Assembly (NCBI GenBank): GCA_024998595.1
Contig: JACOEK010000001.1
Span: 806,001 to 870,000, forward strand
Reading direction: 5' to 3'
Source: Nitrospira sp.
GTDB taxonomy: Bacteria; Nitrospirota; Nitrospiria; Nitrospirales; Nitrospiraceae
DNA length: 64,000 bases
Under the pieces are notes generated by a model. The model had not been told where the DNA came from. It saw only the letters and a program-made list of their open reading frames with translations, and did not search any database. Made by a program: the position numbers and the translations under genes. Within the stretch, counting starts at the first letter, position 1. Each line of letters opens with the position of its first letter. Positions 1 to 64,000 of this stretch are shown in pieces.

Positions 1-1
1 G

Positions 2-112
2 GCTGAACTCGGGTATTCGTACAACAGCATTCTGCAGTATTACTATCCTGGAACCGAGCTGCGTAACTCGGCCTTAACCCAGTTGATGATGCCGGTCATT
101 CCTACCCCCTGA
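2..112 (+). CDS. SpoIID/LytB-domain protein, C-terminal end (partial)
   Basis: The frame is open from the window edge and ends with TGA at 110-112. Its 36 visible residues include the string SYNSILQYYYPGTEL, which resembles the C-terminal end of SpoIID/LytB amidase-enhancer domains, proteins that act on peptidoglycan. The stop overlaps the queA start by one base (TGATG), so the two genes are probably translated together. Only the tail is visible, so the family call rests on this short motif. Confidence 0.6.
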   Translation, partial: AELGYSYNSILQYYYPGTELRNSALTQLMMPVIPTP

Positions 113-1152
113 TGTTGCTCAGCGAGTTCGATTTTCCATTTGATCCGGCCCTCGTGGCCAACCACCCGGTCCTCCCGCGCGATCAGGCACGCTTACTGGT
201 CATGGAGCGTACTAGTGGCGCACGGTCGCACCGCCGGGTCGCGGACCTTCCGTCACTGCTCCAACCCGGTGATCTGGTCGTGGTGAACAACACCAAGGTG
301 ATGCCGGCGCGAGTGCCGGCTCAGGTTCGTTCTACAGGGAAATGGCTCGATCTGCTCTTTGTGCAGGATCTGGGGCAGGGCGTGTGGGAAGTGTTGATCA
401 AAGGGCGATTCAGGCCTGGAGCGCTGATTGATTTTCCTGGCGGCGGGTGTGGTGAAATCGTGGAGCGCAGTCAGGCCAGAACGACGTTAAAGGTGACTGG
501 TGTGACGAGCGTCTATGACCTCATGCATGCGACCGGTACGATGCCGCTCCCTCCCTATATCAAACGCGAGCCCTCGGAGGAAGATCAGCAATGGTATCAG
601 ACCATGTTTGCGCAACAGGAAGGAGCCATTGCGGCACCGACTGCGGGACTTCATTTTACGCGCGAATTGGTAAAAGCTCTGACCGCCAAGGGAATTGAAC
701 TGGCGCAGGTGACGTTGCACGTGGGGCCCGGCACGTTTCGCAGCGTAAAGAGCGACCGGATCGAAGAACACCGGATGCTGGCCGAACAGGTTGAGGTCAC
801 TGTGCACACGGTCGAGCAGATTCGCCTGGTGCAGAAGCGAGGAAATCGGGTGGTGGCGGTCGGCACGACGGTTGTGCGTGCACTGGAAACAGCAGCACGC
901 GGCGGACACGGCATTCAGCCGTTTCAGGGACCGGCCGAGTTATTCATCACGCCGGGCTTTGACTTTCAGGTCATCGACGCACTGGTGACAAATTTCCACT
1001 TGCCTCGGACGACGCTGCTCATGCTGGTGTCTGCGTTTGTGGGACTCGAATCACTGCGGGCCGCCTATGCGGAGGCGGTGGCGGAACGGTATCGGTTCTA
1101 CAGTTACGGGGATGCGATGTTGATCGGGAGGGGAGTGACAGCCGCTACATAA
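112..1152 (+). CDS. queA: S-adenosylmethionine:tRNA ribosyltransferase-isomerase
   Basis: QueA transfers the ribosyl part of SAM to 7-aminomethyl-7-deazaguanine at the tRNA wobble position, making epoxyqueuosine in the queuosine pathway. The 346-residue length is normal for the family. Typical strings are visible: FDPALVANHP near the start, VVVNNTKVMPAR near residue 60, GAIAAPTAGLHFT near residue 170, VTLHVGPGTF near 200 and VTNFHLPRTTLLMLVSAF near 300. The start overlaps the upstream stop by one base. The 3' end overlaps a convergent gene by 8 bp, so the two messages could interfere. Confidence 0.97.
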   Translation: MLLSEFDFPFDPALVANHPVLPRDQARLLVMERTSGARSHRRVADLPSLLQPGDLVVVNNTKVMPARVPAQVRSTGKWLDLLFVQDLGQGVWEVLIKGRFRPGALIDFPGGGCGEIVERSQARTTLKVTGVTSVYDLMHATGTMPLPPYIKREPSEEDQQWYQTMFAQQEGAIAAPTAGLHFTRELVKALTAKGIELAQVTLHVGPGTFRSVKSDRIEEHRMLAEQVEVTVHTVEQIRLVQKRGNRVVAVGTTVVRALETAARGGHGIQPFQGPAELFITPGFDFQVIDALVTNFHLPRTTLLMLVSAFVGLESLRAAYAEAVAERYRFYSYGDAMLIGRGVTAAT

Positions 1153-1843
1153 GTTCTTTATGAATCTTCACGGGCACCTTGCTCTTCATCGATTCCGCAT
1201 AGGCCATCAACGCCCGTTGCTGTTTCTGGAACAGCAGGTTTTGGAAAATCCGTTCTTTCGCAATGGCGGCCTTGGCCGGATCAGATTCACCTTCGCGTGA
1301 CACGAGAGTCTGTGCTTCTGCGTATTCAGAAGGCGTAAGGGCCACGGCATCCATGATGACCAGCCGGGCTTTATTCGTGAGAATGTCCTTAGCTTCCATA
1401 GCTTCGAAGGATGCGGGGGTCAAGCGATTGGCGGCCAGCAGACGACGATAGGACTCGGGGTCGAAGCTGCCGTTCTTCTGAAACTCCGTCCGCTGCGTGA
1501 TCGCCTTCCGAAGATCATCGTCGGACACCGAGAGTCCCATTTCCTTGGCGACGTGCAGCCACATGCGATTATCGATGAGTTGCTCCAACACAAACTGTTT
1601 GAGGAATTCATCCTTGAGCTCGGTTTGACCTTTGTCTTTGTAGAACCGATACGTATTTTCATAGGCCCGACGATATTCATCCAGCGGAACGACCTGGTCC
1701 CCGACTGATGCCACGACGTTGCCGCCTTGGTCGCCGAATCCCCACCAGCCCATCGTAATGACGAATGCCAGGGCAAGCGTGCCCATGATGGATTTGAGGA
1801 ACCAGGGGTAATCGTGAGCAGCTTCGCGTAACAATTTGATCAT
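1145..1843 (-). CDS. SurA N-terminal-like membrane-anchored protein, no PPIase domain
   Basis: This 232-residue protein has one hydrophobic segment near residues 17-35 and then a helical region typical of the SurA/PpiD N-terminal chaperone domain (VGDQVVPLDEYRRAYENTY, LIDNRMWLHVAKEMGLSVSDDDL). PpiD-type proteins share this topology, with a membrane anchor and a periplasmic chaperone module, but continue into parvulin PPIase domains that are absent here. It probably acts as a periplasmic folding factor for envelope proteins. It is transcribed towards queA with an 8-bp tail overlap. Whether the short form is an ancient family or a truncation cannot be told from one copy. Confidence 0.75.
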   Translation of the reverse strand: MIKLLREAAHDYPWFLKSIMGTLALAFVITMGWWGFGDQGGNVVASVGDQVVPLDEYRRAYENTYRFYKDKGQTELKDEFLKQFVLEQLIDNRMWLHVAKEMGLSVSDDDLRKAITQRTEFQKNGSFDPESYRRLLAANRLTPASFEAMEAKDILTNKARLVIMDAVALTPSEYAEAQTLVSREGESDPAKAAIAKERIFQNLLFQKQQRALMAYAESMKSKVPVKIHKELM

Positions 1844-1952
1844 CGAATGCGCCTCTTCTCGGCAGGGTTTCGTGAATTCTACTCAGGCGGCGACAACAAA
1901 GGCAAGAGGAAGAAGTGCGTGGGGAGCGGGTGCGAGAAGATTGCGACTTTGT

Positions 1953-1981
1953 TTGTGCAGGTCAGAGAGATTTGCTATAGT
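1953..1981 (+). promoter_or_regulatory. Sigma-70-like promoter for the RDD gene
   Basis: A TTGTGC element (1953-1958), a 17-base spacer and TATAGT (1976-1981) form a credible vegetative promoter. It lies about 25 bp upstream of the preferred GTG start of the RDD-domain gene. The call is by eye only. Confidence 0.5.
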
Positions 1982-2005
1982 GTCGAAGAATTGGGGAGAT
2001 TTCCG

Positions 2006-2464
2006 GTGGCGGAGGAGGCAATCGGGCGCATCCCGGTCGAACTGGGCGTCTATCCCAAGGCCCAGGTGCTGAATCGCTTCATCGCAAAAATGATCGATCT
2101 CCTGATCGTTGCGGCGGTGAGCAAACTGGTCCCTCCAATCGGCGTCTTGGCCGGACTTGCCTATATCCTGTTGGCCGACGGGTTTGGTGGTGGTCGCAGT
2201 GTCGGGAAGCGGCTGATCGGACTCCAAACCATCGTCCCACGCACGCGGGACCCGGCGGGATTCCGGGAGTCGATAGTCCGCAATCTGCCCTGCGGTCTTG
2301 CTCAGCTGGCGTTTGAAATACCGTATGTGGGTTGGATCGGGTGGGGCGCGGTACTGTCGCTTGAAGGACTGTTGGTCATCGGGAATGAGCAGGGTCGCCG
2401 GTTGGGCGATGAAATTGCCAAGACGCAGGTGCTGGAGAGCGGACAGCTGGATGTCTCGGACTGA
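2006..2464 (+). CDS. RDD-domain membrane protein
   Basis: RDD proteins are small polytopic membrane proteins, mostly of unknown or ion-transport function. Diagnostic residues are visible: the RFIAKMIDLLIV opening with the Arg and Asp of the RDD signature, GGGRSVGKRLIGLQTI in the middle, and RRLGDEIAKTQV near the end. Hydrophobic stretches suggest two or three membrane segments. The GTG at 2006 is preferred over the far upstream ATG at 1847, because GGGGAG lies a suitable distance before it and a promoter sits just upstream. This gives 152 residues. mreB begins 48 bp downstream on the same strand. Confidence 0.8.
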   Translation: MAEEAIGRIPVELGVYPKAQVLNRFIAKMIDLLIVAAVSKLVPPIGVLAGLAYILLADGFGGGRSVGKRLIGLQTIVPRTRDPAGFRESIVRNLPCGLAQLAFEIPYVGWIGWGAVLSLEGLLVIGNEQGRRLGDEIAKTQVLESGQLDVSD

Positions 2465-2482
2465 GTGCCTCGATGCAGCTGA

Positions 2483-3562
<1,080 letters not shown>

Positions 3563-3574
3563 CCTCCATCCCGA

Positions 3575-4462
3575 GTGTGGATGGCTATATCGCGCTCAAC
3601 ATACGGCACCCGGCGTCTCGCCATTGTCTTGTTCGCCTGCCTGCTCATTGCCCTCTTTCTTCTTCCTAGTCAAAGCCAGAGGTTGCTGCAGTACGTCGGT
3701 GGACCGCTCGGGCAGGTCCTCAGTCTTCCGCTCGCCGCTTTTTCCTCCGTCGATCATGGCATTGCCGACATTTGGAACGGCTATGTTGCCCTACAGAGCG
3801 TGCATGAAGAAAACCGTCAGCTTCATCGCGACATCGAGTTACTCAAGGGGCAGAATAATCAGCTGCGCGAATCGGTCACGGCCGTACAGCGCTATGAGAC
3901 ATTGCTGAACTTCAAACAGCAATCCCCATCGCAGACCCTGGCAGCGCAAGTCATCGGGCGGGATGCCACCAATTGGTACCGAGGGATGATTCTCAACAAA
4001 GGGGAGAGCGACGGGGTGAAAACTGAAATGGGCGTGGTCACTCCTGCCGGTGTGGTTGGCCGTGTAGTAAAAACGAACTCGACTTCGTCGGTGGTCCTGT
4101 TGGTCACGGATCCGAACAATGCGATTGCCGGTGTCGTGCAGCGGACCCGTGATGAAGGAATCGTCGAAGGAACCAGTCACGGTCGCGCACGGCTCAAGTA
4201 CATTCCGCTGTTATCCCGGGTCCAGGCCGGCGATCGCGTGGTCACCTCGGGCCTGACCGGGGCGTTCCCGCGAGGTCTGGCTATCGGAAGCCTGATCCAG
4301 GTCGAAAAATCGGAAGGAGATCTCTTTCAGTCAGCTGAAATCGAGCCAGAAGTGGATCTCTCGAAGCTGGACGAGGTCTTCATCATCACCGCTCCTTATG
4401 AAGATGCCGACGCGGCGCAGAAACTTCTTCAGACGATTCATGGAGACAGAAAGAAACCATGA
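3575..4462 (+). CDS. mreC: Rod shape-determining protein MreC
   Basis: MreC is a bitopic periplasmic scaffold that links MreB filaments to PBP2/RodA. The 295-residue protein has an N-terminal membrane anchor (LAIVLFACLLIALFLL), a short coiled coil around residues 75-105 (EENRQLHRDIELLKGQNNQL) and then the beta domain with VIGRDATNWYRGMILNKGE and DRVVTSGLTGAFPRGLAIG, all characteristic. The GTG at 3575 or the ATG at 3581 could be the start. The stop overlaps mreD by 4 bp (ATGA), indicating translational coupling. Confidence 0.95.
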   Translation: MWMAISRSTYGTRRLAIVLFACLLIALFLLPSQSQRLLQYVGGPLGQVLSLPLAAFSSVDHGIADIWNGYVALQSVHEENRQLHRDIELLKGQNNQLRESVTAVQRYETLLNFKQQSPSQTLAAQVIGRDATNWYRGMILNKGESDGVKTEMGVVTPAGVVGRVVKTNSTSSVVLLVTDPNNAIAGVVQRTRDEGIVEGTSHGRARLKYIPLLSRVQAGDRVVTSGLTGAFPRGLAIGSLIQVEKSEGDLFQSAEIEPEVDLSKLDEVFIITAPYEDADAAQKLLQTIHGDRKKP

Positions 4463-4959
4463 AGTTTCTGCTGTATCTGCTCTTGGCGCTGGTGGTGGTT
4501 CCCTTTCAAACGACCTTGCTGCATTACGCGAGTGTCTTTGGTGTGCGTCCGGATCTGGGCCTGGTGGCCGCCTGTCTGGTGGGATTTCTCGGCGGAGAGC
4601 TTGATGGTTTGATTCTCGGCCTCATTCTGGGGTGTTTCCAGGACATGCTGTCCGCGGGAGATCTGTGGATCAATGTGGTGACGAAGGGTGGGAGCGGGTT
4701 TCTCGCCGGCCTGGCCGGGCGGCATATGGCCCATATCACCCCGGCTGTCATGACCGCCGGCCTTGCGATCATTTCCTGTCTTTCGAGCGCCGTATTTCTC
4801 TATTCGATGAATCCGGCTGGTCTGGATGAGGTCTGGTTGGGCGTTCGGTCGACCGTGCTGGTGCAGGCTGGGCTTGACGCGGCCCTGGGCGCAGGACTGT
4901 ATCTGGTGTTTCGCCAACGCTGGTCTGACGATCGTATGGTGACGGAAGGAGCCCTCTAA
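4459..4959 (+). CDS. mreD: Rod shape-determining protein MreD
   Basis: MreD is a small polytopic inner-membrane protein of the elongasome. This 166-residue protein is almost wholly hydrophobic, with about five predicted membrane spans, and has FGVRPDLGLVAACLVGFLGG, which matches the MreD pattern of a PDL-like turn between spans. Its start overlaps the mreC stop (ATGA) and mrdA follows after 41 bp. The identification depends as much on position as on sequence, since MreD is poorly conserved. Confidence 0.9.
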   Translation: MKFLLYLLLALVVVPFQTTLLHYASVFGVRPDLGLVAACLVGFLGGELDGLILGLILGCFQDMLSAGDLWINVVTKGGSGFLAGLAGRHMAHITPAVMTAGLAIISCLSSAVFLYSMNPAGLDEVWLGVRSTVLVQAGLDAALGAGLYLVFRQRWSDDRMVTEGAL

Positions 4960-5000
4960 GCGAGGAACGGTCTCTGAGCGGAGATCGGCAAAGGTCAGCG

Positions 5001-6884
5001 ATGGCGACGGTAGGATTCAACGATTCCGATCTCCTGGATCTTCAGCGGCGGCTGGTCATCCTGCGTGTGGGGCTGTTGCTGGTCGTGGCACTGCTCGCCT
5101 TGCGCCTGTGGCATCTTCAGATCCGGGAAGGTCCGTACTATCGAGATTTATCGGAGAATAACCGGACGCGTTCCGTGGTGCTTGAGCCGGCGCGCGGACT
5201 GATTTTTGACCGAAACGGCGTGTTGTTGGCGAACAATGTGCCGAGTTTTGCTTTGTATGTGACGCTGGAAGACGTGAAGGATCGTCAGGCGTTAGTGGCG
5301 CAATTGGCTTCGCTTCTCAGCCTCGACCCGGACGTCATTCAGAAAAAACTGTCGACTGGAAAGGGCGGCAAATTGCAGCCCCGTAAGGTGAAGGATCGGC
5401 TGACGTTGCGCGAGGCCACTCTGATCGAGTCTCACCGGTTGGACTTGCCTGGTGTGATGATCCAGGTGGAGTCGCAACGGAACTATCCCGCCGGCGATGT
5501 GGCGGCACATTTGCTGGGATATGTCGGAGAGGTGTCTGCCGATCAACTGGAGAAGCCGGATTTCGCGGATCTCCATCAAGGCAGCATTGTCGGGCAGTAT
5601 GGGGTGGAAAAATGGTTCGACCGGCAGGTGCGCGGGCGCGCGGGGCAAAAGAGTGTCGAAGTGGACGCGCTCGGCCACGAAAAGCGTGCCATCGTGTCGG
5701 ACAAGCCCCTCGCGGGTGACGATCTCTATTTGACCATCGATGCCAAGCTGCAAAAGATCGCCGAGGACCTGTTAGGGGAGGAATCAGGCGCCATCGTGGC
5801 GCTGGACCCAACGAATGGCGATGTCCTGGCCATGGCCAGCCGGCCGGGTTTCGACCCCAACGTGTTGTCAAAAGAATTGACGAACAAGCAATGGGTTGAA
5901 ATCGTTCAGAACGAACGGCGGCCGCTGAACAATCGAGCGACCCAAGGCCAATATCCCCCGGGCTCGACATTCAAAGTGGTCATGGCGGCGGCTGCCCTTG
6001 AATCCAACACCGTGACGCCTTCGACGATGGTGCGATGCAACGGTGGCTATCAGTTCGGCAATCGATTGTTTCATGATTGGAAACAAGGCGGCCATGGATC
6101 GGTCGACATGAACGAGGCCTTGATCCACTCCTGCGACGTGTATTTTTATACCGTCGGGCAGCGCATGGGCATCGACACGATCGCCGAATACGCGAAGCAA
6201 TTCGGGCTCGGTCAGGAAACGGGAGTCGAGCTGCCGTCGGAACGCGTGGGAATTGTTCCGTCTACCGCCTGGAAACAGAAGGCGCGGAATCAGCCCTGGT
6301 ATCCGGGTGAAACCATTTCCGCCGCGATCGGACAAGGATATGTCACGGTGACGCCTTTGCAGATGGCCAGTGTGATCGGAACCGTGGCGAACGACGGCGT
6401 GTCGATCAAACCGCGCCTGGTGCAGGCCGTGATGAATCGTACGACGGGAGAACGGGCGGAGTTTCCGCCGACTGTGCGCGGGAAAGTGGCGGTCAAGCCG
6501 GCGACCATTGCGCTCATCAAAGCGGCGTTGGCCGATGTGGTGACCAAGGGAACGGCGACGCGCGCAAAGTCCTCATTGGTCACGATCGGGGGAAAAACCG
6601 GCACCGCTCAGACGGCGGCGTTACGTACTGGGCCAGAGAAGGACATCCCGAAGAAATTCAGGGACCATGCTTGGTTTGTGGCCTTTGCCCCGGTGGACGC
6701 GCCGCGCATTGCCGTCGCCGTCCTGGCCGAACATATGGGACATGGCGGATCGGCTGCCGCGCCGTTGGCGAAGGATGTCATTGAAGCCTATGTGAAAACC
6801 TATCCCCAAGTGCTTCAGGGGGTTCCGGCAGGCGGGCGAGCAAAGTCGCCGGCGGTGCCGGTTGATGCGCGGCCGAAGACGTGA
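5001..6884 (+). CDS. mrdA: Penicillin-binding protein 2 (elongasome transpeptidase)
   Basis: PBP2 is the class B transpeptidase that cross-links new lateral-wall peptidoglycan together with RodA. The 627-residue protein has an N-terminal membrane anchor (LVILRVGLLLVVALLALRLW), the pedestal region (ENNRTRSVVLEPARGLIFDR) and the three active-site boxes: SxxK as STFK near residue 322, SxD as SCD (IHSCDVYFYTVG) near 378, and KTG as KTGTAQT near 532. The stop overlaps the rodA start by 4 bp. The Pro/Ala-rich C-terminal tail is low-complexity and probably dispensable. Confidence 0.96.
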   Translation: MATVGFNDSDLLDLQRRLVILRVGLLLVVALLALRLWHLQIREGPYYRDLSENNRTRSVVLEPARGLIFDRNGVLLANNVPSFALYVTLEDVKDRQALVAQLASLLSLDPDVIQKKLSTGKGGKLQPRKVKDRLTLREATLIESHRLDLPGVMIQVESQRNYPAGDVAAHLLGYVGEVSADQLEKPDFADLHQGSIVGQYGVEKWFDRQVRGRAGQKSVEVDALGHEKRAIVSDKPLAGDDLYLTIDAKLQKIAEDLLGEESGAIVALDPTNGDVLAMASRPGFDPNVLSKELTNKQWVEIVQNERRPLNNRATQGQYPPGSTFKVVMAAAALESNTVTPSTMVRCNGGYQFGNRLFHDWKQGGHGSVDMNEALIHSCDVYFYTVGQRMGIDTIAEYAKQFGLGQETGVELPSERVGIVPSTAWKQKARNQPWYPGETISAAIGQGYVTVTPLQMASVIGTVANDGVSIKPRLVQAVMNRTTGERAEFPPTVRGKVAVKPATIALIKAALADVVTKGTATRAKSSLVTIGGKTGTAQTAALRTGPEKDIPKKFRDHAWFVAFAPVDAPRIAVAVLAEHMGHGGSAAAPLAKDVIEAYVKTYPQVLQGVPAGGRAKSPAVPVDARPKT

Positions 6885-8002
6885 TGATTGATCGGGTGAT
6901 CGACAGTCGAGGGCTCGATAGTTTCGATCTTCGCTTCATGGGGCTGATCGCGGTCATCCTGTCGGTCGGGGTGTTGTCGATCTACAGCGTGACGCATTCT
7001 CAGGACACGGCCTTCCCGTTTTACCTCAAACAGCTGGTCTGGATTCTGCTGGGAACCGTCGCATTCCTGGTGATGTATCTGTCCGATTATCACAAGATTG
7101 CGCGCCTGGCCTATCCGACCTACGCCGTCATATTGATCATGCTGGCGATCGTGCTGTTCATGGGCAAATCTAGCCGCGGGGCTCAACGATGGATTCCCAT
7201 CGGGCCATTCGCATTTCAACCGTCTGAATTTGCCAAGTTGGTTCTGGTCTTGGTCCTGGCCAACTATTACTCGCGTGCCTCGCGCGTGGGGTGGTTGCAC
7301 CGGGTGGTGCTGCCGGGGCTGATTGTGCTGCCCGGGTTGTTGTTGATTCTCAAGCAGCCGGATTTGGGCAGCGGATTGAGCTTCCTGGCCGTTTATGCGG
7401 CCATGTTATTGATGGTCGGCGTCCGGTCGAAGGCCTTGGGCATCATTTTGCTGCTCTCGGTCATGCTCTTTCCATTTGTCTGGGAAATGGTCTGGGCGTC
7501 ACTGCATGATTATCAACGCGAACGGGTCATGGCCTTCGTAGATCCTGACTACGATCCGGGCGGTAAGGGCTACCATGCCCTGCAATCGAGAATTGCCATT
7601 GGTTCAGGTGAACTGTCGGGGAAGGGGCTGTACGGCGGCACACAAAGTCAGCTGAAATTTCTCCCCGAAGGCCATACCGATTTTGTGTTCGCGGTCTATG
7701 CGGAGGAATGGGGCTTTGTCGGTGTCCTAGTGCTGTTGGCCCTGTTTATCGCGCTGATATGGGTGTCATTGGAGATTGCCGCGCGTGCGAAGGATACGCT
7801 GGGGGCGTTACTTGCGGCAGGCATTGTTGCCATGTTGTGTTTTTGCGTGGTGGTCAATATCGGAATGACTGCGGGGATGTTTCCCATCGTGGGTATTCCG
7901 CTTCCTCTCGTGAGTTATGGAGGCAGCGCGACCATCATGACGATGGCCTCATTGGGACTGTTATTGAACGTCAAGCGACGTCGGCTGACTCTGTTTTACT
8001 AG
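6881..8002 (+). CDS. rodA: Peptidoglycan glycosyltransferase RodA
   Basis: RodA is the SEDS-family glycan polymerase paired with PBP2. The 373-residue protein is polytopic with about ten spans. It has the SEDS strings RWIPIGPFAFQPSEFAKL near residue 105, KQPDLGSGLSFLAVY near 155, FLPEGHTDFVFAVYAEEWGFVG near 265, and MFPIVGIPLPLVSYGGSA near 330. Translation is coupled to mrdA through an ATGA overlap, as expected for a transpeptidase/polymerase pair. Confidence 0.96.
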   Translation: MMIDRVIDSRGLDSFDLRFMGLIAVILSVGVLSIYSVTHSQDTAFPFYLKQLVWILLGTVAFLVMYLSDYHKIARLAYPTYAVILIMLAIVLFMGKSSRGAQRWIPIGPFAFQPSEFAKLVLVLVLANYYSRASRVGWLHRVVLPGLIVLPGLLLILKQPDLGSGLSFLAVYAAMLLMVGVRSKALGIILLLSVMLFPFVWEMVWASLHDYQRERVMAFVDPDYDPGGKGYHALQSRIAIGSGELSGKGLYGGTQSQLKFLPEGHTDFVFAVYAEEWGFVGVLVLLALFIALIWVSLEIAARAKDTLGALLAAGIVAMLCFCVVVNIGMTAGMFPIVGIPLPLVSYGGSATIMTMASLGLLLNVKRRRLTLFY

Positions 8003-8144
8003 GCGATGCCTGGACAGGGGCCGACTTGTTGTGAAATAACCATGTGAACTAGGTTGGCGCCGGACAGTCGGCAAGACGAGAGAACCCGGACATCCGTCCG
8101 CGTGCGTCTGCCGATCCGACCGATCTGGGGTTAAAGGAGCGTGT

Positions 8145-9656
8145 ATGGGTGTGGAGATAGCAATCAGTATCGCGCGGGAAGAAACTCGCGTCGCCGTGCT
8201 GGACAATGGCGTCGTTACGGATCTGTATGGCGACCGCGCCAAGGATCAGGATTACGTCGGCAACATTTATAAAGGGCGGGTGGCGAAAGTGTTGCCGGGT
8301 ATGCAGGCAGCTTTCATCGATATCGGGCTGGAGAAGGCCGCCTTTATGCATGTGTCCGACTTGTCCGAGGATGTCGAGCCGGGGGATACCCTCGTCGAGG
8401 GCGATGACGACGACAATAAGGATTCGGAGATGCCCAAGCCCAAGCGGCAAAGCTCTAAGCCCATCGAGGAGTTGCTGTCCGAAGGTCAGGAATTGATGGT
8501 GCAGATTTCTAAAGGCCCTATCGGCACGAAGGGCTCGCGCGTTACCACCTACGTATCGCTGCCCGGACGGTATCTGGTGTTTATGCCGACGGTCGAACAT
8601 ATCGGCGTGTCCCGCCGGATTCCTCGGGATGAAGAGCGGGCGCGATTGAAAGAAATTATGAAACGGGCGCGGAGGCCTGGGTTCGGCTACATCGTGCGCA
8701 CGGTCAGCGAAGGGGTGAAAGAAGAAGAATTGCGCTCCGACGTCGAGTTCCTGCACGTCCTTTGGCAGGACGTGTTGACCAAGCGTGATCAGCAGCCTGC
8801 TCCGAGCCTCTTGCATAGCGATTTGAGCTTGAGCTTTCGTGTGGTGCGGGACCTCTTCGGTCGTCGAGTCGACCGGTTGTTGATCGATTCTCGTGAGGAG
8901 TACAACGCGATCAAGGGTTTCGTACAACGCTTTTCTCCGGAACAAACCTCGCGCATTCATTTTTATGATAAAGAGGAAAGCCTGTTCGATTACCTGGGCG
9001 TGGAGCAGGAAATCGCCCGCGCAATGAGCCGTAAAGTGTGGCTCAAGTCAGGTGGGTATCTGGTGATCGATCACACTGAGGCCATGACGGTCATTGACGT
9101 GAATACCGGCCGGTTTGTCGGTAAGCGCGATCAGGAAGAAACCATTCTGCGTAACAATCTGGAAGCGGCGAGAGAGATCGCCTATCAGGTGAAGTTGCGA
9201 GGAATCGGCGGGATCATCATCGTGGATTTCATCGACATGGAGCGCGAGAAGAATCGCGACAAGGTCTACCATGCACTGGTGGATGCCATGGCTTCGGATA
9301 AGGCCCGCACCAGAATTTCCAGAGTTTCCGATCTCGGGTTGATCGAAATTTCTCGTGAACGGGTGCGGGAAGATCTGCTTCGCTCGCTCTCAGAACCCTG
9401 CCACTATTGCGATGGGCGCGGATATACTAAGTCGCCCATGTCGGTGGCCTATGAAATTTTCCGAGAAGTGAGACGGCTGGGGCACGAAATCGAACAGCAG
9501 CGCGTCATCGTCGGCGCGCATCCCGCCGTCGCACTGCTGCTTCAAGAGCAGGAACAGCCTGGCGTCGAAGAACTTGAGCGCCGGTATAGCGCCAAGATTC
9601 TGGTGACTCCGGACGATCGATTACATCTGGAGCAGTTCGATTTGGTCGTGATGTAG
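8145..9656 (+). CDS. rng: Ribonuclease G (RNase E/G family)
   Basis: This endoribonuclease processes rRNA precursors and mRNA. The 503-residue protein is RNase G length and lacks the long RNase E scaffold. An S1 domain (YVGNIYKGRVAKVLPGMQAA) is interrupted by a charged insert near residues 85-105 (GDDDDNKDSEMPKPKRQSS). It then has the phosphate-sensor and catalytic region (TVIDVNTGRFVGKRDQEETI, GGIIIVDFIDME) and the Zn-link CHYCDGRG near residue 425. It follows the rod-shape cluster, a common arrangement. The ATG at 8145 has AAAGGAG seven bases upstream. Confidence 0.93.
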   Translation: MGVEIAISIAREETRVAVLDNGVVTDLYGDRAKDQDYVGNIYKGRVAKVLPGMQAAFIDIGLEKAAFMHVSDLSEDVEPGDTLVEGDDDDNKDSEMPKPKRQSSKPIEELLSEGQELMVQISKGPIGTKGSRVTTYVSLPGRYLVFMPTVEHIGVSRRIPRDEERARLKEIMKRARRPGFGYIVRTVSEGVKEEELRSDVEFLHVLWQDVLTKRDQQPAPSLLHSDLSLSFRVVRDLFGRRVDRLLIDSREEYNAIKGFVQRFSPEQTSRIHFYDKEESLFDYLGVEQEIARAMSRKVWLKSGGYLVIDHTEAMTVIDVNTGRFVGKRDQEETILRNNLEAAREIAYQVKLRGIGGIIIVDFIDMEREKNRDKVYHALVDAMASDKARTRISRVSDLGLIEISRERVREDLLRSLSEPCHYCDGRGYTKSPMSVAYEIFREVRRLGHEIEQQRVIVGAHPAVALLLQEQEQPGVEELERRYSAKILVTPDDRLHLEQFDLVVM

Positions 9657-9770
9657 CAGGCTCCTGGCCTGCGTGGCCGATCATCCGCGGAAGCCCCTCC
9701 GCTGATGCGCGTTTCCCCCGCACAACGGTCACTGGGTCGTTCCGACCATGTGTGATGAGCTCGGACGATA

Positions 9771-10904
9771 GTGAGTAATCGATCTCTTCGCCCCTGGCTG
9801 AAACTCCGCGCCATTTCCGGCGTGGGCGATGCCATCCTGCTCAAGTTGGTGCAGGCGTTCGGGTCCCCGGACGCGGTGCTGTCGGCGACCCAGGCCAGGT
9901 TGGAAGACGTCGGGTGCCGGCCCCCGCTGATCGAAGCCATTGGCCGCGGGCCCGATCGAGGCGCAGTCGAACAGCTTGACCGGGAACTGGCGGCGTTGCA
10001 GCACCGTCAGATCACCGTGTTAACGTACCTCGATCCGCAGTATCCTGCGCCTCTCAGGACGATTCCGGACCCTCCTCCGCTGTTGTACATTCAGGGCACT
10101 TTGCTGGAGAGTGATCGGCAGGCGGTGGCGATTGTCGGGACGAGGAAGGTCAGCGCGGCTGGTCGAGTGCTGGCTGAGGAATTGGCCTGCGAATTGGCCG
10201 GTATGGGATTTACGATTGTCAGCGGGTTGGCCCGCGGAGTTGATGCTGCCGCGCACCGCGGTGCCCTTGCCGGCAAGGGACGGACGCTTGCCGTGATGGG
10301 GTGCGGGTTGGATCGCACGTACCCGGCCGATCATGGTCCGCTCCGCGCGGCGATTGAGCGGCAAGGAGCGGTACTCTCAGAGCTTCCCCTTGGATCCGCG
10401 CCGCATAGCTATCATTTTCCCCGGCGTAACCGCATCATCAGCGGGCTGTCGTTAGGCGTCATCGTGACCGAGGCCGCTCTCGAAAGCGGGTCGCTCATTA
10501 CCGCGCGATTGGCCGGTGAGCAGGGACGTGAAGTGTTTGCCGTGCCTGGTTTTGTGAAGGCGGAGAATAGTCGCGGCCCCAACAGCCTACTCAAGGACGG
10601 CGCGAGACTCGTCGAGTCTGCGCAGGATGTCCTGGATGAATTGTTGCCTCAACTTGATGCCGCGTTTCGCGAACGGCTCGGCGCCCGCGCGGGAGCAGAG
10701 CGACCGGTGGTGCAACTAGGGACCGAGGAGGCGATGGTGTATGATGCCCTATCGGTGCTGCCGCAGCCGGTTGATGATGTCATTCGCCGCAGCGGGCTCC
10801 CGGCCGCGCAGGTTGTGGCGTTGTTGCTTTCCATGGAATTGAAAAATTGTGTTCGTCAGTTGCCTGGCAACGAGTATGTGCGTCTCTCGACGGAAATTCA
10901 TTGA
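9771..10904 (+). CDS. dprA: DNA-processing protein DprA
   Basis: DprA protects incoming single-stranded DNA and loads RecA during natural transformation; it occurs in most bacteria whether or not they are known to be competent. The 377-residue protein has an N-terminal helix-hairpin-helix-like region (LRAISGVGDAILLKLV), the Rossmann fold with VAIVGTRKVSAAGR near residue 120, IVSGLARGVDAAAHRGAL near 150, the FPRRNRIISGLSLGVIVTEA block near 215, and a C-terminal winged-helix region. It is read from GTG 9771. The gap from rng is 114 bp. Confidence 0.95.
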   Translation: MSNRSLRPWLKLRAISGVGDAILLKLVQAFGSPDAVLSATQARLEDVGCRPPLIEAIGRGPDRGAVEQLDRELAALQHRQITVLTYLDPQYPAPLRTIPDPPPLLYIQGTLLESDRQAVAIVGTRKVSAAGRVLAEELACELAGMGFTIVSGLARGVDAAAHRGALAGKGRTLAVMGCGLDRTYPADHGPLRAAIERQGAVLSELPLGSAPHSYHFPRRNRIISGLSLGVIVTEAALESGSLITARLAGEQGREVFAVPGFVKAENSRGPNSLLKDGARLVESAQDVLDELLPQLDAAFRERLGARAGAERPVVQLGTEEAMVYDALSVLPQPVDDVIRRSGLPAAQVVALLLSMELKNCVRQLPGNEYVRLSTEIH

Positions 10905-10914
10905 GAGATTAGAG

Positions 10915-10942
10915 CTGACAGGGTCTCGATATTTGTTATAGT
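10915..10942 (+). promoter_or_regulatory. Sigma-70-like promoter for topA
   Basis: CTGACA (10915-10920), a 16-base spacer and TATAGT (10937-10942) lie in the 81-bp gap between dprA and topA. The -10 lies 44 bp upstream of the topA ATG. Confidence 0.5.
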
Positions 10943-10985
10943 GGGTGTGGTAGTCTGACCCAAGTACTTAGGAACGTGGAGCCAC

Positions 10986-13325
10986 ATGGCCAAATCTCTG
11001 ATCATCGTTGAGTCCCCCACTAAGGCGCGAACCATCACCAAGTATCTCGGTCGCGGCTATTCCGTCATGGCCTCCGTGGGACATGTCAAAGATTTGCCGA
11101 CCAGCAAGCTGGGGGTCGATCTGGAGCACGATTTCGAGCCGCAGTACGTCACGATCAAAGGTAAATCCAAAGTCCTTGCAGACATCAAGAAGAAAGCCCA
11201 GCAAGTTGATACGGTGTTTTTAGCGCCGGACCCCGATCGTGAAGGTGAGGCGATCGCCTGGCATATCGCGCAGGAGCTGCACGGCAAAGGAAAGAAGAAA
11301 GACGGCAAGGTCTACCGTGTGCTCTTCAACGAAATCACGGAATCGGCCATCAAGCGCGCGTTGAAGTCGCCGGGCGAAATCGACATGAAGTTGGTGCAGG
11401 CCCAGCAGGCGCGCCGGGTATTGGACCGCATCGTGGGGTATCAGGGCAGTCAGTTGTTGTGGAAAAAAGTGCGTCGCGGTCTCAGCATGGGGCGAGTCCA
11501 ATCCGTTGCGGTGCGGCTTATTTGCGACCGGGAACAGGAACGCGAGAAGTTCAGAGCAGAAGAATATTGGTCCATTGTCGCGCTCTTGCGGGGGGACAAC
11601 CCGCCGGCCTTCGAGGCGAAGTTGCATTCCATCAACGGGCAGGATGCCGATATCGGCACGAGTGTGCAGGCCGAACAGATTCTCAACGCAGTGCAGGGGA
11701 AACCGTTTGTCGTTCACTCGATTGAGCGGAAAGAAAAAAAACGAAACCCGGTTGCCCCGTTTATCACCAGCCGACTCCAGCAGGAAGCCGCCAGAAAATT
11801 ACACTTCACGCCAAAAAAGACCATGACCCTGGCGCAGCAGTTGTACGAGGGCGTGGAAATCGGAGCTGAAGGTCAGACGGGCCTCATCACCTATATGCGA
11901 ACTGACTCGCCGAGAATTTCGCAGGAGGCAACTGAGGACGCGAGGGTAGTGATCCGTGAGCGATTTGGCGAGGAGTATTTGCCCGCCACCCCGAATGTAT
12001 ACAAGACGCAAAAGGCGGCGCAAGAAGCCCATGAGGCTATTCGCCCGACGGTGGCGGCTCGCGATCCTGAATCCATCCGGCAATTTCTGGAGCAGGATCA
12101 ATACAACCTCTACAAGCTCATCTGGAATCGATTTATTGCTTCGCAGATGGTTCCCGCTATCCTGGATGTAACGCGTGTCGATTCGAGTCCGGTAGGGATA
12201 CCGGAACGTTATGTATTTCGCACAACCGGCACGGTCGTTAAATTCCCCGGCCATACGGCCGTCTATCTGGAAGGAACCGATAAGGAATTACCGTCGCAGA
12301 AGCCGAAAAATGAGCAAGATTCTGAGGACGAATCGGACCGGCAGCTTCCAGCGCTCCGTGAAGGAGAGTCACTGAATCTGATCGCTCAGGAGGGGCAGAC
12401 CCTGCCTGGCCTTCTGTCGAAGCAGCATTTTACCCAACCGCCGCCACGTTACAATGAGGCGCTGCTGATCCGCGAACTGGAAGAAAAGGGCATTGGTCGT
12501 CCATCCACCTATGCGGCCATCATTTCTACGATTCAGGATCGAAAATATGTTGAAAAGGTCGAGGGCCGCTTTCTGCCTACCGAAACGGGCCGGACGGTCA
12601 ATGACTTTTTGTTGAAGGGGTTTCCGGATCTGCTGGACACGGAATTCACCTCTCACATGGAAGAGCAACTCGACGAAGTTGAGGAGGGTACGAAGCCGTG
12701 GGTATCGGCGGTCAGGGAGTTTTATGCCCCTTTTCTCAAGGAAATGGAACTCGCACAAAGTATTCCCGGGCCGAAAGACATCGTCGAGCCGCCGACCAAC
12801 CTGCCGTGTGAAAAGTGTGGCCGCATGTTGGAGATCAAGTGGGGGCGAAACGGAAAGTTTTTAGCCTGCCCCGGGTATAAAGAAGATCCTCCCTGTAAGA
12901 ATACTCAGAATTTCGAAAAACTTCCCGACGGAACGATCAAGATTGTGCCCAAGCTTGAAGAGACGACGAACGAAAAGTGTGAGAAATGCTCAAGCCCCAT
13001 GGTGGTCAAATCGGGCCGCTTCGGAAAGTTTTTAGCCTGTTCCGCCTATCCGGAATGTAAAACGACCAAAGCGATTGCTTTGGGAGTGAAATGCCCGCAA
13101 CCTGAATGCGGCGGGGATCTGGTACAAAAGCGCACGAAAAAGGGGAGAAACTTCTACTCGTGCAGTCGATACCCGCAATGTGAATTCGCTCTGTGGGATC
13201 GACCGATCAATAAGCCCTGTCCCAAGTGTCAGGCACCGTTTCTTATTGAGAAGGTCAGTAAGCAGGCAGGCCGCTCCGTGCAATGCCGCAATGAAGAAGA
13301 GTGCGGCTACCGCGAAGCGGGATAA
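10986..13325 (+). CDS. topA: DNA topoisomerase I
   Basis: TopA relaxes negative supercoils by transient single-strand breakage. The 779-residue protein has an N-terminal TOPRIM domain (LIIVESPTKARTITKYLG and the acidic DPDREGEAIAWHI), the IGRPSTYA block near residue 505, and the catalytic tyrosine in GLITYMRTDSPRIS near residue 304. Four cysteine-rich ribbons fill the C-terminal 190 residues (CEKCGRMLEIKWG, CEKCSSPMVVKSG, CPQPECGGDL, CPKCQAPF). The start has GGAG eight bases upstream. dprA-topA adjacency is common in bacteria. Confidence 0.97.
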   Translation: MAKSLIIVESPTKARTITKYLGRGYSVMASVGHVKDLPTSKLGVDLEHDFEPQYVTIKGKSKVLADIKKKAQQVDTVFLAPDPDREGEAIAWHIAQELHGKGKKKDGKVYRVLFNEITESAIKRALKSPGEIDMKLVQAQQARRVLDRIVGYQGSQLLWKKVRRGLSMGRVQSVAVRLICDREQEREKFRAEEYWSIVALLRGDNPPAFEAKLHSINGQDADIGTSVQAEQILNAVQGKPFVVHSIERKEKKRNPVAPFITSRLQQEAARKLHFTPKKTMTLAQQLYEGVEIGAEGQTGLITYMRTDSPRISQEATEDARVVIRERFGEEYLPATPNVYKTQKAAQEAHEAIRPTVAARDPESIRQFLEQDQYNLYKLIWNRFIASQMVPAILDVTRVDSSPVGIPERYVFRTTGTVVKFPGHTAVYLEGTDKELPSQKPKNEQDSEDESDRQLPALREGESLNLIAQEGQTLPGLLSKQHFTQPPPRYNEALLIRELEEKGIGRPSTYAAIISTIQDRKYVEKVEGRFLPTETGRTVNDFLLKGFPDLLDTEFTSHMEEQLDEVEEGTKPWVSAVREFYAPFLKEMELAQSIPGPKDIVEPPTNLPCEKCGRMLEIKWGRNGKFLACPGYKEDPPCKNTQNFEKLPDGTIKIVPKLEETTNEKCEKCSSPMVVKSGRFGKFLACSAYPECKTTKAIALGVKCPQPECGGDLVQKRTKKGRNFYSCSRYPQCEFALWDRPINKPCPKCQAPFLIEKVSKQAGRSVQCRNEEECGYREAG

Positions 13326-13634
13326 CTGCAGCGCAGGCTTCGGTCCGTCATAATTTGCCACCCATCCTCCCTACGCTTCACTCTTGATTCTTTCCCATCC
13401 TGGCTAGCCTTCTTCGGTTTGCTCGATCCAGCACGTGTGTTCTGATGAGAACAATGAGAAGCGTTCTCGGCGATGTTGATAACTGCCCTCATAAATACGT
13501 ATGCCAATGGTTGACAAGCCTTTCGAGAATCTCTAAGTAAGGAGTACAATTGTTAGTAATTAGGCAGCTTGCAGCATGCAAGCCCATCATTAGTTCGCAG
13601 GCCATGAGGCACTTTACGGCTGGAGGAGGGAGAT
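13326..13634. other. Intergenic region with two inverted repeats upstream of bacterioferritin
   Basis: This 309-bp gap holds no convincing gene. It contains a 7-bp perfect inverted repeat with a 3-base loop at 13567-13583 (GCTTGCA/TGCAAGC) and a 6-bp one (GAGAAC/GTTCTC) near 13447-13468. A TTGACA is seen near 13514, but without a convincing -10 at the right distance. These are candidate control elements for the bacterioferritin pair. No clear terminator for topA is visible. Confidence 0.35.
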
Positions 13635-14111
13635 ATGAAGGCTAAACAAGGCGTCATCGAATTGCTCAATAAAGTGTTGACGGCGGATCTTACCGCCATC
13701 AATCAATATTTCGTCCATGCAAAGATGTGTGCCAACTGGGGTTATGAACGGCTTCATCACACGGTCAGGGATCGCAGCATCGACGAGATGAAAGATGCGG
13801 ACGAATTGATCACCCACATTCTCTATTTAGAAGGCGTGCCCAATGTTCAACGGATGAATACAGTGCATATCGGCGAAACCGTTCCTGAGCAGTTGAAGCT
13901 TGATCTCAAGGCCGAGCAGGAGATGCTTGCTCTATTGAGCGAAGGGGTGGTGCATTGCACGAAGGTCGCGGATTTTACGACGCGACACATGTTTGAGGAC
14001 ATGGCCAAGGACGTGGATGAACACATCGATTGGATCGAGACCCAGATAGAAACGATCAAGCAGGTGGGGCTTGAGAATTACCTGGCTGAGCAAATCAAGA
14101 AAGACAGTTAG
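13635..14111 (+). CDS. Bacterioferritin, haem-ligand-bearing subunit type
   Basis: Bacterioferritins form 24-subunit iron-storage shells. The 158-residue protein aligns without gaps to E. coli Bfr numbering from memory. Met52, the inter-subunit haem ligand, is present (DEMKDAD). Ferroxidase ligands Glu51, Glu94 and His130 are present, but position 18 is Asp, 54 is Asp and 127 is Val. It therefore looks like the haem-binding, poorly oxidising partner in a two-subunit shell. The second gene starts 36 bp after this stop and has the reverse pattern. A GGAGGAGGGAG-type ribosome site precedes the ATG. Confidence 0.9.
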   Translation: MKAKQGVIELLNKVLTADLTAINQYFVHAKMCANWGYERLHHTVRDRSIDEMKDADELITHILYLEGVPNVQRMNTVHIGETVPEQLKLDLKAEQEMLALLSEGVVHCTKVADFTTRHMFEDMAKDVDEHIDWIETQIETIKQVGLENYLAEQIKKDS

Positions 14112-14147
14112 GCCCGCGCCGGACCTGGCGAAGAGAGGGGAATGCGC

Positions 14148-14627
14148 ATGAAGGCGAAAGAGGGAGTCCTCGATATATTGAATAAGGTGTTGGTCAGTGA
14201 GCTGACGGCGGTGCATCAGTATTTATTGCACGCGGCCCTCTGCAAGCATTGGGGGTATGGCCGACTCCATGAGCATTTTAAGCATCTGGCTCAGGAGGAA
14301 GTGAGTCACTCCTCCGGTTTGATCGATCATATCCTCTACCTCGGCGGGGCGCCGGTGATGGATCATTTGGATGCCGTGGCGGCGGGCAAAAAAGTGTCGG
14401 ACCTGCTCGAGGCAGACTTGGACTTTGAGCGCGAGGACGCAGATGCACTACGTCAAGGCATTGCACATTGCGCGAAAGTCGGTGATTTCACCACCCGGCA
14501 TCGGCTGGAGGACATGATTATCGATACAGAAGAACATATCGATTGGTTTGAGACCCAGCTTCGAACGATTAAGCAAGTTGGAGAAGAGCGGTATCTGGCG
14601 GAGCAACTCACCGCCGAAATGTCTTAG
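14148..14627 (+). CDS. Bacterioferritin, ferroxidase-bearing subunit type
   Basis: The 159-residue protein is a paralogue of the preceding bacterioferritin. Glu18, Glu51, His54, Glu94 and His130 of the di-iron centre are present, position 127 is Thr, and the haem Met52 is replaced by Val (EEVSHSS). This suggests the catalytic partner of a mixed shell. The ATG at 14148 is preferred over 14142 because the GAGAGGGG ribosome site is then about seven bases away. Paired bfr genes with one haem-type and one ferroxidase-type subunit are known in Neisseria and Magnetospirillum. A strong terminator follows. Confidence 0.9.
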   Translation: MKAKEGVLDILNKVLVSELTAVHQYLLHAALCKHWGYGRLHEHFKHLAQEEVSHSSGLIDHILYLGGAPVMDHLDAVAAGKKVSDLLEADLDFEREDADALRQGIAHCAKVGDFTTRHRLEDMIIDTEEHIDWFETQLRTIKQVGEERYLAEQLTAEMS

Positions 14628-14645
14628 CGCATTGAGGAATATGAT

Positions 14646-14695
14646 GGCGGGTCAGGCGAGTTCACAGAGGACTTGCCGACCCGCCTTTCTTTTGC
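14646..14695 (+). terminator. Rho-independent terminator after the bacterioferritin pair
   Basis: A long stem pairs GGCGGGTC (14646-14653) with GACCCGCC (14678-14685), extended inward by GGCgAGT/ACTtGCC, and is followed by a T-rich tract (tttcttttg). It ends the two-gene bfr operon. Confidence 0.85.
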
Positions 14696-14794
14696 CTATC
14701 CGGATTCGCCAATCGAGCGCACATATTCCTGAGGCTATTCTCCGGTCTCCCGATCGATCAGTTCGTACTCAATTCGTGTTCGGTTGGAGCTCGC

Positions 14795-15367
14795 CTATCG
14801 GATGCGACCGTAAGAATCCCGCTGTAACTCCTGAATTGTCCTTCTATGCTGCCGAGCACTCATCGGGCGAAAGTTCATGGGAGCCTGTCCCGTAGCACGC
14901 TTGAAGAAATGACAGAACGAGAATTGATTGCTGAACCCCAACGCTGATGCAATTTCTGTCAACGTGTGTTCAGTAGTGGTGAGGAGTGTACTGGCGCGTT
15001 CAAGTCGCTGCCGACGGAGATACCTGGAAAACGGTTCACCCATGATGCGGGAGAACAAATCCGAACAATAGTTTTCCGAGTAGCCCAGGAAGTTCGCCAA
15101 GACTTTCAATGTCATACCACGATGAAGGTTCTCGCTGATAAAGGCTGTAATACGCGTGGGTAATGTGTGGGGTTTTGGCGAGGGCTGCTTCTCCGGAAGA
15201 ATGGTATGTGACAGGTTGAAGAGATCGCATATAAGGTCGCCGAGATCCTGTTCCGTTCTGATCTTCTCCAATCGATCCGCCCACTGTGGCGACCCTCCTC
15301 GAAGCTCGGATGAGAAGGTGCGCAGACGATCAAAGGAAATACCCGAGGTAGATGATTTGCCCGACAT
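14795..15367 (-). CDS. AraC-family transcriptional regulator
   Basis: The 190-residue protein has a short, unrecognised N-terminal region and a complete C-terminal AraC double helix-turn-helix. The first HTH is at about residues 85-115 (MTLKVLANFLGYSENYCSDLFSRIMGEPFSRYL). The second is at 125-160 (LTEIASALGFSNQFSFCHFFKRATGQAPMNFR), matching the classic second-helix consensus. The effector domain is too short to assign a ligand. It converges on the bacterioferritin terminator and has HD-GYP and redox genes upstream. Its target is unknown. Confidence 0.85.
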   Translation of the reverse strand: MSGKSSTSGISFDRLRTFSSELRGGSPQWADRLEKIRTEQDLGDLICDLFNLSHTILPEKQPSPKPHTLPTRITAFISENLHRGMTLKVLANFLGYSENYCSDLFSRIMGEPFSRYLRRQRLERASTLLTTTEHTLTEIASALGFSNQFSFCHFFKRATGQAPMNFRPMSARQHRRTIQELQRDSYGRIR

Positions 15368-15447
15368 AATGTCCTCCGTCGCGATTTTCCATGCGCCAAA
15401 GTATGGTCGTGGTCCTAACGATACGATCTGCTAGCTGGCTGAGTGAG

Positions 15448-16185
15448 TCAGATACATGGGGTCGAATGTTCTGCCGCCAGGTCGGAGCGCATGGCGGCAT
15501 TGACTGCATTGAGGACATGATGTGCGCGATAGTGATCGTGATTCTGTATCAGGTCGTAGAAGGTGGTGCAAAAAGTTGGATCGAACTGGGATCCGGCCGA
15601 GACACGAAGCGCTCGCAGGGCGATGTCCCAGGAATGAGTTCGGCTGGCGATGCTGTCAAACACATCGGCAATTGCAAGAATTCTCGCCGAGCCGGGAATG
15701 TAGTCCCCGCGGAGTCCATAAGGATACCCGGCCCCGTCCCACCGCTCATGATGATGGGCGATCAACCGTGCCGGCTCCTGGAGGAATGGATATTCGCTTA
15801 GAAGTGCGGCACCTTCCCGAGGATGGCTTTGAATCAGGGCATAGTCGTTCAGCGTATGAGGGGTAGCCGTGCCAAGCAGGTGGTCCGGCATCATCAGAAG
15901 TCCAATGTCATGCAGCATTGCCGCATAGTGCAAGTCGAGGCGCTGTTCCCCGGTGAATCCCAAGCGCTCAGCCAGTAATAGGGCATAGTGCGCGGTGCGT
16001 TCTCCATGTCCGAAGTGCCCGGGAATAATGGTTTCGATCCGTCGTGCCAGACGCTGAAGCTGGAGCAATCGGACTGCCTTGAGCGACTCAGGGGGAAGTT
16101 GCAGGTCATTCAGAGCAGAAAGTTGACGCCCGAGATCCTGGATGACCTGAGGCTTTATAGATGTTGGTCGTGTCGAACGATGCAT
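15448..16185 (-). CDS. HD-GYP domain protein (probable cyclic-di-GMP phosphodiesterase)
   Basis: HD-GYP proteins hydrolyse cyclic-di-GMP through a metal centre. In this 245-residue protein the metal-binding HD is MLHDIGLL near residue 90, followed by the HHH string in LIAHHHERWDGAGYPYGLRGD, which holds the GYP signature near residue 150, and ARILAIADVFDSI. No receiver or sensor domain precedes it, only a helical region. It could respond through partner proteins. It is not obviously cotranscribed with the redox genes upstream because a hairpin lies between them. Confidence 0.88.
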   Translation of the reverse strand: MHRSTRPTSIKPQVIQDLGRQLSALNDLQLPPESLKAVRLLQLQRLARRIETIIPGHFGHGERTAHYALLLAERLGFTGEQRLDLHYAAMLHDIGLLMMPDHLLGTATPHTLNDYALIQSHPREGAALLSEYPFLQEPARLIAHHHERWDGAGYPYGLRGDYIPGSARILAIADVFDSIASRTHSWDIALRALRVSAGSQFDPTFCTTFYDLIQNHDHYRAHHVLNAVNAAMRSDLAAEHSTPCI

Positions 16186-16203
16186 GGGAGTCCTCCAAAA
16201 TGT

Positions 16204-16239
16204 CAGAGCCCAAGACCATATGAATGATCTTGGGCTCTG
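16204..16239 (-). terminator. Hairpin after the FMN/redox operon
   Basis: A perfect 12-bp inverted repeat (16204-16215 and 16228-16239, arm CAGAGCCCAAGA) with a 12-base loop lies just beyond the stop of the membrane protein gene and before the HD-GYP gene. There is no strong T run, so a terminator or an mRNA-stabilising role is possible. Confidence 0.55.
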
Positions 16240-16283
16240 GGCTGAATACCTCTGGCCGCGTGCGAAGCCGGACGGTCACTATT

Positions 16284-16802
16284 TCATCCGGGTGCTCCGT
16301 GTTTTCCTGCCATCAACGGCTGCTTCAAAATCCACATCTCATGAAGCGGAATGACAAACATGATGAAGAAGCCGACTGTCATGAGTGTATCCCCGGTAAG
16401 CATTGTCAGAACGAAGATAGGGGAGATGTAGCTGATCAGCCATGGGGATAACAGGTCGAGAATCACTCCCGCGAAAGAAATCCAAGTTGTGACGACTTTG
16501 ATGCGGTTGCTGGCATTTGTCAGATAAAGAACATGCACCAAAATCATGAACACGACAGGCATGGTGAAGAGATGAAAATGTGTAATCTCAGCGAGTTCCC
16601 GAAAGGACATTGGTTCACCGAAGGTGGCATTAGAGCCGCGGTAATGATCGGCGATTCCTTGCGGTGACAATCCCGTCATGCTGTGCGCCCAGAAAAATGA
16701 GAACGTGAAGCCGGCGAGCATCAAAAAGAGAAAAAATGTGTACACGAGCCTGATGTGACGATCTGAGTCGCGGAGGCGAAAACGAGTATTGAAATTGCGC
16801 AT
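16284..16802 (-). CDS. Small membrane protein linked to the FMN-binding protein
   Basis: This 172-residue protein has about four membrane segments (VYTFFLFLMLAGFTFSFFW, PVVFMILVHVLYL, TWISFAGVILDLLSPWLI, VGFFIMFVIPLHEMW). Histidines lie at membrane edges (THFHLF, ILVHVLY, PLHEMW), which could ligate haem b or take part in quinol or metal chemistry. I do not recognise a named family. It is the last gene of the leftward set with the flavinylated protein, 12 bp downstream of it, so it may be the membrane electron conduit for that protein. That role is inference. Confidence 0.7.
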   Translation of the reverse strand: MRNFNTRFRLRDSDRHIRLVYTFFLFLMLAGFTFSFFWAHSMTGLSPQGIADHYRGSNATFGEPMSFRELAEITHFHLFTMPVVFMILVHVLYLTNASNRIKVVTTWISFAGVILDLLSPWLISYISPIFVLTMLTGDTLMTVGFFIMFVIPLHEMWILKQPLMAGKHGAPG

Positions 16803-16814
16803 GTCTGCTGAAGA

Positions 16815-17492
16815 TCAGTTTCCGAAGATCGACTTGAAGAAGCCCTTTTCAGTCTTTTGAGCGGTCACAGTGTCGCTGCCACGTCCTTGCGGTTTCAAGT
16901 AAAATTCGTCGACGAGGACGAGGACGCGTTTGATTCCCGCGGTCATTGAGCGGACGGACATCGTGGCCCCACTGATGTTGATTATATCTTTGTTGATTCT
17001 GACCGGATCGAGGACCGACTTACCTTCATATTGAACGTTAAAGCGCTTGGTGCGCACTTCACTGCCCCGTGCCTCGCGAAATACGAGCAGTTCGACATTT
17101 GACACGAGTCCGTGCGCGTCTATGCCGACCATATAGGTCATGGGTTTGTGTTTGCCGATGGTGTTCTGGACGAGGGCATATCCGTCAATGTGTGTACCGG
17201 TCTCGCCGATATAGACCTCAAAATATTCTTCCGGAAAAGTCCAACCGATGCGATTCTCAATGACTGCCTTCTTGTCCGCTGGAACATTCAGTAATTCCTT
17301 CTTCACGCGCTCGGATTTGGGAAACATCAGCTTGACCGCTTCTTCTTCAGTGAGAAAAACTTCGGCCATGGACATTTCTTGCTCGGTCAAATAGCGCTTG
17401 AGCTCATTGTCCCAAACGCGATCCGCGTGCGCAGAACCTGGGGCGAAAGGAAACACCAGCGCAAGTGAGAAGACGAGCCAGCGAAGCATCAT
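16815..17492 (-). CDS. Exported FMN-binding (flavinylated) domain protein
   Basis: The 225-residue protein begins with a signal peptide (MLRWLVFSLALVFPFAPGSAHA). Its C-terminal FMN-binding domain contains ISGATMSV, which fits the S/T-G-A-T motif in which the threonine receives FMN through a phosphoester bond, as in NqrC, RnfG and NosR. ApbE, the transferase that makes this bond, is encoded divergently at 20515. The ATG at 17492 overlaps the upstream lipoprotein stop by 4 bp (ATGA). It is probably a periplasmic one- or two-electron carrier. The electron acceptor is not shown; the iron-uptake context suggests ferric reduction as one option. Confidence 0.88.
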   Translation of the reverse strand: MMLRWLVFSLALVFPFAPGSAHADRVWDNELKRYLTEQEMSMAEVFLTEEEAVKLMFPKSERVKKELLNVPADKKAVIENRIGWTFPEEYFEVYIGETGTHIDGYALVQNTIGKHKPMTYMVGIDAHGLVSNVELLVFREARGSEVRTKRFNVQYEGKSVLDPVRINKDIINISGATMSVRSMTAGIKRVLVLVDEFYLKPQGRGSDTVTAQKTEKGFFKSIFGN

Positions 17493-17974
17493 GTTGGCAC
17501 ACATCCTTGTTCCTTCAGTTTTGCGTTGATTCGATCCACAATTTCATTCGTCGCATCTTGCGATGGCTCAGCTGGCCACCATTTGGTCGCTTGGGAAGTT
17601 GCACCGCCACGTGAATGCCACCGTTGCCTGGTTTCCAGTACGCTCACCGATGCGACTTCGTTCATTCGCTTGACGGCAACGCTCAAGCGCGCGCGCTCTT
17701 TGTTTCCGAATCCCTCGCGCGAAAAAATCCCGAAAGAGCGTTCCGTGAGGGGGGCGACGTCCATCCACGAGGTTTCAATGACACCGGATCCCTTATCAGA
17801 TGTCGAGATGGATTGTCCTTTCATGACGTCGATCGTCGCATTCCAGACCATGTCATACGAACAAACATAATATTGTTCTTTGCTTCCGCTTAATGCGGCA
17901 CAGCCGGTCGCAAGGAGGAGGATGGCCAATATGGCAATATGTGGAATCGACACGGTACCTGCTGCCCTTCTCAT
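17489..17974 (-). CDS. Lipoprotein of the FMN redox operon
   Basis: The 161-residue protein carries a lipoprotein signal with lipobox LLATGCAAL near residue 25. The mature part contains a possible beta region (YYVCSYDMVWNATIDVMKGQSI, VIETSWMDVAPLTE) that resembles small outer-membrane-linked lipoproteins of unknown function. Its stop overlaps the start of the FMN-binding protein gene, so the two are translationally coupled and probably work in the same envelope complex. No enzymatic motif is visible. Confidence 0.75.
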   Translation of the reverse strand: MRRAAGTVSIPHIAILAILLLATGCAALSGSKEQYYVCSYDMVWNATIDVMKGQSISTSDKGSGVIETSWMDVAPLTERSFGIFSREGFGNKERARLSVAVKRMNEVASVSVLETRQRWHSRGGATSQATKWWPAEPSQDATNEIVDRINAKLKEQGCVPT

Positions 17975-17980
17975 GTGTGA

Positions 17981-18007
17981 CGCCCCCTCTCTACCGGAGA
18001 GGGGGCG
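17981..18007 (-). terminator. Intra-operon hairpin between porin and lipoprotein genes
   Basis: A perfect 11-bp GC-rich inverted repeat (17981-17991 and 17997-18007, arm CGCCCCCTCTC) with a 5-base loop lies in the 45-bp gap after the porin stop. In the leftward direction no T run follows, so partial termination or protection of the porin message is more likely than full termination. Confidence 0.5.
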
Positions 18008-18019
18008 TTTGGGGTCGGT

Positions 18020-19495
18020 TTAGAAATATGTCGCCGCCGAGATCACAACGGCACTATCGTGAATCCGCTCTCCCGTGTTCGGGTTAAAGGCCTTTGGCAT
18101 ATACTGGTAGCTGATTTTGAAGACTGCATCTTCGACCGGCCGATAATTCAGACCAAATGAAATTTGCTCCAATTCGCCTTGATTTTCACCGCGGTTATCG
18201 CGATTTAAATTCACGCGGTCGTAACGGACAACGGCCGTAAACGTCGAACCCTCACCAAACCGCTTAGGTGAGAGCTTCGTCAGGAATGCGGGCATGAAGT
18301 GGTAGTTGCCTTGAAGATAGAATCCCTGCATCCGTTGCGGCGGCCCTGCAAAGGAATTCAACGTATTGATACCAGTCAGAAAAGTTCCTGGGGTAGCGAA
18401 GGTAGCTCCTTGAATGGCACGGGAGTTTCCTCGGGAATAGGCCCATGCGGCCTCACCGATGATTTCAAACGGACCCTTTTGAAGCGTCCAGTCAACTGCA
18501 GTGATGCTCAAAGGGTTATAGCTGGTAGCAGATTGATTGCCGTAGTAACTCGATCCGGCGATTTCCACTCCCAACATCGGGCTGAAGGCTACGCGGCCTG
18601 ACACCGCTTTTCCGTTGTTAATATCCAAACCGTCATCGGAAGCACATTTCCGCTGTCTGGAATTCCGTGTTCCGCTTGCCTCGCTGACCCGTGGGGATCC
18701 ATCCTGGTTGTATCCACAAGGGCCGGTGGTCACGTAAAACTCATAATCCAGCTTGCTCGTGCGGCCTGGATAGAGGGTGCCATAGAATCCCACTCCGGTT
18801 TCGGCCATCGTTGAGGGGATAATTAGTTGACTGACGAGCGGCCGATCAGTCAGATCGTTAAGCGGTGAATCGTGCAAAAGGTTGAATTTCCCGATGGGGA
18901 CGAGCAAGATTCCGGCCCGGAGATTGAACGGTTCGTTGACCAAATAGTCAATATGGGCGAATTCCAGGCTGATTTCATTGTTACTGGTTTCTCGAATGCC
19001 ATGCTCAATTTCAATTTCGGATGCAAACTTCACATGTTCGGTAATATCTGCGTAAATAAATGGTACAAATCGTTGCTGATCGAATCCATTCGTGGTTCCG
19101 TTTCCGAACCCACCGGTTTCTATCACGCCCTTATTGTGCGACCGATATTGAATATCCATGTAGCCGCCTACAATGGCTTTCGGTGCCGCCACGAAAGGCT
19201 TTGCATAAACCAAACGGCCAGAGCCTGTGGAGCTAAAACCCAAAGCAGGCTGTGTATCGGTGCGTCGTTCCTTTCCAACTTCCGGAAGTGACCCAATTCC
19301 GGGCTCATTGCCAGGAGTAGTCACACCTTCCCTACGCTCAGACGCTCCTTCTCGGCGCTCGTGCTCCCGTAAACGCTTTTCAACCGCTTCGTCAACCAAC
19401 TGCTTGATCTCCTCCGGGGTCATGTTTTCTGCCAACGCCGGCATTGCCGGTAAACTGGCCAGGACCAGAGCCCCGAGGATTGCCCGGATTTTCAT
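18020..19495 (-). CDS. Outer-membrane porin with N-terminal coiled region
   Basis: The start at 19495 is chosen over the longer frame because GGAGG lies just upstream and a clean signal peptide follows (MKIRAILGALVLASLPAMPALA), giving 491 residues. A short charged helix (TPEEIKQLVDEAVEKRLREH) comes first, as in many trimeric or TolC-interacting porins. The rest alternates in beta-strand style and ends in an aromatic residue (VVISAATYF), typical of outer-membrane barrels. Strings such as GYMDIQYRSH and FNLRAGILLVPIGKFN resemble phosphate-selective or OprP/O-like porins. The substrate is unknown. It is the first large gene of the redox set and lies downstream of a Fur-box match. Confidence 0.85.
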   Translation of the reverse strand: MKIRAILGALVLASLPAMPALAENMTPEEIKQLVDEAVEKRLREHERREGASERREGVTTPGNEPGIGSLPEVGKERRTDTQPALGFSSTGSGRLVYAKPFVAAPKAIVGGYMDIQYRSHNKGVIETGGFGNGTTNGFDQQRFVPFIYADITEHVKFASEIEIEHGIRETSNNEISLEFAHIDYLVNEPFNLRAGILLVPIGKFNLLHDSPLNDLTDRPLVSQLIIPSTMAETGVGFYGTLYPGRTSKLDYEFYVTTGPCGYNQDGSPRVSEASGTRNSRQRKCASDDGLDINNGKAVSGRVAFSPMLGVEIAGSSYYGNQSATSYNPLSITAVDWTLQKGPFEIIGEAAWAYSRGNSRAIQGATFATPGTFLTGINTLNSFAGPPQRMQGFYLQGNYHFMPAFLTKLSPKRFGEGSTFTAVVRYDRVNLNRDNRGENQGELEQISFGLNYRPVEDAVFKISYQYMPKAFNPNTGERIHDSAVVISAATYF

Positions 19496-19629
19496 GGGTA
19501 TCCTCCGTCCGCGAGTAAAGTTATGGAAAGACTCGGGACTCAAAGGTCTCTGGTCTGTGTGGAAAGTGTGGGTGTCAGAGTGAAGCTCACATTGGCAGTT
19601 GGTGCTGAAGCCTCCTTTCGAGAATCGAA

Positions 19630-19809
19630 TCATGCAGTCACTGCTCCCCACCCCTCGATTGAGGTGAAAGGAATCACGACAATTCGCTTGCAACGCTTAC
19701 ACTTGAGTTCCAATCCCTGTCCGCGCACTTTCGCGATGAGTTGACCGCATTCGCAGCGAGTTTCGCTGTCTTGATCTGAAGTGGGCGTTGATTGTTTCGT
19801 AGTAGGCAT
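19630..19809 (-). CDS. Com-like small zinc-ribbon protein (59 aa)
   Basis: A 59-residue frame runs from ATG at 19809 to TGA at 19630. Its core RCECGQLIAKVRGQGLELK followed by CKRCKRIVVIPF resembles the Com family of Mu phage, small zinc-ribbon proteins; cysteines fall at about residues 19, 21, 37 and 40. No good ribosome site is seen before the ATG. It lies 134 bp upstream of the porin gene on the same strand and a Fur-box-like sequence starts 27 bp before it, so it may lead the iron/flavin operon. Its role, such as RNA binding or zinc sensing, is unknown. Confidence 0.65.
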   Translation of the reverse strand: MPTTKQSTPTSDQDSETRCECGQLIAKVRGQGLELKCKRCKRIVVIPFTSIEGWGAVTA

Positions 19810-19835
19810 AGTTGTGAAATTTATGTTGCTGAAAT

Positions 19836-19850
19836 TGAGAACGATTATTA
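19836..19850 (-). promoter_or_regulatory. Fur-box-like site
   Basis: TGAGAAC-G-ATTATTA matches 12 of 14 informative positions of the 7-1-7 Fur consensus (TGATAAT-N-ATTATCA). It lies just before the Com-like gene and between the porin set and the ApbE side. Together with a Fur-family gene at 27.5-27.9 kb it suggests iron control of the porin/FMN operon. It was matched by eye. Confidence 0.5.
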
Positions 19851-19947
19851 ATATCCCGATCAGTGAAAGAATGTCAAGGACAGATTGGAGATCCTGCGGG
19901 ACAATAATTGCGCGAATTCGTCTGTTCGGTTACCTTGATTGCTCAAT

Positions 19948-20389
19948 GAGGACGCTACGGCAAGTGCTGTCAGTATTGGTATTGAATGCCAGCATGCTCG
20001 GCCTTCTTGACCTGAGGGGATGCGTTACAGAGGCATCGATATCCACACCCAAGTCGGACCTCAGATGATTCTGGTTTCAGACCTAGCGAAGGATTTGATT
20101 ACCAGAGATCGGGGGGGAGGGTTTGAGCCAGAGGGCGCGTTCGTTGAAGTTTGTGCATCGGCGAACGGGGCAGCATTACAGTGCAACACTTGAGGACAGC
20201 GACAAGATGTTTGTGTTTTTCCTCCCAGCGGGGCAATTTGAAATTGCTCGAGTGCAAATTAGTCAAGGACCGTGTAGGTCAATCGCTCAGCTCTCGTCGT
20301 TCTTTTCACTAAGCGAAGAGGCATTTGTTAGTATTGGTATTTGGATTTCGGCCAGGATTCGAGAGCTTACGGACGGATGGCGTTTATAG
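19948..20389 (+). pseudogene. Possible frameshifted lipoprotein with carboxypeptidase-regulatory-like domain
   Basis: Two open pieces in different frames look like one decayed gene. The first (19948-20068) starts MRTLRQVLSVLVLNASMLGL and has a Cys after a hydrophobic stretch, as in a lipoprotein signal. The second (from about 20123 to 20389) reads SLKFVHRRTGQHYSATLEDS and then FVFFLPAGQFEIARVQI, which resembles the extracellular carboxypeptidase-regulatory-like fold seen in small lipoproteins. No single frame joins them. The rest of the 19,810-20,514 gap holds no other gene that I can support. Confidence 0.35.
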
Positions 20390-20514
20390 CGATGGTGGCC
20401 GAAGACGACACGCGACAGGGGTCGAGTACATCATTCGTATGCGGTGTCCTATCCTTGAAAGCGAAATGTTAACCACATTCATTTCTTCGCCTGCAGAAAC
20501 GGAGCCCCGGATCT

Positions 20515-21615
20515 ATGAAGTCTTCTCATGTCCTCGCTGTCCAAAGTATTTTCAACGCTATCTCTGGTAGGCGACTGTTTGTCCGGCTGCGGGGCGGTCT
20601 GGCAGGCATAGTTTGGCTGCTCGCTGTGCTCTTGCTGGGGTCGGGATGTGCTGGTAGCGGTGCCGTATCTTCTCCTGTGATCGTGAAGCGGACGCAAATG
20701 CACATGGGAACGTTAGTGTCGATTACCTCGGTGGCACCGGACCGTCAACGCGCACAAGATGCAGCATCGGCGGGATTTCGAGAGATTCGTCGCTTGGAGC
20801 AGTTATTGAGCACATGGATTCAGGATAGCGAACTGTCACGGGTTAACGAAGCCGCAGGAAAGGAGGCCGTCTCGGTCAGTCCCGATACGATGAAAGTGCT
20901 TCAAGCATCAGTTGCGATGGGTCGCCTGACGGAGGGCGGCTTCAATATTCTTGTCGGCCCGGCGGTCGAGGCCTGGAGTGTGTTGGATCGCCAACAAATT
21001 CCATCGGTGCACGATCTCGAGAGCATCCGTCCACTTACGGATTTGAATGCTTTACACCTGAACCAATCACAGGGAACAGTCTATCTCGAGAAACCAGGAA
21101 TGCGAGTGGATGTCGGTGGCATCGGTAAGGGCTTTGCTGCCGATAGGGCGGCAGAGGCTATGCAAAAAGCTGGGGCGACGGCTGGAGTCGTTGCCCTTGC
21201 AGGCGATATCAAGTCATTCGGTCGACTTCCAGGGGGCGAAAAATTTCCATTCGGCATTCGCCATCCACGGCGGGAGGGAGCGGTGCTGGCATTTGTTGAT
21301 CTTCAGGACGAGGCCATTTCAACGGCGGGGGATTATGAGCGCTACTTTGAGCGGGACGGAGTCCGATATCATCATGTCCTTGATCCAATGACGTTACAGC
21401 CAGCACGCGATTGTCAAAGTGTCACGGTGGTAGCAAGGGATGGTCTGACGGCGGATGGGCTGGATACAGGTATTTTTGTTATTGGACGAGAGAAGGGATT
21501 AGCGTTGGTCGAATCACTGCCGGGTGTCGGTGCAGTGATCGTAGATCGCGAGGGAAAGGTCTGGGTGTCTTCATATCTCAAAGAGCGAGTGCGGATGAAG
21601 GAAGGCCGCGAGTAG
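20515..21615 (+). CDS. apbE: FAD:protein FMN transferase ApbE
   Basis: ApbE transfers FMN from FAD to a threonine of exported FMN-binding proteins. The 366-residue protein has a hydrophobic export signal with lipobox-like LLGSGCAGS near residue 46, then the ApbE domain: MGTLVSITS, RVDVGGIGKGFAADRAAE near residue 200, the AISTAGDYERYF block near 265 and HHVLDPMTLQPA near 285. It lies on the opposite strand of the flavinylated protein operon, whose SGAT motif is its likely substrate. The lipobox implies a periplasm-facing enzyme. Confidence 0.95.
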   Translation: MKSSHVLAVQSIFNAISGRRLFVRLRGGLAGIVWLLAVLLLGSGCAGSGAVSSPVIVKRTQMHMGTLVSITSVAPDRQRAQDAASAGFREIRRLEQLLSTWIQDSELSRVNEAAGKEAVSVSPDTMKVLQASVAMGRLTEGGFNILVGPAVEAWSVLDRQQIPSVHDLESIRPLTDLNALHLNQSQGTVYLEKPGMRVDVGGIGKGFAADRAAEAMQKAGATAGVVALAGDIKSFGRLPGGEKFPFGIRHPRREGAVLAFVDLQDEAISTAGDYERYFERDGVRYHHVLDPMTLQPARDCQSVTVVARDGLTADGLDTGIFVIGREKGLALVESLPGVGAVIVDREGKVWVSSYLKERVRMKEGRE

Positions 21616-21726
21616 TTCCATGACGGGCTTCATGATCCAAGTAAAACACCACAAGCCTCCCGTTTCTGAACGTACGCGAACCATGGGTCGGCGTATGTTC
21701 AGCCCCTACGGGGCACAACCCGCAGT

Positions 21727-22689
21727 TCATGGCCCGAGCTGGTAGCGAATGGGTATATGAATAGAGACCTGTGATTGTTCGAGAGGTTGCGTCAGCGTGA
21801 TCGGCGAAGCCTTCCGAATTGTCTCAAGGGCTGCCTGATCGAGTGTGTCATGCCCGGAACTTTTCGCGATCGCGGCAGACACGATTCTCCCATCCTCCTG
21901 AATAACAATTCGTACGAGCACTCGCCCTTCAATATGTTTGAGCCGTGCGGCCACAGGATATTGTTTCAGCGCTTCAATACGAGGCAATAGTATGCCCGCA
22001 AGCCAGCCATAATCAGGCTTTCTAGTCACCGGACCGCTGCTCGTTGATGGAGCGAGTGCCACGGTCGAGGTGGGGGGTGGTGTGTGTTCAGCCGTTTCCT
22101 CGGGAGCGTGCAGGGACGACGATGATTGCGCTGTCGGCTCACTGGATTTGATTGGTGAAGGCGAAGAAGTCTGCTGTTCCTGGACTTCCGCAGGGGATTG
22201 AGTCACTGATGTGGGGCGATGTTCCTCGGTCGACTGCTCACGTGCGGACTCCAAAGAATCTGGACGAGGAGGCGTCTCAGAGTGTTGAGGCGCCAGCTTC
22301 ATATCCTGGGTCGGTACTGGAAGAGGCGGCGTGGGCGCTTGGGGCTCATGAATGATGGCGTGCGAAGTTAGGGCCGATTGCATCGGACCTTGTGAGGCAG
22401 GTGGCGCGGAGCGCAGAGGTGTTATCGGCCTGGTACGTTCCGTCGTGCGCACAGGCTTTTGGCCAATCTGTGGTTCGTTGGTCGGCGGTATTATCGTAGA
22501 GGGTGCAGCTGGTGGGGCAACGACAGTCACGTCCCATCGGAACGACGATGACGGCGGAGCGAGCCCGACCTTGGCGGCGAACAGTGCTGCTAGAAAGACG
22601 GCTGTGCCATGCAGGCAGAGGGAAATGATCCACCCGCTTGCACGCATGCGGACGAAAGCGTCCAGCGTGCCGGCATGGGGAGCGGTCAC
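21727..22689 (-). CDS. tonB: TonB energy-transducing protein
   Basis: TonB spans the periplasm and passes proton-motive energy from ExbBD to outer-membrane receptors. The 320-residue protein has an N-terminal membrane anchor (IISLCLHGTAVFLAALFAAKVG), a long Pro/Ser/Thr-rich spacer (residues about 60-220), and the C-terminal TonB domain with YPVAARLKHIEGRVLVRIVI and SSGHDTLDQAALETI. Its start overlaps exbD by 4 bp. It is the last gene of the iron-uptake chain. No TonB-dependent receptor gene is seen in the window. Confidence 0.92.
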   Translation of the reverse strand: MTAPHAGTLDAFVRMRASGWIISLCLHGTAVFLAALFAAKVGLAPPSSSFRWDVTVVAPPAAPSTIIPPTNEPQIGQKPVRTTERTRPITPLRSAPPASQGPMQSALTSHAIIHEPQAPTPPLPVPTQDMKLAPQHSETPPRPDSLESAREQSTEEHRPTSVTQSPAEVQEQQTSSPSPIKSSEPTAQSSSSLHAPEETAEHTPPPTSTVALAPSTSSGPVTRKPDYGWLAGILLPRIEALKQYPVAARLKHIEGRVLVRIVIQEDGRIVSAAIAKSSGHDTLDQAALETIRKASPITLTQPLEQSQVSIHIPIRYQLGP

Positions 22690-23060
22690 AGGCGCACGAC
22701 CTCCAGGCTGACAGATTGGAATCCCAGACCACGGATCTCATCCACAACCGAGACAAAACGCTCGAGCAGCGTGACTTTGTCCGCCCGCACGACAACCAGG
22801 GATTCTCGTGGATGGGCCAATAGCATGGTTTTGAGGCCATCCGCCGGAACTGGACGATCATTGAGAAACAATTCTCCGTTGGCGGTCAACGTCACCACGA
22901 CGGGAACATCTTTATGATCCCCGGCCTCCTTCGCCTTCGCAAGGTTCACGGGAATTTGGCCCGTGCTGATGAAGGTGGCGGTCGTCAAGACGATGACGAG
23001 CAGCACCAGCATTACATCCACGAGTGGAATGACGTTGATCTGATTAACCTCGCGTTCCAT
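22686..23060 (-). CDS. exbD: Biopolymer transport protein ExbD
   Basis: ExbD is the bitopic partner of ExbB in the proton-driven motor. The 124-residue protein has a single span with the essential Asp in INVIPLVDVMLVLLVIVL near residue 11. The periplasmic part contains LFLNDRPVPADGLKTML. It overlaps exbB by 17 bp at its start and tonB by 4 bp at its stop. Confidence 0.93.
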   Translation of the reverse strand: MEREVNQINVIPLVDVMLVLLVIVLTTATFISTGQIPVNLAKAKEAGDHKDVPVVVTLTANGELFLNDRPVPADGLKTMLLAHPRESLVVVRADKVTLLERFVSVVDEIRGLGFQSVSLEVVRL

Positions 23061-23490
23061 GTTCCACCTTATACATCGTCAGCAGTTCAGCGACGCGTCG
23101 ACGAAGAATATTGTTCATGACGACGCAGGGGATTGCCACGAGGAGACCGACGGCCGTCGCCTTTAGGGCCAGGCTCAGCCCGATCATAATGGTGTTCACG
23201 GCCATCGTTCCGGAGGTACCCATCGTATGAAATGTCATCATAATTCCTAGTACTGTGCCCAGCAATCCGATATACGGCGCATTGGCTGCGACGGTGCCGA
23301 TGATCACGAGTCGCTTAGTCAGAGCCATTTCAAAGGTTTGAGCGTCTGTAAACTGCGCCAGATCTACGCGTCGGTAGTAGAGCCATCGCTCGACCGCGAC
23401 AGCTACCGACCAGACGCTCAAGGCGATTAACAGGCCAATAATCCCATACTCCACCGCATTCTTCAGCACGTCCATTCGTCGACCCTCCAC
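23044..23490 (-). CDS. exbB: Biopolymer transport protein ExbB
   Basis: The 148-residue protein has three membrane spans and the ExbB/TolQ signature region NAPYIGLLGTVLGIMMTF near residue 70 and GLSLALKATAVGLLVAIP near residue 105. It is at the short end of the family. It follows the ABC ATPase gene after a gap of about 100 bp on the same strand and overlaps exbD, so it is part of the iron-uptake transcription unit. Confidence 0.93.
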   Translation of the reverse strand: MEGRRMDVLKNAVEYGIIGLLIALSVWSVAVAVERWLYYRRVDLAQFTDAQTFEMALTKRLVIIGTVAANAPYIGLLGTVLGIMMTFHTMGTSGTMAVNTIMIGLSLALKATAVGLLVAIPCVVMNNILRRRVAELLTMYKVEHGTRG

Positions 23491-23591
23491 CTGTCACGGT
23501 TGTTGTTCGGCGGGGAAGCCCGCATTACATCGATACCGATCTCTTCGTACCTCGTGTCCAGCATGGCCTCAGGAATAGCGGTCTGATGATG

Positions 23592-24734
23592 TCACGACAA
23601 CACTGGCCGAGATCCGGGTGGTTGCGGGAACAAGACCGTATGAGTCGCCACCACACGCAGGGCAATGGCGGTGCCAACCTGATACACACTAAGCGATGAT
23701 TCACTGCTATGCACGATTTGGCCTGACGGCAATTGAATCGTGTAGACGTTCTCGGACCCCTTGAATTGCCGTGCAAGAATACGGGCATCGGCCCCTTTAG
23801 TCGGGACGATGTGAATGTCATCGGGACGAATCATCACGACGACATGCGTGCCCGTCGAGAGGTTCTGGGTATTCGGAAAGTCACCGATTTCGGTCGTCAC
23901 CAGATGATGGGTTACGACTCCGGAGATAAAGTCCGCCTGTCCGACAAAGTCGGCAACGAAGGGGGTCGTAGGGAGGTGGTAGATGGCTTCGGGAGTATCG
24001 AATTGTTCCAGACGCCCTTTGTTTAAGACCGCCACACGGTCGGCCATGGAAAAGGCCTCATCATGATCATGGGTAACAAGCATAGCCGTGGTCTTGGTTT
24101 GTCTCAGCAGAGCGTGCAGATCCTGGCGCATACGACTGGCCATATCGGGATCGAGATTGCTAAACGGTTCGTCGAGGAGGAGGAGCACCGGACGAAGGGC
24201 GAGGGCGCGAGCGAGAGCGACGCGTTGTTGCTGACCGCCTGAGAGTTCATGCGGATAGCGGTGCTCCAAACCCCGTAGGCCGGTTAACGTGAGCAGGTCA
24301 TCGACGATCGTATGCTGCTGGGCCCGTGAAAGGTGGTGCAGGCCGAAGGCAATATTCTTCTCGACCCGCAAATGTGGGAACAGTGCATATTCCTGGAAGA
24401 CCATACCGATATGCCGCTGTTCGGTCGGTATCATGGTGTCGCGCGAGGAAACCAGTTGGCCGGATAGCGCGATACTACCTGTGGTAACCCGCTCAAATCC
24501 TGCGATGGCGCGAAGAATAGTCGTCTTGCCGCAGCCAGACGGTCCGAGGAGACAGAGAATTTCTCCTTGGTGGACCGTGAATGTGATGCCTTCGACCGCC
24601 GGCCGAGTTGGTTCATAGGCGCACGACACGTCCTGCAATTCAAGAACCGCCGAGCGTTCGGTGGGTGTGTCCAGCGCGTTCTGGACCATATCGCCAGACT
24701 TGAGGTGTTGCTTGTCTGTTACTGATTCGTTCAC
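23592..24734 (-). CDS. fbpC: Ferric iron ABC transporter ATPase (FbpC-like)
   Basis: The ATPase drives import of ferric iron or a similar anion or metal. From GTG 24734 it has 380 residues; the longer frame runs deep into the permease gene and is less likely. It has Walker A GPSGCGKTT near residue 57, the Q-loop MVFQEYALF, signature ELSGGQQQRVALARAL near 150, Walker B VLLLLDEP and the H-loop LVTHD. A C-terminal TOBE-like region (VVMIRPDDIHIVP) is typical of the iron/sulfate/molybdate branch. Its start overlaps the permease stop. Ferric specificity is inferred from the neighbouring binding protein. Confidence 0.88.
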   Translation of the reverse strand: MNESVTDKQHLKSGDMVQNALDTPTERSAVLELQDVSCAYEPTRPAVEGITFTVHQGEILCLLGPSGCGKTTILRAIAGFERVTTGSIALSGQLVSSRDTMIPTEQRHIGMVFQEYALFPHLRVEKNIAFGLHHLSRAQQHTIVDDLLTLTGLRGLEHRYPHELSGGQQQRVALARALALRPVLLLLDEPFSNLDPDMASRMRQDLHALLRQTKTTAMLVTHDHDEAFSMADRVAVLNKGRLEQFDTPEAIYHLPTTPFVADFVGQADFISGVVTHHLVTTEIGDFPNTQNLSTGTHVVVMIRPDDIHIVPTKGADARILARQFKGSENVYTIQLPSGQIVHSSESSLSVYQVGTAIALRVVATHTVLFPQPPGSRPVLS

Positions 24735-24739
24735 GGGGC

Positions 24740-26344
24740 TCACCTGGCGGCTTCCTGGGCATGTCCACGCCAGTCCTTGGAAACCAGCAACATCAGAGCC
24801 GGAAGGCTCAAGAGGACGATTAACAACGCGGCAGGCGCCGCCAGTTGATAATACTCTTCGCTGGCTTCCAGCCATACGCGGATAGCCAGTGTATCAAATC
24901 CCACCGGTCGCAACAGCAGTGTGGCTGGAAGTTCTTTCATCGTCTGAAGAAACATCAATACCCACGCGGCAATAAACCCGTTGCGGACGAGTGGAAGCGT
25001 CACACGCCGAAGGCTTTGCTGCGTCGTGCATCCAAGGGTGCGCGCGACTTCCTCGACATTGGGAGTGACCTGCTGCAGGGCCGGCTCCATGGACTGGAGG
25101 CCAACGGGGAGGAAATGCAGAATGTAGGCGACGATCAACACGACCACCGTTCCATAGAGTGCCGGTGCGAAGTGGGTGAAGAGTACGAGAACTGCCAATG
25201 CGGCTACCGGTCCCGGCAGCGCATAGCCGGCGTATGCGGCTTGGAGGCAGGCGATGTTCAGTCGTGAGGGGCGGCGGCTGGCGAGATAGGCCAACGGAAG
25301 TCCGATGATCACGGCGCCGCAGGCCGCCAATGCTGCGAGAAAACTGCTGTTCCAGATGAACCCGAGGAACCGTGCATCTAGCGCGCCTTGAGAAATGGCT
25401 TCCACACTCCATTGGATCAACATAGCGGCTGGAATACCAAACGCGGCTCCGAAGACGAGGACCACGTAGCCGGTAATGAGGGCTGTTCCGAGGGGGCCTG
25501 CGTGCTGCCGCGTTGATCGTCGATACCGGCCGGAGGTCTGGTAGAAACGACTGCGTTGGCGAAACCACCGTTCCGTGACGAGAAAGACGATGGCCATCAC
25601 AACGAGCAGCAGGCTCAGGATGCTGGCGGCGGCGTGGTCGTATCGGCTGGTCATCTGCTGGTAGACCGCATAGGTGAGTGTCTGGTACCGGAGTAAGGAG
25701 ACCGCGCCGAAGTCCGAAATCACATACAAGATGACAAGTGCCAGACCTGCTGCAATGGCAGGGCGAATGAGGGGGAGCGTGACCCGCCGGAGTGTCGCCC
25801 AAGGAGTGATGCCGCAGACGCGGGCCACTTCTTCAAACGAGATATTCAGATTTTGGAGGGCGCCGCGTACGAGGAGATAGACGAAGGGAAAGGTGTCGAG
25901 GGCCATGATCATGGTTACCCCGACAAAGCTTTGGGGCGACGGCAGTTGGGCGTCAGGGCCGAGGAACATGTGCCACCACTGGTCGGCCGGACCGCCCATA
26001 CCCAATAGGTGGGCATAGACGTAGGCCAGCACGTAGGTCGGCATGGCAAGCGGCAGGGCGAGCGCCCATTCCCAGATGGGGCGGCCAGGGAAGTCATACC
26101 GAACGGTAATCCAGGCCAGAGACACGCCCAGTACTAGAGTGGTCAGCGCGACTCCGGCGGCTAACGACAGCGTGTTCCCCAGCAATTCCGGAATGCGCGT
26201 AGACCAGAGACGAGTCCATACGGCTGGCGCGGCCGTCACCGCCACATAGATGATGTAGCCCGTTGGGAGAACCAAAAATGCGGCAGTGAACAGACTGATC
26301 CACTGAAGTGAAGACGGTGCTGGAACTTTTGTTACGGTAAGCAT
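24740..26344 (-). CDS. fbpB: Ferric iron ABC transporter permease, fused two-domain (FbpB-like)
   Basis: A 534-residue permease with about 12 membrane spans. Two binding-protein-dependent permease modules are present, each with an EAA loop (EVARVCGITPWATLRRVTLPLIRPA near residue 175 and EVARTLGCTTQQSLRRVTLPLVRNG near 450). Such duplicated permeases are typical of FbpB/ThiP-type ferric iron importers. The ATG at 26344 is chosen. It begins 15 bp after the binding-protein gene stop. Confidence 0.9.
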   Translation of the reverse strand: MLTVTKVPAPSSLQWISLFTAAFLVLPTGYIIYVAVTAAPAVWTRLWSTRIPELLGNTLSLAAGVALTTLVLGVSLAWITVRYDFPGRPIWEWALALPLAMPTYVLAYVYAHLLGMGGPADQWWHMFLGPDAQLPSPQSFVGVTMIMALDTFPFVYLLVRGALQNLNISFEEVARVCGITPWATLRRVTLPLIRPAIAAGLALVILYVISDFGAVSLLRYQTLTYAVYQQMTSRYDHAAASILSLLLVVMAIVFLVTERWFRQRSRFYQTSGRYRRSTRQHAGPLGTALITGYVVLVFGAAFGIPAAMLIQWSVEAISQGALDARFLGFIWNSSFLAALAACGAVIIGLPLAYLASRRPSRLNIACLQAAYAGYALPGPVAALAVLVLFTHFAPALYGTVVVLIVAYILHFLPVGLQSMEPALQQVTPNVEEVARTLGCTTQQSLRRVTLPLVRNGFIAAWVLMFLQTMKELPATLLLRPVGFDTLAIRVWLEASEEYYQLAAPAALLIVLLSLPALMLLVSKDWRGHAQEAAR

Positions 26345-26359
26345 GCTCGGCCACACAGC

Positions 26360-27391
26360 TCAGCGAAGGCCGACCTGCTCGATCAGGGTAAGAGTGGCCT
26401 CGCGCAATTCAGCGAGTCTGGCCAGAGGAACGAGTGCCGCGCGGAAGCTGTGCCGGTCGACCAGAGCCGGGTCGGCTTTCACGTCCGGATGCAGCGGATA
26501 TTCCTTGTCTAAATCTGCAAATAGCTTTTGGCCGGCCTGGGCGACCAGAAACTCGATCAACAGTTTGGCGCTGTCTACGTGTTTCGAGGCGCGGGTGACT
26601 CCAATGCCGGTCACATTCATGATGGCTCCCATGCCGCCTTCTTGTTGATCGGTCATGATAGCGGCGATAGGCGCTGTCGGCTGTGCTGCGAGATGACGAT
26701 AGATATAGTAATGGTTGACGATGCCCGCCGCGACCTGGCCTTTTGCCACTGCCTCTACAATTTGCGAGCTTTTCTGATAAACCTGCGACCCCGCGTTCGT
26801 CTTCAGTCCTTGGAGAAATTGTTTGGTGCGTTCATCGCCGAACGTGGTTTTAATGACCGAAACACCGGCCTGAAGATACTCGCTGCCAGAATTCGGGATG
26901 GCGATTTTGTCTTTCCATTGCGGCTGACCCAGGTCAAGCAGCGACTTGATTTGCTCGGGCTTCACCATGTTTGTATTGTAGACGACGATCCAGAATCTGC
27001 CGGAAAGCCCGATCCAGCTGTTGTCCGATGCGCGGAACTGGGAGGGAATGGCCCGCTCGACCTCACGCATATTCATGGGTCGAAGTAGCTTGAGCTCTCG
27101 CGCATGTTCGAGACTGCCAGCATCGTTTGTTAAAAAGACATCGGCAGGCGTGTGGTCTCCTTCAGCCTGCAACCGATTGACCAGCTCGGTGGTCCCTGAG
27201 GACAGGAGTTCGATCTGAATTCCGCTTTTGGCTTGGAACTCGTCAAGAACCGGCTTGATCAACCGCTCGGCGCGACCTGAATAGACGACAAGCTTGTCAG
27301 CCGCCTCCGCGACTATTGCGGCGGACGGCGACAGGATCAACGCTGAGAGGATCAGCGTCAGGGCGAACATGGTGCGAGGGAATAAAGCCAT
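26360..27391 (-). CDS. fbpA: Ferric iron-binding periplasmic protein (FbpA-like)
   Basis: From ATG 27391, which has GGAGG upstream, this is a 343-residue exported solute-binding protein; a longer frame has no signal peptide. A signal peptide (MFALTLILSALILSPSAAIVAEA) precedes KLVVYSGRAERLIKPVLDEF, the usual opening of iron-binding FbpA/FutA proteins, and later VYNTNMVKPEQIKSLLDLGQ and GIVNHYYIYRH, whose tyrosines resemble the ferric-ligand pair. It delivers substrate to the following permease and ATPase. No siderophore receptor is linked. Confidence 0.9.
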   Translation of the reverse strand: MALFPRTMFALTLILSALILSPSAAIVAEAADKLVVYSGRAERLIKPVLDEFQAKSGIQIELLSSGTTELVNRLQAEGDHTPADVFLTNDAGSLEHARELKLLRPMNMREVERAIPSQFRASDNSWIGLSGRFWIVVYNTNMVKPEQIKSLLDLGQPQWKDKIAIPNSGSEYLQAGVSVIKTTFGDERTKQFLQGLKTNAGSQVYQKSSQIVEAVAKGQVAAGIVNHYYIYRHLAAQPTAPIAAIMTDQQEGGMGAIMNVTGIGVTRASKHVDSAKLLIEFLVAQAGQKLFADLDKEYPLHPDVKADPALVDRHSFRAALVPLARLAELREATLTLIEQVGLR

Positions 27392-27483
27392 GCGGCGTGC
27401 CTCCACGTGTGAGGACACCCGCGGGCGTCCTAGTTGAAATTGATAAGCCGTCTCAAGATGATAGCGGATGTGACGGGAATCCG

Positions 27484-27915
27484 TCAATGGCGGCAGCGCG
27501 CACAGAGGCCGTACAGTTCCAATCGGTGAGTCTGGATGACAAAGCCATTCTTCGTTGCGACCTCCTCTTGGAGCCGCTCGATCTCGCAATTCTCGAACTC
27601 CACAATGGTACCGCAACCTGTGCAGATAAGATGGTCGTGATGCCCTTTGTGGGAGATGTTGTCGTATTGCGTCTGGGTACCGAAGTGTCGGGCTTGAGCA
27701 ATGCCGGCTTCGCAAAACAGGTTCAGCGTACGGTAGATGGTGGCGAGACCAAGATGAGGATCTTTCTTCGCGAGTTGATGGTACATGGTTTCGGCGGTGA
27801 CGTGTTCCTGTCGCAGAAACGCTGTCAGGATCAGCTCGCGTTGGCGAGTCAACTTCAATTGATGCTTGGCCAGGTGCTGGCGAAGCACGTCCATTTCTTT
27901 GAGGGTTTTGCTCAT
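27484..27915 (-). CDS. Fur-family transcriptional regulator
   Basis: The 143-residue protein has the winged-helix DNA-binding domain (LKLTRQRELILTAFLR, GLATIYRTLNLF), the HHDHLICTGCG metal site and the C-terminal CARC, giving two CxxC structural-zinc pairs. Its location at the head of the ferric importer and TonB chain makes an iron-sensing Fur most likely; a Zur or PerR role is possible. The ATG at 27915 is preferred over a TTG at 27972. A Fur-like box at 19,836 is one candidate target. Confidence 0.9.
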   Translation of the reverse strand: MSKTLKEMDVLRQHLAKHQLKLTRQRELILTAFLRQEHVTAETMYHQLAKKDPHLGLATIYRTLNLFCEAGIAQARHFGTQTQYDNISHKGHHDHLICTGCGTIVEFENCEIERLQEEVATKNGFVIQTHRLELYGLCARCRH

Positions 27916-28067
27916 GGCGTGTGACCGGCGTGAAAGAGGCCCATTAAAGACGAAAGTGCCCCGATGGGTCAAGAGGGGCCTCAGAGGAGATGATGGTCGA
28001 TTGACGAATCGGAAGCGGCCTGTTTATAGTCCTCCCCGTTGCCGACGAGTGTGAGGAGGTTCGATCG

Positions 28068-28631
28068 TTGCGAAAGTCCCACGAAATGACAGTTGACCGT
28101 GCCTTACTCCTGTATGTGCTCTCGCTCGCCGAGCCCTACGGACTGTTGAGCGACGTGAAGTTGCAGCAGCTCTGTTTTCTCTGCGAGCTTCAAATGTTCG
28201 GAAAGGGACTGAAAGGCTTTCATTTTGAATTTGTTCGTTTTGCGTATGGAGCCTTCAGTCGGGATTTGGACAATGATCTGACCTCGCTCCGGCGCAAAGA
28301 ACGAATCGAAAACTTCAGTCCGTCGGATCAGGTTCGTGATGAGGCCCTTCCGCTCCTGATGAAAGGGATTGACGGAAATGAGACAAACGAAAAGGTTCGC
28401 GACCTCATGCAAGCCGTCATCGCCACCTATGCCCCGCAGGATGTCACGGCTATCATGCAATCCGTCGAGTCCGTGGAGTTGAGTACCCCGCAGCAGCCCG
28501 ATCTCAAAATTCCCATCCGCGATATCGTCTTTCATACCACGCTTCTGGTGCCTTCGCGAATCGAAACTTCAGCGGAGTTTCTGTTGTCCGCCAACCATCT
28601 GGCGAAGTTGAATGTGGCGATGGGTTACTGA
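28068..28631 (+). CDS. Panacea/SocA-like (DUF4065-type) protein
   Basis: The 187-residue protein reads LLLYVLSLAEPYGLLSDVKLQQ, then FHFEFVRFAYGAFSRDLDNDL and RKERIENF, in the order seen in Panacea-fold proteins (GepA, SocA), which often act as antitoxins or proteolysis adaptors. The TTG start has GAGGAGGT seven bases upstream. No toxin gene is adjacent: the neighbours are fur on the divergent side and a degenerate receiver. It may be a stand-alone cellular regulator. The family assignment is by pattern only. Confidence 0.55.
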   Translation: MRKSHEMTVDRALLLYVLSLAEPYGLLSDVKLQQLCFLCELQMFGKGLKGFHFEFVRFAYGAFSRDLDNDLTSLRRKERIENFSPSDQVRDEALPLLMKGIDGNETNEKVRDLMQAVIATYAPQDVTAIMQSVESVELSTPQQPDLKIPIRDIVFHTTLLVPSRIETSAEFLLSANHLAKLNVAMGY

Positions 28632-28759
28632 CCAGAGTTTTCGTGGCCCCATGGGTGGAGCTTTCCGTATGGTCGGTTCCAGGTGGAGAGATTCGGCCCT
28701 GAAGGAGCGAAGAACATTCTTGCTCATCGTATGCCAGGACTTCGGCAAACGGTCCATTT

Positions 28760-29146
28760 TTAGTGGCGTCGAGGAAGACCCAATGCCGATTGGATCGTGT
28801 GCAGCATAGCCCCCGTCTCGATCGGCTCCAGCAGACAATACTCGATTTGCAGCTCGCGGACCACACGCTGAAACTTCTCTCCTTCCAGGGCGGGTTCGTG
28901 TAGGGCTGCTGTGACGACTATACGGGCGCTCGGAAAGGCTTTTCGTAGGTCGACCAGATCTTCCGGTCCTTGATCATCATCGGCGACGAGGCGGGCAATC
29001 ACCAGATCCAGCTTGGATGCAGGAGGCTGAGCGGAGACATTGTGCAAAGTGGCGCTATACTGAACGAAGTGTTCCATCCCAGGCAGCGCCAACTTGATGA
29101 GTCGTTTCAGATTCGAGTCGGCGTTGATAATCAGGATATTAGCCAT
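28760..29146 (-). CDS. Degenerate receiver-domain protein
   Basis: The 128-residue protein has a CheY-like layout with a first strand NILIINADSNLKRLIKLAL, a third strand LDLVIARLVADDDQGP, and a fourth strand ARIVVTAALHEPAL. The phosphoacceptor Asp at the end of the third strand is replaced by Arg (LVIARL), and the acidic pair after the first strand is reduced. It is therefore likely a phosphorylation-independent pseudo-receiver. The next gene on the same strand is a NarL-type regulator 133 bp upstream, which could be a functional partner. Confidence 0.65.
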   Translation of the reverse strand: MANILIINADSNLKRLIKLALPGMEHFVQYSATLHNVSAQPPASKLDLVIARLVADDDQGPEDLVDLRKAFPSARIVVTAALHEPALEGEKFQRVVRELQIEYCLLEPIETGAMLHTIQSALGLPRRH

Positions 29147-29279
29147 AGTCCCCCGACGCGAAGTGATGATGAAGAGCGATTGATCACCATGCGACAGCCC
29201 GAGAAGATGTCACAGATGTCTGCCCGTTCTGGTGGAGGTAGTGTCGTGAAGGTGTGCCTCCTCTCGATAAACAGTGGCG

Positions 29280-29984
29280 TCAGACCAGTTGCTGATCCAG
29301 GGCATACCGAATCAATTCTGCAGTCGTTCTCATTCCGAGCTTGATAAGAAGCCGGGATCGGTAGGTGCTCACGGTTTTAATGCTGAGGTTCAAATGCTCG
29401 GCGATTTCAGTCAGGCGCCGTCCCTGCGCAATCCATTGAAGGACCTCGATCTCCCGGTCAGATAAAACGGCAGGGAGATCGTCGGCGCATGATGCGTTGC
29501 GGCTCACTACCGTGTCCGAGACCTGTTCCGACTGAGGCGGGGGGAAATAATTGCCGCCCTGCAAAATTCGAGATACAGCTGCGCGAAGTTCTTGCGGTCC
29601 GGTCTCCTTGGTCAGGTATCCGAGAGCACCTGCTCGAATGGCACGGGCGGCATAATGTTGCTCTGCGTAAATACTGACCACCAGAACAGGTAGGCTCGGT
29701 TGAAGAGATTTCAGAATGCGCAGAACTTCCAAGCCCGGCATGTCAGGCAAATTCAAGTCGAGGATCACCAGATCCCAAGCCGCAGCGCGAATTTGATCAA
29801 GAGCACTGTGAGCTGAGGCCGTTTCGGCGATGTGCGGCGTCAATCCGTCTTCAATGAGAAAGTCCTGTAAGAATTCTTTTAGGCCACGCCGGATGAGGGC
29901 ATGATCGTCGGCGAGCAGGATGTTCAGATCGGTTTTGACGGCGGGTAGCGTGTCGCATGCATTCACGGCAGTCAGTTCTCCCAT
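29280..29984 (-). CDS. NarL/FixJ-family response regulator
   Basis: The 234-residue protein has a complete receiver domain (NILLADDHALIRRGL, phosphoacceptor in DLVILDLNLPDMPGLEVL, switch region VVSIYAE and YLTKE) and a C-terminal LuxR-type helix-turn-helix (LSDREIEVLQWIAQGRRLTEIAEHLNLSIKTVSTYRSRL). No histidine kinase is adjacent; the kinase in the window at 61 kb has its own partner. Confidence 0.92.
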   Translation of the reverse strand: MGELTAVNACDTLPAVKTDLNILLADDHALIRRGLKEFLQDFLIEDGLTPHIAETASAHSALDQIRAAAWDLVILDLNLPDMPGLEVLRILKSLQPSLPVLVVSIYAEQHYAARAIRAGALGYLTKETGPQELRAAVSRILQGGNYFPPPQSEQVSDTVVSRNASCADDLPAVLSDREIEVLQWIAQGRRLTEIAEHLNLSIKTVSTYRSRLLIKLGMRTTAELIRYALDQQLV

Positions 29985-30461
29985 GGTGCATTACTGAGCC
30001 ACGGCAGGCCACTGTGTAACCGCACAGGCAGATCGTGGCGTGTTTGCAATTCCGCGGCATGGCACGGATTTGGCTGTGTTCGCTTGAAAAAGGGGGCAAT
30101 CACGGTGTACGCGCTCCTTCATGACGTCTAGTCACGGAGTGTTCCAAGAGATATCGAGAGCCCAGACCAAATCCAGCGAAAATCCGCTTCTAGCCAGGGA
30201 TGAGTCCGACGCCTTTCCTTCGACTTTGTGGTTGTCGTGCGCATCCGATTCAGTCCATAGACCAGGGTAAAAAATTAGGAGAATGTTCCTATTTTTTAGA
30301 TGGTTGAGAGATACCATGTCGGCTAAATAGCACGCCAGAGCTGAAGGGCCCTGTTATGGCCCTAGATAAATATCGTGGCGAGATTAGCCCTGTATTTCGG
30401 GAGCTTATGCGAGTGCGGGGGTGTTAGATGCGAGGATACCATTCCCTGACTGAGGAGTAGG
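29985..30461. other. Intergenic region, no gene supported
   Basis: This 477-bp stretch between two leftward genes has no convincing coding frame. A small hairpin (AGGGCC/GGCCCT, 30345-30363) may act as a weak terminator of the M32 peptidase gene. No promoter stands out by eye. Confidence 0.4.
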
Positions 30462-31982
30462 TTAGAGCCGGTAGAGAGTCTCGTATTTTGCCTCGAGATA
30501 TCGCAGAAACGGCTCCGGGCTCACGCCGTTGCCGGTGACACGTCGCGCCAAATGGTCTGGGGTGAACATGCGTCCCCATCGGTGAATTTTTTGTTCCAAC
30601 CAATGTCGAAGAGGAATCAACTGGCCGGCCGTTATTTTCTCTTCTAATTGCGGAACTTCCTGCTTCGCCTGTTCGAAGAATTGCACAGAATAAAGGTTGC
30701 CCAAGGTATAAGTAGGAAAGTACCCGAAGGCGCCCATCGACCAATGGACGTCCTGAAGGACGCCGTCGGCATCCTGTTTCGGGGTGATGCCCAAGTAGGC
30801 CTGCATGCTGTCATTCCACAGGCCGGGCAAGTCTTCCGGACGCGCGCGACCCTCAATGAGGGCCTGTTCAATTTCCACGCGCAGCATGATGTGGAGGTTG
30901 TAGGTCAACTCATCGGCTTCTACGCGAATGAGCGAGGGGGCGACGCGGTTGATCGCGGCATAGAACTGATCGAGGGACACGCCGGCCAGTTGCTGCGGAA
31001 AGGTGTGCTGCAGAATAGGGTAAAAGCATTGCCAGAATGCTCGCGACCGCCCCACACAGTTCTCCCACAGCCGCGATTGGCTTTCATGAAAGCCGAGCGA
31101 TACGGATTCGCCGAGCGGCGATCCATAATATCGTGGGTCCAGTCCCTGATCGTACAAGCCGTGACCGCCTTCGTGAATGCAGCTGAAGAGGCAGGACGGC
31201 AAATCCTTTTCGAAGACTCGCGTTGTTACCCGGACATCCGTCGGGTGGAACGAAGTGGTAAAAGGATGAGCCGACAGATCCAAGCGGCCGCGCTCGAAAT
31301 CGTAGCCCATGGCTACAAGGACGAGACGCCCGAACTCGACCTGCTTCGCCTGATCAAAAGTGTGGTGAAGACAGCTGTCGTCGATGATGACCTTGCTGGC
31401 CTGAATGCGCTTCAGGAGCGGAACCAGTCGCGCACGAAGTTGTGCGAAGAGTGGTGAGAGTTGGCCTACCGTCGCTCCGGGCTCATAGGTATCCAGCAGA
31501 GCGTCATAGGGTGAGTCCCGGTATCCCAAGTGTTGGGCCTCTTCACATTTGAGGGCAAGGACCGTTTTGAGCGAAGGAAGGAACTTGGCGAATCGACTTT
31601 CTGCCCGTGCGCTCACCCAGGCCTGTTGAGCCAACGAACATTCACGGCTCAGGCGGATGACAAAGTCAGACGGAAGTTTTTTCGCGCGACTGAAGTCGCG
31701 CCAGGTTTCTCGCAACAGCGACCGCGACGGTTCATCCCAGGACTCTGCCGCTTGCCCGGTCGTGGGGTCGATCCACTCGGTCAACAGGGATTCAACCTGA
31801 GACGACACAAGTCTCTCATGGGCCAGACCTTCCAGCGTTGCGATTTGTTCGGCGCGGGCCGCTCCGCCGCCTGCGGGCATGTAGGTTTCCTGATCCCAGG
31901 AAAGGACAGATGCCGCGCTCTGAATGCGCCGGATTTCCAGCAGTCGGTTCGTTAACGGTTCCAACGACTTTAATGTCTTCAC
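30462..31982 (-). CDS. M32-family metallocarboxypeptidase
   Basis: M32 carboxypeptidases (TaqCP, PfuCP type) release C-terminal residues from peptides in the cytoplasm. The 506-residue length from GTG 31982 fits the family; upstream ATG 32045 is possible but leaves only 14 bp to the divergent gene. The active site is HEGGH (CIHEGGHGLYDQGL) near residue 270, followed by SLGFHESQSRLWENCVGRS, HADELTYNLHIMLR-like metal ligand region and the family end motif. It is transcribed away from the methyltransferase gene that the island disrupted. Confidence 0.9.
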   Translation of the reverse strand: MKTLKSLEPLTNRLLEIRRIQSAASVLSWDQETYMPAGGGAARAEQIATLEGLAHERLVSSQVESLLTEWIDPTTGQAAESWDEPSRSLLRETWRDFSRAKKLPSDFVIRLSRECSLAQQAWVSARAESRFAKFLPSLKTVLALKCEEAQHLGYRDSPYDALLDTYEPGATVGQLSPLFAQLRARLVPLLKRIQASKVIIDDSCLHHTFDQAKQVEFGRLVLVAMGYDFERGRLDLSAHPFTTSFHPTDVRVTTRVFEKDLPSCLFSCIHEGGHGLYDQGLDPRYYGSPLGESVSLGFHESQSRLWENCVGRSRAFWQCFYPILQHTFPQQLAGVSLDQFYAAINRVAPSLIRVEADELTYNLHIMLRVEIEQALIEGRARPEDLPGLWNDSMQAYLGITPKQDADGVLQDVHWSMGAFGYFPTYTLGNLYSVQFFEQAKQEVPQLEEKITAGQLIPLRHWLEQKIHRWGRMFTPDHLARRVTGNGVSPEPFLRYLEAKYETLYRL

Positions 31983-32059
31983 CTTTGCGCTCTTTCTCTG
32001 TTGAGGTTCCGTGGTATGATTCGCGGCCTGCGCGAATTGTCGCATAACTGTCTTCCGGA

Positions 32060-32476
32060 GTGAAACCGATGGCTGATCTCGTGTTGCCGGATATCGAGGC
32101 CTATGCTGCTGCCTGTTCCCTGCCAGAAACGCCGGTTCGCCGGGCTCTGCGTGAAGAAACCGAGCGCACAATGGAATATGCCCGAATGATGGTGGGTCCG
32201 CTGGAAGGGGCATTCCTGCATGTCATGACCCGCCTTGTACGGGCTGAGCGAGTACTGGAAATCGGCATGTTCACGGGCTACAGCGCCCTGTGCTTTGCCG
32301 AAGCCCTGCCTGAGCAGGGCCGGGTGGTCACATGTGAGGTGGACGAGGAGTCTGCCGCGGTCGCGCGCCGGTTTTTTGCGCAGTCGCCGCACGGCCGTCA
32401 AATCGAGATCCGTATGGGACCAGCCTTGGAGACATTGGCGGAATTGACCGGACCGTTCGATCTGATTTTTATCGAT
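32060..32476 (+). pseudogene. O-methyltransferase gene, 5' part, split by the island
   Basis: These 139 codons are the N-terminal part of a class I SAM-dependent O-methyltransferase of the catechol/caffeoyl-CoA type (VLEIGMFTGYSALCFAEALP, VVTCEVDEESAAVA, and PFDLIFID at the break). The frame then runs into island DNA and stops at 32510-32512. Joining 32476 directly to 59629 restores the reading frame (FID/ADKLNYVNYYRR) and gives a 219-residue protein, close to the 215-residue island homologue. Loss of the C-terminal third, which holds the acidic metal-ligand region, should inactivate it. Confidence 0.93.
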
Positions 32477-32483
32477 ATGGGGC

Positions 32484-32494
32484 TCTCTCCTAAG
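32484..32494 (+). repeat. Left terminal inverted repeat of the island
   Basis: TCTCTCCTAAG matches the reverse complement of the right end (TATCTCGTAAG) at 9 of 11 positions. The six bases before its preceding C (ATGGGG, 32477-32482) have no counterpart at the right end. Confidence 0.6.
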
Positions 32495-32512
32495 AGGAAA
32501 TGTTCAGTATAA

Positions 32513-32628
32513 GAAAGAGTAATTAGTTTTCATGAAGTTGCATTTGACGAAGGACATTATTATTGAAAGGATTGTTCACTAAGGTCAGTGCTCACTAACT
32601 CCCCACCAATCAGATCAAAGGCGGATGT
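32513..32628. other. Left-end region of the island, possible recombinase-binding repeats
   Basis: TCACTAA occurs twice in direct orientation (32576-32582 and 32592-32598). The second copy lies in TGCTCACTAA (32589-32598), which recurs inverted 20 bp from the right end (59599-59608). These may be arm sites for the recombinases. An AAAGGCGG ribosome site serves the methyltransferase gene at 32629. Confidence 0.45.
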
Positions 32629-33276
32629 ATGAAAAATTTGGTCTCGGCTGAAATTGAAGCCTACGCTGAGGCACACTCGATGGCGGAATCTGTCATCTGT
32701 CGCGCTCTGCGGGAGGAAACCTACCGGCGGATGGAGTCGCCGCAGATGATAGTGGGGCCGTTGGAGGGAGCCTTCCTGAAGATGATGACTCAGTTAGTAG
32801 GGGCCAGGAGGGTTCTCGAAATTGGGATGTTCACGGGGTACAGTGCTCTCTGCTTCGCAGAAGTCTTGCCCGAAGATGGGATGGTGATCACCTGTGAGGT
32901 GGACGAGGAATCAGCAGGACTGGCTCGAACGTATTTCTCCCGCTCGCCTGTTGGTAAGAAGATTGAGATTCGGATGGGGCAGGCCTTAGATACGATGAGA
33001 GATCTAACGGGGCAGTTCGATGTAATTTTTGTCGATGCTGACAAGAAAAACTATTTGAATTATTTTCGTCGGGCTACGGACCTACTTGCTCCGAATGGTG
33101 TCATCCTGATCGATAATGTGTTATGGAATGGGGATGTGTTGCAGTTGCCACCACCAGATGAACAGACCGCCGCGATTCAAGAGCTCAACCGGGTGGTCTC
33201 AGCCGATCCGAGCGTCTCTGCTGTCCTTGTCACTATCCGAGACGGAATATTAGTAGTGAAAAAGACGATGAGGTAG
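32629..33276 (+). CDS. Island-borne O-methyltransferase replacing the disrupted host gene
   Basis: The 215-residue protein is a complete class I SAM O-methyltransferase of the catechol/caffeoyl-CoA family. It has the SAM loop VLEIGMFTGYSALCFAEVLP near residue 65, TCEVDEESAG near 92, the metal-binding FVDADKKNYLNYF near 140 and IDNVLWNGDVL near 165. It is visibly homologous along its whole length to the split host gene around it, with many identical runs, and lies in the same orientation 150 bp inside the left end. The island thus carries a working copy of the gene it disrupts. The methyl acceptor is unknown. Confidence 0.93.
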   Translation: MKNLVSAEIEAYAEAHSMAESVICRALREETYRRMESPQMIVGPLEGAFLKMMTQLVGARRVLEIGMFTGYSALCFAEVLPEDGMVITCEVDEESAGLARTYFSRSPVGKKIEIRMGQALDTMRDLTGQFDVIFVDADKKNYLNYFRRATDLLAPNGVILIDNVLWNGDVLQLPPPDEQTAAIQELNRVVSADPSVSAVLVTIRDGILVVKKTMR

Positions 33277-33380
33277 TTTGCGAAGGACCAGTTCATTGCA
33301 ATCTTAAATGATAGGCGCCCCAAAGCGGATGGCAACGTAATGCCGGGACAGGAAAGAAACGGGCAAATCGGTCCTGATCC

Positions 33381-33400
33381 CCCCAGCACCAAGGCTGGGG
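33381..33400. terminator. Hairpin between the methyltransferase and sbcC
   Basis: CCCCAGC (33381-33387) and GCTGGGG (33394-33400) form a perfect 7-bp stem with a 6-base loop in the convergent gap between a rightward and a leftward gene. There is no strong T run, so this is a probable rather than certain bidirectional terminator. Confidence 0.5.
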
Positions 33401-33416
33401 ATAATGCCCGTAATAA

Positions 33417-36400
33417 TTACGCCGTTACCACCTGGACTGTACTGCGGCCGCTGTCGACTGGGGTCACCTCCACCTTTACTGCGATTCGTTCTTTCATCTC
33501 CTCGACATGGCTAATCACACCGACTTGACGACCAGTCGCTTGTAGTTGTTCCAGGACAGAGACCGCCATTGCCAGGCTATTGCTATCGAGTGCACCAAAT
33601 CCTTCGTCGATAAACAAGCTTTCAACCTTAATCCCGCGATTCGACGACATGCTGGCGAGTCCGAGTGCTAAGGAAAGGCTAACCAGAAATCTTTCACCGC
33701 CCGAAAGGTTATGAACACCGCGAACCTCATCAGCCATGTTGCGATCGATGACCTGTAATACAAGATCGCTGCCTGGTGCTCGTTGTAGCTCATATCGAGG
33801 GTGTAAATTGTTCAGGTGCTGGTTCGCCAAACGAATGAGATGATTGAGTGTCAGCGATTGAGCGAATCGCCGGAACTTGGTGCCGTCAGCTGAACCGATG
33901 AGATCGTCAAGCTGTCCCCATATACGTGCGTGCTGTTGTCGCTCATGAAGAGCGGCTTTGATTTTCCCTGTTCTTGAACGCGCTTGGTCGTCACTCAGGA
34001 GAACCGAGCTTGCTTCGACATATGCCGCTGATGCCTTGCTGTGCTGCGCCTCTATCTCCTTGAGGGCCGTGGCGATTTCTTCTCGAGTTTGTGTCGGGTG
34101 ATCAGTGGCTTCGTGCTCCTTAGCAGACTGTTGTCTCTCAAGGAGAGTTGCCCTTGCGGCTGCGACGGCTTCTCGAAGGGTATCGAGACGAACCTGTTCC
34201 GCTACAACCCATGCCTCGCCTTTGGTGATTGCGGATTCGGCTTGCGACCTACTGATGGTATTGGCCAGGAGCTTTTCTGTGAGCAAAGCCTCTGCCGATT
34301 CATGGTCGATTCTTGCTGCCTCAGCAGTCTTACGAGTGGCAAGGGCATTTGACGACATCCCAGCAGCAATCTGCTCGGCCATGGACTTCTTATGCTCGGC
34401 TTCGTTCCAGAGTTTTTCGGTGGCTTCCCACCGCTTTCTGTATTCAGTCCGAACCTCTCCGACGGGCCGTCCTTTGATAATCAGGATGCGCTCACTATTG
34501 TGCCCGTTGAGCTCATCTTTCTTGTCTGCATGTCGTTTCTGGGTTTCCGCGATGGCGGTCTCCAGCCCCTTGAGCGTTGCCCGCTTTCCCTCCAGATCTG
34601 CTTCAAGGCGGGAAATATCGGCAGCGGTCATCTCATGCCGTCTACGACATTTATGCCAGTCGTTAACAAGATTGCTGCAGATCCCTACGAATGGTTCATC
34701 GGTGCTGGTAATTTGATTCTGCCAGTTGGGAAACACAGGGGCGAGCGCCGTGTCGAGACGGGAATAGAGGGAGGCGAGATTCTGCTTCGTTCCTTGAAGA
34801 GTCGCTTGGAGCATCCCCGCCTTACTGACTTTGTCATGTTCTTCATCCGTGAGCTTCACAATGTCTGCATTCGCGGTCAAAAGAAGAGCGCGAACGTTCT
34901 CACGATCCGTGGAGAATATTCGTATTTGAGCTTCAGCATCGGTCGCGCGCTTAATTGTTTCCTTGGCATCGCTCAGCAGCTTCTCCACTGTCCCTCGAGC
35001 GGAGTTGATGGCCACTACACTTTCTGCGCCAATGGCATCCTCGGGGAAGGTTGGGACGGAAACTCCAATCTCGCCACAATAGGTCGATACAGAAGCAACT
35101 GATGCCTGCCATTTGTCGAAAGCAACCTGCAATTCTTTCTCCTGACTCGATCTCCGCTGCAGGACTCCTTCTAGTGCATCCTTTGCCGCAGTGATCTGTG
35201 TCTCTGAGCGGGTGCGGTTAGCCTGAGCGGAGAACACCTTCGATTCCAACTCGGCGACACGTTGATGATCGGCTAGTACCCGAGCCTTAAGCAGTCGATC
35301 AACGTCGGCGACAGGGTGTTCCGTTGCTCCGCAGACTGGACATGGTTGTCCCTCTTCAAGCTTGAGCCGAAGATGCTCTGCTGCCTCCGTTCCCGCCGCC
35401 TCGGAAAGGTCAAGGCTGCGCCGGGCTTCTTCCATACGTGCCAGGTCCGTGGGTAACTCGGCATCCATCTGAGTCATGACCTCAGAGGCACGTTGGATTA
35501 GGGTTTCCTGTTTGGCTGCCTCCTCGTTTGTCGTAATGATTGCCCCATGGGCCTTCCGGGCATTTTCTGAAGCGTTCTGAGCCTCATCCAACGCAGTCTG
35601 AACTTGCATGAGCGTATCGCGTCTGGCTTCAACCGCAGAGGCATCGATTGCACCAGCAATTTGCCGGAGGGTGGCAATCTGCTCGTCTAGTTTATGGTCT
35701 CGATCCTGGAGTGGCGCGACCACACTTTCCTTTTCCCGGAGGGATGTTTTGGCAACTTCCACATCGAGAGCAAGCTGCTGAATTATTGAGCCGGTTGATG
35801 TAATGTCAGTTGTCAGAACGAGCTGCTCGGATAGATCCCTCTCGACATCTTTCATCCGTACCGAAAGTGCCTCGACTGCTTTGTGATCTTCGAGCCAACG
35901 GCCATCATTTTCACGCTGGTCTCGTGTCGCCTTGAGTGTACGCTCGACCTCTGTAACGGCATCGTGCGCGGTGTCTTTCCCCTTGGAGCTCTTTCCCAGG
36001 AGGTCCGCTAGATCGGCCAAATCAACCTTGGCTGATTCAATCAGGGCGTCGAGCCGTTGCGCTTTGTCGAGCTCAGGGCCTATCGCATCATAGGCGGCTC
36101 GTTCTTTGTCGCGTTCATCCTTGGCAGCGTTGCTCGCCAAAACTGCTTTATCGCGCTCCTCTACAGCCTTACGTTCACCTTCCTGCGCGTCGACGAATGC
36201 GTTCCCTGCGTCTGCCAACCGTCTTCCGGTGGCCGCTGCTGTCTCGATCTCGGCACGCAGGGCAAATGCCTTCTTTGCCATAGCGAGCGTGGCCCGATCA
36301 CTCTCAGCATTGCGATCTAACGCCAAGGCTTGCGTCAGCGCCGCATTTCCTTCCACAAGACGTGTGTCGAGGCGAGATTTAACCTCGTGCCAATCCTCCC

Positions 36401-37190
36401 ATTTCCTGAGAGTGACTTGGGCTGTCTCGATGCGGTCTTGTTCAGTCTTAGCTTCCTGGAGACGTACCTCTGCCGCAGTTCTTGCCTCATCCCCAAGTGG
36501 CTGATGCTCACCGAGTTGGGTTTCAAGGTCTCGTAGCGCTTCCCGCTCCTGTTTGGCTCGGGCGAATGCGGCCCGCGAGATATCAGAGTAAATCTGGGTC
36601 CCTGTGATCTTTTCGAGGAGTTCAGCTCTGTCTTTTGAGCCGGCCTTTATGAAAGTGTCAAAGTCGCCCTGGGCTAGAAGGACTGATCGTCGAAATTGAT
36701 CGAAGCTGAGCCCGATGCGTTTTTGAATCTGCTGAAGCGTATCAGTCTTCTTGTCACCGATAATTGCGCCGGACTTGATTTCCGTGAGCGTGATCTTCTG
36801 CCCCTGAAGTTTCCCATTGGCTTTGCCCCGCGCACGATTCACTTCCCAACGAGATCGGTACCGCTGTCCATCCTGTGCGACAAAGTCTACTTCCGCATAG
36901 CCCGTGCCGGCGCCATGACGAAGAATCCCGCGTACGTCATCATATTTGAGCTGCTGCGAAAGATCGCCTTCGATCCGTCCAATTGATGCTCCACTCTCTG
37001 CTGTATCCATGCGAGGGAGCCGGTCAAACAGCGCAAGGCAAAGCGCATCCAGCAGGGTTGTCTTCCCAGCGCCGGTTGGACCAGTAATCACGAAGATGCC
37101 AGAGCTGCGGATTGGCTCTGTCTCGAAGTCGACTTCGAATGGGTCGGAGAGGCTGGCAAGGTTTTCGCCTCGGATCGCAAGGATTCTCAT
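33417..37190 (-). CDS. sbcC: SbcC nuclease ATPase subunit
   Basis: SbcC is the SMC-like subunit of the SbcCD double-strand nuclease that opens hairpins and trims protein-blocked ends. The 1257-residue protein has N-terminal Walker A GPTGAGKTTLLDALC near residue 38 and long coiled coils around a central CPVCGATEHP zinc hook near 620. The C-terminal ABC signature NLSGGERFLVSLSLALGLA and Walker B SLFIDEGFGALD complete the head. It overlaps sbcD by 4 bp, so the subunits are translationally coupled. Its place beside restriction-type genes on a mobile island suggests a defence role or protection of element DNA ends. Confidence 0.95.
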   Translation of the reverse strand: MRILAIRGENLASLSDPFEVDFETEPIRSSGIFVITGPTGAGKTTLLDALCLALFDRLPRMDTAESGASIGRIEGDLSQQLKYDDVRGILRHGAGTGYAEVDFVAQDGQRYRSRWEVNRARGKANGKLQGQKITLTEIKSGAIIGDKKTDTLQQIQKRIGLSFDQFRRSVLLAQGDFDTFIKAGSKDRAELLEKITGTQIYSDISRAAFARAKQEREALRDLETQLGEHQPLGDEARTAAEVRLQEAKTEQDRIETAQVTLRKWEDWHEVKSRLDTRLVEGNAALTQALALDRNAESDRATLAMAKKAFALRAEIETAAATGRRLADAGNAFVDAQEGERKAVEERDKAVLASNAAKDERDKERAAYDAIGPELDKAQRLDALIESAKVDLADLADLLGKSSKGKDTAHDAVTEVERTLKATRDQRENDGRWLEDHKAVEALSVRMKDVERDLSEQLVLTTDITSTGSIIQQLALDVEVAKTSLREKESVVAPLQDRDHKLDEQIATLRQIAGAIDASAVEARRDTLMQVQTALDEAQNASENARKAHGAIITTNEEAAKQETLIQRASEVMTQMDAELPTDLARMEEARRSLDLSEAAGTEAAEHLRLKLEEGQPCPVCGATEHPVADVDRLLKARVLADHQRVAELESKVFSAQANRTRSETQITAAKDALEGVLQRRSSQEKELQVAFDKWQASVASVSTYCGEIGVSVPTFPEDAIGAESVVAINSARGTVEKLLSDAKETIKRATDAEAQIRIFSTDRENVRALLLTANADIVKLTDEEHDKVSKAGMLQATLQGTKQNLASLYSRLDTALAPVFPNWQNQITSTDEPFVGICSNLVNDWHKCRRRHEMTAADISRLEADLEGKRATLKGLETAIAETQKRHADKKDELNGHNSERILIIKGRPVGEVRTEYRKRWEATEKLWNEAEHKKSMAEQIAAGMSSNALATRKTAEAARIDHESAEALLTEKLLANTISRSQAESAITKGEAWVVAEQVRLDTLREAVAAARATLLERQQSAKEHEATDHPTQTREEIATALKEIEAQHSKASAAYVEASSVLLSDDQARSRTGKIKAALHERQQHARIWGQLDDLIGSADGTKFRRFAQSLTLNHLIRLANQHLNNLHPRYELQRAPGSDLVLQVIDRNMADEVRGVHNLSGGERFLVSLSLALGLASMSSNRGIKVESLFIDEGFGALDSNSLAMAVSVLEQLQATGRQVGVISHVEEMKERIAVKVEVTPVDSGRSTVQVVTA

Positions 37191-38428
37191 GTTGCGCCTG
37201 TCTGATCGTTCTCCGACGCTGAGATGCTCGTCAGCACTTCGTCAAAGGCGCTTTTGAGCTCCGTCGCCGGCTCGACTCCGTATTCCTCAACATGTCGACG
37301 AGCGAACACATGGGCCGGCTCCAGCGTGTTTAGCTCTGTGTCTCCTTCCACGGTGTCGGCCAATGCGCCTCCCTGTCCCTCAGTCTGTCTAACGATGCGC
37401 GTGAGCCGGACTGGCTTCCCCTCCAAGGCAGCTTCGATGCGTGACCGAAGCTCTGGCTCAGCTCCATCAAGCCGAACCGCGACCTCAAGGAATGGTCGGC
37501 GATCCTGCCCAGGATCGTCGATCTCAAGGCTGCGTAATTCATCCTCGACTTGGTCAAGCGGCGCTGCGCCAACTTCCGGAACCCGAAGGAAGGCGACGGG
37601 TCTCGGCGTCCGCACCAAATCTATTGCGAGGCTAGCTGTTACATCGAAATCGATCACAACAATACTGTGTTGATAGTCTCTCTCGGCGACCGACATAGGG
37701 AAAGGCGAGCCGGCATAGCGGATGACGGTTTGACCTGAGATAGACTGTGGTTTGTGGAGATGGCCTAACGCTACATAGGAGACACTTGCTGGGAAAAGAT
37801 CGGAAGAAACCGCCTCCTCGCCTCCTATGACGATTCGTCGTTCGCTCAGTTCCGATACTGCTCCCCCGCTCATGTGTAAGTGGCCTGTGACGATCAACGG
37901 GAGACCTTCGTGCATGACGTGGCCAGCCTCAATAACTTGCTGGTAGAGAGCGTGAAGGGGGCGTTCACCACTGGCTACTACGGGAAGATCTCCTGGGCGG
38001 AGGTAGGGGACAGCGGCGCACACAGCTCGGGGCGTTCCGGTCACGTCTTGTAGTTCAATCAGTGTCTGCCCTACAACCGGCTGACCATTATGCCGAGGCA
38101 TTCCCCCGATGAGGTGGACTCGGCTAGCATCGAGAAGGTGTTTCGGCAGCTCAAGTCGTGCAGCTGAGTCATGATTGCCGCCGATGAGCACGATTTGAAG
38201 GTGTGGACTTTCGGTTATTACTCGCCGTAAGAATCGATACAGGCGCTGTTGAGCGGGGATAGGCGGATTGACTGTGTCGTAAACGTCGCCCGTGATGATG
38301 AGTGCGTCAGCCTTTTGTTCGATCAGTTGGTTGGCTAGCCAGTCGAGAAACGAGTCATGTTCGACGCGCCGGTCGAAACCATGCAGTTCCTGGCCAAGAT
38401 GCCAATCGGAAGTGTGGATGACCCGCAT
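37187..38428 (-). CDS. sbcD: SbcD nuclease subunit
   Basis: SbcD is the Mre11-like metallophosphoesterase of SbcCD. The 413-residue protein begins MRVIHTSDWHLGQELHGFDR and has the metal motifs GDVYDT near residue 48, GGNHDS near 83 and GHLHMSGGA near 175. It is encoded just before sbcC with an ATGA overlap and 42 bp after the OLD-family gene on the same strand. Confidence 0.95.
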   Translation of the reverse strand: MRVIHTSDWHLGQELHGFDRRVEHDSFLDWLANQLIEQKADALIITGDVYDTVNPPIPAQQRLYRFLRRVITESPHLQIVLIGGNHDSAARLELPKHLLDASRVHLIGGMPRHNGQPVVGQTLIELQDVTGTPRAVCAAVPYLRPGDLPVVASGERPLHALYQQVIEAGHVMHEGLPLIVTGHLHMSGGAVSELSERRIVIGGEEAVSSDLFPASVSYVALGHLHKPQSISGQTVIRYAGSPFPMSVAERDYQHSIVVIDFDVTASLAIDLVRTPRPVAFLRVPEVGAAPLDQVEDELRSLEIDDPGQDRRPFLEVAVRLDGAEPELRSRIEAALEGKPVRLTRIVRQTEGQGGALADTVEGDTELNTLEPAHVFARRHVEEYGVEPATELKSAFDEVLTSISASENDQTGAT

Positions 38429-38470
38429 ATTGTGTCTTCTCAGTCGGCCATTTCCCCGCCAAGCACCTTT

Positions 38471-40399
38471 TTACTGCACACTGACGGCTGGATTCAAAAT
38501 CTCATTACACAGGCGTTCGAGGCTCGGCGATCTTTTGCCTGATTCCCAAGCTCGGGTAAGACAGAACCCGATATGCAGTGTATTTTTCCGAAGTCCCCCA
38601 GCATGGCCATACTGCTTGTCAGCTTCTGCTTGAAAGGCACTCCACTCAGCTGCACCAATTTCTGCTCTAACAAGCGAGCCAATATTTGATCGCCACATGA
38701 CAAACCCAGGGCCCCACAAGCTGGTTGTGGGTAATGGGTTTTCGTTTGCCTTGCCTAGAAGCGCAAGCAGGGCTTTGTTATCTTTCTCATGTTTTGCCCT
38801 CTTACCTGGATCCTGCTCATCGGCATCTGAATCAAAGACAACGAAGGTTGGAGTGCCGATCCGTTTGGCAATCACCACCGGGCGTAACATCTCACTCTTG
38901 GCATTCACGGGGACAATATGACAACCACTGCGGCGGTACTGGTCCCATTTATTGAGGAGATGAAGATAGGAGCTCAGATAAGCAACGTCTTCAAGACCTT
39001 CGACCAATATTAGGCGAGAGGTGAAAAACATCTCATTGAGCGAAGGCTGTAATGCTTGGTGGATTTTTGCCAGAACACCCTGTGGTTTGCTGGGCGTCTC
39101 TCCCGTGGCGGCTGCAACGGCATCGGCAATGTCTTTGTAGGACATATATGTGACGGTCGAGTGCTTTTGAATAGTATCTTTTCTGACCATGCGGACATCT
39201 TCAAATCCCTCGCCAGAGACGAATAATGGGCTATGTGTCGAAACAATAACCTGTGAGTTGGCCTTACTGAGGTCCTGGAGGACGGTGGCTAGATGTCTGG
39301 CCTGAGGGGGATGTTGATAGAGTTCAGGTTCTTCGCACCCTAAGATGAGTCGTGGAGTGGCCTTGTCATCGCTACTAGCGAGTTCATGCAACAGAGCAAG
39401 AAGATAGGATCTCTGAAGGCCATGTCCGAACCTGGGGAGTTCACCCTCGAAATTACCCTCTCCTGCGATGATTCTTGCTAATGGTTCTTCGACCCGCACC
39501 GATTTATCAGGATCCTGACGCCACTCAAGCTTCAGAGTGGCGTCTGGGTGTGCCCACTCGGTTAAGCGGGTCTGGAGTGAATCTGAGAGCTCCTTCAAAA
39601 CCTCCTGATTCTTATCGAGAAGGTGTTGATATTGTTCCTGCATCCCAGTGCGAAGGGCTTTGACGGCTTCTTCAAAATTTGTCTTTGCCCGGACCGTACG
39701 TGCCAGTAGTTTGCCGAGGGCTGTGTCTCTGGCCTCAAGCTGTTCCGTGGCCGCATCTTTAACTGCTGGGACGTAAACCCACTGAATGTATTGGGCAAGA
39801 CGGTTAGCACCCTTGGAGACCCCATAAAACTGATCTTCGCTCGCTAGCAATTCGCACAAATCGGGGTGGTCGGTTTCGTACTTGCGAAGAGCCTCGATCA
39901 TAGCGTCTTTCGTACCTGGCGAGGGAATGTCACCAAAGTTTCTCTGGATCTCGGAGTAAAGAGTTCTCAGGTCAGAGACCCTCTTATTATCACCAACGGC
40001 TCGGAAGAACTCTTTGAACCCCGGCATGGCGAGCCGCTGGCCGTACTGTTTAACCTCGGCTTTTCCTGTGGCTTCATTGAAAGTAGCAATTGCGGAAACA
40101 ATGAGCTTTCCCTGACGATAGTAATTGGAAAAGTCCTGCTGGGCTTCAGGGCTTAAGTCTGTGAATGTGACAGTAATCTCTATTGGTTCAGCGGTATTCT
40201 TTTGATGAAAATCCTCACGATCGAGCTGACTTAGGTCAGTGCCGGAGTTTTCGGTTTCACGGAAAAAGACGTTGAGGGCACACAAGACGGTCGATTTACC
40301 AGAGCCATTTGGCCCCACTAGGCAAGTGTAGTCATTGAAAGGGACGGTGACGTCGGCAAAGGATCGGAGATTCTTAATGCGTACTGATTCGAGTCTCAT
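38471..40399 (-). CDS. OLD-family ATP-dependent endonuclease (ABC ATPase plus TOPRIM)
   Basis: OLD proteins join an ABC-type ATPase to a TOPRIM nuclease and act in phage defence (P2 Old, GajA). The 642-residue protein has Walker A VGPNGSGKSTVLCAL near residue 31, a long helical middle, Walker B LGCEEPELYQHPPQA and the STHSP loop, then the TOPRIM motifs LILVEGLEDVAYL near 466 and FVVFDSDADE near 523. No UvrD-like helicase is adjacent, so this is not a Gabija pair. It lies divergent from the SNF2/methylase operon and upstream of sbcDC on the same strand, suggesting a joint DNA-end-acting module. Confidence 0.9.
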   Translation of the reverse strand: MRLESVRIKNLRSFADVTVPFNDYTCLVGPNGSGKSTVLCALNVFFRETENSGTDLSQLDREDFHQKNTAEPIEITVTFTDLSPEAQQDFSNYYRQGKLIVSAIATFNEATGKAEVKQYGQRLAMPGFKEFFRAVGDNKRVSDLRTLYSEIQRNFGDIPSPGTKDAMIEALRKYETDHPDLCELLASEDQFYGVSKGANRLAQYIQWVYVPAVKDAATEQLEARDTALGKLLARTVRAKTNFEEAVKALRTGMQEQYQHLLDKNQEVLKELSDSLQTRLTEWAHPDATLKLEWRQDPDKSVRVEEPLARIIAGEGNFEGELPRFGHGLQRSYLLALLHELASSDDKATPRLILGCEEPELYQHPPQARHLATVLQDLSKANSQVIVSTHSPLFVSGEGFEDVRMVRKDTIQKHSTVTYMSYKDIADAVAAATGETPSKPQGVLAKIHQALQPSLNEMFFTSRLILVEGLEDVAYLSSYLHLLNKWDQYRRSGCHIVPVNAKSEMLRPVVIAKRIGTPTFVVFDSDADEQDPGKRAKHEKDNKALLALLGKANENPLPTTSLWGPGFVMWRSNIGSLVRAEIGAAEWSAFQAEADKQYGHAGGLRKNTLHIGFCLTRAWESGKRSPSLERLCNEILNPAVSVQ

Positions 40400-40410
40400 T
40401 CGAGCCTCAT

Positions 40411-40440
40411 TTGGTCAAGGGACTCTATCCCAAATATATA
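40411..40440 (+). promoter_or_regulatory. Possible promoter in the divergent OLD/helicase gap
   Basis: TTGGTC (40411-40416) and TATATA (40435-40440) are separated by 18 bases in the 183-bp gap between the leftward OLD gene and the rightward helicase gene. The -35 is weak. A second AT-rich stretch (cttatatagc) lies near 40474-40483. Confidence 0.3.
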
Positions 40441-40582
40441 AACCTAGGAAGACGAGATGTGAACATAAGTGCGGTCTTATATAGCTTGTTTGGACTGTTT
40501 CTCATACCACCTTTTAGGGGGGCTTCTCCGACTGCCAGTTCAGTTGCTTTTGCAGGGTGAAAAAGGTATCCCTCTGCTTCAA

Positions 40583-43474
40583 ATGCTTACCCCCTACCAT
40601 GCCAAATATTTTGCCCACGACCTGACTCGCCGGGCTGCAAGTGGCATGGATAGGTTGTCTATGTCATTGTTTGATGCGTCCGTAGACCTGAATCCCCACC
40701 AGATCGAAGCTGCCCTGTTTGCATTACAGTCGCCTCTGTCAAAAGGAGTCATCCTGGCCGACGAAGTCGGCCTTGGGAAGACTATTGAGGCAGGTATCGT
40801 ACTCTGTCAGTTCTGGGCGGAGCGCAAGCGCCGGTTGCTGGTGATCTGCCCGGCTTCGCTGCGCAAGCAGTGGGCGATGGAGCTGCAGGAGAAGTTCAAC
40901 TTGCCCACGCGGGTGCTCGACACCAAAGCCTACCGTGAGGCGCAACGGAGTGGGCGCGCGCCTCTGAACGAGAAGGCTGTGCTCATCATGTCCATGAACT
41001 ACGGAAACGCGTTGCGGGAGGAACTGAAGAGCATCGCGTGGGATCTCGTCGTCATTGACGAAGCGCACAAACTGCGCAACGCGTATCGGCCGAGCAACAA
41101 GGTCGGTCAAGGCATCCGCTGGGCGACCGAGGACTGTCGCAAGCTCTTGCTCACGGCCACGCCGCTGCAGAACTCACTGCTCGAACTGTACGGCCTCTCG
41201 ACCCTGATTGACGAGCACCTGTTCGGGGATCTCAACTCCTTTCGCAGTCAATACGCCAGCGCTGGCAGCAGCATCAGCGATCTGCGTCAGCGCCTCTCGG
41301 GCTTCTGCAAGCGCACGCTACGCAATCAGGTCACCGAGTACATCCGCTACACCGAGCGGCGGCCGATCACGCGGCCGTTCACGCCAAGCGACGACGAGCA
41401 CGCGCTCTATGAGGCGGTGTCCGGGTTCCTGCAGAGCGAGGATAGTTACGCGCTCCCTCAGCGCCAGCGTCACCTGACTGCGCTCGTCCTACGCAAGCTG
41501 CTGGCGTCGTCATCACAGGCCATCGCTGCCACGCTTGATAAACTGCGAACACGTCTCGAAACCCTACGCGACGAGAAGGTGCAGGACGACGCGGAGTTCA
41601 CTGAGGCGCTCATTGAGGCGGAGGAGCTCGAAGACGACTTGCTTGACGAGATCCTTGCGGAGCCAGACGAAGCCGAGGCCGAATTTGCACCACGTACCAT
41701 CGACCGGCAAAAGCTGCGCGACGAGATCGACATCCTGCAGCGGCTCGCCAACTGGGCGCGCCGCATCGGCATCGACACCAAGACAAGGACACTGCTCACC
41801 GCACTGGAGATCGGATTCGCACAGATGGCGGCGACGGGCGCGGCGCGTAAGGCGCTGATCTTCACCGAGTCACGTCGCACCCAGGAATACCTGAAGACCT
41901 TCCTCGAGTCGAACTGCTACGGGGGCCAAGTCGTGCTCTTCAACGGCACCAACGGCGGGCCGGAAGCCACCGCGATCTACGAGCGCTGGGTAGAAAAGAA
42001 CCGCGACGCCGGACGCCCATCTGGTTCACGCGCCGTGGATGTGCGCACTGCGCTCATCGAGCATTTTCGCGATGATGGCTCGATCCTGCTCGCCACCGAG
42101 GCGGCGGCGGAAGGCATCAACTTGCAGTTCTGCTCGCTGGTCATCAACTACGACCTGCCCTGGAACCCGCAGCGTATCGAGCAGCGCATCGGACGCTGTC
42201 ACCGCTACGGACAGAAGCACGATGTGGTCGTGATCAATTTCCTGAACGAACGCAACGAGGCGGACCGCCGCGTGCTCGAGCTGTTGGGCGAGAAATTCAG
42301 CCTCTTCAACGGCGTCTTCGGTGCCTCTGACGAGGTGCTGGGCACGATCGAGTCCGGCGTGGATTTCGAGAAGCGCATTCTCGCGATCTACCAACAGTGC
42401 CGCACGCCTGAGGAGATTGACGCCGCGTTTCGCACCCTGCAGGTAGAGATGGACGAAAGCATTCGCACGCGGATGGACGATACGCGTCGAACACTGTTCG
42501 AGTACTTCGATGAGGACGTGCATCAGCGTCTGCGGCTACAGCTTGACGACGCGAAGGCCCAGCTCGACCGGTTTGGCCAGCGCTTCTGGTCGCTGACCCG
42601 CTTCATGCTCGACGACTGCGCCCGCTTCGACGATGCCGCGCTGGCTTTCGACCTCGAGCTCCCGCCGAACGCGGAGATTACGGCCGGACGCTACCACCTA
42701 ATCTCCAAGTCCTCCCCTAAGGCGGCGCAGGGAGGCGACGGTGGGGGCGAGGAGTGCAGCCAGTTTCTCTATCGCCTCTCGCATCCGCTGGGAGAGCACG
42801 TGGTGGAGACTGCGAAGGCCCTCGTCATGCCAGCGGCGCAGATCGTTTTCGATGTGTCGCATCATTCGGCCCGCATCCATGCCGTCGAGGCGCTGCGCGG
42901 CAAGAGCGGATTCCTCACGCTGACGCGCCTGGTGATCGAGTCCTACGAGCGCGAGGAATATCTGTTGTTCTCCGGGTTCGACGCAGCCGGCGCCGGGCTC
43001 GACCAGGAGACGATGGAGAAGCTCTTTGGCTGCGCCGGCCGTGTAGAAGGCGACGCGTCGATTCCATCCGCCGAACAGAAACGCCTGAACGCCGAGTCGG
43101 AGCGCCATGCCAAGGCTACCGTGAGTCGCTCGCTCGAACAGAACAGTATTCACTTCAACCAGGCGCGCGAGAAGCTGGAGAAATGGGCCGACGACATGGT
43201 GCTATCGACAGAGAAAGCGCTCGCCGACACCAAGGAGCAGATCAAGGCACTACGGCGGCAGGCGCGGCAGGCGGCCACGCTCGAAGAGCAGCATGAGATC
43301 CAGCAGCAACAGCAGAAATTGGAAAAGCAGCAGCGCCGCCAGCGGCAGGAGATTTTCAAGACCGAGGATGAGATCATGGATAAACGAGATTCCCTGATCG
43401 AATCGTTGGAACGGCGGCTTGCCCAACACACCGCGACCGACGTACTCTTCACGATCCGCTGGGCCGTGCAGTAG
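40583..43474 (+). CDS. SNF2-family helicase of the island methylase operon
   Basis: The 963-residue protein is a superfamily 2 SNF2/RapA-like DNA translocase. The ATG at 40583 is preferred ([17 protein letters not shown], an opening recalled from related proteins), though an earlier frame exists and no strong ribosome site is seen. Motifs are [14 protein letters not shown] (Walker A) near residue 65, [13 protein letters not shown] near 157, and the C-terminal helicase core [20 protein letters not shown] and [11 protein letters not shown] near 535. The last 100 residues are a coiled coil rich in Gln. A helicase next to a large methylase recalls DISARM class 1 DrmD and related sets, but the other DISARM genes are missing. 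Confidence 0.88.
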
Positions 43475-43518
43475 GCATGCCACATGCCGAATATGACGAA
43501 CCAAGGATACAGGACGCG

Positions 43519-46500
43519 ATGAGCCAGAAATACGAGAAGCTGAAGACCCTCCTCAAAGAATTGTTCCAACTCGACCAGCCGGATTTGGATTTTGGCCTCT
43601 ACCGCGTCATGCACGCCAAGAGCGCCGAGGTGTCGCAGTTCCTCGACAAGGACCTGCTTCCACAAGTGAAAGCGGCGTTCGGCCAATACAAGAGCGCCGA
43701 CAAAGCCGAGATCGAGAAGGAGCTGGCCAAGGTCATCGCAGGCATCGAGTCCGCGGACATGGATCCCGCACAGTCACCCAAGGTCAAGGACCTGCGCGCT
43801 CGGCTGGCGAACGACGCCGTGGACATCGGCGCGCTGGAGAGCGAGGTCTACGACCACCTCTTCAGCTTTTTCCGCCGATACTACGACCAGGGCGACTTCC
43901 TAGCCAAGCGTGTCTACAAGCCAGGTGTTTATGCCATCCCCTACGAAGGCGAGGAGGTCACGCTCCACTGGGCCAACAAGGATCAGTACTACATTAAGAC
44001 CAGCGAGTACCTGCGCGACTACGCCTTCCGTCTGCGGCCGGACGACGACAAGCAGCCGATGCGGGTGCACTTCCGGTTGGTGGACGCCACCGAGGGCGAG
44101 CACGGCAACGTGAAGGCCGTGGAGGGTAAGGACCGCGTCTTTATCTTGGCATCCCCCGGCGAATCCGGTCGCGACTTCATTACCGAGGAAGATGGAGAGC
44201 AGGGCAAGGAACTCATCATCCGCTTCGAGTACCGCCCGGCGACGCTCACCGACTGGCCCGACGACGTCCGCGCGGGCAAGAGCAAGCCACCGGCGCAGAA
44301 GGACCTGACCCCGCTGGCAGCCAAGTGCGTGCTGGCAGTGACGGACGTCTCACTCACCTCGTGGATCGTGGAGCTCAGCAGGCTAGATTCAACGGAAAAG
44401 GAACCTGATCGCATAGTTCTCCAGAAGCACCTCAAGAAATACTCCGACGTCAATAAATTCGACTACTTCATTCACAAGGATTTGGGCGGCTTCCTGCGCA
44501 GAGAGCTGGATTTCTATATCAAGAACGAAGTCATGCACCTGGACGACGTGGAGAATGAGACCTCGCCGCGTGTCGAGCAGTACCTGTCGAAGATCAAGGT
44601 CATCCGCAAGATCGCCGGCAAGATCATCGCCTTCCTGGCCCAGCTCGAGGACTTCCAGAAGAAGCTGTGGCTGAAGAAGAAGTTCGTGGTCGAGACGCAA
44701 TATTGCATCACGCTCGATCGCATTCCTGAGGCATTCTATCCCGAGATCGCGGCCAATGACGATCAGCGGGAGGAGTGGGTGCGGTTGTTTGCGGTCTCCG
44801 AGATGCAGGGAAATTTAACGACGCCTGGCTATAGCGTACCGGTGACGATGGAATTTTTGAAAGCTCATCCTACGCTTGTTGTAGATACGCGCCATTTCCC
44901 TTCAAGCTTCTGCGAACGTCTAATTGAAAGCATGGACGCGCTAAAGATCCATTCGAGTGGGGTTTTGCTTCATGGTGAGAATGAGGACGCACTGAGATTG
45001 CTCAACCATGTGAACCGTGATTCGGTTATGTGCATATATATAGATCCACCCTTTAATACGGGCGATGACGGATTTATTTATAAAGACAACTATCAGCACT
45101 CAAGCTGGTGTTGCCTTCTCATGGAACGACTTCAAGCGGCGCATCGGCTATTGGCCGAGGACGGGTGTGTTTCTATCAGCATCGGTCAGGAAGAGATTGG
45201 GCCTCTTCAGGGCATTTGCGATGAAGTCTTTGGCCGAGCCAATCGGCTACCACTTGTAACGGTGAAACGGGGAAGTGTTACTGGTCACAAGGTAATTAAT
45301 CCGGGAGTCGTCAACATCTCGGAGTATGTACTGTGCTACGCCAAGAACCGCGCGAGATGGACTGGGAATGACGTTTTCGCAGAGCGGGAGCGTGACCAAC
45401 GGTATAGTACTTTTATTGTTGGTCGAGAAAGGTCACCGAAGGAATGGTCATTTACATCACTGCTCGACGCATTCTCCTCCTTCCATAAAACGCAGAAGAC
45501 TAAAATACGAGAGCACTTTGGCGATGCCTTTGAGGCCGAGATGGTCAAATTCGTTAGAGACCATGCTGATTCGGTTGTTCAGCCTGTCACAGTTGATAGG
45601 GCTGGCGTTGGCGCTGACTTTTTAGCTGCGGTCATGAATTCAGAGCAGAAACAAGGAGAAGTTCTGATTTATCGTCGCGAATCACATTCTGACGTTTATC
45701 TCATCGACGGAAAAAAATTGATCTTCTACGCCGACAAGTTGGTGAAGGTGGGAAATCGTCGAGTGACCGCTGAAAGAGCGTCAGATATTTGGACCGACGT
45801 TCTGCCAAATGATCTGCACAACGAGGGTGGCGTTGAACTTCGCAAGGGGAAGAAGCCTGAGGCCCTTGTGGCGCGTCTTCTCGAGATGGGGTCTAACGAG
45901 GGTGATGTCGTCCTAGACTTCTTCGCCGGTAGCGGGACGACGCCTGCAGCAGCTCAGAAATCAGGACGGCGCTGGATTGCGGTTGAGGCGGCTTCCTATT
46001 TCTATGAAAAGCCGCTACGTCGGATGAAGAATGTCCTATTTGGTGAGGGTCGTGGTGTTAGTCAGAATTATGGATGGATTGGTGGCGGGGCTTTCAAATA
46101 TCAGCGTCTCGAGTCCTACGAAGATGCATTGAACAATCTGGAAGTACAACGCAGTAAGGTGCAGCAATCTCTTTTGGCGGCGGTTGATGCTCAGGGCCCG
46201 GATGGGCTCAGGGAACAGTACCTGCTCCGCTACATGCTCAATGTGGAGACGCGCGGTAGCCAGTCGCTCCTTAATGTGCAGGCCTTTACCGACCCAACGG
46301 CCTACACGCTCAAGGTCAAGCGGCCCGGTTCGGATGAGAGCCGCGAGGTGAACGTCGATCTGTTGGAGTCCTTCAATTGGCTGATCGGCCTCACCGTGAA
46401 ACACATCGCCGCGCCGCAGATGTTTAGCACCGTGTTCGAGCGCGACAGCGAGAAGCGCCTGCACCTGAAGGGCCGCCTCAAGCAGAATGCGGACGGCCCG

Positions 46501-46773
46501 TACTGGTTCCGTACCGTCACCGGCACCACGCCCGACGGCCGCAAGGCACTCATCATCTGGCGCAAACTCACCGGCGAGCTGGAGCAGGATAATTTGGTGC
46601 TCGACGAGTGGTTCACAAAGCAAGGCTACTCAGCCAAGGACAGTGAGTTTGACCTCATCTACGTGAACGGCGGCAATAACCTGGAGAACCTCAAGACTCC
46701 CGACGACACGTGGAAGGTGCGGCTAATCGAAGAGGACTTCCATCGGTTAATGTTCGATACGGAAGGCGTGTGA
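43519..46773 (+). CDS. Beta-class adenine-type DNA methyltransferase with long N-terminal extension
   Basis: The 1084-residue protein (ATG 43519, AGGA upstream) has amino-methyltransferase motifs in beta order. [13 protein letters not shown] is near residue 510, a variable region with likely target recognition follows, and [14 protein letters not shown] is near 801, as in type III Mod enzymes. The first 440 residues are an unusual extension with coiled helices ([17 protein letters not shown]) that may contact the helicase. It would mark self DNA. Its middle (about 44,815-46,150) is clearly AT-richer than both ends: the sampled line 45,001-45,060 is 40% GC, line 46,441-46,500 is 70%. This suggests exchange of the catalytic/recognition block. 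Confidence 0.9.
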
Positions 46774-46775
46774 AC

Positions 46776-49700
46776 GTGGCCGGAAAGAAGTCTGTCACGA
46801 AGAAGGCCGGAGCAAACAAGAATCCTGCTGTGCCTTTCGCCCGCAAGCTGGTGCTGAACCAGTGGTTGCTGTCGCTCTTCAACGTCAAGCGCTTCGAGGA
46901 CCTGGCCGAGTATCTGCGCAACGAGGCGCTGGAAGGGCTGGACGAGAACAACATCCATTACTTCCACCACGCGCTCACGGCACAGTTCTTTAACCTGACG
47001 CAGCTGCCCACCGAGCTGCTGCTTGAATACGACCAGAACATCGTCACGCACACGCAGCGGCTGAACGAACGGCGTATCACGCATGGCGAGGCGCCGGTCG
47101 TCTGGAAGTATTTCCAGTATCTCACGCTGCTGTTTGCCGAGATCTACCTCGACCGCTATTTCCGTGATCCACAGACCTTGCTGAAAGAACTGAACGCGCA
47201 AGTGGCGCTCTACAACACGGACCAGCTCGAGGCCGATCAGATCGCGCCCTTCGACGAGACCGTCGAAGCCTGGCCACAGATCAATAAGCTCGCGTTCTGG
47301 ATGGCCACCGGTAGCGGCAAGACGCTGCTCATGCACGCCAACATCCTTCAGTACCAGCATGCGCTTGAGACGCACGGCCGCGGTGGCCAGCTGAACCGCA
47401 CGCTGTTGCTCACGCCCAATGAGGGACTGTCCCTGCAGCATCTGCGCGAGTTCCAGACTGCGGGCATCGACGCGGAGCTGTTCAACAAGGACGGGCGCGG
47501 GCTGTTCAGCGGGCGCGCGGTTGAGATCCTCGAAGTGACCAAGCTTCGCGAGGACATGGGCGAGAAGACGATTGCCATTGACGCCTTCGAGGGCAACAAT
47601 CTTGTGCTGGTGGACGAGGGGCACCGTGGTGCCAGCGGTGGCGAAGAAGGCGCGTGGATGGATGCGCGCAAAAGGCTTTGCGAGAAGGGCTTCTCATTCG
47701 AGTACTCAGCCACTTTCGGGCAGGCAGTCAAGGGAAAGCCCAAGCTCACCGAACTCTACGCGAAGAGCACGCTGTTCGACTACTCATACCGTTACTTCTA
47801 TGGCGACGGATTTGGCAAGGACTACCAGATCCTGAACCTCGACGAAAAGACGCAGCAGAACCACCTGGAGCTGTATCTGGTGGCTTGCCTGCTGTCGTTC
47901 TTCCAACAGCAACGGTTGTACCGCGAGCATGGCATGACGTTCCGTCCGTTCAACATCGAGAAGCCCTTGTGGATCTTTGTCGGCGGGAGCGTGACGGCGA
48001 CGCTGGCCACGCGGGATGCTTCAGACATCATAGAAATCCTGCAGTTCCTGGCCCGCTATGTGAGAGACCGGTCGGTCAGTATCCAGCGCATCGAACGCAT
48101 ACTAAACCAGGGGCTCGAAACAGCGACGGGCAAGAACTTGTTTGCTGGGCGCTTTACGTATCTCAATATGTGCGGACTCTCTCCAGCACAGGTCTTCGAG
48201 GAGACGCTCTCGACGCTCTTCAACGCGCCGGGCGGCGGCCAGCTCTACGTCGAGAACCTGAAGGGGGCGGCCGGCGAAGTGGCGCTACGCCTGGGTGCAG
48301 AAAATGACGCGTTCGGCGTCATCAACGTCGGCGACGACGCCAAGTTGGTGAAGCTGTGCGAGGAGAACGGTCTCGCCACTGGCGACCGGGAGTTCACGGG
48401 CTCGCTGTTCCACGAGATCAACAACACGTACTCGACGGTGAATCTGCTAATCGGCTCGAAGAAGTTTACTGAGGGTTGGAGCAGCTGGCGTGTCTCCACC
48501 ATGGGCCTGATGAATGTCGGCAAGGGGGAAGGGGCACAAATCATCCAGCTCTTTGGGCGCGGGGTTCGTCTCAAGGGCTACGGTGATCCTTGGAGCCTGA
48601 AGCGGACTGGCAAGGTTCAATTGCCTGATGGAATGGACCGTCCAAAGCACATCGGATTGCTTGAAACGCTGGGTATCTTCGGTATCCACGCAGACTACAT
48701 GGCACAGTTCCGCGACTTTCTCTTAGAGGAAGGTTTAAAGGTTAATGAAGAGCACATCGAATTCTTGTTACCGGTAATCAAGAACCTGGGCACCCAGAAG
48801 CTCAAGACCATCAGGTTGAAGAAGACTATCAACGGTGTGAGCACCGAGTTCGGTGATGCCTTTCGTAAGCTAGGTCCTGTGCCGACCCTTACTCTACCGG
48901 ACGCCTATCTGCAGAAGAACCAGGTGGTCCTTAACTGGTATCCCAAAATTAAGGCGATGAAATCAGCGGGGGTTGTGGGGGGAGACGGCGACGCGGCACC
49001 GAATCAGACTCGTCTTACAAAGAAGCATCTGGCGTTCCTCGATCTGGACCGACTGTACTTTGAGTTAGAACGGTTTAAGGCAGAGCGAGGCTGGTACAAC
49101 TTGAATATCTCACGGGATGAGATCGGGCCGCTACTTGAGGAGCAGAGCTGGTACCAGTTGCTCATTCCAGCTGAGGAAATGGCGTTCGATTCTTTCGCGA
49201 AAGTCCGGTTGTGGGAAGAAATTGCGCTGTCGTTGCTCAAAAAGTACACCGAACGCTATTACACCTTCCGAAAGCGAGAATGGGAGGAGCCTCATCTCGA
49301 ATACCAAGACCTATCCCCGAACGATCCCAATCTGCTCGGCATTGGCCAGTCGGCAGAGGATTCGTACTATCGCATCCTCATTGAGCAATCGCAGGAGGAG
49401 ATCGTTGCCAAGCTAGAGGAGCTGAAGGGTCTTATCGAGAAGGGCACGCTCAAACCATGGGAGTTCCACGGCCTCAAGGCGATCTGGTTCGGACAGCACC
49501 TGTACCAACCGCTGCTGTACCTCGATCAGAATATTGTCGAGATCAGCCCGGTTGCCCTTAACAAGGGGGAGAAGCAGTTCATAGAAGATCTGAAAGCCTT
49601 CCACGACGGTGCGGGTAGCTATTTGGCCGGTAAGGAACTGTATCTACTTCGTAATCTTAGCAAGGGCCGCGGTGTCGGCTTCTTCGAAGCTGGAAACTTT

Positions 49701-50054
49701 CATCCAGATTTCATCCTCTGGTTGCTCACGGATGATAAACAGCATGTCATCTTCGTCGATCCGAAGGGCATCCGAAACATCGGTCCCACAGATCCAAAGG
49801 TCCAGTTCTACGAGACCATTAAAGAGATTGAAGGCCGTCTTGGCGATCCCAAAGTATTACTGAACTCATTCATCATTTCCTCAACGCCGTCTCACACGAT
49901 GAAGATGCTCTGGGCGATGGACAAGAAAGTGATGAATGAGCGGCACATCTTGTTCCAAGAGGAGGACCAAGACACCTACATCAAATCCATGCTTGAGACC
50001 GCTCTAGCGGGTGATGTACTAACCGCAATCCTTGTCGAAAAGACTACCTCATAA
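46776..50054 (+). CDS. Type III-like restriction helicase/nuclease (Res)
   Basis: The 1092-residue protein is a DEAD-type superfamily 2 enzyme with a nuclease tail, the usual partner of a Mod enzyme. Walker A is [14 protein letters not shown] near residue 175, motif II is [10 protein letters not shown] (DEGH in place of DEAH) near 278, motif VI is [14 protein letters not shown] near 590. The C-terminal [10 protein letters not shown] with IFVDPKGI fits a PD-(D/E)xK nuclease near residues 975-1000. GTG 46776 is chosen because GGAAGG lies nine bases upstream; GTG 46770 would overlap the methylase stop. From about 48,590 the base composition shifts towards AT. Confidence 0.9.
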
Positions 50055-50078
50055 AACCAGCAACCATTCTCGCTATTT

Positions 50079-50636
50079 ATGAGAATTGCAATCATCGGAT
50101 GGGGCTCTCTGATCTGGGATCCCCAAGCCCTCGACATTGAGAACGAATGGCACACCGATGGGCCAATGTTGCCTGTCAAGTTTGCCAGAGTTTCTAAGGG
50201 TAAGAGGCTCACTCTCGTTCTGGTGGAGGGTGCTCCCCTACAACAAACGCTATGGGCGATTAGTCATAAGACCACACTGGCAGAAGCCGTCACGGATTTG
50301 GTAAAGCGGGAAGGAACTACGGATTCCAATATCGGCCGCTGGCCATGCACGGACAGGTTCGACATTTTTGAAAAGCGCATGGCGTCAATTGTGGCTGCAT
50401 GGGCACAAGAACGAAAGCTTGATGCTGCAGTTTGGACAGCGCTTGGACCAAAGAAGCCGAATGGCGAGAATGGACTCGCTACAGATGATGAGTTAATCAA
50501 CTACCTCCGAGCTTTGGCAGAGCGTGGGGATGATGCTGCCGCCAAAGAGTACATCGAGAAAGCACCAACGCAGATCAAAACGCCGTTACGTGCCAGGATC
50601 TGCCGAGAGTTGGGGTGGTACAGATTGGGGAAATAA
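50079..50636 (+). CDS. GGCT-fold-like protein after the Res gene
   Basis: The 185-residue protein opens with IAIIGWGSLIWDPQAL, which resembles the nucleotide-loop-like YGSLxW opening of gamma-glutamylcyclotransferase (GGCT/ChaC/AIG2) folds, then PVKFARVSKGKRLTLVLVEG, a second region typical of that fold. The catalytic Glu is not identified with confidence. It starts 24 bp after the Res stop and shares TAATG with the next gene, so it belongs to the same operon. A role in restriction or defence is inferred from position only. Confidence 0.55.
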   Translation: MRIAIIGWGSLIWDPQALDIENEWHTDGPMLPVKFARVSKGKRLTLVLVEGAPLQQTLWAISHKTTLAEAVTDLVKREGTTDSNIGRWPCTDRFDIFEKRMASIVAAWAQERKLDAAVWTALGPKKPNGENGLATDDELINYLRALAERGDDAAAKEYIEKAPTQIKTPLRARICRELGWYRLGK

Positions 50637-51217
50637 TGCGCCCAGCCTACGTCAGAGTGGATCTAGGTGATCCACAGGACAATGAGCACCCATCCTTCGT
50701 TGTTTCGCCTGTTCCATTTCTCTATCGGGAAGGAGAAATTCTCATCCCTCCCAAAGAAAGAACGTATACGGCCCAATCCTATTCTGAGCTATGTGCACTT
50801 TTACAAACTGGTTTCAAGATTTCCGAGGATATGATTCCTCATGCTCGATACTTCAAGCCCTCCAAAACAGAACGAGAAAATGGTGGAGGGCATATCTACA
50901 AGACGGTACCGAAAGGGGCCGGGGAACCAGAATGGCGAACGAGGGCCCGCCAAGCTCTACTAGACGCAGTTGATGAAGCCAGTCAGTCCTTGCTGTTTGG
51001 AAACGGAAAAGTCGTAGTGAACGGGAAGGATTGCTCCACGATCCAGGCATTACGGCAGGAGTTAGAAACACTCGCAGAGGACGCCGGCGGCAAAAGGCGA
51101 ATTAAGGGCGAAGCGTATCAGCCAGACTATGATGTTCTTGTGGAGGAAGCGCTTCAACGTGACACCTACTTGCTCGATTATTCAGGGCTCCCTAAGACAA
51201 GCAAGCGGGCCAAATGA
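50636..51217 (+). CDS. Unknown protein at the end of the methylase/nuclease operon
   Basis: The 193-residue protein starts at ATG 50636, overlapping the preceding stop by one base (TAATG), so it is translationally coupled. I do not recognise a family. It is soluble, with an N-terminal beta-rich part (AYVRVDLGDPQDNEHPSFVV) and a helical C-terminal part (TIQALRQELETLAEDAGG). No signal, membrane segment or catalytic motif is visible. Its fixed place after the GGCT-like gene suggests a linked two-protein accessory unit. Confidence 0.6.
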   Translation: MRPAYVRVDLGDPQDNEHPSFVVSPVPFLYREGEILIPPKERTYTAQSYSELCALLQTGFKISEDMIPHARYFKPSKTERENGGGHIYKTVPKGAGEPEWRTRARQALLDAVDEASQSLLFGNGKVVVNGKDCSTIQALRQELETLAEDAGGKRRIKGEAYQPDYDVLVEEALQRDTYLLDYSGLPKTSKRAK

Positions 51218-51562
51218 AACGCAGATAAGAGAAGAATAGTTTCAGGATAAAATGCGGAAACGGGAACATTCCCTTTCCGTATGTCCTTGACCACAATGCA
51301 CTGATCTGTAGCGTGGGAGTGGGCTGAATCTGTTCGTCGGTTATCTTTTCAGATGCTTCCCATGTGGTTCTTGAACCAAGAACCAGCCATTCTCTCTATG
51401 AAATCCTCTCGCACTGAAGCAAGAGGGTGCAATAGTGATCGATCAGATCAGTGCCGAGCATATCTCAGCTGAGATCCATCCAAGTTCAGCGCTCTCCCTG
51501 GAGGCAATTGCGTTTGTGGAAATGAAGACGCCTCACGGGCTGGCCTAATGTACTGGCCCGAT
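51218..51562. other. Gap with palindromes after the defence operon
   Basis: This 345-bp gap has no supported gene. It holds a perfect 9-bp inverted repeat with a 3-base spacer at 51365-51385 (TGGTTCTTG/CAAGAACCA) and a perfect 14-bp palindrome at 51462-51475 (ATCTCAGCTGAGAT). These could be operators or terminator stems. No strong T run follows either. Confidence 0.4.
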
Positions 51563-51799
51563 TCAATAATTAAAGCTGAGTTGCCCTTGAGCCAAGTCCA
51601 CATAGTATTGGCGGCGCTCCGTGATCTTCCGGATCTTCAGACGTACCTGCTCCTGCCTCTCTGGTGAGAGGAGCTCGGATGGAATGCGGACATGAATAAT
51701 CGCCGGGGCGATGCTGCGCGGGCTGTCACCTGGCCCAATGGGAGCCAGAGATCGGCTCAGGATGTTCCGAATAATTGCACTCCCTAAGCTAACAAACAC
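51563..51799 (-). CDS. Short hypothetical protein, possible remnant
   Basis: A 78-residue frame follows the antitoxin-like gene on the same strand, 65 bp after its stop, where a RES toxin gene would normally lie. It does not show RES-domain motifs. The C-terminal half (IHVRIPSELLSPERQEQVRLK) is helical and charged and could be a real small protein or a decayed end. The call is weak. Confidence 0.3.
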   Translation of the reverse strand: MFVSLGSAIIRNILSRSLAPIGPGDSPRSIAPAIIHVRIPSELLSPERQEQVRLKIRKITERRQYYVDLAQGQLSFNY

Positions 51800-51864
51800 C
51801 CAGCCTCAATCTGTCGTTTTTCTAATCGTGTTCACGAAGCGCGCCTTTCGACTCGCAACTGTTT

Positions 51865-52368
51865 TCAATTTCTTAATCGACGGCTGACAGGAAGTGGAGA
51901 TTCTCTGATCTTCTTGAGCATTTTCTCCACGCGAGTGTTTCCTGCCTTAGTTCCAAGAATGGATAGCGGGGTTTTGTTCTTGAGTGTGCGGCTTTTTCGT
52001 GTGAGCCACTCGCTGGCTTTGTCCTCGGTGCCAAACACTTCGACGGCCTCTCGCTGAATCCAGAAAGCGTTCTCTTCTGCTTCGGAATCGCGCTTCAATG
52101 TTCCGGGCTGTCCACCTTTTAGGGATGCTGCCTCGTCTTTCGAGGCGGACATTTGATCAGTACGCATCGGCGGCAACCCCGTAGAGAGAAAGAAGACCTC
52201 ATCGACAAACATCTGCTGTGCGTGCGGCGGTAGTCTAAGTAACCCGCGCTCTAGCCAATTTTGTATAGCCTTGTTGGTAAGTTTCTTGATCCCACTAAAC
52301 TTCTTCACAGCCTGGCGATACGCTTGCATCATTCCCATTGTCATAACGAGAATTCCTCTCTGGCTCAC
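51865..52368 (-). CDS. Xre/MbcA/ParS-type antitoxin-like protein (toxin-binding domain)
   Basis: The 167-residue protein ends in the toxin-binding domain of Xre/MbcA/ParS antitoxins (AVEVFGTEDKASEWLTRKS, then LSILGTKAGNTRVEKMLKKI, the usual G-x-L-P/S-x-L-x-T-x-x-G layout). Partners are normally RES-domain NAD-degrading toxins encoded just downstream. Here only a 78-residue frame without RES motifs follows, so the toxin may be lost or the protein may be an orphan regulator. Several ATGs near the start leave the N-terminus uncertain. Confidence 0.7.
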   Translation of the reverse strand: MSQRGILVMTMGMMQAYRQAVKKFSGIKKLTNKAIQNWLERGLLRLPPHAQQMFVDEVFFLSTGLPPMRTDQMSASKDEAASLKGGQPGTLKRDSEAEENAFWIQREAVEVFGTEDKASEWLTRKSRTLKNKTPLSILGTKAGNTRVEKMLKKIRESPLPVSRRLRN

Positions 52369-52439
52369 CGTCTGAATGTGAACCGGACCTCATCGAGGTC
52401 TTTTGCCGCCCGACGCAACGCCTAGCAATATTTGAGGGA

Positions 52440-53312
52440 TCATCGGGCATGTTCCCTTCGCCCGACAATGGCTGGCTGATGGCCTTTCCGATAGACATGG
52501 GATTGGGTCTCCCATCGAAAATAGTATTCGACCAGCCCGCGGTACTTGGGATTGTCGAGAATATAAGCCACGGTGCCTGGATACCATTTGCCGCCCCGCT
52601 TTGTAGCCACCTTCTCGTTATTCAGGTGCTCCACGATCTCCCGAAGACTGGAACCTTTCCTGCTTCGCTGGAAGATCTCTCGCACAACCTGAGCTTCCAC
52701 CGGGTGAACCGCCAATCCACCAACCAAATCCCGCCGATAGCCAAAAGGGACAGCCCCTCCAGCAAATCCACCCTGAGTCGCTTTCTCTACCTTTCCCGCC
52801 ATGGTTCGTTCTGTGATCGTCCGACGTTCCTGCTCGGCCATACTGGCTAAGACAGCAAAGAACATCGATCCCATGGAGGTGGCGGTATCGATCGGTTCGG
52901 TGACAGACCTGAGAACGATGCCATGCTCTTCCCGAAGGCGATTGGCCATGGTGACAGCGTAGAGGACGTTTCTTGCCAGTCGATCGAATTTCCAGACAAG
53001 GAGGACATCAAACGCTCCCATGTGGGCTAGCCTGAGAAGTTTCGAGAAGTTGGGCCGTTCTTCTGGCAACGACGCCCCTGATACTCCTCTATCGGAGATG
53101 AACCCCTTCAGCTTATATCCCTGAGATTTGGCAAACTCTTGGATGTGCCGCTTTTGTGCCGCCAGACCAAATCCACGAACGGCTTGCTCCCCAGTGGACA
53201 CTCGAAGATACCCCACGGCTCGCTTGGTCGTAGTGTCCCGCTTTTGCTGATAGACGATACGGCGTCGGAGACGTCGGACGCGGGCGCTCGTAGACACAGT
53301 TGCACCTGGCAT
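52440..53312 (-). CDS. Large serine recombinase-type resolvase/invertase
   Basis: The 290-residue protein has the resolvase catalytic domain with the nucleophile in GYLRVSTGEQ (Ser39), DRGVSGASLPEERP, VWKFDRLARN and a recombinase domain (GGFAGGAVPFGYRR, REIVEHLNNEKVATKRGGKW, VAYILDNPKYRG). It is short for a large serine integrase because the coiled-coil and zinc regions are nearly absent. Because the island ends carry the tyrosine recombinases, this enzyme probably belonged to a separate element or acts as a resolvase inside the island. The XRE gene lies divergently 103 bp away with a palindrome between. Confidence 0.88.
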   Translation of the reverse strand: MPGATVSTSARVRRLRRRIVYQQKRDTTTKRAVGYLRVSTGEQAVRGFGLAAQKRHIQEFAKSQGYKLKGFISDRGVSGASLPEERPNFSKLLRLAHMGAFDVLLVWKFDRLARNVLYAVTMANRLREEHGIVLRSVTEPIDTATSMGSMFFAVLASMAEQERRTITERTMAGKVEKATQGGFAGGAVPFGYRRDLVGGLAVHPVEAQVVREIFQRSRKGSSLREIVEHLNNEKVATKRGGKWYPGTVAYILDNPKYRGLVEYYFRWETQSHVYRKGHQPAIVGRREHAR

Positions 53313-53351
53313 CTAAATTCTGTCGAGAATTTATACATCCCTGGGAAATCA

Positions 53352-53374
53352 GAATATCCCAATTTGGGATATTC
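53352..53374. promoter_or_regulatory. 23-bp palindromic operator candidate
   Basis: A perfect palindrome with arms GAATATCCCAA and TTGGGATATTC around a single T lies between the divergent serine recombinase and XRE genes. It is 42 bp from the XRE start. Its symmetry and position fit a binding site for the XRE protein acting on both genes. Confidence 0.6.
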
Positions 53375-53395
53375 GCGCTAGGGGATAAATAATCA

Positions 53396-53414
53396 GGCCC
53401 CCTGAATGGGGGCC
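53396..53414 (+). promoter_or_regulatory. Hairpin over the XRE ribosome site
   Basis: GGCCCCC (53396-53402) pairs with GGGGGCC (53408-53414) with a 5-base loop and ends one base before the ATG at 53416. It covers the only purine-rich sequence before that start, so it could hide the ribosome site in the mRNA. Confidence 0.45.
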
Positions 53415-53415
53415 T

Positions 53416-53694
53416 ATGTCTAAATCACGAAAAACAGCTCCATTTAGCTCTGAATATCGTCGGTTTTGTCGCCTCTTGAAGGAGGCTCGTGAAGAGGCTG
53501 GAATTACCCAGGTGGTACTGGCCAAACATCTTCGGAAGCATCAGTCCTATGTAGCGAAATATGAATCTGGCGAGCGGCGGCTAGATGTTATTGAGTTCCT
53601 GAGAATCGCACAGGTGCTATCTGCAGATCCCGCTATACTTCTTCGCCGAATCCAAATCGGTAGTATCATTCAACCGCAATCTAACATTCAGTAA
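53416..53694 (+). CDS. XRE-family small DNA-binding protein
   Basis: The 92-residue protein is a single Cro/C1-type helix-turn-helix (REEAGITQVVLAKHLRKHQSYVAKYESGERRLDVIEFLRIAQVL). It is likely a repressor of the divergent serine recombinase and of itself through the palindrome at 53352-53374. A hairpin over its ribosome site may limit its translation. No toxin partner is adjacent. Confidence 0.85.
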   Translation: MSKSRKTAPFSSEYRRFCRLLKEAREEAGITQVVLAKHLRKHQSYVAKYESGERRLDVIEFLRIAQVLSADPAILLRRIQIGSIIQPQSNIQ

Positions 53695-54240
53695 TCCGGC
53701 TTTCTTAGTTAACACAAACCGCAGACTGGGATCAGACTACTAGTATATGTACTACTCTCCTAATGCCAATAACTCATTTATTTTACTGGCATCTTAACTC
53801 ATTAGTATTGTTTTCATACCGGACACCCCTCGTTTGTGCCACCGTTTGAATGTTTCACTATTCGACTGTTGAAGGAAGCCGGTGGCGAATAATTAAGTCT
53901 GCATAGGGTTATTCGATTGGTCCGCCCGATAGCGGTCGGTCATCTATTACTGCAATGGGTCGAGGACTGCCATCGGCCACTTGGCGACAGTCGCTAAGCC
54001 AATCTCCGCGCCGGAAAGCTGCCGTTCATGAAAGATTGTGCTCGCTTCGCGCTAAGCTTGGCTGGATTGGGTCTGAGTCGGCAGGGGGAGGGTCGTAGAA
54101 CAGTTACCTAACACGCTGTCGTGTGTCCACAAAACCTGTCCACATGTCTTCCTGTCAGTTCTCGAAATGGGGCTACCTCCGGTTTTATTCATACACCAAA
54201 CTCGCTGTCTTTCAAACCGGCAGCAGCCCAGTACTAGGTA
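53695..54240. other. Intergenic region, nothing recognised
   Basis: This 546-bp stretch between the XRE gene and the recombinase operon end has no convincing gene, terminator or repeat by eye. An open frame at 54123-54401 is judged a shadow of the leftward gene below it. Confidence 0.4.
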
Positions 54241-54735
54241 TCAAACAACAAATTTCCGTACATTCGGATCGAGCTGATCCAAGAGTCTTATCTTCCTTAG
54301 GTAGCGCTCCCAGACCGGCTCAGCCTGATCTTCTGCACATTTTTGCTCCCGTAAGGATTGCAGAAGCTTTTCGGGGCTATAGCCCAGCTTGTGGGCATTA
54401 ATGGCCACAAGCACGAGCTTAACACGAAGATTGTTTAGATCTTTCAGTAGTTGTGCCTTTTCTCCTTTCAATCGATCGAGCTGGGCGAGACTATCCCTCG
54501 TGGCCTTGTCTGCCTTATTCCCAAGCAGTACACGTTGTTTCTTGGCAGCAGCATAAATTGTTGCTTTTCTGTCATGCCTCGAAAGCGTATTGCGACTTCC
54601 TAGCCCAAGTCTCTTTGCTACTGTTGAAATGTTGATGGGGGATTGTTCGAGCCCTTCTTCCAGCATCAGACCGAGTTCGGCATCAAGTGCCGTATCAAGC
54701 TTCGGGCCTCGAAGTGGTCTACGCTTAGCTGGCAT
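54241..54735 (-). CDS. Small accessory protein of the recombinase module (TnpC/Srap-like)
   Basis: The 164-residue protein has an N-terminal HTH-like stretch (INISTVAKRLGLGSRNTLSRH) and a coiled coil around residues 85-115 (LAQLDRLKGEKAQLLKDLNNLRVKL). It is the last gene of the three-recombinase operon, 13 bp after the third recombinase. Its size and position match TnpC of Tn554 and the auxiliary protein of strand-biased circularising elements. It probably binds element DNA or the recombinases during excision or integration. The family match is inferred from layout. Confidence 0.7.
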   Translation of the reverse strand: MPAKRRPLRGPKLDTALDAELGLMLEEGLEQSPINISTVAKRLGLGSRNTLSRHDRKATIYAAAKKQRVLLGNKADKATRDSLAQLDRLKGEKAQLLKDLNNLRVKLVLVAINAHKLGYSPEKLLQSLREQKCAEDQAEPVWERYLRKIRLLDQLDPNVRKFVV

Positions 54736-54748
54736 ACCTTAGTAAAGA

Positions 54749-56827
54749 CTAGTCAACCACTGTCCGTCGAGGCGTGGGATGTTTCGATTTATCGATGCCA
54801 TTTGGAAACGGAGGTACGGACCGAGTAGGTTGGATTTGAATCAACTGGATGCTGAGAGCGCGGTCAATATTGGCCATTTTCTCTTCGAGCATCTTAATCC
54901 ACTTGTCTCCGCCTGCCTCACCCGCTGCATTTCCTCTCATAATGCCAAGCGCGCGGGTCATGCTCGTCCGAAAAGTACGAAGTCTTTCTTCTTCTTTCGG
55001 ATCCATGGTCCGATGGTAGTGCTTACAGTTATCGAAGCATTGGAGGTACTTGGGACAGGGAGAAAGAGTAAAATCGTTACTGCAAATGCCCCACGGTGTG
55101 ATCTGAATACCCACGGCATGTGTACGCAGAAACTCCTCCGCTGTCGTCGGGTCATTTATAACGAGCGTATTATAAGTGGTTGTAAGAGCCCCATGAATTG
55201 TGCCTTTTTTTATGCTGTCCTTTAGAAACTGAATCTTTTCAGTAAAAGACAGATCTAATAGATTGCGGTGTGTTGCGGTCGATTCAGTAAGGGTTTTGTG
55301 TTGATACGTTCTGGTCTGATTCACACTTTTGCGATGCATGGCCCACGTTTGTTGGAGATCACTCATGCCGCCTTGGTCGTAAAGAGTATTTTTCCAGTGC
55401 CGGGCGGAATGAGTATTGATTGTAAATGGGCAGGGTTTTCCATCGGCCGTTCTGTCCTTGAGCCCTCGCCGCTCGAAAATTGAAAGCCGAGCGCGCTGCT
55501 TATTGCCTCCAAGGGCGGTCGCAATATCATGGTACTTAATAATCTCAGGGCGAAGATTATTTTGCCAATCTGCATTGAGCGAAAATTGTCCTTCAAATTT
55601 TACGGCGAGACAATCGCTTAAACACAGAATAGTCTGCCCGCGAGGCCCTGTCATTGGAGTCAGGCTTTTAGGATCGATGGCAAAGGTGGTCTCAATGTCG
55701 CCTGCCTTATACATTGAGTCACGTTGATGGGCCCATCGTACCCCCTTTTTAATGGGTGAAATCCCTCTGCTCCATAATTTTCGGGAAAGGGCAGGTCGCG
55801 TCGCCCCAGGGAAATAGGTCAAGAGTTTGCTTGTGCTTATATTGTCGGTTGATTTGTACGGCCAAAGTTTTCCAGGATGAGTTTCAAGCCATTTGGCCCT
55901 CTTACGAGCGGGCTCGCATAAATCCGCTAGCTCCTTGACGGCTCGCTGAATGATGGGCACGTCTTGATCCGGCAGCCAGTTAATCATGAACTTATAGCCC
56001 TTCTCTGGGTAAAGTCGGATTCCATGTCGTTTAACGATGTCACCTGTCGTAGGATTACGAAGAGGTAGGCCATCGCTACCTTTAACTGTTTCCTCCACTA
56101 AACAATTCTTTGGAATCAACAAAGTTTCGTTGATGCGGTTACCGAGTACAATTTGCAAATCGCACGCACGTAGAAGAATGCGCTCATTGTCGTCAATCGG
56201 ATCATTTGTGCATTTTGCATAGGCTGCGATAGCCTGCATAGATGGTAGCTTACGTTCCTCTTCTCTCCCATCGACGCTTTGGCCGCTCTTAGATGCCCTC
56301 GCTCTTCTATGCCCCTCACATCTAAAGGGATGTATGAAGTCTAGAGGCGGATTCGTAATCCCGTGATAGTCCATTTCACTTGCTATCGCTTTTACTGTAG
56401 AGGCAAAACCAGCAAGGTATACGAAGGTGATAGTTTTAGCTTGTTGTGAAGCGATAAGGCCCTCCAAGTCGGAAAGCTTAATGTCACAGGGGTTTTGTGT
56501 GCCCCGTCGTGACAGTGCGTCACTAAGAAGGCGTAAGGCACGCATGTAATTGGAAAGCCGGCCAAAGCTAAGATTACGGCTGCTCCATATCATCACAATG
56601 ATGGCTTTGGCAAAGTCGCTATAAATGGGCGGAAGAGGTGTAAACGGACGATTGCTCCGCACATTTCCAATTCCAAACACCAGCTTGTGATTTCTGTGCA
56701 CCGTTTGTATTGTCGGAAGCCATTTCCCGACGTCCCATGATGATGCTTCCCACTCGATTCCAACGGAGAGCCCAGACAACACTGCCTTAGCTTTGCGGAC
56801 AAGGCCCGCGAGGTTTGAATTCATCAT
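54749..56827 (-). CDS. Tyrosine recombinase, third of the trio (692 aa)
   Basis: The 692-residue recombinase has the catalytic Arg in LGNRINETLLI near residue 229, HSARH near 475 and the Tyr in TRTYQHK near 507. A C-terminal cysteine-rich stretch (CSNDFTLSPCPKYLQCFDNCKHYH) looks like a zinc-binding module. Catalytic residues thus appear complete. Its start overlaps the middle recombinase by 4 bp (ATGA). The size and zinc-like tail match TnpB of Tn554 and IntB of the strand-biased elements. It is AT-rich compared with host genes. Confidence 0.85.
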   Translation of the reverse strand: MMNSNLAGLVRKAKAVLSGLSVGIEWEASSWDVGKWLPTIQTVHRNHKLVFGIGNVRSNRPFTPLPPIYSDFAKAIIVMIWSSRNLSFGRLSNYMRALRLLSDALSRRGTQNPCDIKLSDLEGLIASQQAKTITFVYLAGFASTVKAIASEMDYHGITNPPLDFIHPFRCEGHRRARASKSGQSVDGREEERKLPSMQAIAAYAKCTNDPIDDNERILLRACDLQIVLGNRINETLLIPKNCLVEETVKGSDGLPLRNPTTGDIVKRHGIRLYPEKGYKFMINWLPDQDVPIIQRAVKELADLCEPARKRAKWLETHPGKLWPYKSTDNISTSKLLTYFPGATRPALSRKLWSRGISPIKKGVRWAHQRDSMYKAGDIETTFAIDPKSLTPMTGPRGQTILCLSDCLAVKFEGQFSLNADWQNNLRPEIIKYHDIATALGGNKQRARLSIFERRGLKDRTADGKPCPFTINTHSARHWKNTLYDQGGMSDLQQTWAMHRKSVNQTRTYQHKTLTESTATHRNLLDLSFTEKIQFLKDSIKKGTIHGALTTTYNTLVINDPTTAEEFLRTHAVGIQITPWGICSNDFTLSPCPKYLQCFDNCKHYHRTMDPKEEERLRTFRTSMTRALGIMRGNAAGEAGGDKWIKMLEEKMANIDRALSIQLIQIQPTRSVPPFPNGIDKSKHPTPRRTVVD

Positions 56828-58302
56828 GACTTGCCGTTGCTCTTGTCACAGCGGACTTGAATTGCTCTCGCTACCATGAGAGGGAATTCATTCTGGGTAG
56901 CTAGACGGCCGCCCTCCTGCCCGAATCGCTGCACTAGCTCATAATTTTCTTTAGCCATTGCCTCTATAACCTGCTCATGCTGGCCATCGATAAATGGAGT
57001 GAACTCATTGCATCCATAGCAGGCATATACAGGATTGAAGGGACACCGCGTGTCATTTGGAAGACAGCAGGCACCAATGTGGCCTATGTATTGGTTGCCG
57101 ACCATCCCCTGAACATTCTGAGAAGGGTCTTTAATCTCGGAACTAGCGATTGCCTGTTTGCCAAGTAATTGTTCTATAAGCTTAGAGTAGGTAGCACTTT
57201 TACCTAGGGCACGAGTCTTTATATCGGATAGATTGGATCTAGCTTCTGTATAAACCTTAACGCTATCTAAGTTGGAGTGGTCAAGCGCCTCAGCGATCAC
57301 GGCTGCAGAGGCGCCGTTATCAGCAAATCGCTGAGCCATGTTGTGACGTAGCGTGTTGGCCGATTTGCCAACAGGTAAACCTGCGCTTCCATGCAGAAAG
57401 GTAGGTACTGCTTCTCTCGCCGTTGGTATCCTGATTCGTTTGCCATATTGCCTAGTCTTCACACTTTCGCCATTCCCACCACCCTTCGTGCGGAAAAGGG
57501 GCCGGCTGCCGGACTGGGTCTCATGACGTGACTGATTTTGCGCGATTAACAATAGAATTTTGTTGTATAGGGTCTCACTGATTTGCCTTGGTTTATAGGT
57601 AGGTTTCGTGTGCCGCTGCTTTACACGCATTATTTCGATGGAGGCGTAATCGGCTGGCGGACCCTCTATATGATGAATATGATTTTCGTCAATCGCTCGA
57701 GCCTGGACCGGGCGTAATCCTAACTCCCAAGACAGATGGGCAAGAACATTATTACGTAAACTGGGATCGCTCACATCCGGCGCTTGCTCGAAAGCGCGAT
57801 ATAGCTGTAGCTCTTCTTCGTCGGTGAGGTACCTCTTTCCCGAACGGGAGTCGACTTTTGTAGTTTTACTCGGAGGGCGAACTCGCTCTGCCTCCTTAAG
57901 GATCCTAAGGTGAAAGCCGGGAATTCGCTTTTGTGTTGCCCATCCATAGAACTTTCGGATGTGGAAAAAGTGATTATACCTGCGCACACCGGACAGAATG
58001 GATAGAAAGCTAGTCAACGTGAAGGGATACCTTTTGCGCCGGAAAAGATGCTGGTTCTCTAAGAAGGTGCCAAACTCGGTAGGTGCAGTGAGCGGTGCAT
58101 ACGATTCAAGGAGATGAATCATGTAATGCATTAGTGCCGGCGTCATCAAACGAGGCACTTTAAGCTTGTTCCAATCGATAACACCGACCTCTGGATGTTT
58201 CCAGATCATCTGTGAAGTATCTATCCATTTAGTGTCATCAGACAAAAGTGTTCGAAGGGATACCTTTGGAGGCCTCTCAAATCGATACGTTGCCATTTGC
58301 AC
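56824..58302 (-). CDS. Tyrosine recombinase-fold protein, middle of the trio (492 aa)
   Basis: The 492-residue protein has the tyrosine recombinase fold with Arg in LGLRPVQARAI near residue 196, Arg-His in NTLRHNMAQRF near 317, His in LDHSNLDSVKVYTEAR and the Tyr there near 350. The first His of the usual HxxR box is Asn (NTLR), so it may be weak or have a structural role, as proposed for Tfp in strand-biased elements. A cysteine cluster (CCLPNDTRCPFNPVYACYGC) near residue 430 suggests zinc binding. It overlaps the first recombinase gene by 26 bp. Confidence 0.82.
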   Translation of the reverse strand: MQMATYRFERPPKVSLRTLLSDDTKWIDTSQMIWKHPEVGVIDWNKLKVPRLMTPALMHYMIHLLESYAPLTAPTEFGTFLENQHLFRRKRYPFTLTSFLSILSGVRRYNHFFHIRKFYGWATQKRIPGFHLRILKEAERVRPPSKTTKVDSRSGKRYLTDEEELQLYRAFEQAPDVSDPSLRNNVLAHLSWELGLRPVQARAIDENHIHHIEGPPADYASIEIMRVKQRHTKPTYKPRQISETLYNKILLLIAQNQSRHETQSGSRPLFRTKGGGNGESVKTRQYGKRIRIPTAREAVPTFLHGSAGLPVGKSANTLRHNMAQRFADNGASAAVIAEALDHSNLDSVKVYTEARSNLSDIKTRALGKSATYSKLIEQLLGKQAIASSEIKDPSQNVQGMVGNQYIGHIGACCLPNDTRCPFNPVYACYGCNEFTPFIDGQHEQVIEAMAKENYELVQRFGQEGGRLATQNEFPLMVARAIQVRCDKSNGKS

Positions 58303-59518
58303 GAATGATCTCCAACCTTCTGCGGTTCATAATGTTCGCCTGCGCCTGAAGCCGATTTGCCGTATAGCGCTCGGGCATCGTTGACCCGGCAGCCCAGCCG
58401 CAAATCTGTCGCAGGCGATCTTTTGAGGCTTCTTCGTCAAGTCTTTCAACGCCAGCGCAATGTTCTAAAAACATAGTACAGAAAGAGTGCCTAAATGCAT
58501 GGGGATGAGCTCGATTGCCTGCGGGAGACCGAAGTTTTTCAACAGTATCGATAATATAATTCACTTGCGATTCTGATAGGGGAAACCCCCGCTCCGAAAC
58601 GAAAAGATAAGAATGAGAAAGTTTGATTGGTCGACCTTGCCGCTTTGGTCTTCGATGGTTGCGGATATATACAATCATTAATTCATAAAGTTCCCTCGTA
58701 ATGGCAACGATTCGAGGCAACGTCTTTTGGGCTGGCTCATTGAGACGCCAATCTTCTTTGTCGTCCGGCCGTCTGACTAAGTTCAAGTAGAAGCCGTCTC
58801 GTAAAGAGGTCACATCTTCAACCTTTAACTTCAACAATTCTCCGCGCCGGATGCCTGTTTCATAAAGGGTTTCGCATATAAGAAGATTCCTTATCCTATG
58901 GCTGGTGCGAAATGGATTTCTCGGATCGGTGGGTGAGAGTATTGCCATAAACTGCTTAATCTCCTGTTGGGTAAGACCGATGCAACGCGCGGGTGCTTTC
59001 CCTCTTAGGCGGCTCGCCTCGAAAGCTCCTTCAATGACACAGAGTGTATTTGCAAGAAGCGCCTTAGTAGTGGTCCTTGTCGAAGGAATATAGCGTCGCG
59101 CTGCCCATTCTAAGAAAATCTGTACAATTGACAGGTAGCTATTAGTAGTTGCGGGCTGTAAAGCGCCCATAGATTGACCTGTGCGATATCGGGTGCTTTC
59201 CAACCTTGAGCGGCTCCTAGTCATTGTTCTTGTCCTGAGCCAACGGGCAAAGCCTTCGATTTCAGAAGGGGATAGGGTGTGGCCGGAAATTATGCGTCTT
59301 TCGAGGTCAATATTTGTGCCTCGAACGACGTAGCACCACTCGTATAACCATCCGAGGACTCTGGCATCTCTAAGTATTGTTTTGGTTCGGTAATAGCGGC
59401 GCTGGCATCCAACAAACATAAGCGCTAAAAAAACGGGTTGACTGGGATTGTTGCGGAACAGCAATGGCAACCGCTCACCATCAGGGAAGCGTATGATCCT
59501 TGTTCTAAATAGCGACAT
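58277..59518 (-). CDS. Tyrosine recombinase, first of the trio (413 aa)
   Basis: This 413-residue integrase is the first gene of the recombinase operon. Catalytic residues are Arg (ETGIRRGELLKL) near 223, HAFRH near 339, Trp (ICGWAAGSTM) in place of the last His, and Tyr (PERYTANRL) near 384. An N-terminal SAM-like core-binding region precedes. It starts about 110 bp from the right end of the island, and the tandem 17-bp repeat lies in the gap. It resembles TnpA/IntA. It is the best candidate for the strand-exchange enzyme. Confidence 0.88.
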   Translation of the reverse strand: MSLFRTRIIRFPDGERLPLLFRNNPSQPVFLALMFVGCQRRYYRTKTILRDARVLGWLYEWCYVVRGTNIDLERRIISGHTLSPSEIEGFARWLRTRTMTRSRSRLESTRYRTGQSMGALQPATTNSYLSIVQIFLEWAARRYIPSTRTTTKALLANTLCVIEGAFEASRLRGKAPARCIGLTQQEIKQFMAILSPTDPRNPFRTSHRIRNLLICETLYETGIRRGELLKLKVEDVTSLRDGFYLNLVRRPDDKEDWRLNEPAQKTLPRIVAITRELYELMIVYIRNHRRPKRQGRPIKLSHSYLFVSERGFPLSESQVNYIIDTVEKLRSPAGNRAHPHAFRHSFCTMFLEHCAGVERLDEEASKDRLRQICGWAAGSTMPERYTANRLQAQANIMNRRRLEIIRANGNVSI

Positions 59519-59533
59519 CCAAAGCCACCGAAC

Positions 59534-59567
59534 AGTTTATGCTATAGAGAAGTTTATGCTATAGAGA
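59534..59567 (-). repeat. Tandem 17-bp repeat before the recombinase operon
   Basis: AGTTTATGCTATAGAGA occurs twice in perfect tandem (59534-59550 and 59551-59567), 16 bp upstream of the first recombinase start. In the leftward direction it supplies TATAGC-like -10 elements. It may be a promoter operator or a recombinase-binding iteron. Confidence 0.6.
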
Positions 59568-59616
59568 ATAGTAGACGGGCAGGGAAAAGGGAACTGTCTT
59601 AGTGAGCAGCTACGAA

Positions 59617-59627
59617 CTTACGAGATA
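59617..59627 (-). repeat. Right terminal inverted repeat of the island
   Basis: CTTACGAGATA is the imperfect inverted partner of the left end (9 of 11 bases). The next base is an A (59628), then host codon GCC (59629) resumes. Confidence 0.6.
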
Positions 59628-59628
59628 A

Positions 59629-59871
59629 GCCGACAAACTGAATTATGTAAATTATTACCGGCGCGCAATGGAATTGCTCTCACAGCGCGGAGTCATTCTT
59701 GTCGACAACGTGTTGTGGTCCGGGGACGTCCTCACGGATCCGCCGTCGGATGATCGTACGGCGGCAATACAGGATCTCAACCGAATGGTGGCGGCTGATG
59801 CTCGTGTCACGGCCGTGTTAGCGACTATTCGAGACGGCATTTTAGTCATTACTCCAAAACTCTCGCACTAG
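59629..59871 (+). pseudogene. O-methyltransferase gene, 3' part, split by the island
   Basis: The C-terminal 80 residues of the host O-methyltransferase continue here in frame after the island (ADKLNYVNYYRR, then VILVDNVLWSGDVL), to the stop at 59869-59871. It carries the acidic metal ligand region that the 5' fragment lacks. The in-frame ATG at 59668 is not a real start. A taa from the island precedes it directly. Confidence 0.93.
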
Positions 59872-59929
59872 CAGTCGCTGGTCGCCGGTCTAAACCGACC
59901 CGCCTGTGCAGAATCCAGGAACTGACTTC

Positions 59930-60841
59930 ATGGAAAAAGCGTCCACGCCCGCCGCATACGCAGCGCTCACCACTTCGGCCTTGGTCTGGGGCGGTTCGAT
60001 CGTCGGGCAAAAGCTGGCACTGGGGGCGTTTTCGGCCGTCGAGACGTCCCTCATACGTGGCATCGGCGCCTTGGCGATTTTGATACCGTTGTGGTGGTGG
60101 ACCGAAGGCGGGCGCACGACCTTGACGCCACGCGACCTCAAGTTACTGTCCTTGTTGGGGTTAGGGGTGCTCGGCAACCATTTGCTGACTTTGTTCGGCC
60201 TCCGCTATATCGGGGCCTCAACCGCTGGCGTCCTGATCGGCGCGAGCCCAGCCATTACGGCGCTCCTATCCTCCCTCTTGGTACGAGATATTCCTTTTAG
60301 GAAGGTTGCGGGCGGTTGTGCCGTCTCGTTTGCCGGAGTGACGCTTGTCTCCGGGGTCGGAGGAGACGCCCCCATCGGCGATCACCCCTGGCTAGGCGGG
60401 ACACTGGTGTTATTGGGATTGGTGAGCTGGGCGTTGTACTCTATCGGCGGCCGTCAGGTAATGCAGCGGCTGTCTCCGCTGACCGTCAATTGGACCACCC
60501 TCCTGCTCTCGTTGTTGCTGCAGCTTCCTCTCCTCTGGACCGATCAGAAAATGTTACTGTCCGGTACGGACTCCGTGCCTATTTCGGGCTGGTTGGCAGT
60601 AGGATATCTCATTGTGTTCGCCACGGCCTTGGGTCAACAAGCCTGGTTGTTTGGGGTTCAGGGAGTAGGACCCTCGAGGGCGGGTGTGTTCGTGAATCTC
60701 ATTCCTGTGTCGGCGTTGCTGCTCTCCGCCTTGGTCCTGGGTGAAGCGATCGGGATACGGGAAATTACAGGTATTGTCCTCATTCTCACGGGTGTGTGGT
60801 TGGTCGGCCGCCAATCCGAGCCGCAGACACGTGGTGACTAG
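59930..60841 (+). CDS. EamA/DMT-family inner-membrane transporter
   Basis: The 303-residue protein (ATG 59930, AGGA nine bases before) is a ten-span drug/metabolite transporter. Two EamA repeats are visible: one starts TTSALVWGGSIVGQKLALGAF, the second LLGLVSWALYSIGGRQVMQR, with the end LGEAIGIREITGIVLILTGV. Such proteins export amino acids, nucleobases or other metabolites; the substrate is unknown. It follows the split methyltransferase gene and so was probably its operon neighbour before insertion. Confidence 0.9.
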   Translation: MEKASTPAAYAALTTSALVWGGSIVGQKLALGAFSAVETSLIRGIGALAILIPLWWWTEGGRTTLTPRDLKLLSLLGLGVLGNHLLTLFGLRYIGASTAGVLIGASPAITALLSSLLVRDIPFRKVAGGCAVSFAGVTLVSGVGGDAPIGDHPWLGGTLVLLGLVSWALYSIGGRQVMQRLSPLTVNWTTLLLSLLLQLPLLWTDQKMLLSGTDSVPISGWLAVGYLIVFATALGQQAWLFGVQGVGPSRAGVFVNLIPVSALLLSALVLGEAIGIREITGIVLILTGVWLVGRQSEPQTRGD

Positions 60842-60886
60842 ATCCGTGACCTGTTCGTTGATTTCATCCATCCGCTCTTTGTCCAT
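60554..60886 (-). CDS. Possible small protein antisense to the transporter end
   Basis: A 110-residue frame starts at ATG 60886 with AAAGGAGT five bases upstream, an unusually good ribosome site. The N-terminal part (MDKERMDEINEQVTDLVTTC) lies in the intergenic gap, and the rest runs antisense to the EamA gene. It may be a real short gene with a spurious tail or chance. No family is recognised. Confidence 0.25.
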   Translation of the reverse strand: MDKERMDEINEQVTDLVTTCLRLGLAADQPHTRENEDNTCNFPYPDRFTQDQGGEQQRRHRNEIHEHTRPRGSYSLNPKQPGLLTQGRGEHNEISYCQPARNRHGVRTGQ

Positions 60887-61039
60887 CCGCACTCCTTTCT
60901 TTCCAGCTGTCGCCTGAATTCTGGCCCTGTAGTATGATGGCCGGCAGGCCGTCGCCATCACCAAGCGCCTGGCCGATGGACGCCGAGTTGACCATGCTGT
61001 ATTGGAGCGGTTGGTTGGTTTCGGCGCGCGAGAAGCCAC

Positions 61040-62572
61040 ATGATCGAACAACATGACAGCGGCCTGAGCAGAGTGCTCGTCATCTCGACCAGGCCGGATG
61101 GAATTATCACTAGCTTCAATAGCGCAGCCGAGCGATTACTTGGAGTGGGCGCTGATACGGTTGTCGGTAAGGTTACGCCGGCCGCGTTTCATGATCCGGC
61201 TGAGCTACGCCGTCGCAAAGAAGTCCTTGCGGCCGAGTCGGGAACCCTGGTTCAGGAATCGTTCGACGTCATCGTTGCCCGGGTCGGAATCGGCCGGATG
61301 GCCGAAGACGAGTGGACCTATCTTGATCGCAGCGGCCATCGGTTTCCGGTATTTCTCTCCGTGAGCGCCATTCCTGATGAGTCTGGAAGCATCGTAGGAT
61401 ACTGCTTCGTTGCCAAGGATCGGCGCGGACAGTTACAGGCCGAGGCACTGCTTCGTCGACAGGCGAAGCTGCTCGATTTGGCCAACGATGCCATCTTGGT
61501 TCGCGATCTGCTGGACGATACGATTACGTATTGGAATGAAGGTGCCGTGCGTCTGTACGGGTGGTCGGCGGAGGAAGCGCGGGGGGCTTACATTCATGAC
61601 TTTTTGAACACCATTTTCCCACTCCCGCTGGAGGACATTAAGCAGACATTCCTGGAGCAAGGGCTGTGGCGAGGTGAGCTTGTGCATAAAACTCGCGCCG
61701 GCAGAGAGATTACGGTATCCAGTCGGTGGACGTTGCTGCGGGATGCTGCGGGGATGCCGAGCGGCAGTCTCGAATTGAACACCGATATTACCGAACAAAA
61801 ACGGGCGCAGAAGGCCCTGAAAGATGCGCATGAAGAATTAGAATTGCGGGTCATGGAGCGCACGAGTGACCTGCGTGATGCCAATGAGCGGCTCCGAGTC
61901 CTTTCGCGCCGCCTGATGGAGATTCAGGAATTGGAGCGCCGCGCGATTGCCCGCGACCTGCACGATGAGATCGGACAGGCATTAACCGCCATTAAACTCA
62001 ATCTGCGGGAGCTTCGAACGCATCCGAATTGCGAGCCTGTCGAGGACCAGATTGCGGATAGTTTGGAAATATTGGCGCAAGTACTTCAGCGCGTGCGCAG
62101 CCTGGCCTTGGATTTACGGCCATCTTTGCTCGATGAACTAGGTTTGGTGCCCGCGCTCAGATGGTATGTCGGCAGGCAAGCAGAACGCGCGGGCTGGCAA
62201 TTGAAATTTTCTGCAGAGGGAGTGACCGACAGGCCCTCGCCTGAGATCGAGATTGCCTGTTTTCGGCTTGCACAAGAGGCTTTGACCAATGTCGTGCGGC
62301 ACTCTCAGGCAAACAAGGTGGAGGTGCTCCTGGAGCGGTCTCCGAAAGAGTTGACGTTGGTGATTCGCGACAATGGAATCGGGTTCGATCAAGAGGCGGT
62401 CCGATCCGGGGCGAGAGTCGGTACCAGCGTCGGACTGTCCGGGATGGAAGAGCGGGTTCAGCTTGTCGGTGGAACGATCAGCATCGAATCAACTCAGTCC
62501 GTAGGCACCGAAATTCGTGCTTCCTTTCCGGACGGTACCTCGTCCCAAGGCACCAAGGACTCATTGACATGA
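61040..62572 (+). CDS. PAS-domain sensor histidine kinase (HisKA_3 type)
   Basis: The 510-residue protein has two PAS domains (about residues 10-135 and 145-255), a coiled linker (ELELRVMERTSDLRDANERL) and a HisKA_3 core with phosphoacceptor His in RAIARDLHDEIGQALTAIKLN near residue 312. The ATP domain follows with the N box EALTNVVRHS, DNGIGFD, and GLSGMEERVQLVGG. No membrane spans are seen, so it senses a cytoplasmic signal. Its stop overlaps the response regulator start by 4 bp. Confidence 0.93.
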   Translation: MIEQHDSGLSRVLVISTRPDGIITSFNSAAERLLGVGADTVVGKVTPAAFHDPAELRRRKEVLAAESGTLVQESFDVIVARVGIGRMAEDEWTYLDRSGHRFPVFLSVSAIPDESGSIVGYCFVAKDRRGQLQAEALLRRQAKLLDLANDAILVRDLLDDTITYWNEGAVRLYGWSAEEARGAYIHDFLNTIFPLPLEDIKQTFLEQGLWRGELVHKTRAGREITVSSRWTLLRDAAGMPSGSLELNTDITEQKRAQKALKDAHEELELRVMERTSDLRDANERLRVLSRRLMEIQELERRAIARDLHDEIGQALTAIKLNLRELRTHPNCEPVEDQIADSLEILAQVLQRVRSLALDLRPSLLDELGLVPALRWYVGRQAERAGWQLKFSAEGVTDRPSPEIEIACFRLAQEALTNVVRHSQANKVEVLLERSPKELTLVIRDNGIGFDQEAVRSGARVGTSVGLSGMEERVQLVGGTISIESTQSVGTEIRASFPDGTSSQGTKDSLT

Positions 62573-63222
62573 AGAAAATCAAAGTATTGCTGGCAGAGGA
62601 TCATACATTGGTGCGGGCGGGATTCCGGGCTCTACTGGAGAAACTGGAGGGAATTCAGGTCATTGGGGAAGTGAGTGATGGTCGAGATGCGCTAAGGGTA
62701 TCGAAGGAACTGGAGCCTGAAGTGGTCTTGATGGATATCGCCATGTCCGGCATGAACGGTCTTGAGGCCACGAGCCGAATGCGACAGGAGTGTCCGAGGA
62801 CGAAGGTTCTGATGCTCACCATGTATACGAACGAAGAGTACCTGAAAGAAGCCCTGCGAGCCGGTGCGTCCGGGTACCTCCTCAAGGATGCGGATCGTTC
62901 GGAATTGGAACTGGCAATCAAGGCTGTCTGTCGTGGAGAGACCTATTTGACTCCCGCCATGGCCAAATTCACCCTGGACGCATATTGTCGGCAGGATGAT
63001 GCATCGAGCAGTCCCCTAGGGAAGCTCACCGGACGTCAACGTGAAATCCTCCAATTGATCGCTGAGGGTTGTTCGACCAAACAAATTGCCCACCGCCTCG
63101 ATCTGAGCGTCAAAACTGTGGAAACCCATCGCGCCCAGCTGATGGAACGTCTGGAGATTCACGATGTGCCCGGCCTTGTGCGGCTGGCAATCAGAACGGG
63201 TTTAGTTCGGTCAGATACATGA
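62569..63222 (+). CDS. NarL/FixJ-family response regulator, partner of the PAS kinase
   Basis: The 217-residue protein has a complete receiver (KVLLAEDHTLVRAGFRALL, phosphoacceptor in EVVLMDIAMSGMNGLEA, switch MLTMYTNEEY and YLLKDA) and a LuxR-type HTH (LTGRQREILQLIAEGCSTKQIAHRLDLSVKTVETHRAQL). The ATG overlaps the kinase stop (ATGA), so the pair is coexpressed. The 211-bp gap after it holds no clear promoter. Confidence 0.93.
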   Translation: MKKIKVLLAEDHTLVRAGFRALLEKLEGIQVIGEVSDGRDALRVSKELEPEVVLMDIAMSGMNGLEATSRMRQECPRTKVLMLTMYTNEEYLKEALRAGASGYLLKDADRSELELAIKAVCRGETYLTPAMAKFTLDAYCRQDDASSSPLGKLTGRQREILQLIAEGCSTKQIAHRLDLSVKTVETHRAQLMERLEIHDVPGLVRLAIRTGLVRSDT

Positions 63223-63433
63223 ATGATAACAAGTGGTTAGATTGATTCACCTGCCCCGTTTTTTAGCCTTCTGATCAGGAATAATATTCAAGGATTCAGG
63301 GAATCCCCTATTACCCCTAGACGTGCGGTATGCGATAGTTGCGCTGCTTCACGGGGGTTCGTTCCTTGTCTATCATGGCTGAATATTCGCCATACCAAAC
63401 TCATCCGTTGATCCTTCCACATCGGGTCGTTCT

Positions 63434-64000
63434 ATGAAAAAAATTCGCCTGGGTGTCCTTGGCACAGGGGCATTTGCTGAAGCGTGTCACGTGCCGGGTT
63501 TGCAATCGCATCCTGACGCGGAGGTGGTCGTCCTGTGCGGACGAAACTTGGCACGCACTCGAGCCATGGCCGAGCGACTCGGGGTCCCGGAATTTTCGCT
63601 GGATTACGAACAGGTCTGTGCGCGGACAGACATCGACGCGATTACCATCGCGACTCCGAACGTTGCTCATGCCATTCAGTCAAAGGCCGCTTTTGCAGCA
63701 GGCAAACATGTCTTTTGTGAAAAGCCGCTGGCGATGAATGTGCATGAAGCTGTTGAAATGGTGCGGGACGCGGAGCGAAGTCATGCCATACACCAAGTGG
63801 CATTCACATACCGGTATCTGTATGGCGTGCAGGAGTTGAAACGCCGGCTGATGAAAGGCGACATCGGAGAACCGTACCACGTGCGAGTGCAGTACGCGTC
63901 CTGGGAAGGTGTGAAGCCGGATACGAAAATTGGCTTTCGCGAGAAACGAGACTGTGCGGGCGCCGGAATTTTGTATGACGTCGGGTCCCACCTGTTCGAC
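63434..64000 (+). CDS. Gfo/Idh/MocA-family oxidoreductase, N-terminal part (cut by window)
   Basis: The frame starts at ATG 63434 and is open to the window edge (189 codons seen). It begins KKIRLGVLGTGAFAEACHVP, the NAD(P)-binding Rossmann fold of Gfo/Idh/MocA enzymes. It also has the family EKP motif (GKHVFCEKPLAMN) near residue 100 and the GVGSHLFD-like DVGSHLFD end, where a catalytic His lies. The substrate cannot be told from this part. Gfo/Idh enzymes oxidise sugars or sugar derivatives. Confidence 0.9.
   Translation, partial: MKKIRLGVLGTGAFAEACHVPGLQSHPDAEVVVLCGRNLARTRAMAERLGVPEFSLDYEQVCARTDIDAITIATPNVAHAIQSKAAFAAGKHVFCEKPLAMNVHEAVEMVRDAERSHAIHQVAFTYRYLYGVQELKRRLMKGDIGEPYHVRVQYASWEGVKPDTKIGFREKRDCAGAGILYDVGSHLFD

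Follow-up and report, generated by a model that had tools for sequence, protein, structure and literature searches.

The operon at positions 40583–51217, on the forward strand of the window (the whole 64,000-nucleotide stretch of Nitrospira sp. DNA that was analysed), is probably a type III restriction-modification (RM) system with a dedicated SNF2 translocase, borne on a genomic island and ending in two locus-specific passenger genes. Such an operon would be expected to act in phage defence.

Layout of the operon and its island

The operon comprises five codirectional ORFs. Genes 1–4 are separated by 2, 2 and 24 bases, and genes 4 and 5 overlap by one base; due to this spacing, the five genes likely form one transcription unit. 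A promoter and terminator scan gave a match count no higher than in shuffled sequence. The codirectional ORFs, their tight spacing and their domain matches bear out the five-gene operon-like set of the original prediction. The layout looks like a three-gene core (genes 1–3), followed by two passenger genes (genes 4 and 5) at the operon end.

The operon is carried by a genomic island of 27,152 bp (27.15 kb; 32477–59628, no strand assigned), inserted in an O-methyltransferase gene. In alignments with three same-genus genomes, window positions 32476 and 59629 fall on neighbouring bases in all three. A divergent gene of the OLD family, encoding an ATPase-TOPRIM protein (38471–40399, reverse strand; AAA_15 and OLD-like_TOPRIM in Pfam; PADLOC Old, 183 bits), is probably a neighbouring defence gene.

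Core genes

Genes 1–3 are not chance ORFs. Pfam matched the SNF2 domain with an E-value of 9e-33, the methylase with 1.4e-34 and ResIII with 2.5e-10, and the catalytic motifs are intact in the motif alignment. The predicted identities of SNF2 protein, type III-like methylase and type III-like Res are thus upheld by Pfam, PADLOC and motifs.

Gene 1 (40583–43474, forward strand) encodes a DrmD/RapA-like SNF2 ATPase of 963 aa with the Pfam domains SNF2-rel_dom and Helicase_C. The longest frame opens at GTG 40469; ATG 40583, the start in the original prediction, agrees better with relatives, whose proteins share a [13 protein letters not shown]-type stretch at their beginning. The motifs EVGLGKT, DEAH and [11 protein letters not shown] are present in 13 aligned SNF2 rows. 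RapA is the closest solved chain, while the best PADLOC and NCBIfam matches are DrmD models, whose curated cutoffs the protein misses (671.5 bits versus 950 for NF038318, DrmD_b; 279 versus 610 for NF038317).

Gene 2 (43477–46773, forward strand) encodes a type III-like Mod, a beta-class methylase of 1098 aa, matched by N6_N4_Mtase and by the PADLOC model MTase_III PDLC03646 (570 bits). DPPF stands at residue 523 and FAGSGTT follows at about residue 814, which is the type III Mod order of a DPPY-type motif before FxGxG, and type III Mod proteins are the closest solved chains. Gene 3 (46776–50054, forward strand) encodes the type III-like Res, matched by ResIII (Pfam) and REase_III PDLC03654 (PADLOC, 724 bits). 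Its frame is open from 46710, and GTG 46776 is a likely but uncertain start. By its motifs it has the SF2 ATPase and C-terminal PD-(D/E)XK-like nuclease of a type III Res: ATGSGKT, DEGH, GRGVRL and a C-terminal nuclease-like motif, HPDF...FVDPKG. The last nuclease motif reads EPHG in 4 of the 15 aligned Res proteins, the window's Res not among them.

Recurrence of SNF2 with Mod and Res

Across 395 genomes of the phylum, all 26 assessable SNF2 genes of at least 43% identity, that of the window counted, adjoin a type III subunit, and 24 adjoin both Mod and Res. Near the SNF2 gene of one genome (G248, locus L097) Res pieces alone were found, and another (G183, L111) shows Mod alone before the contig end. 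Tested against the three type III families, none of the seven SNF2 genes in the sister branch, at 42% identity or less, has such a neighbour; the sequence of one of these seven (G305) extends just 2.5 kb downstream. The phylum yielded 40 SNF2 matches, of which three were left out (G182:C84, G229:C17 and G380:C13), and G239, G261, G182:C22 and G249 were set aside for a contig end less than 2 kb downstream of SNF2. In a same-genus locus outside the 40 (L088), whose contig stops after 5.1 kb, neither Mod nor Res lies within that distance.

On plasmids, SNF2 lies beside type III genes in 13 of 13 records viewed, out of 45 with SNF2. Seven of the viewed records were first met through SNF2 and six through Res; two of them, L003 and L089, are nearly the same record, and the 13 do not include the five partial matches from Providencia. 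The identity threshold is not clean, as the plasmid SNF2s L132 and L133, at 40–41%, also belong to type III operons and group with the type III side of the tree. In this quick tree, made without bootstraps, the 39 SNF2s with type III neighbours fall on one side of a branch with an SH-aLRT of 100. Three type III families thus share a single SNF2 clade, and five family changes are needed on the tree to account for them. SNF2–type III loci occur in at least five phyla, usually with SNF2 as the first gene.

These sequence comparisons support SNF2, Mod and Res as a recurring unit, in agreement with the earlier suggestion that the set is more than a type III system. Type III systems function without SNF2, and in the DNA compared, eight Mod–Res pairs from the phylum whose Res is of the same family have no SNF2 with them, so SNF2 is not essential to all.

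Exchange of the Mod middle and of cargo

Cores that are otherwise nearly identical (SNF2 96–97%, Res 95–96%) share only 12–32% identity over Mod residues 151–350, and their sets of inserted genes differ partly or wholly. Between the window and L038, SNF2 is 80% and Res 84% identical, while Mod residues 541–780 reach just 3–30% and the extra genes differ. The inserts in related loci resemble YhcG, SIR2-HerA, IetS, OLD/AriA, PARIS, AIPR and toxin genes, and many match defence models; here we take an AAA + DUF4276 pair to be PARIS. Cargo exchange is not total, since near-identical cores can share YhcG (L085 and L086) or DUF2130 (L087 and L096). Cargo is also optional, because some operons (L043, L084, L108) carry no insert of at least 150 aa between core genes. 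The SNF2–type III core, kept in relatives from several bacterial phyla while the passengers vary, appears to serve as a frame that can be reused to combine different defences.

Passenger genes

Gene 4 (50079–50636, forward strand) is a cargo gene for a protein of 185 aa with a gamma-glutamyl-cyclotransferase (ChaC-like) fold, modelled by AlphaFold2 at a mean pLDDT of 93.5. It has no match in Pfam, NCBIfam or PADLOC and none in the PDB by sequence, and its profile matches are at chance level. Fold comparison alone was informative. VIA-align superposed the model on human ChaC2 with a Z-score of 8.8 and an rmsd of 3.5 over 150 aligned residues, and ten of the best eleven rows are ChaC2, yeast or human gamma-glutamyl cyclotransferase, GGACT/AIG2-like proteins or YkqA, the eleventh being the hypothetical LOC79017; the Foldseek E-value is just 0.013. 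The modelled fold supports membership of the GGCT/ChaC superfamily, and with it the GGCT-like label given from the letters alone. WGSL.W and R77-E78 are invariant across 13 sequences of the gene 4 family. R77 and E78 are putative active-site residues, with a probable residue-level match to the ChaC2 glutamate. Gene 4 shares with ChaC/GGCT enzymes the fold and probably the RE dipeptide, which is invariant in its own family, and differs from them in having no sequence family match. Its relatives, at 33–43% identity, comprise 20 plasmid records and 12 viral contigs. They have no common neighbour, and three of the eight viewed on plasmids lie near named restriction or defence genes, so gene 4 may be a stress enzyme without a role in defence.

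Gene 5 (50636–51217, forward strand), also cargo, encodes a small protein of 193 aa. Its ATG start shares one base with the gene 4 stop (TAATG), and its structure model is of low confidence (pLDDT 49). The existence of one partial relative among genome contigs, 51% identical over 99 residues, supports gene 5 as a real gene; the genome of this first partial relative has no Res match. No relatives were found in viral contigs, on plasmids or in 294 other genomes of the phylum, and within the class gene 5 is present in 2 of 269 genomes, namely the window and one contig-end fragment.

Genes 4 and 5 are absent from all 45 other SNF2 or SNF2–type III loci compared, some of which are cut by contig ends, and the nearest relative, with a core 80/59/84% identical, is without both. 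They look like cargo particular to the window's locus. The original prediction had described the genes as one set of five, had proposed checking whether the neighbourhood of the last two with the first three is conserved, and had counted against itself a result in which only Mod and Res are conserved and the rest vary. The outcome is mixed: SNF2 is conserved with Mod and Res, but genes 4 and 5 vary and other loci carry other genes, so the five do not form a fixed system. The defence-system finder proposed with it, here PADLOC, matched MTase_III and REase_III but gave nothing for gene 4.

Proposed mechanism and alternatives

Type III systems characteristically methylate adenine on one strand of an asymmetric site and cleave where two sites are present, and this general biochemistry, together with the RapA role of SNF2 proteins, underlies the mechanism that we propose. 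Mod would methylate adenine in a short asymmetric site and guide Res, which would use its ATPase and its PD-(D/E)XK-like nuclease to cut DNA without the mark. By analogy with RapA and DrmD, the SNF2 protein may travel on double-stranded DNA and clear bound proteins or extend communication between sites, which could let restriction work on DNA under transcription or replication. The passengers, which vary from locus to locus, would act as modulators or as a second line of effectors; those of the window would be a GGCT-fold enzyme, whose substrates may be glutathione or gamma-glutamyl compounds, with gene 5 as its partner. Swapping the Mod recognition region and the passengers would let one frame meet many phages.

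An ordinary type III system in a defence island, with the SNF2 gene and genes 4 and 5 as unrelated neighbours, would account for the Mod–Res pairs of the same Res family that occur without SNF2 and for the lack of conservation of genes 4 and 5 with the core. We consider it unlikely, given that SNF2 stands by type III genes in every assessable locus (26/26) and every plasmid record viewed (13/13) across at least five phyla, is usually the first gene, and pairs as one clade with three type III families. We attach a similarly low probability to a system of five parts that cannot do without the GGCT enzyme and gene 5, for example as an effector pair triggered by the restriction core. The 24-base gap, the TAATG coupling and the invariant putative active-site residues of gene 4 speak for it; against it, both genes are missing from the nearest relative and from all 45 related loci compared, and just two of 269 genomes of the class have gene 5, the second as a contig-end fragment.

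Very unlikely, in our view, is a DISARM derivative, in which a DrmD-like helicase and an adenine methylase would be joined by Res in place of DrmABC. The SNF2 protein does resemble DrmD, with an adenine-class methylase nearby, and in one locus of the sister branch (L112), SNF2 neighbours a DrmMI/type IIG-like methylase. However, the Mod of the window is type III-like, not DrmMI, it is accompanied by a type III Res, and SNF2 stays below the NCBI cutoff for DrmD_b (671 versus 950 bits). DrmA, DrmB (DUF1998) and DrmC (PLD) are not among the PADLOC matches listed for the 15 island ORFs (25 rows each for SNF2, Mod and OLD), save that SNF2 cross-matches one DrmA model through its helicase part. On these listed matches and the missed cutoff, we rejected DISARM membership, in agreement with the predicted difference from DISARM.

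A bolder extension, which we regard as quite unlikely, makes SNF2 a general control subunit for any of the three type III enzymes, licensing an inserted effector (SIR2-HerA, PARIS-like, IetS, YhcG, or the GGCT enzyme with gene 5) that fires when restriction is breached. Genes 4 and 5 would in that case form a new effector pair aimed at metabolites, for instance by depleting glutathione. If the favoured reading of a type III system with a dedicated SNF2 translocase is right, a class of type III systems, in which model libraries recognise ordinary type III subunits and a DISARM-like DrmD, would be a helicase-led frame that is disseminated by plasmids and islands and whose operon takes in genes of other defence systems. 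The same helicase and Res with different specificity regions and cargo would provide a natural experiment on the coupling of restriction and suicide systems, a functional link proposed in 2012 (parts of PMC3506569), and inserts such as DUF2130 and genes 4 and 5 would be ranked candidates for new defence genes.

Comparison with described systems

The helicase-methylase-ATPase system (Hma), offered as a possible match in the original prediction, shares the three-gene outline. The sections of PMC8565338 used here give HmaB as an m5C methylase and HmaC as an ATPase, versus a type III-like N6/N4-class methylase and a Res in the window, and Hma was rejected. HmaB is absent among the 25 of 59 PADLOC matches listed for gene 2, and gene 3 matched two REase_III models only. 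ARMADA type II, as given in part of PMC12458937, has a BrxHII/RapA-like SNF2, a PglX-like methylase and a YprA-like helicase. It resembles the operon in combining an SNF2 of BrxHII/RapA type with a methylase and additional helicases; neither a YprA-like helicase nor a PglX-like methylase turned up when the operon and its neighbours were scanned with Pfam and PADLOC, using models none of which was ARMADA-specific.

RM operons with suicide genes contain toxin-like genes, with AIPR tied to type III and toxins repeatedly displacing each other (Makarova 2012, parts of PMC3506569). The likeness of these operons, and of PrrC-PrrI, lies in toxin-like genes within restriction operons; the difference is that the sections of PMC3506569 concerned do not mention an SNF2 gene, and that the inserts here include genes of several known defence systems. 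Restriction operons with MORC ATPases likewise include SNF2 helicases and type III-like helicases (Iyer 2008, parts of PMC2292703); those parts treat them as distinct operon types built around MORC rather than as SNF2 joined to Mod and Res. An SNF2–Mod–Res operon is not described in the relevant sections of PMC12839542, PMC2292703, PMC12458937, PMC3506569, PMC8565338, PMC7251935 and PMC9142583. Suicide genes in type III operons are already known, and we found no name for the SNF2-led type III frame in the open-access literature; one may exist in subscription journals or supplements.

The type III systems EcoP15I and EcoPI share with the operon a beta-class Mod and a Res with an SF2 ATPase and a C-terminal nuclease motif, but the window has a dedicated SNF2 gene, and most of its relatives carry inserted cargo. 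The Mod also differs in size, with 1098 aa versus 644 aa for the EcoP15I Mod chain.

Organization of the operon and identity of its core

The five genes at 40583–51217 lie in the same direction, with intergenic gaps of 2, 2 and 24 bases and a one-base overlap (TAATG) between genes 4 and 5. The original prediction had set the start of gene 1 at 40583, and we retained it: homologues begin there, though the longest frame opens 38 codons earlier. Gene 1 encodes a DrmD/RapA-type SNF2 ATPase (Pfam E-value 9e-33); RapA is its closest solved chain, and it scored 671 bits against the NCBI DrmD_b model, for which the cutoff is 950. Gene 2 encodes a type III-like methylase (Mod), in which an intact DPPF motif precedes FAGSGTT, and gene 3 a type III-like Res, whose helicase motifs are intact and whose C terminus bears a nuclease-like motif, HPDF...FVDPKG. 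Because the last nuclease motif reads EPHG in 4 of 15 aligned Res sequences, the window Res not among them, some relatives may have a changed nuclease.

Since the operon qualifies by sequence as type III, and does not qualify as DISARM or Hma, it is best read as a variant of the type III kind, apparently new in its SNF2-led frame, of which our searches of open-access literature found no description.

Linkage of SNF2 to type III genes

Through Res, SNF2–Mod–Res loci were found on plasmids of Klebsiella, Blastomonas, Aeromonas and Conchiformibius, with SNF2 in last position in Conchiformibius. Searching with SNF2 returned 45 plasmid records. Type III Mod and Res lay in the same stretch in all 13 that were viewed, which came from Pseudomonadota, Bacteroidota, Deinococcota and Planctomycetota. 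Six of these had already been met through Res and are not independent support; among those first met through SNF2 (L127–L133), the linkage was 7/7. On a K. quasipneumoniae plasmid (L089:5849–8989), Mod is annotated in pieces, and SNF2 and Res remain open.

In 395 genomes of the window's phylum, there were 40 SNF2 matches, spread over 36 genomes; 37 of these matches were fetched, the window among them. Thirty fetched matches had at least 43% identity; four, cut off within 2 kb, were set aside. All 26 assessable matches (window included) had a type III Mod and/or Res nearby, and 24 had both. Among the seven at 42% identity or below, no locus matched any of the three tested type III families; what L112 has instead is a DrmMI/type IIG-like methylase with a GajB-like helicase, and L117 contains pieces of type I/II-like methylase. 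The SNF2–Mod–Res core is a recurrent unit.

A tree of 46 SNF2 sequences set the seven without a type III match apart from the 39 others by a branch with SH-aLRT 100. Across these 39, five changes among the three type III families were required, which suggests that the helicase has switched Mod–Res partners, in one direction or the other. SNF2 is not universal for the Res family of the window, because eight of its Mod–Res loci had none in the 2.4–7.5 kb of upstream DNA examined. In Priestia and Athalassotoga, the first place is held by another gene, which is not SNF2 and carries the annotation ATP-dependent DNA helicase (L007:3192–6098; L090:2253–5039). Judged by length, four Mod–Res operons without SNF2 (L045, L047, L049, L051) share a gene of ~375 aa before Mod, and these and L052 all have a 571-aa gene after Res, possibly another conserved arrangement.

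Exchange of the Mod recognition region and cargo

Comparison of related loci shows exchange of both the cargo and the Mod recognition region. In the closest relative, L038, SNF2 is 80% and Res 84% identical to the window's; Mod identity is 65–91% at residues 1–180, 3–30% at 541–780 and 76–100% from 901. Its operon lacks genes 4 and 5 and encodes a YhcG nuclease together with a 23S-IVP-like protein. In the pairs L085/L086, L087/L096 and L087/L100, SNF2 is 96–97% and Res 95–96% identical, and Mod residues 151–350 just 12–32%. The first pair has YhcG in common (95%) and a different SNF2-to-Mod insert set, the second shares a DUF2130 protein and no other insert, and the third shares no insert.

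At least one insert of at least 150 aa was present in 17 of 19 loci scored by script (SNF2–Mod interval in 16, Mod–Res interval in 4) and, by eye, in L038, L040 and L044, with none in L043 or the window; together, 20/24. Models identified YhcG (PDC-S02), SIR2 with HerA, IetS beside an AAA ATPase, OLD/AriA-like ATPases, PDC-S06 with an AAA_13 domain, AIPR, DUF2130, GHKL ATPases and an HTH-peptidase M78 with a weak HigB-like match; several other labels were assigned by similarity to these. Plasmid operons carry an AAA ATPase with DUF4276, which we take to be PARIS-like (Aeromonas), annotated AIPR and VapC (Deinococcus), an annotated Abi protein (Salmonella) and DUF262 (Rhizobium). The ~435-aa DUF2130 protein (L086:11442–12758) is a frequent insert alongside varying effectors, perhaps a shared helper; relatives in L087, L088, L096, L098, L099, L101, L104, L107, L110 and L118 are 74–95% identical to it.

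Family-model searches gave no match for gene 4. Its structure, modelled with twelve viral-contig relatives (13 sequences in all), was predicted confidently (pLDDT 93.5). Foldseek was suggestive only (best E-value 0.013, a yeast glutathione-specific enzyme); on realignment human ChaC2 ranked first (Z 8.8, 150 residues), and ten of the best 11 rows were titled ChaC2, gamma-glutamyl cyclotransferase, GGACT/AIG2-like or YkqA, the other being a hypothetical protein. W8-G9-S10-L11, W13, R77 and E78 are invariant across the 13 sequences. The eight plasmid relatives viewed had no neighbour in common; three (L060, L061, L066) have named restriction or defence genes close by, and two (L064, L065) DNA-repair genes. 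Gene 5 has a single partial relative (51%) and an unusable structure model. Searching the class recovered nothing beyond the window and a single fragment; this fragment sits at the same contig-end position as that relative and may be the same record. Because both genes are absent from all 45 SNF2 or SNF2–type III loci compared, some of them incomplete, and given the pattern of insert exchange, they can be read as cargo of this locus, placed after Res.

In type III families, Mod marks and guides, and unmarked DNA is cut by Res. Here, Mod would mark DNA and guide Res, which would cut unmarked DNA. SNF2 would move along dsDNA, clearing proteins or relaying signals between sites, and so let restriction operate on busy DNA; the inserts would supply a second line. 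That one helicase controls many interchangeable effectors seems to us quite improbable. A 2012 paper (PMC3506569) argued for suicide genes coupled to restriction operons and for AIPR linked to type III.

Genomic island

The operon sits, as sequence comparison indicates, on a 27,152-bp island (32477–59628) within an O-methyltransferase gene, because 32476 and 59629 map to adjacent bases in all three same-genus genomes compared, out of 21 with the right-flank gene. The insertion point is the FIDADK motif of that gene. The island encodes a full O-methyltransferase homologue (32629–33276), as if replacing supply of the broken target, and integrase-like genes occupy the opposite end. There, three overlapping minus-strand genes (54749–59518) perhaps form a three-recombinase integration module: two match tyrosine integrases, and the third, of 692 aa, had no Pfam or PADLOC match.

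Adjoining the operon and divergent from it, SbcC-like, SbcD-like and OLD-family genes stand in a row (33417–40399). On plasmids of Sphingopyxis (L133) and Rhizobium (L128), the operons likewise have at their flank an AAA ATPase whose annotation is double-strand break repair, accompanied in L133 by an annotated exonuclease. An antitoxin-like protein with an Xre/MbcA/ParS C-terminal domain is encoded at 51865–52368, and a CcrB-like serine recombinase at 52440–53312 (only 290 aa, roughly half as long as the model) is probably a remnant.
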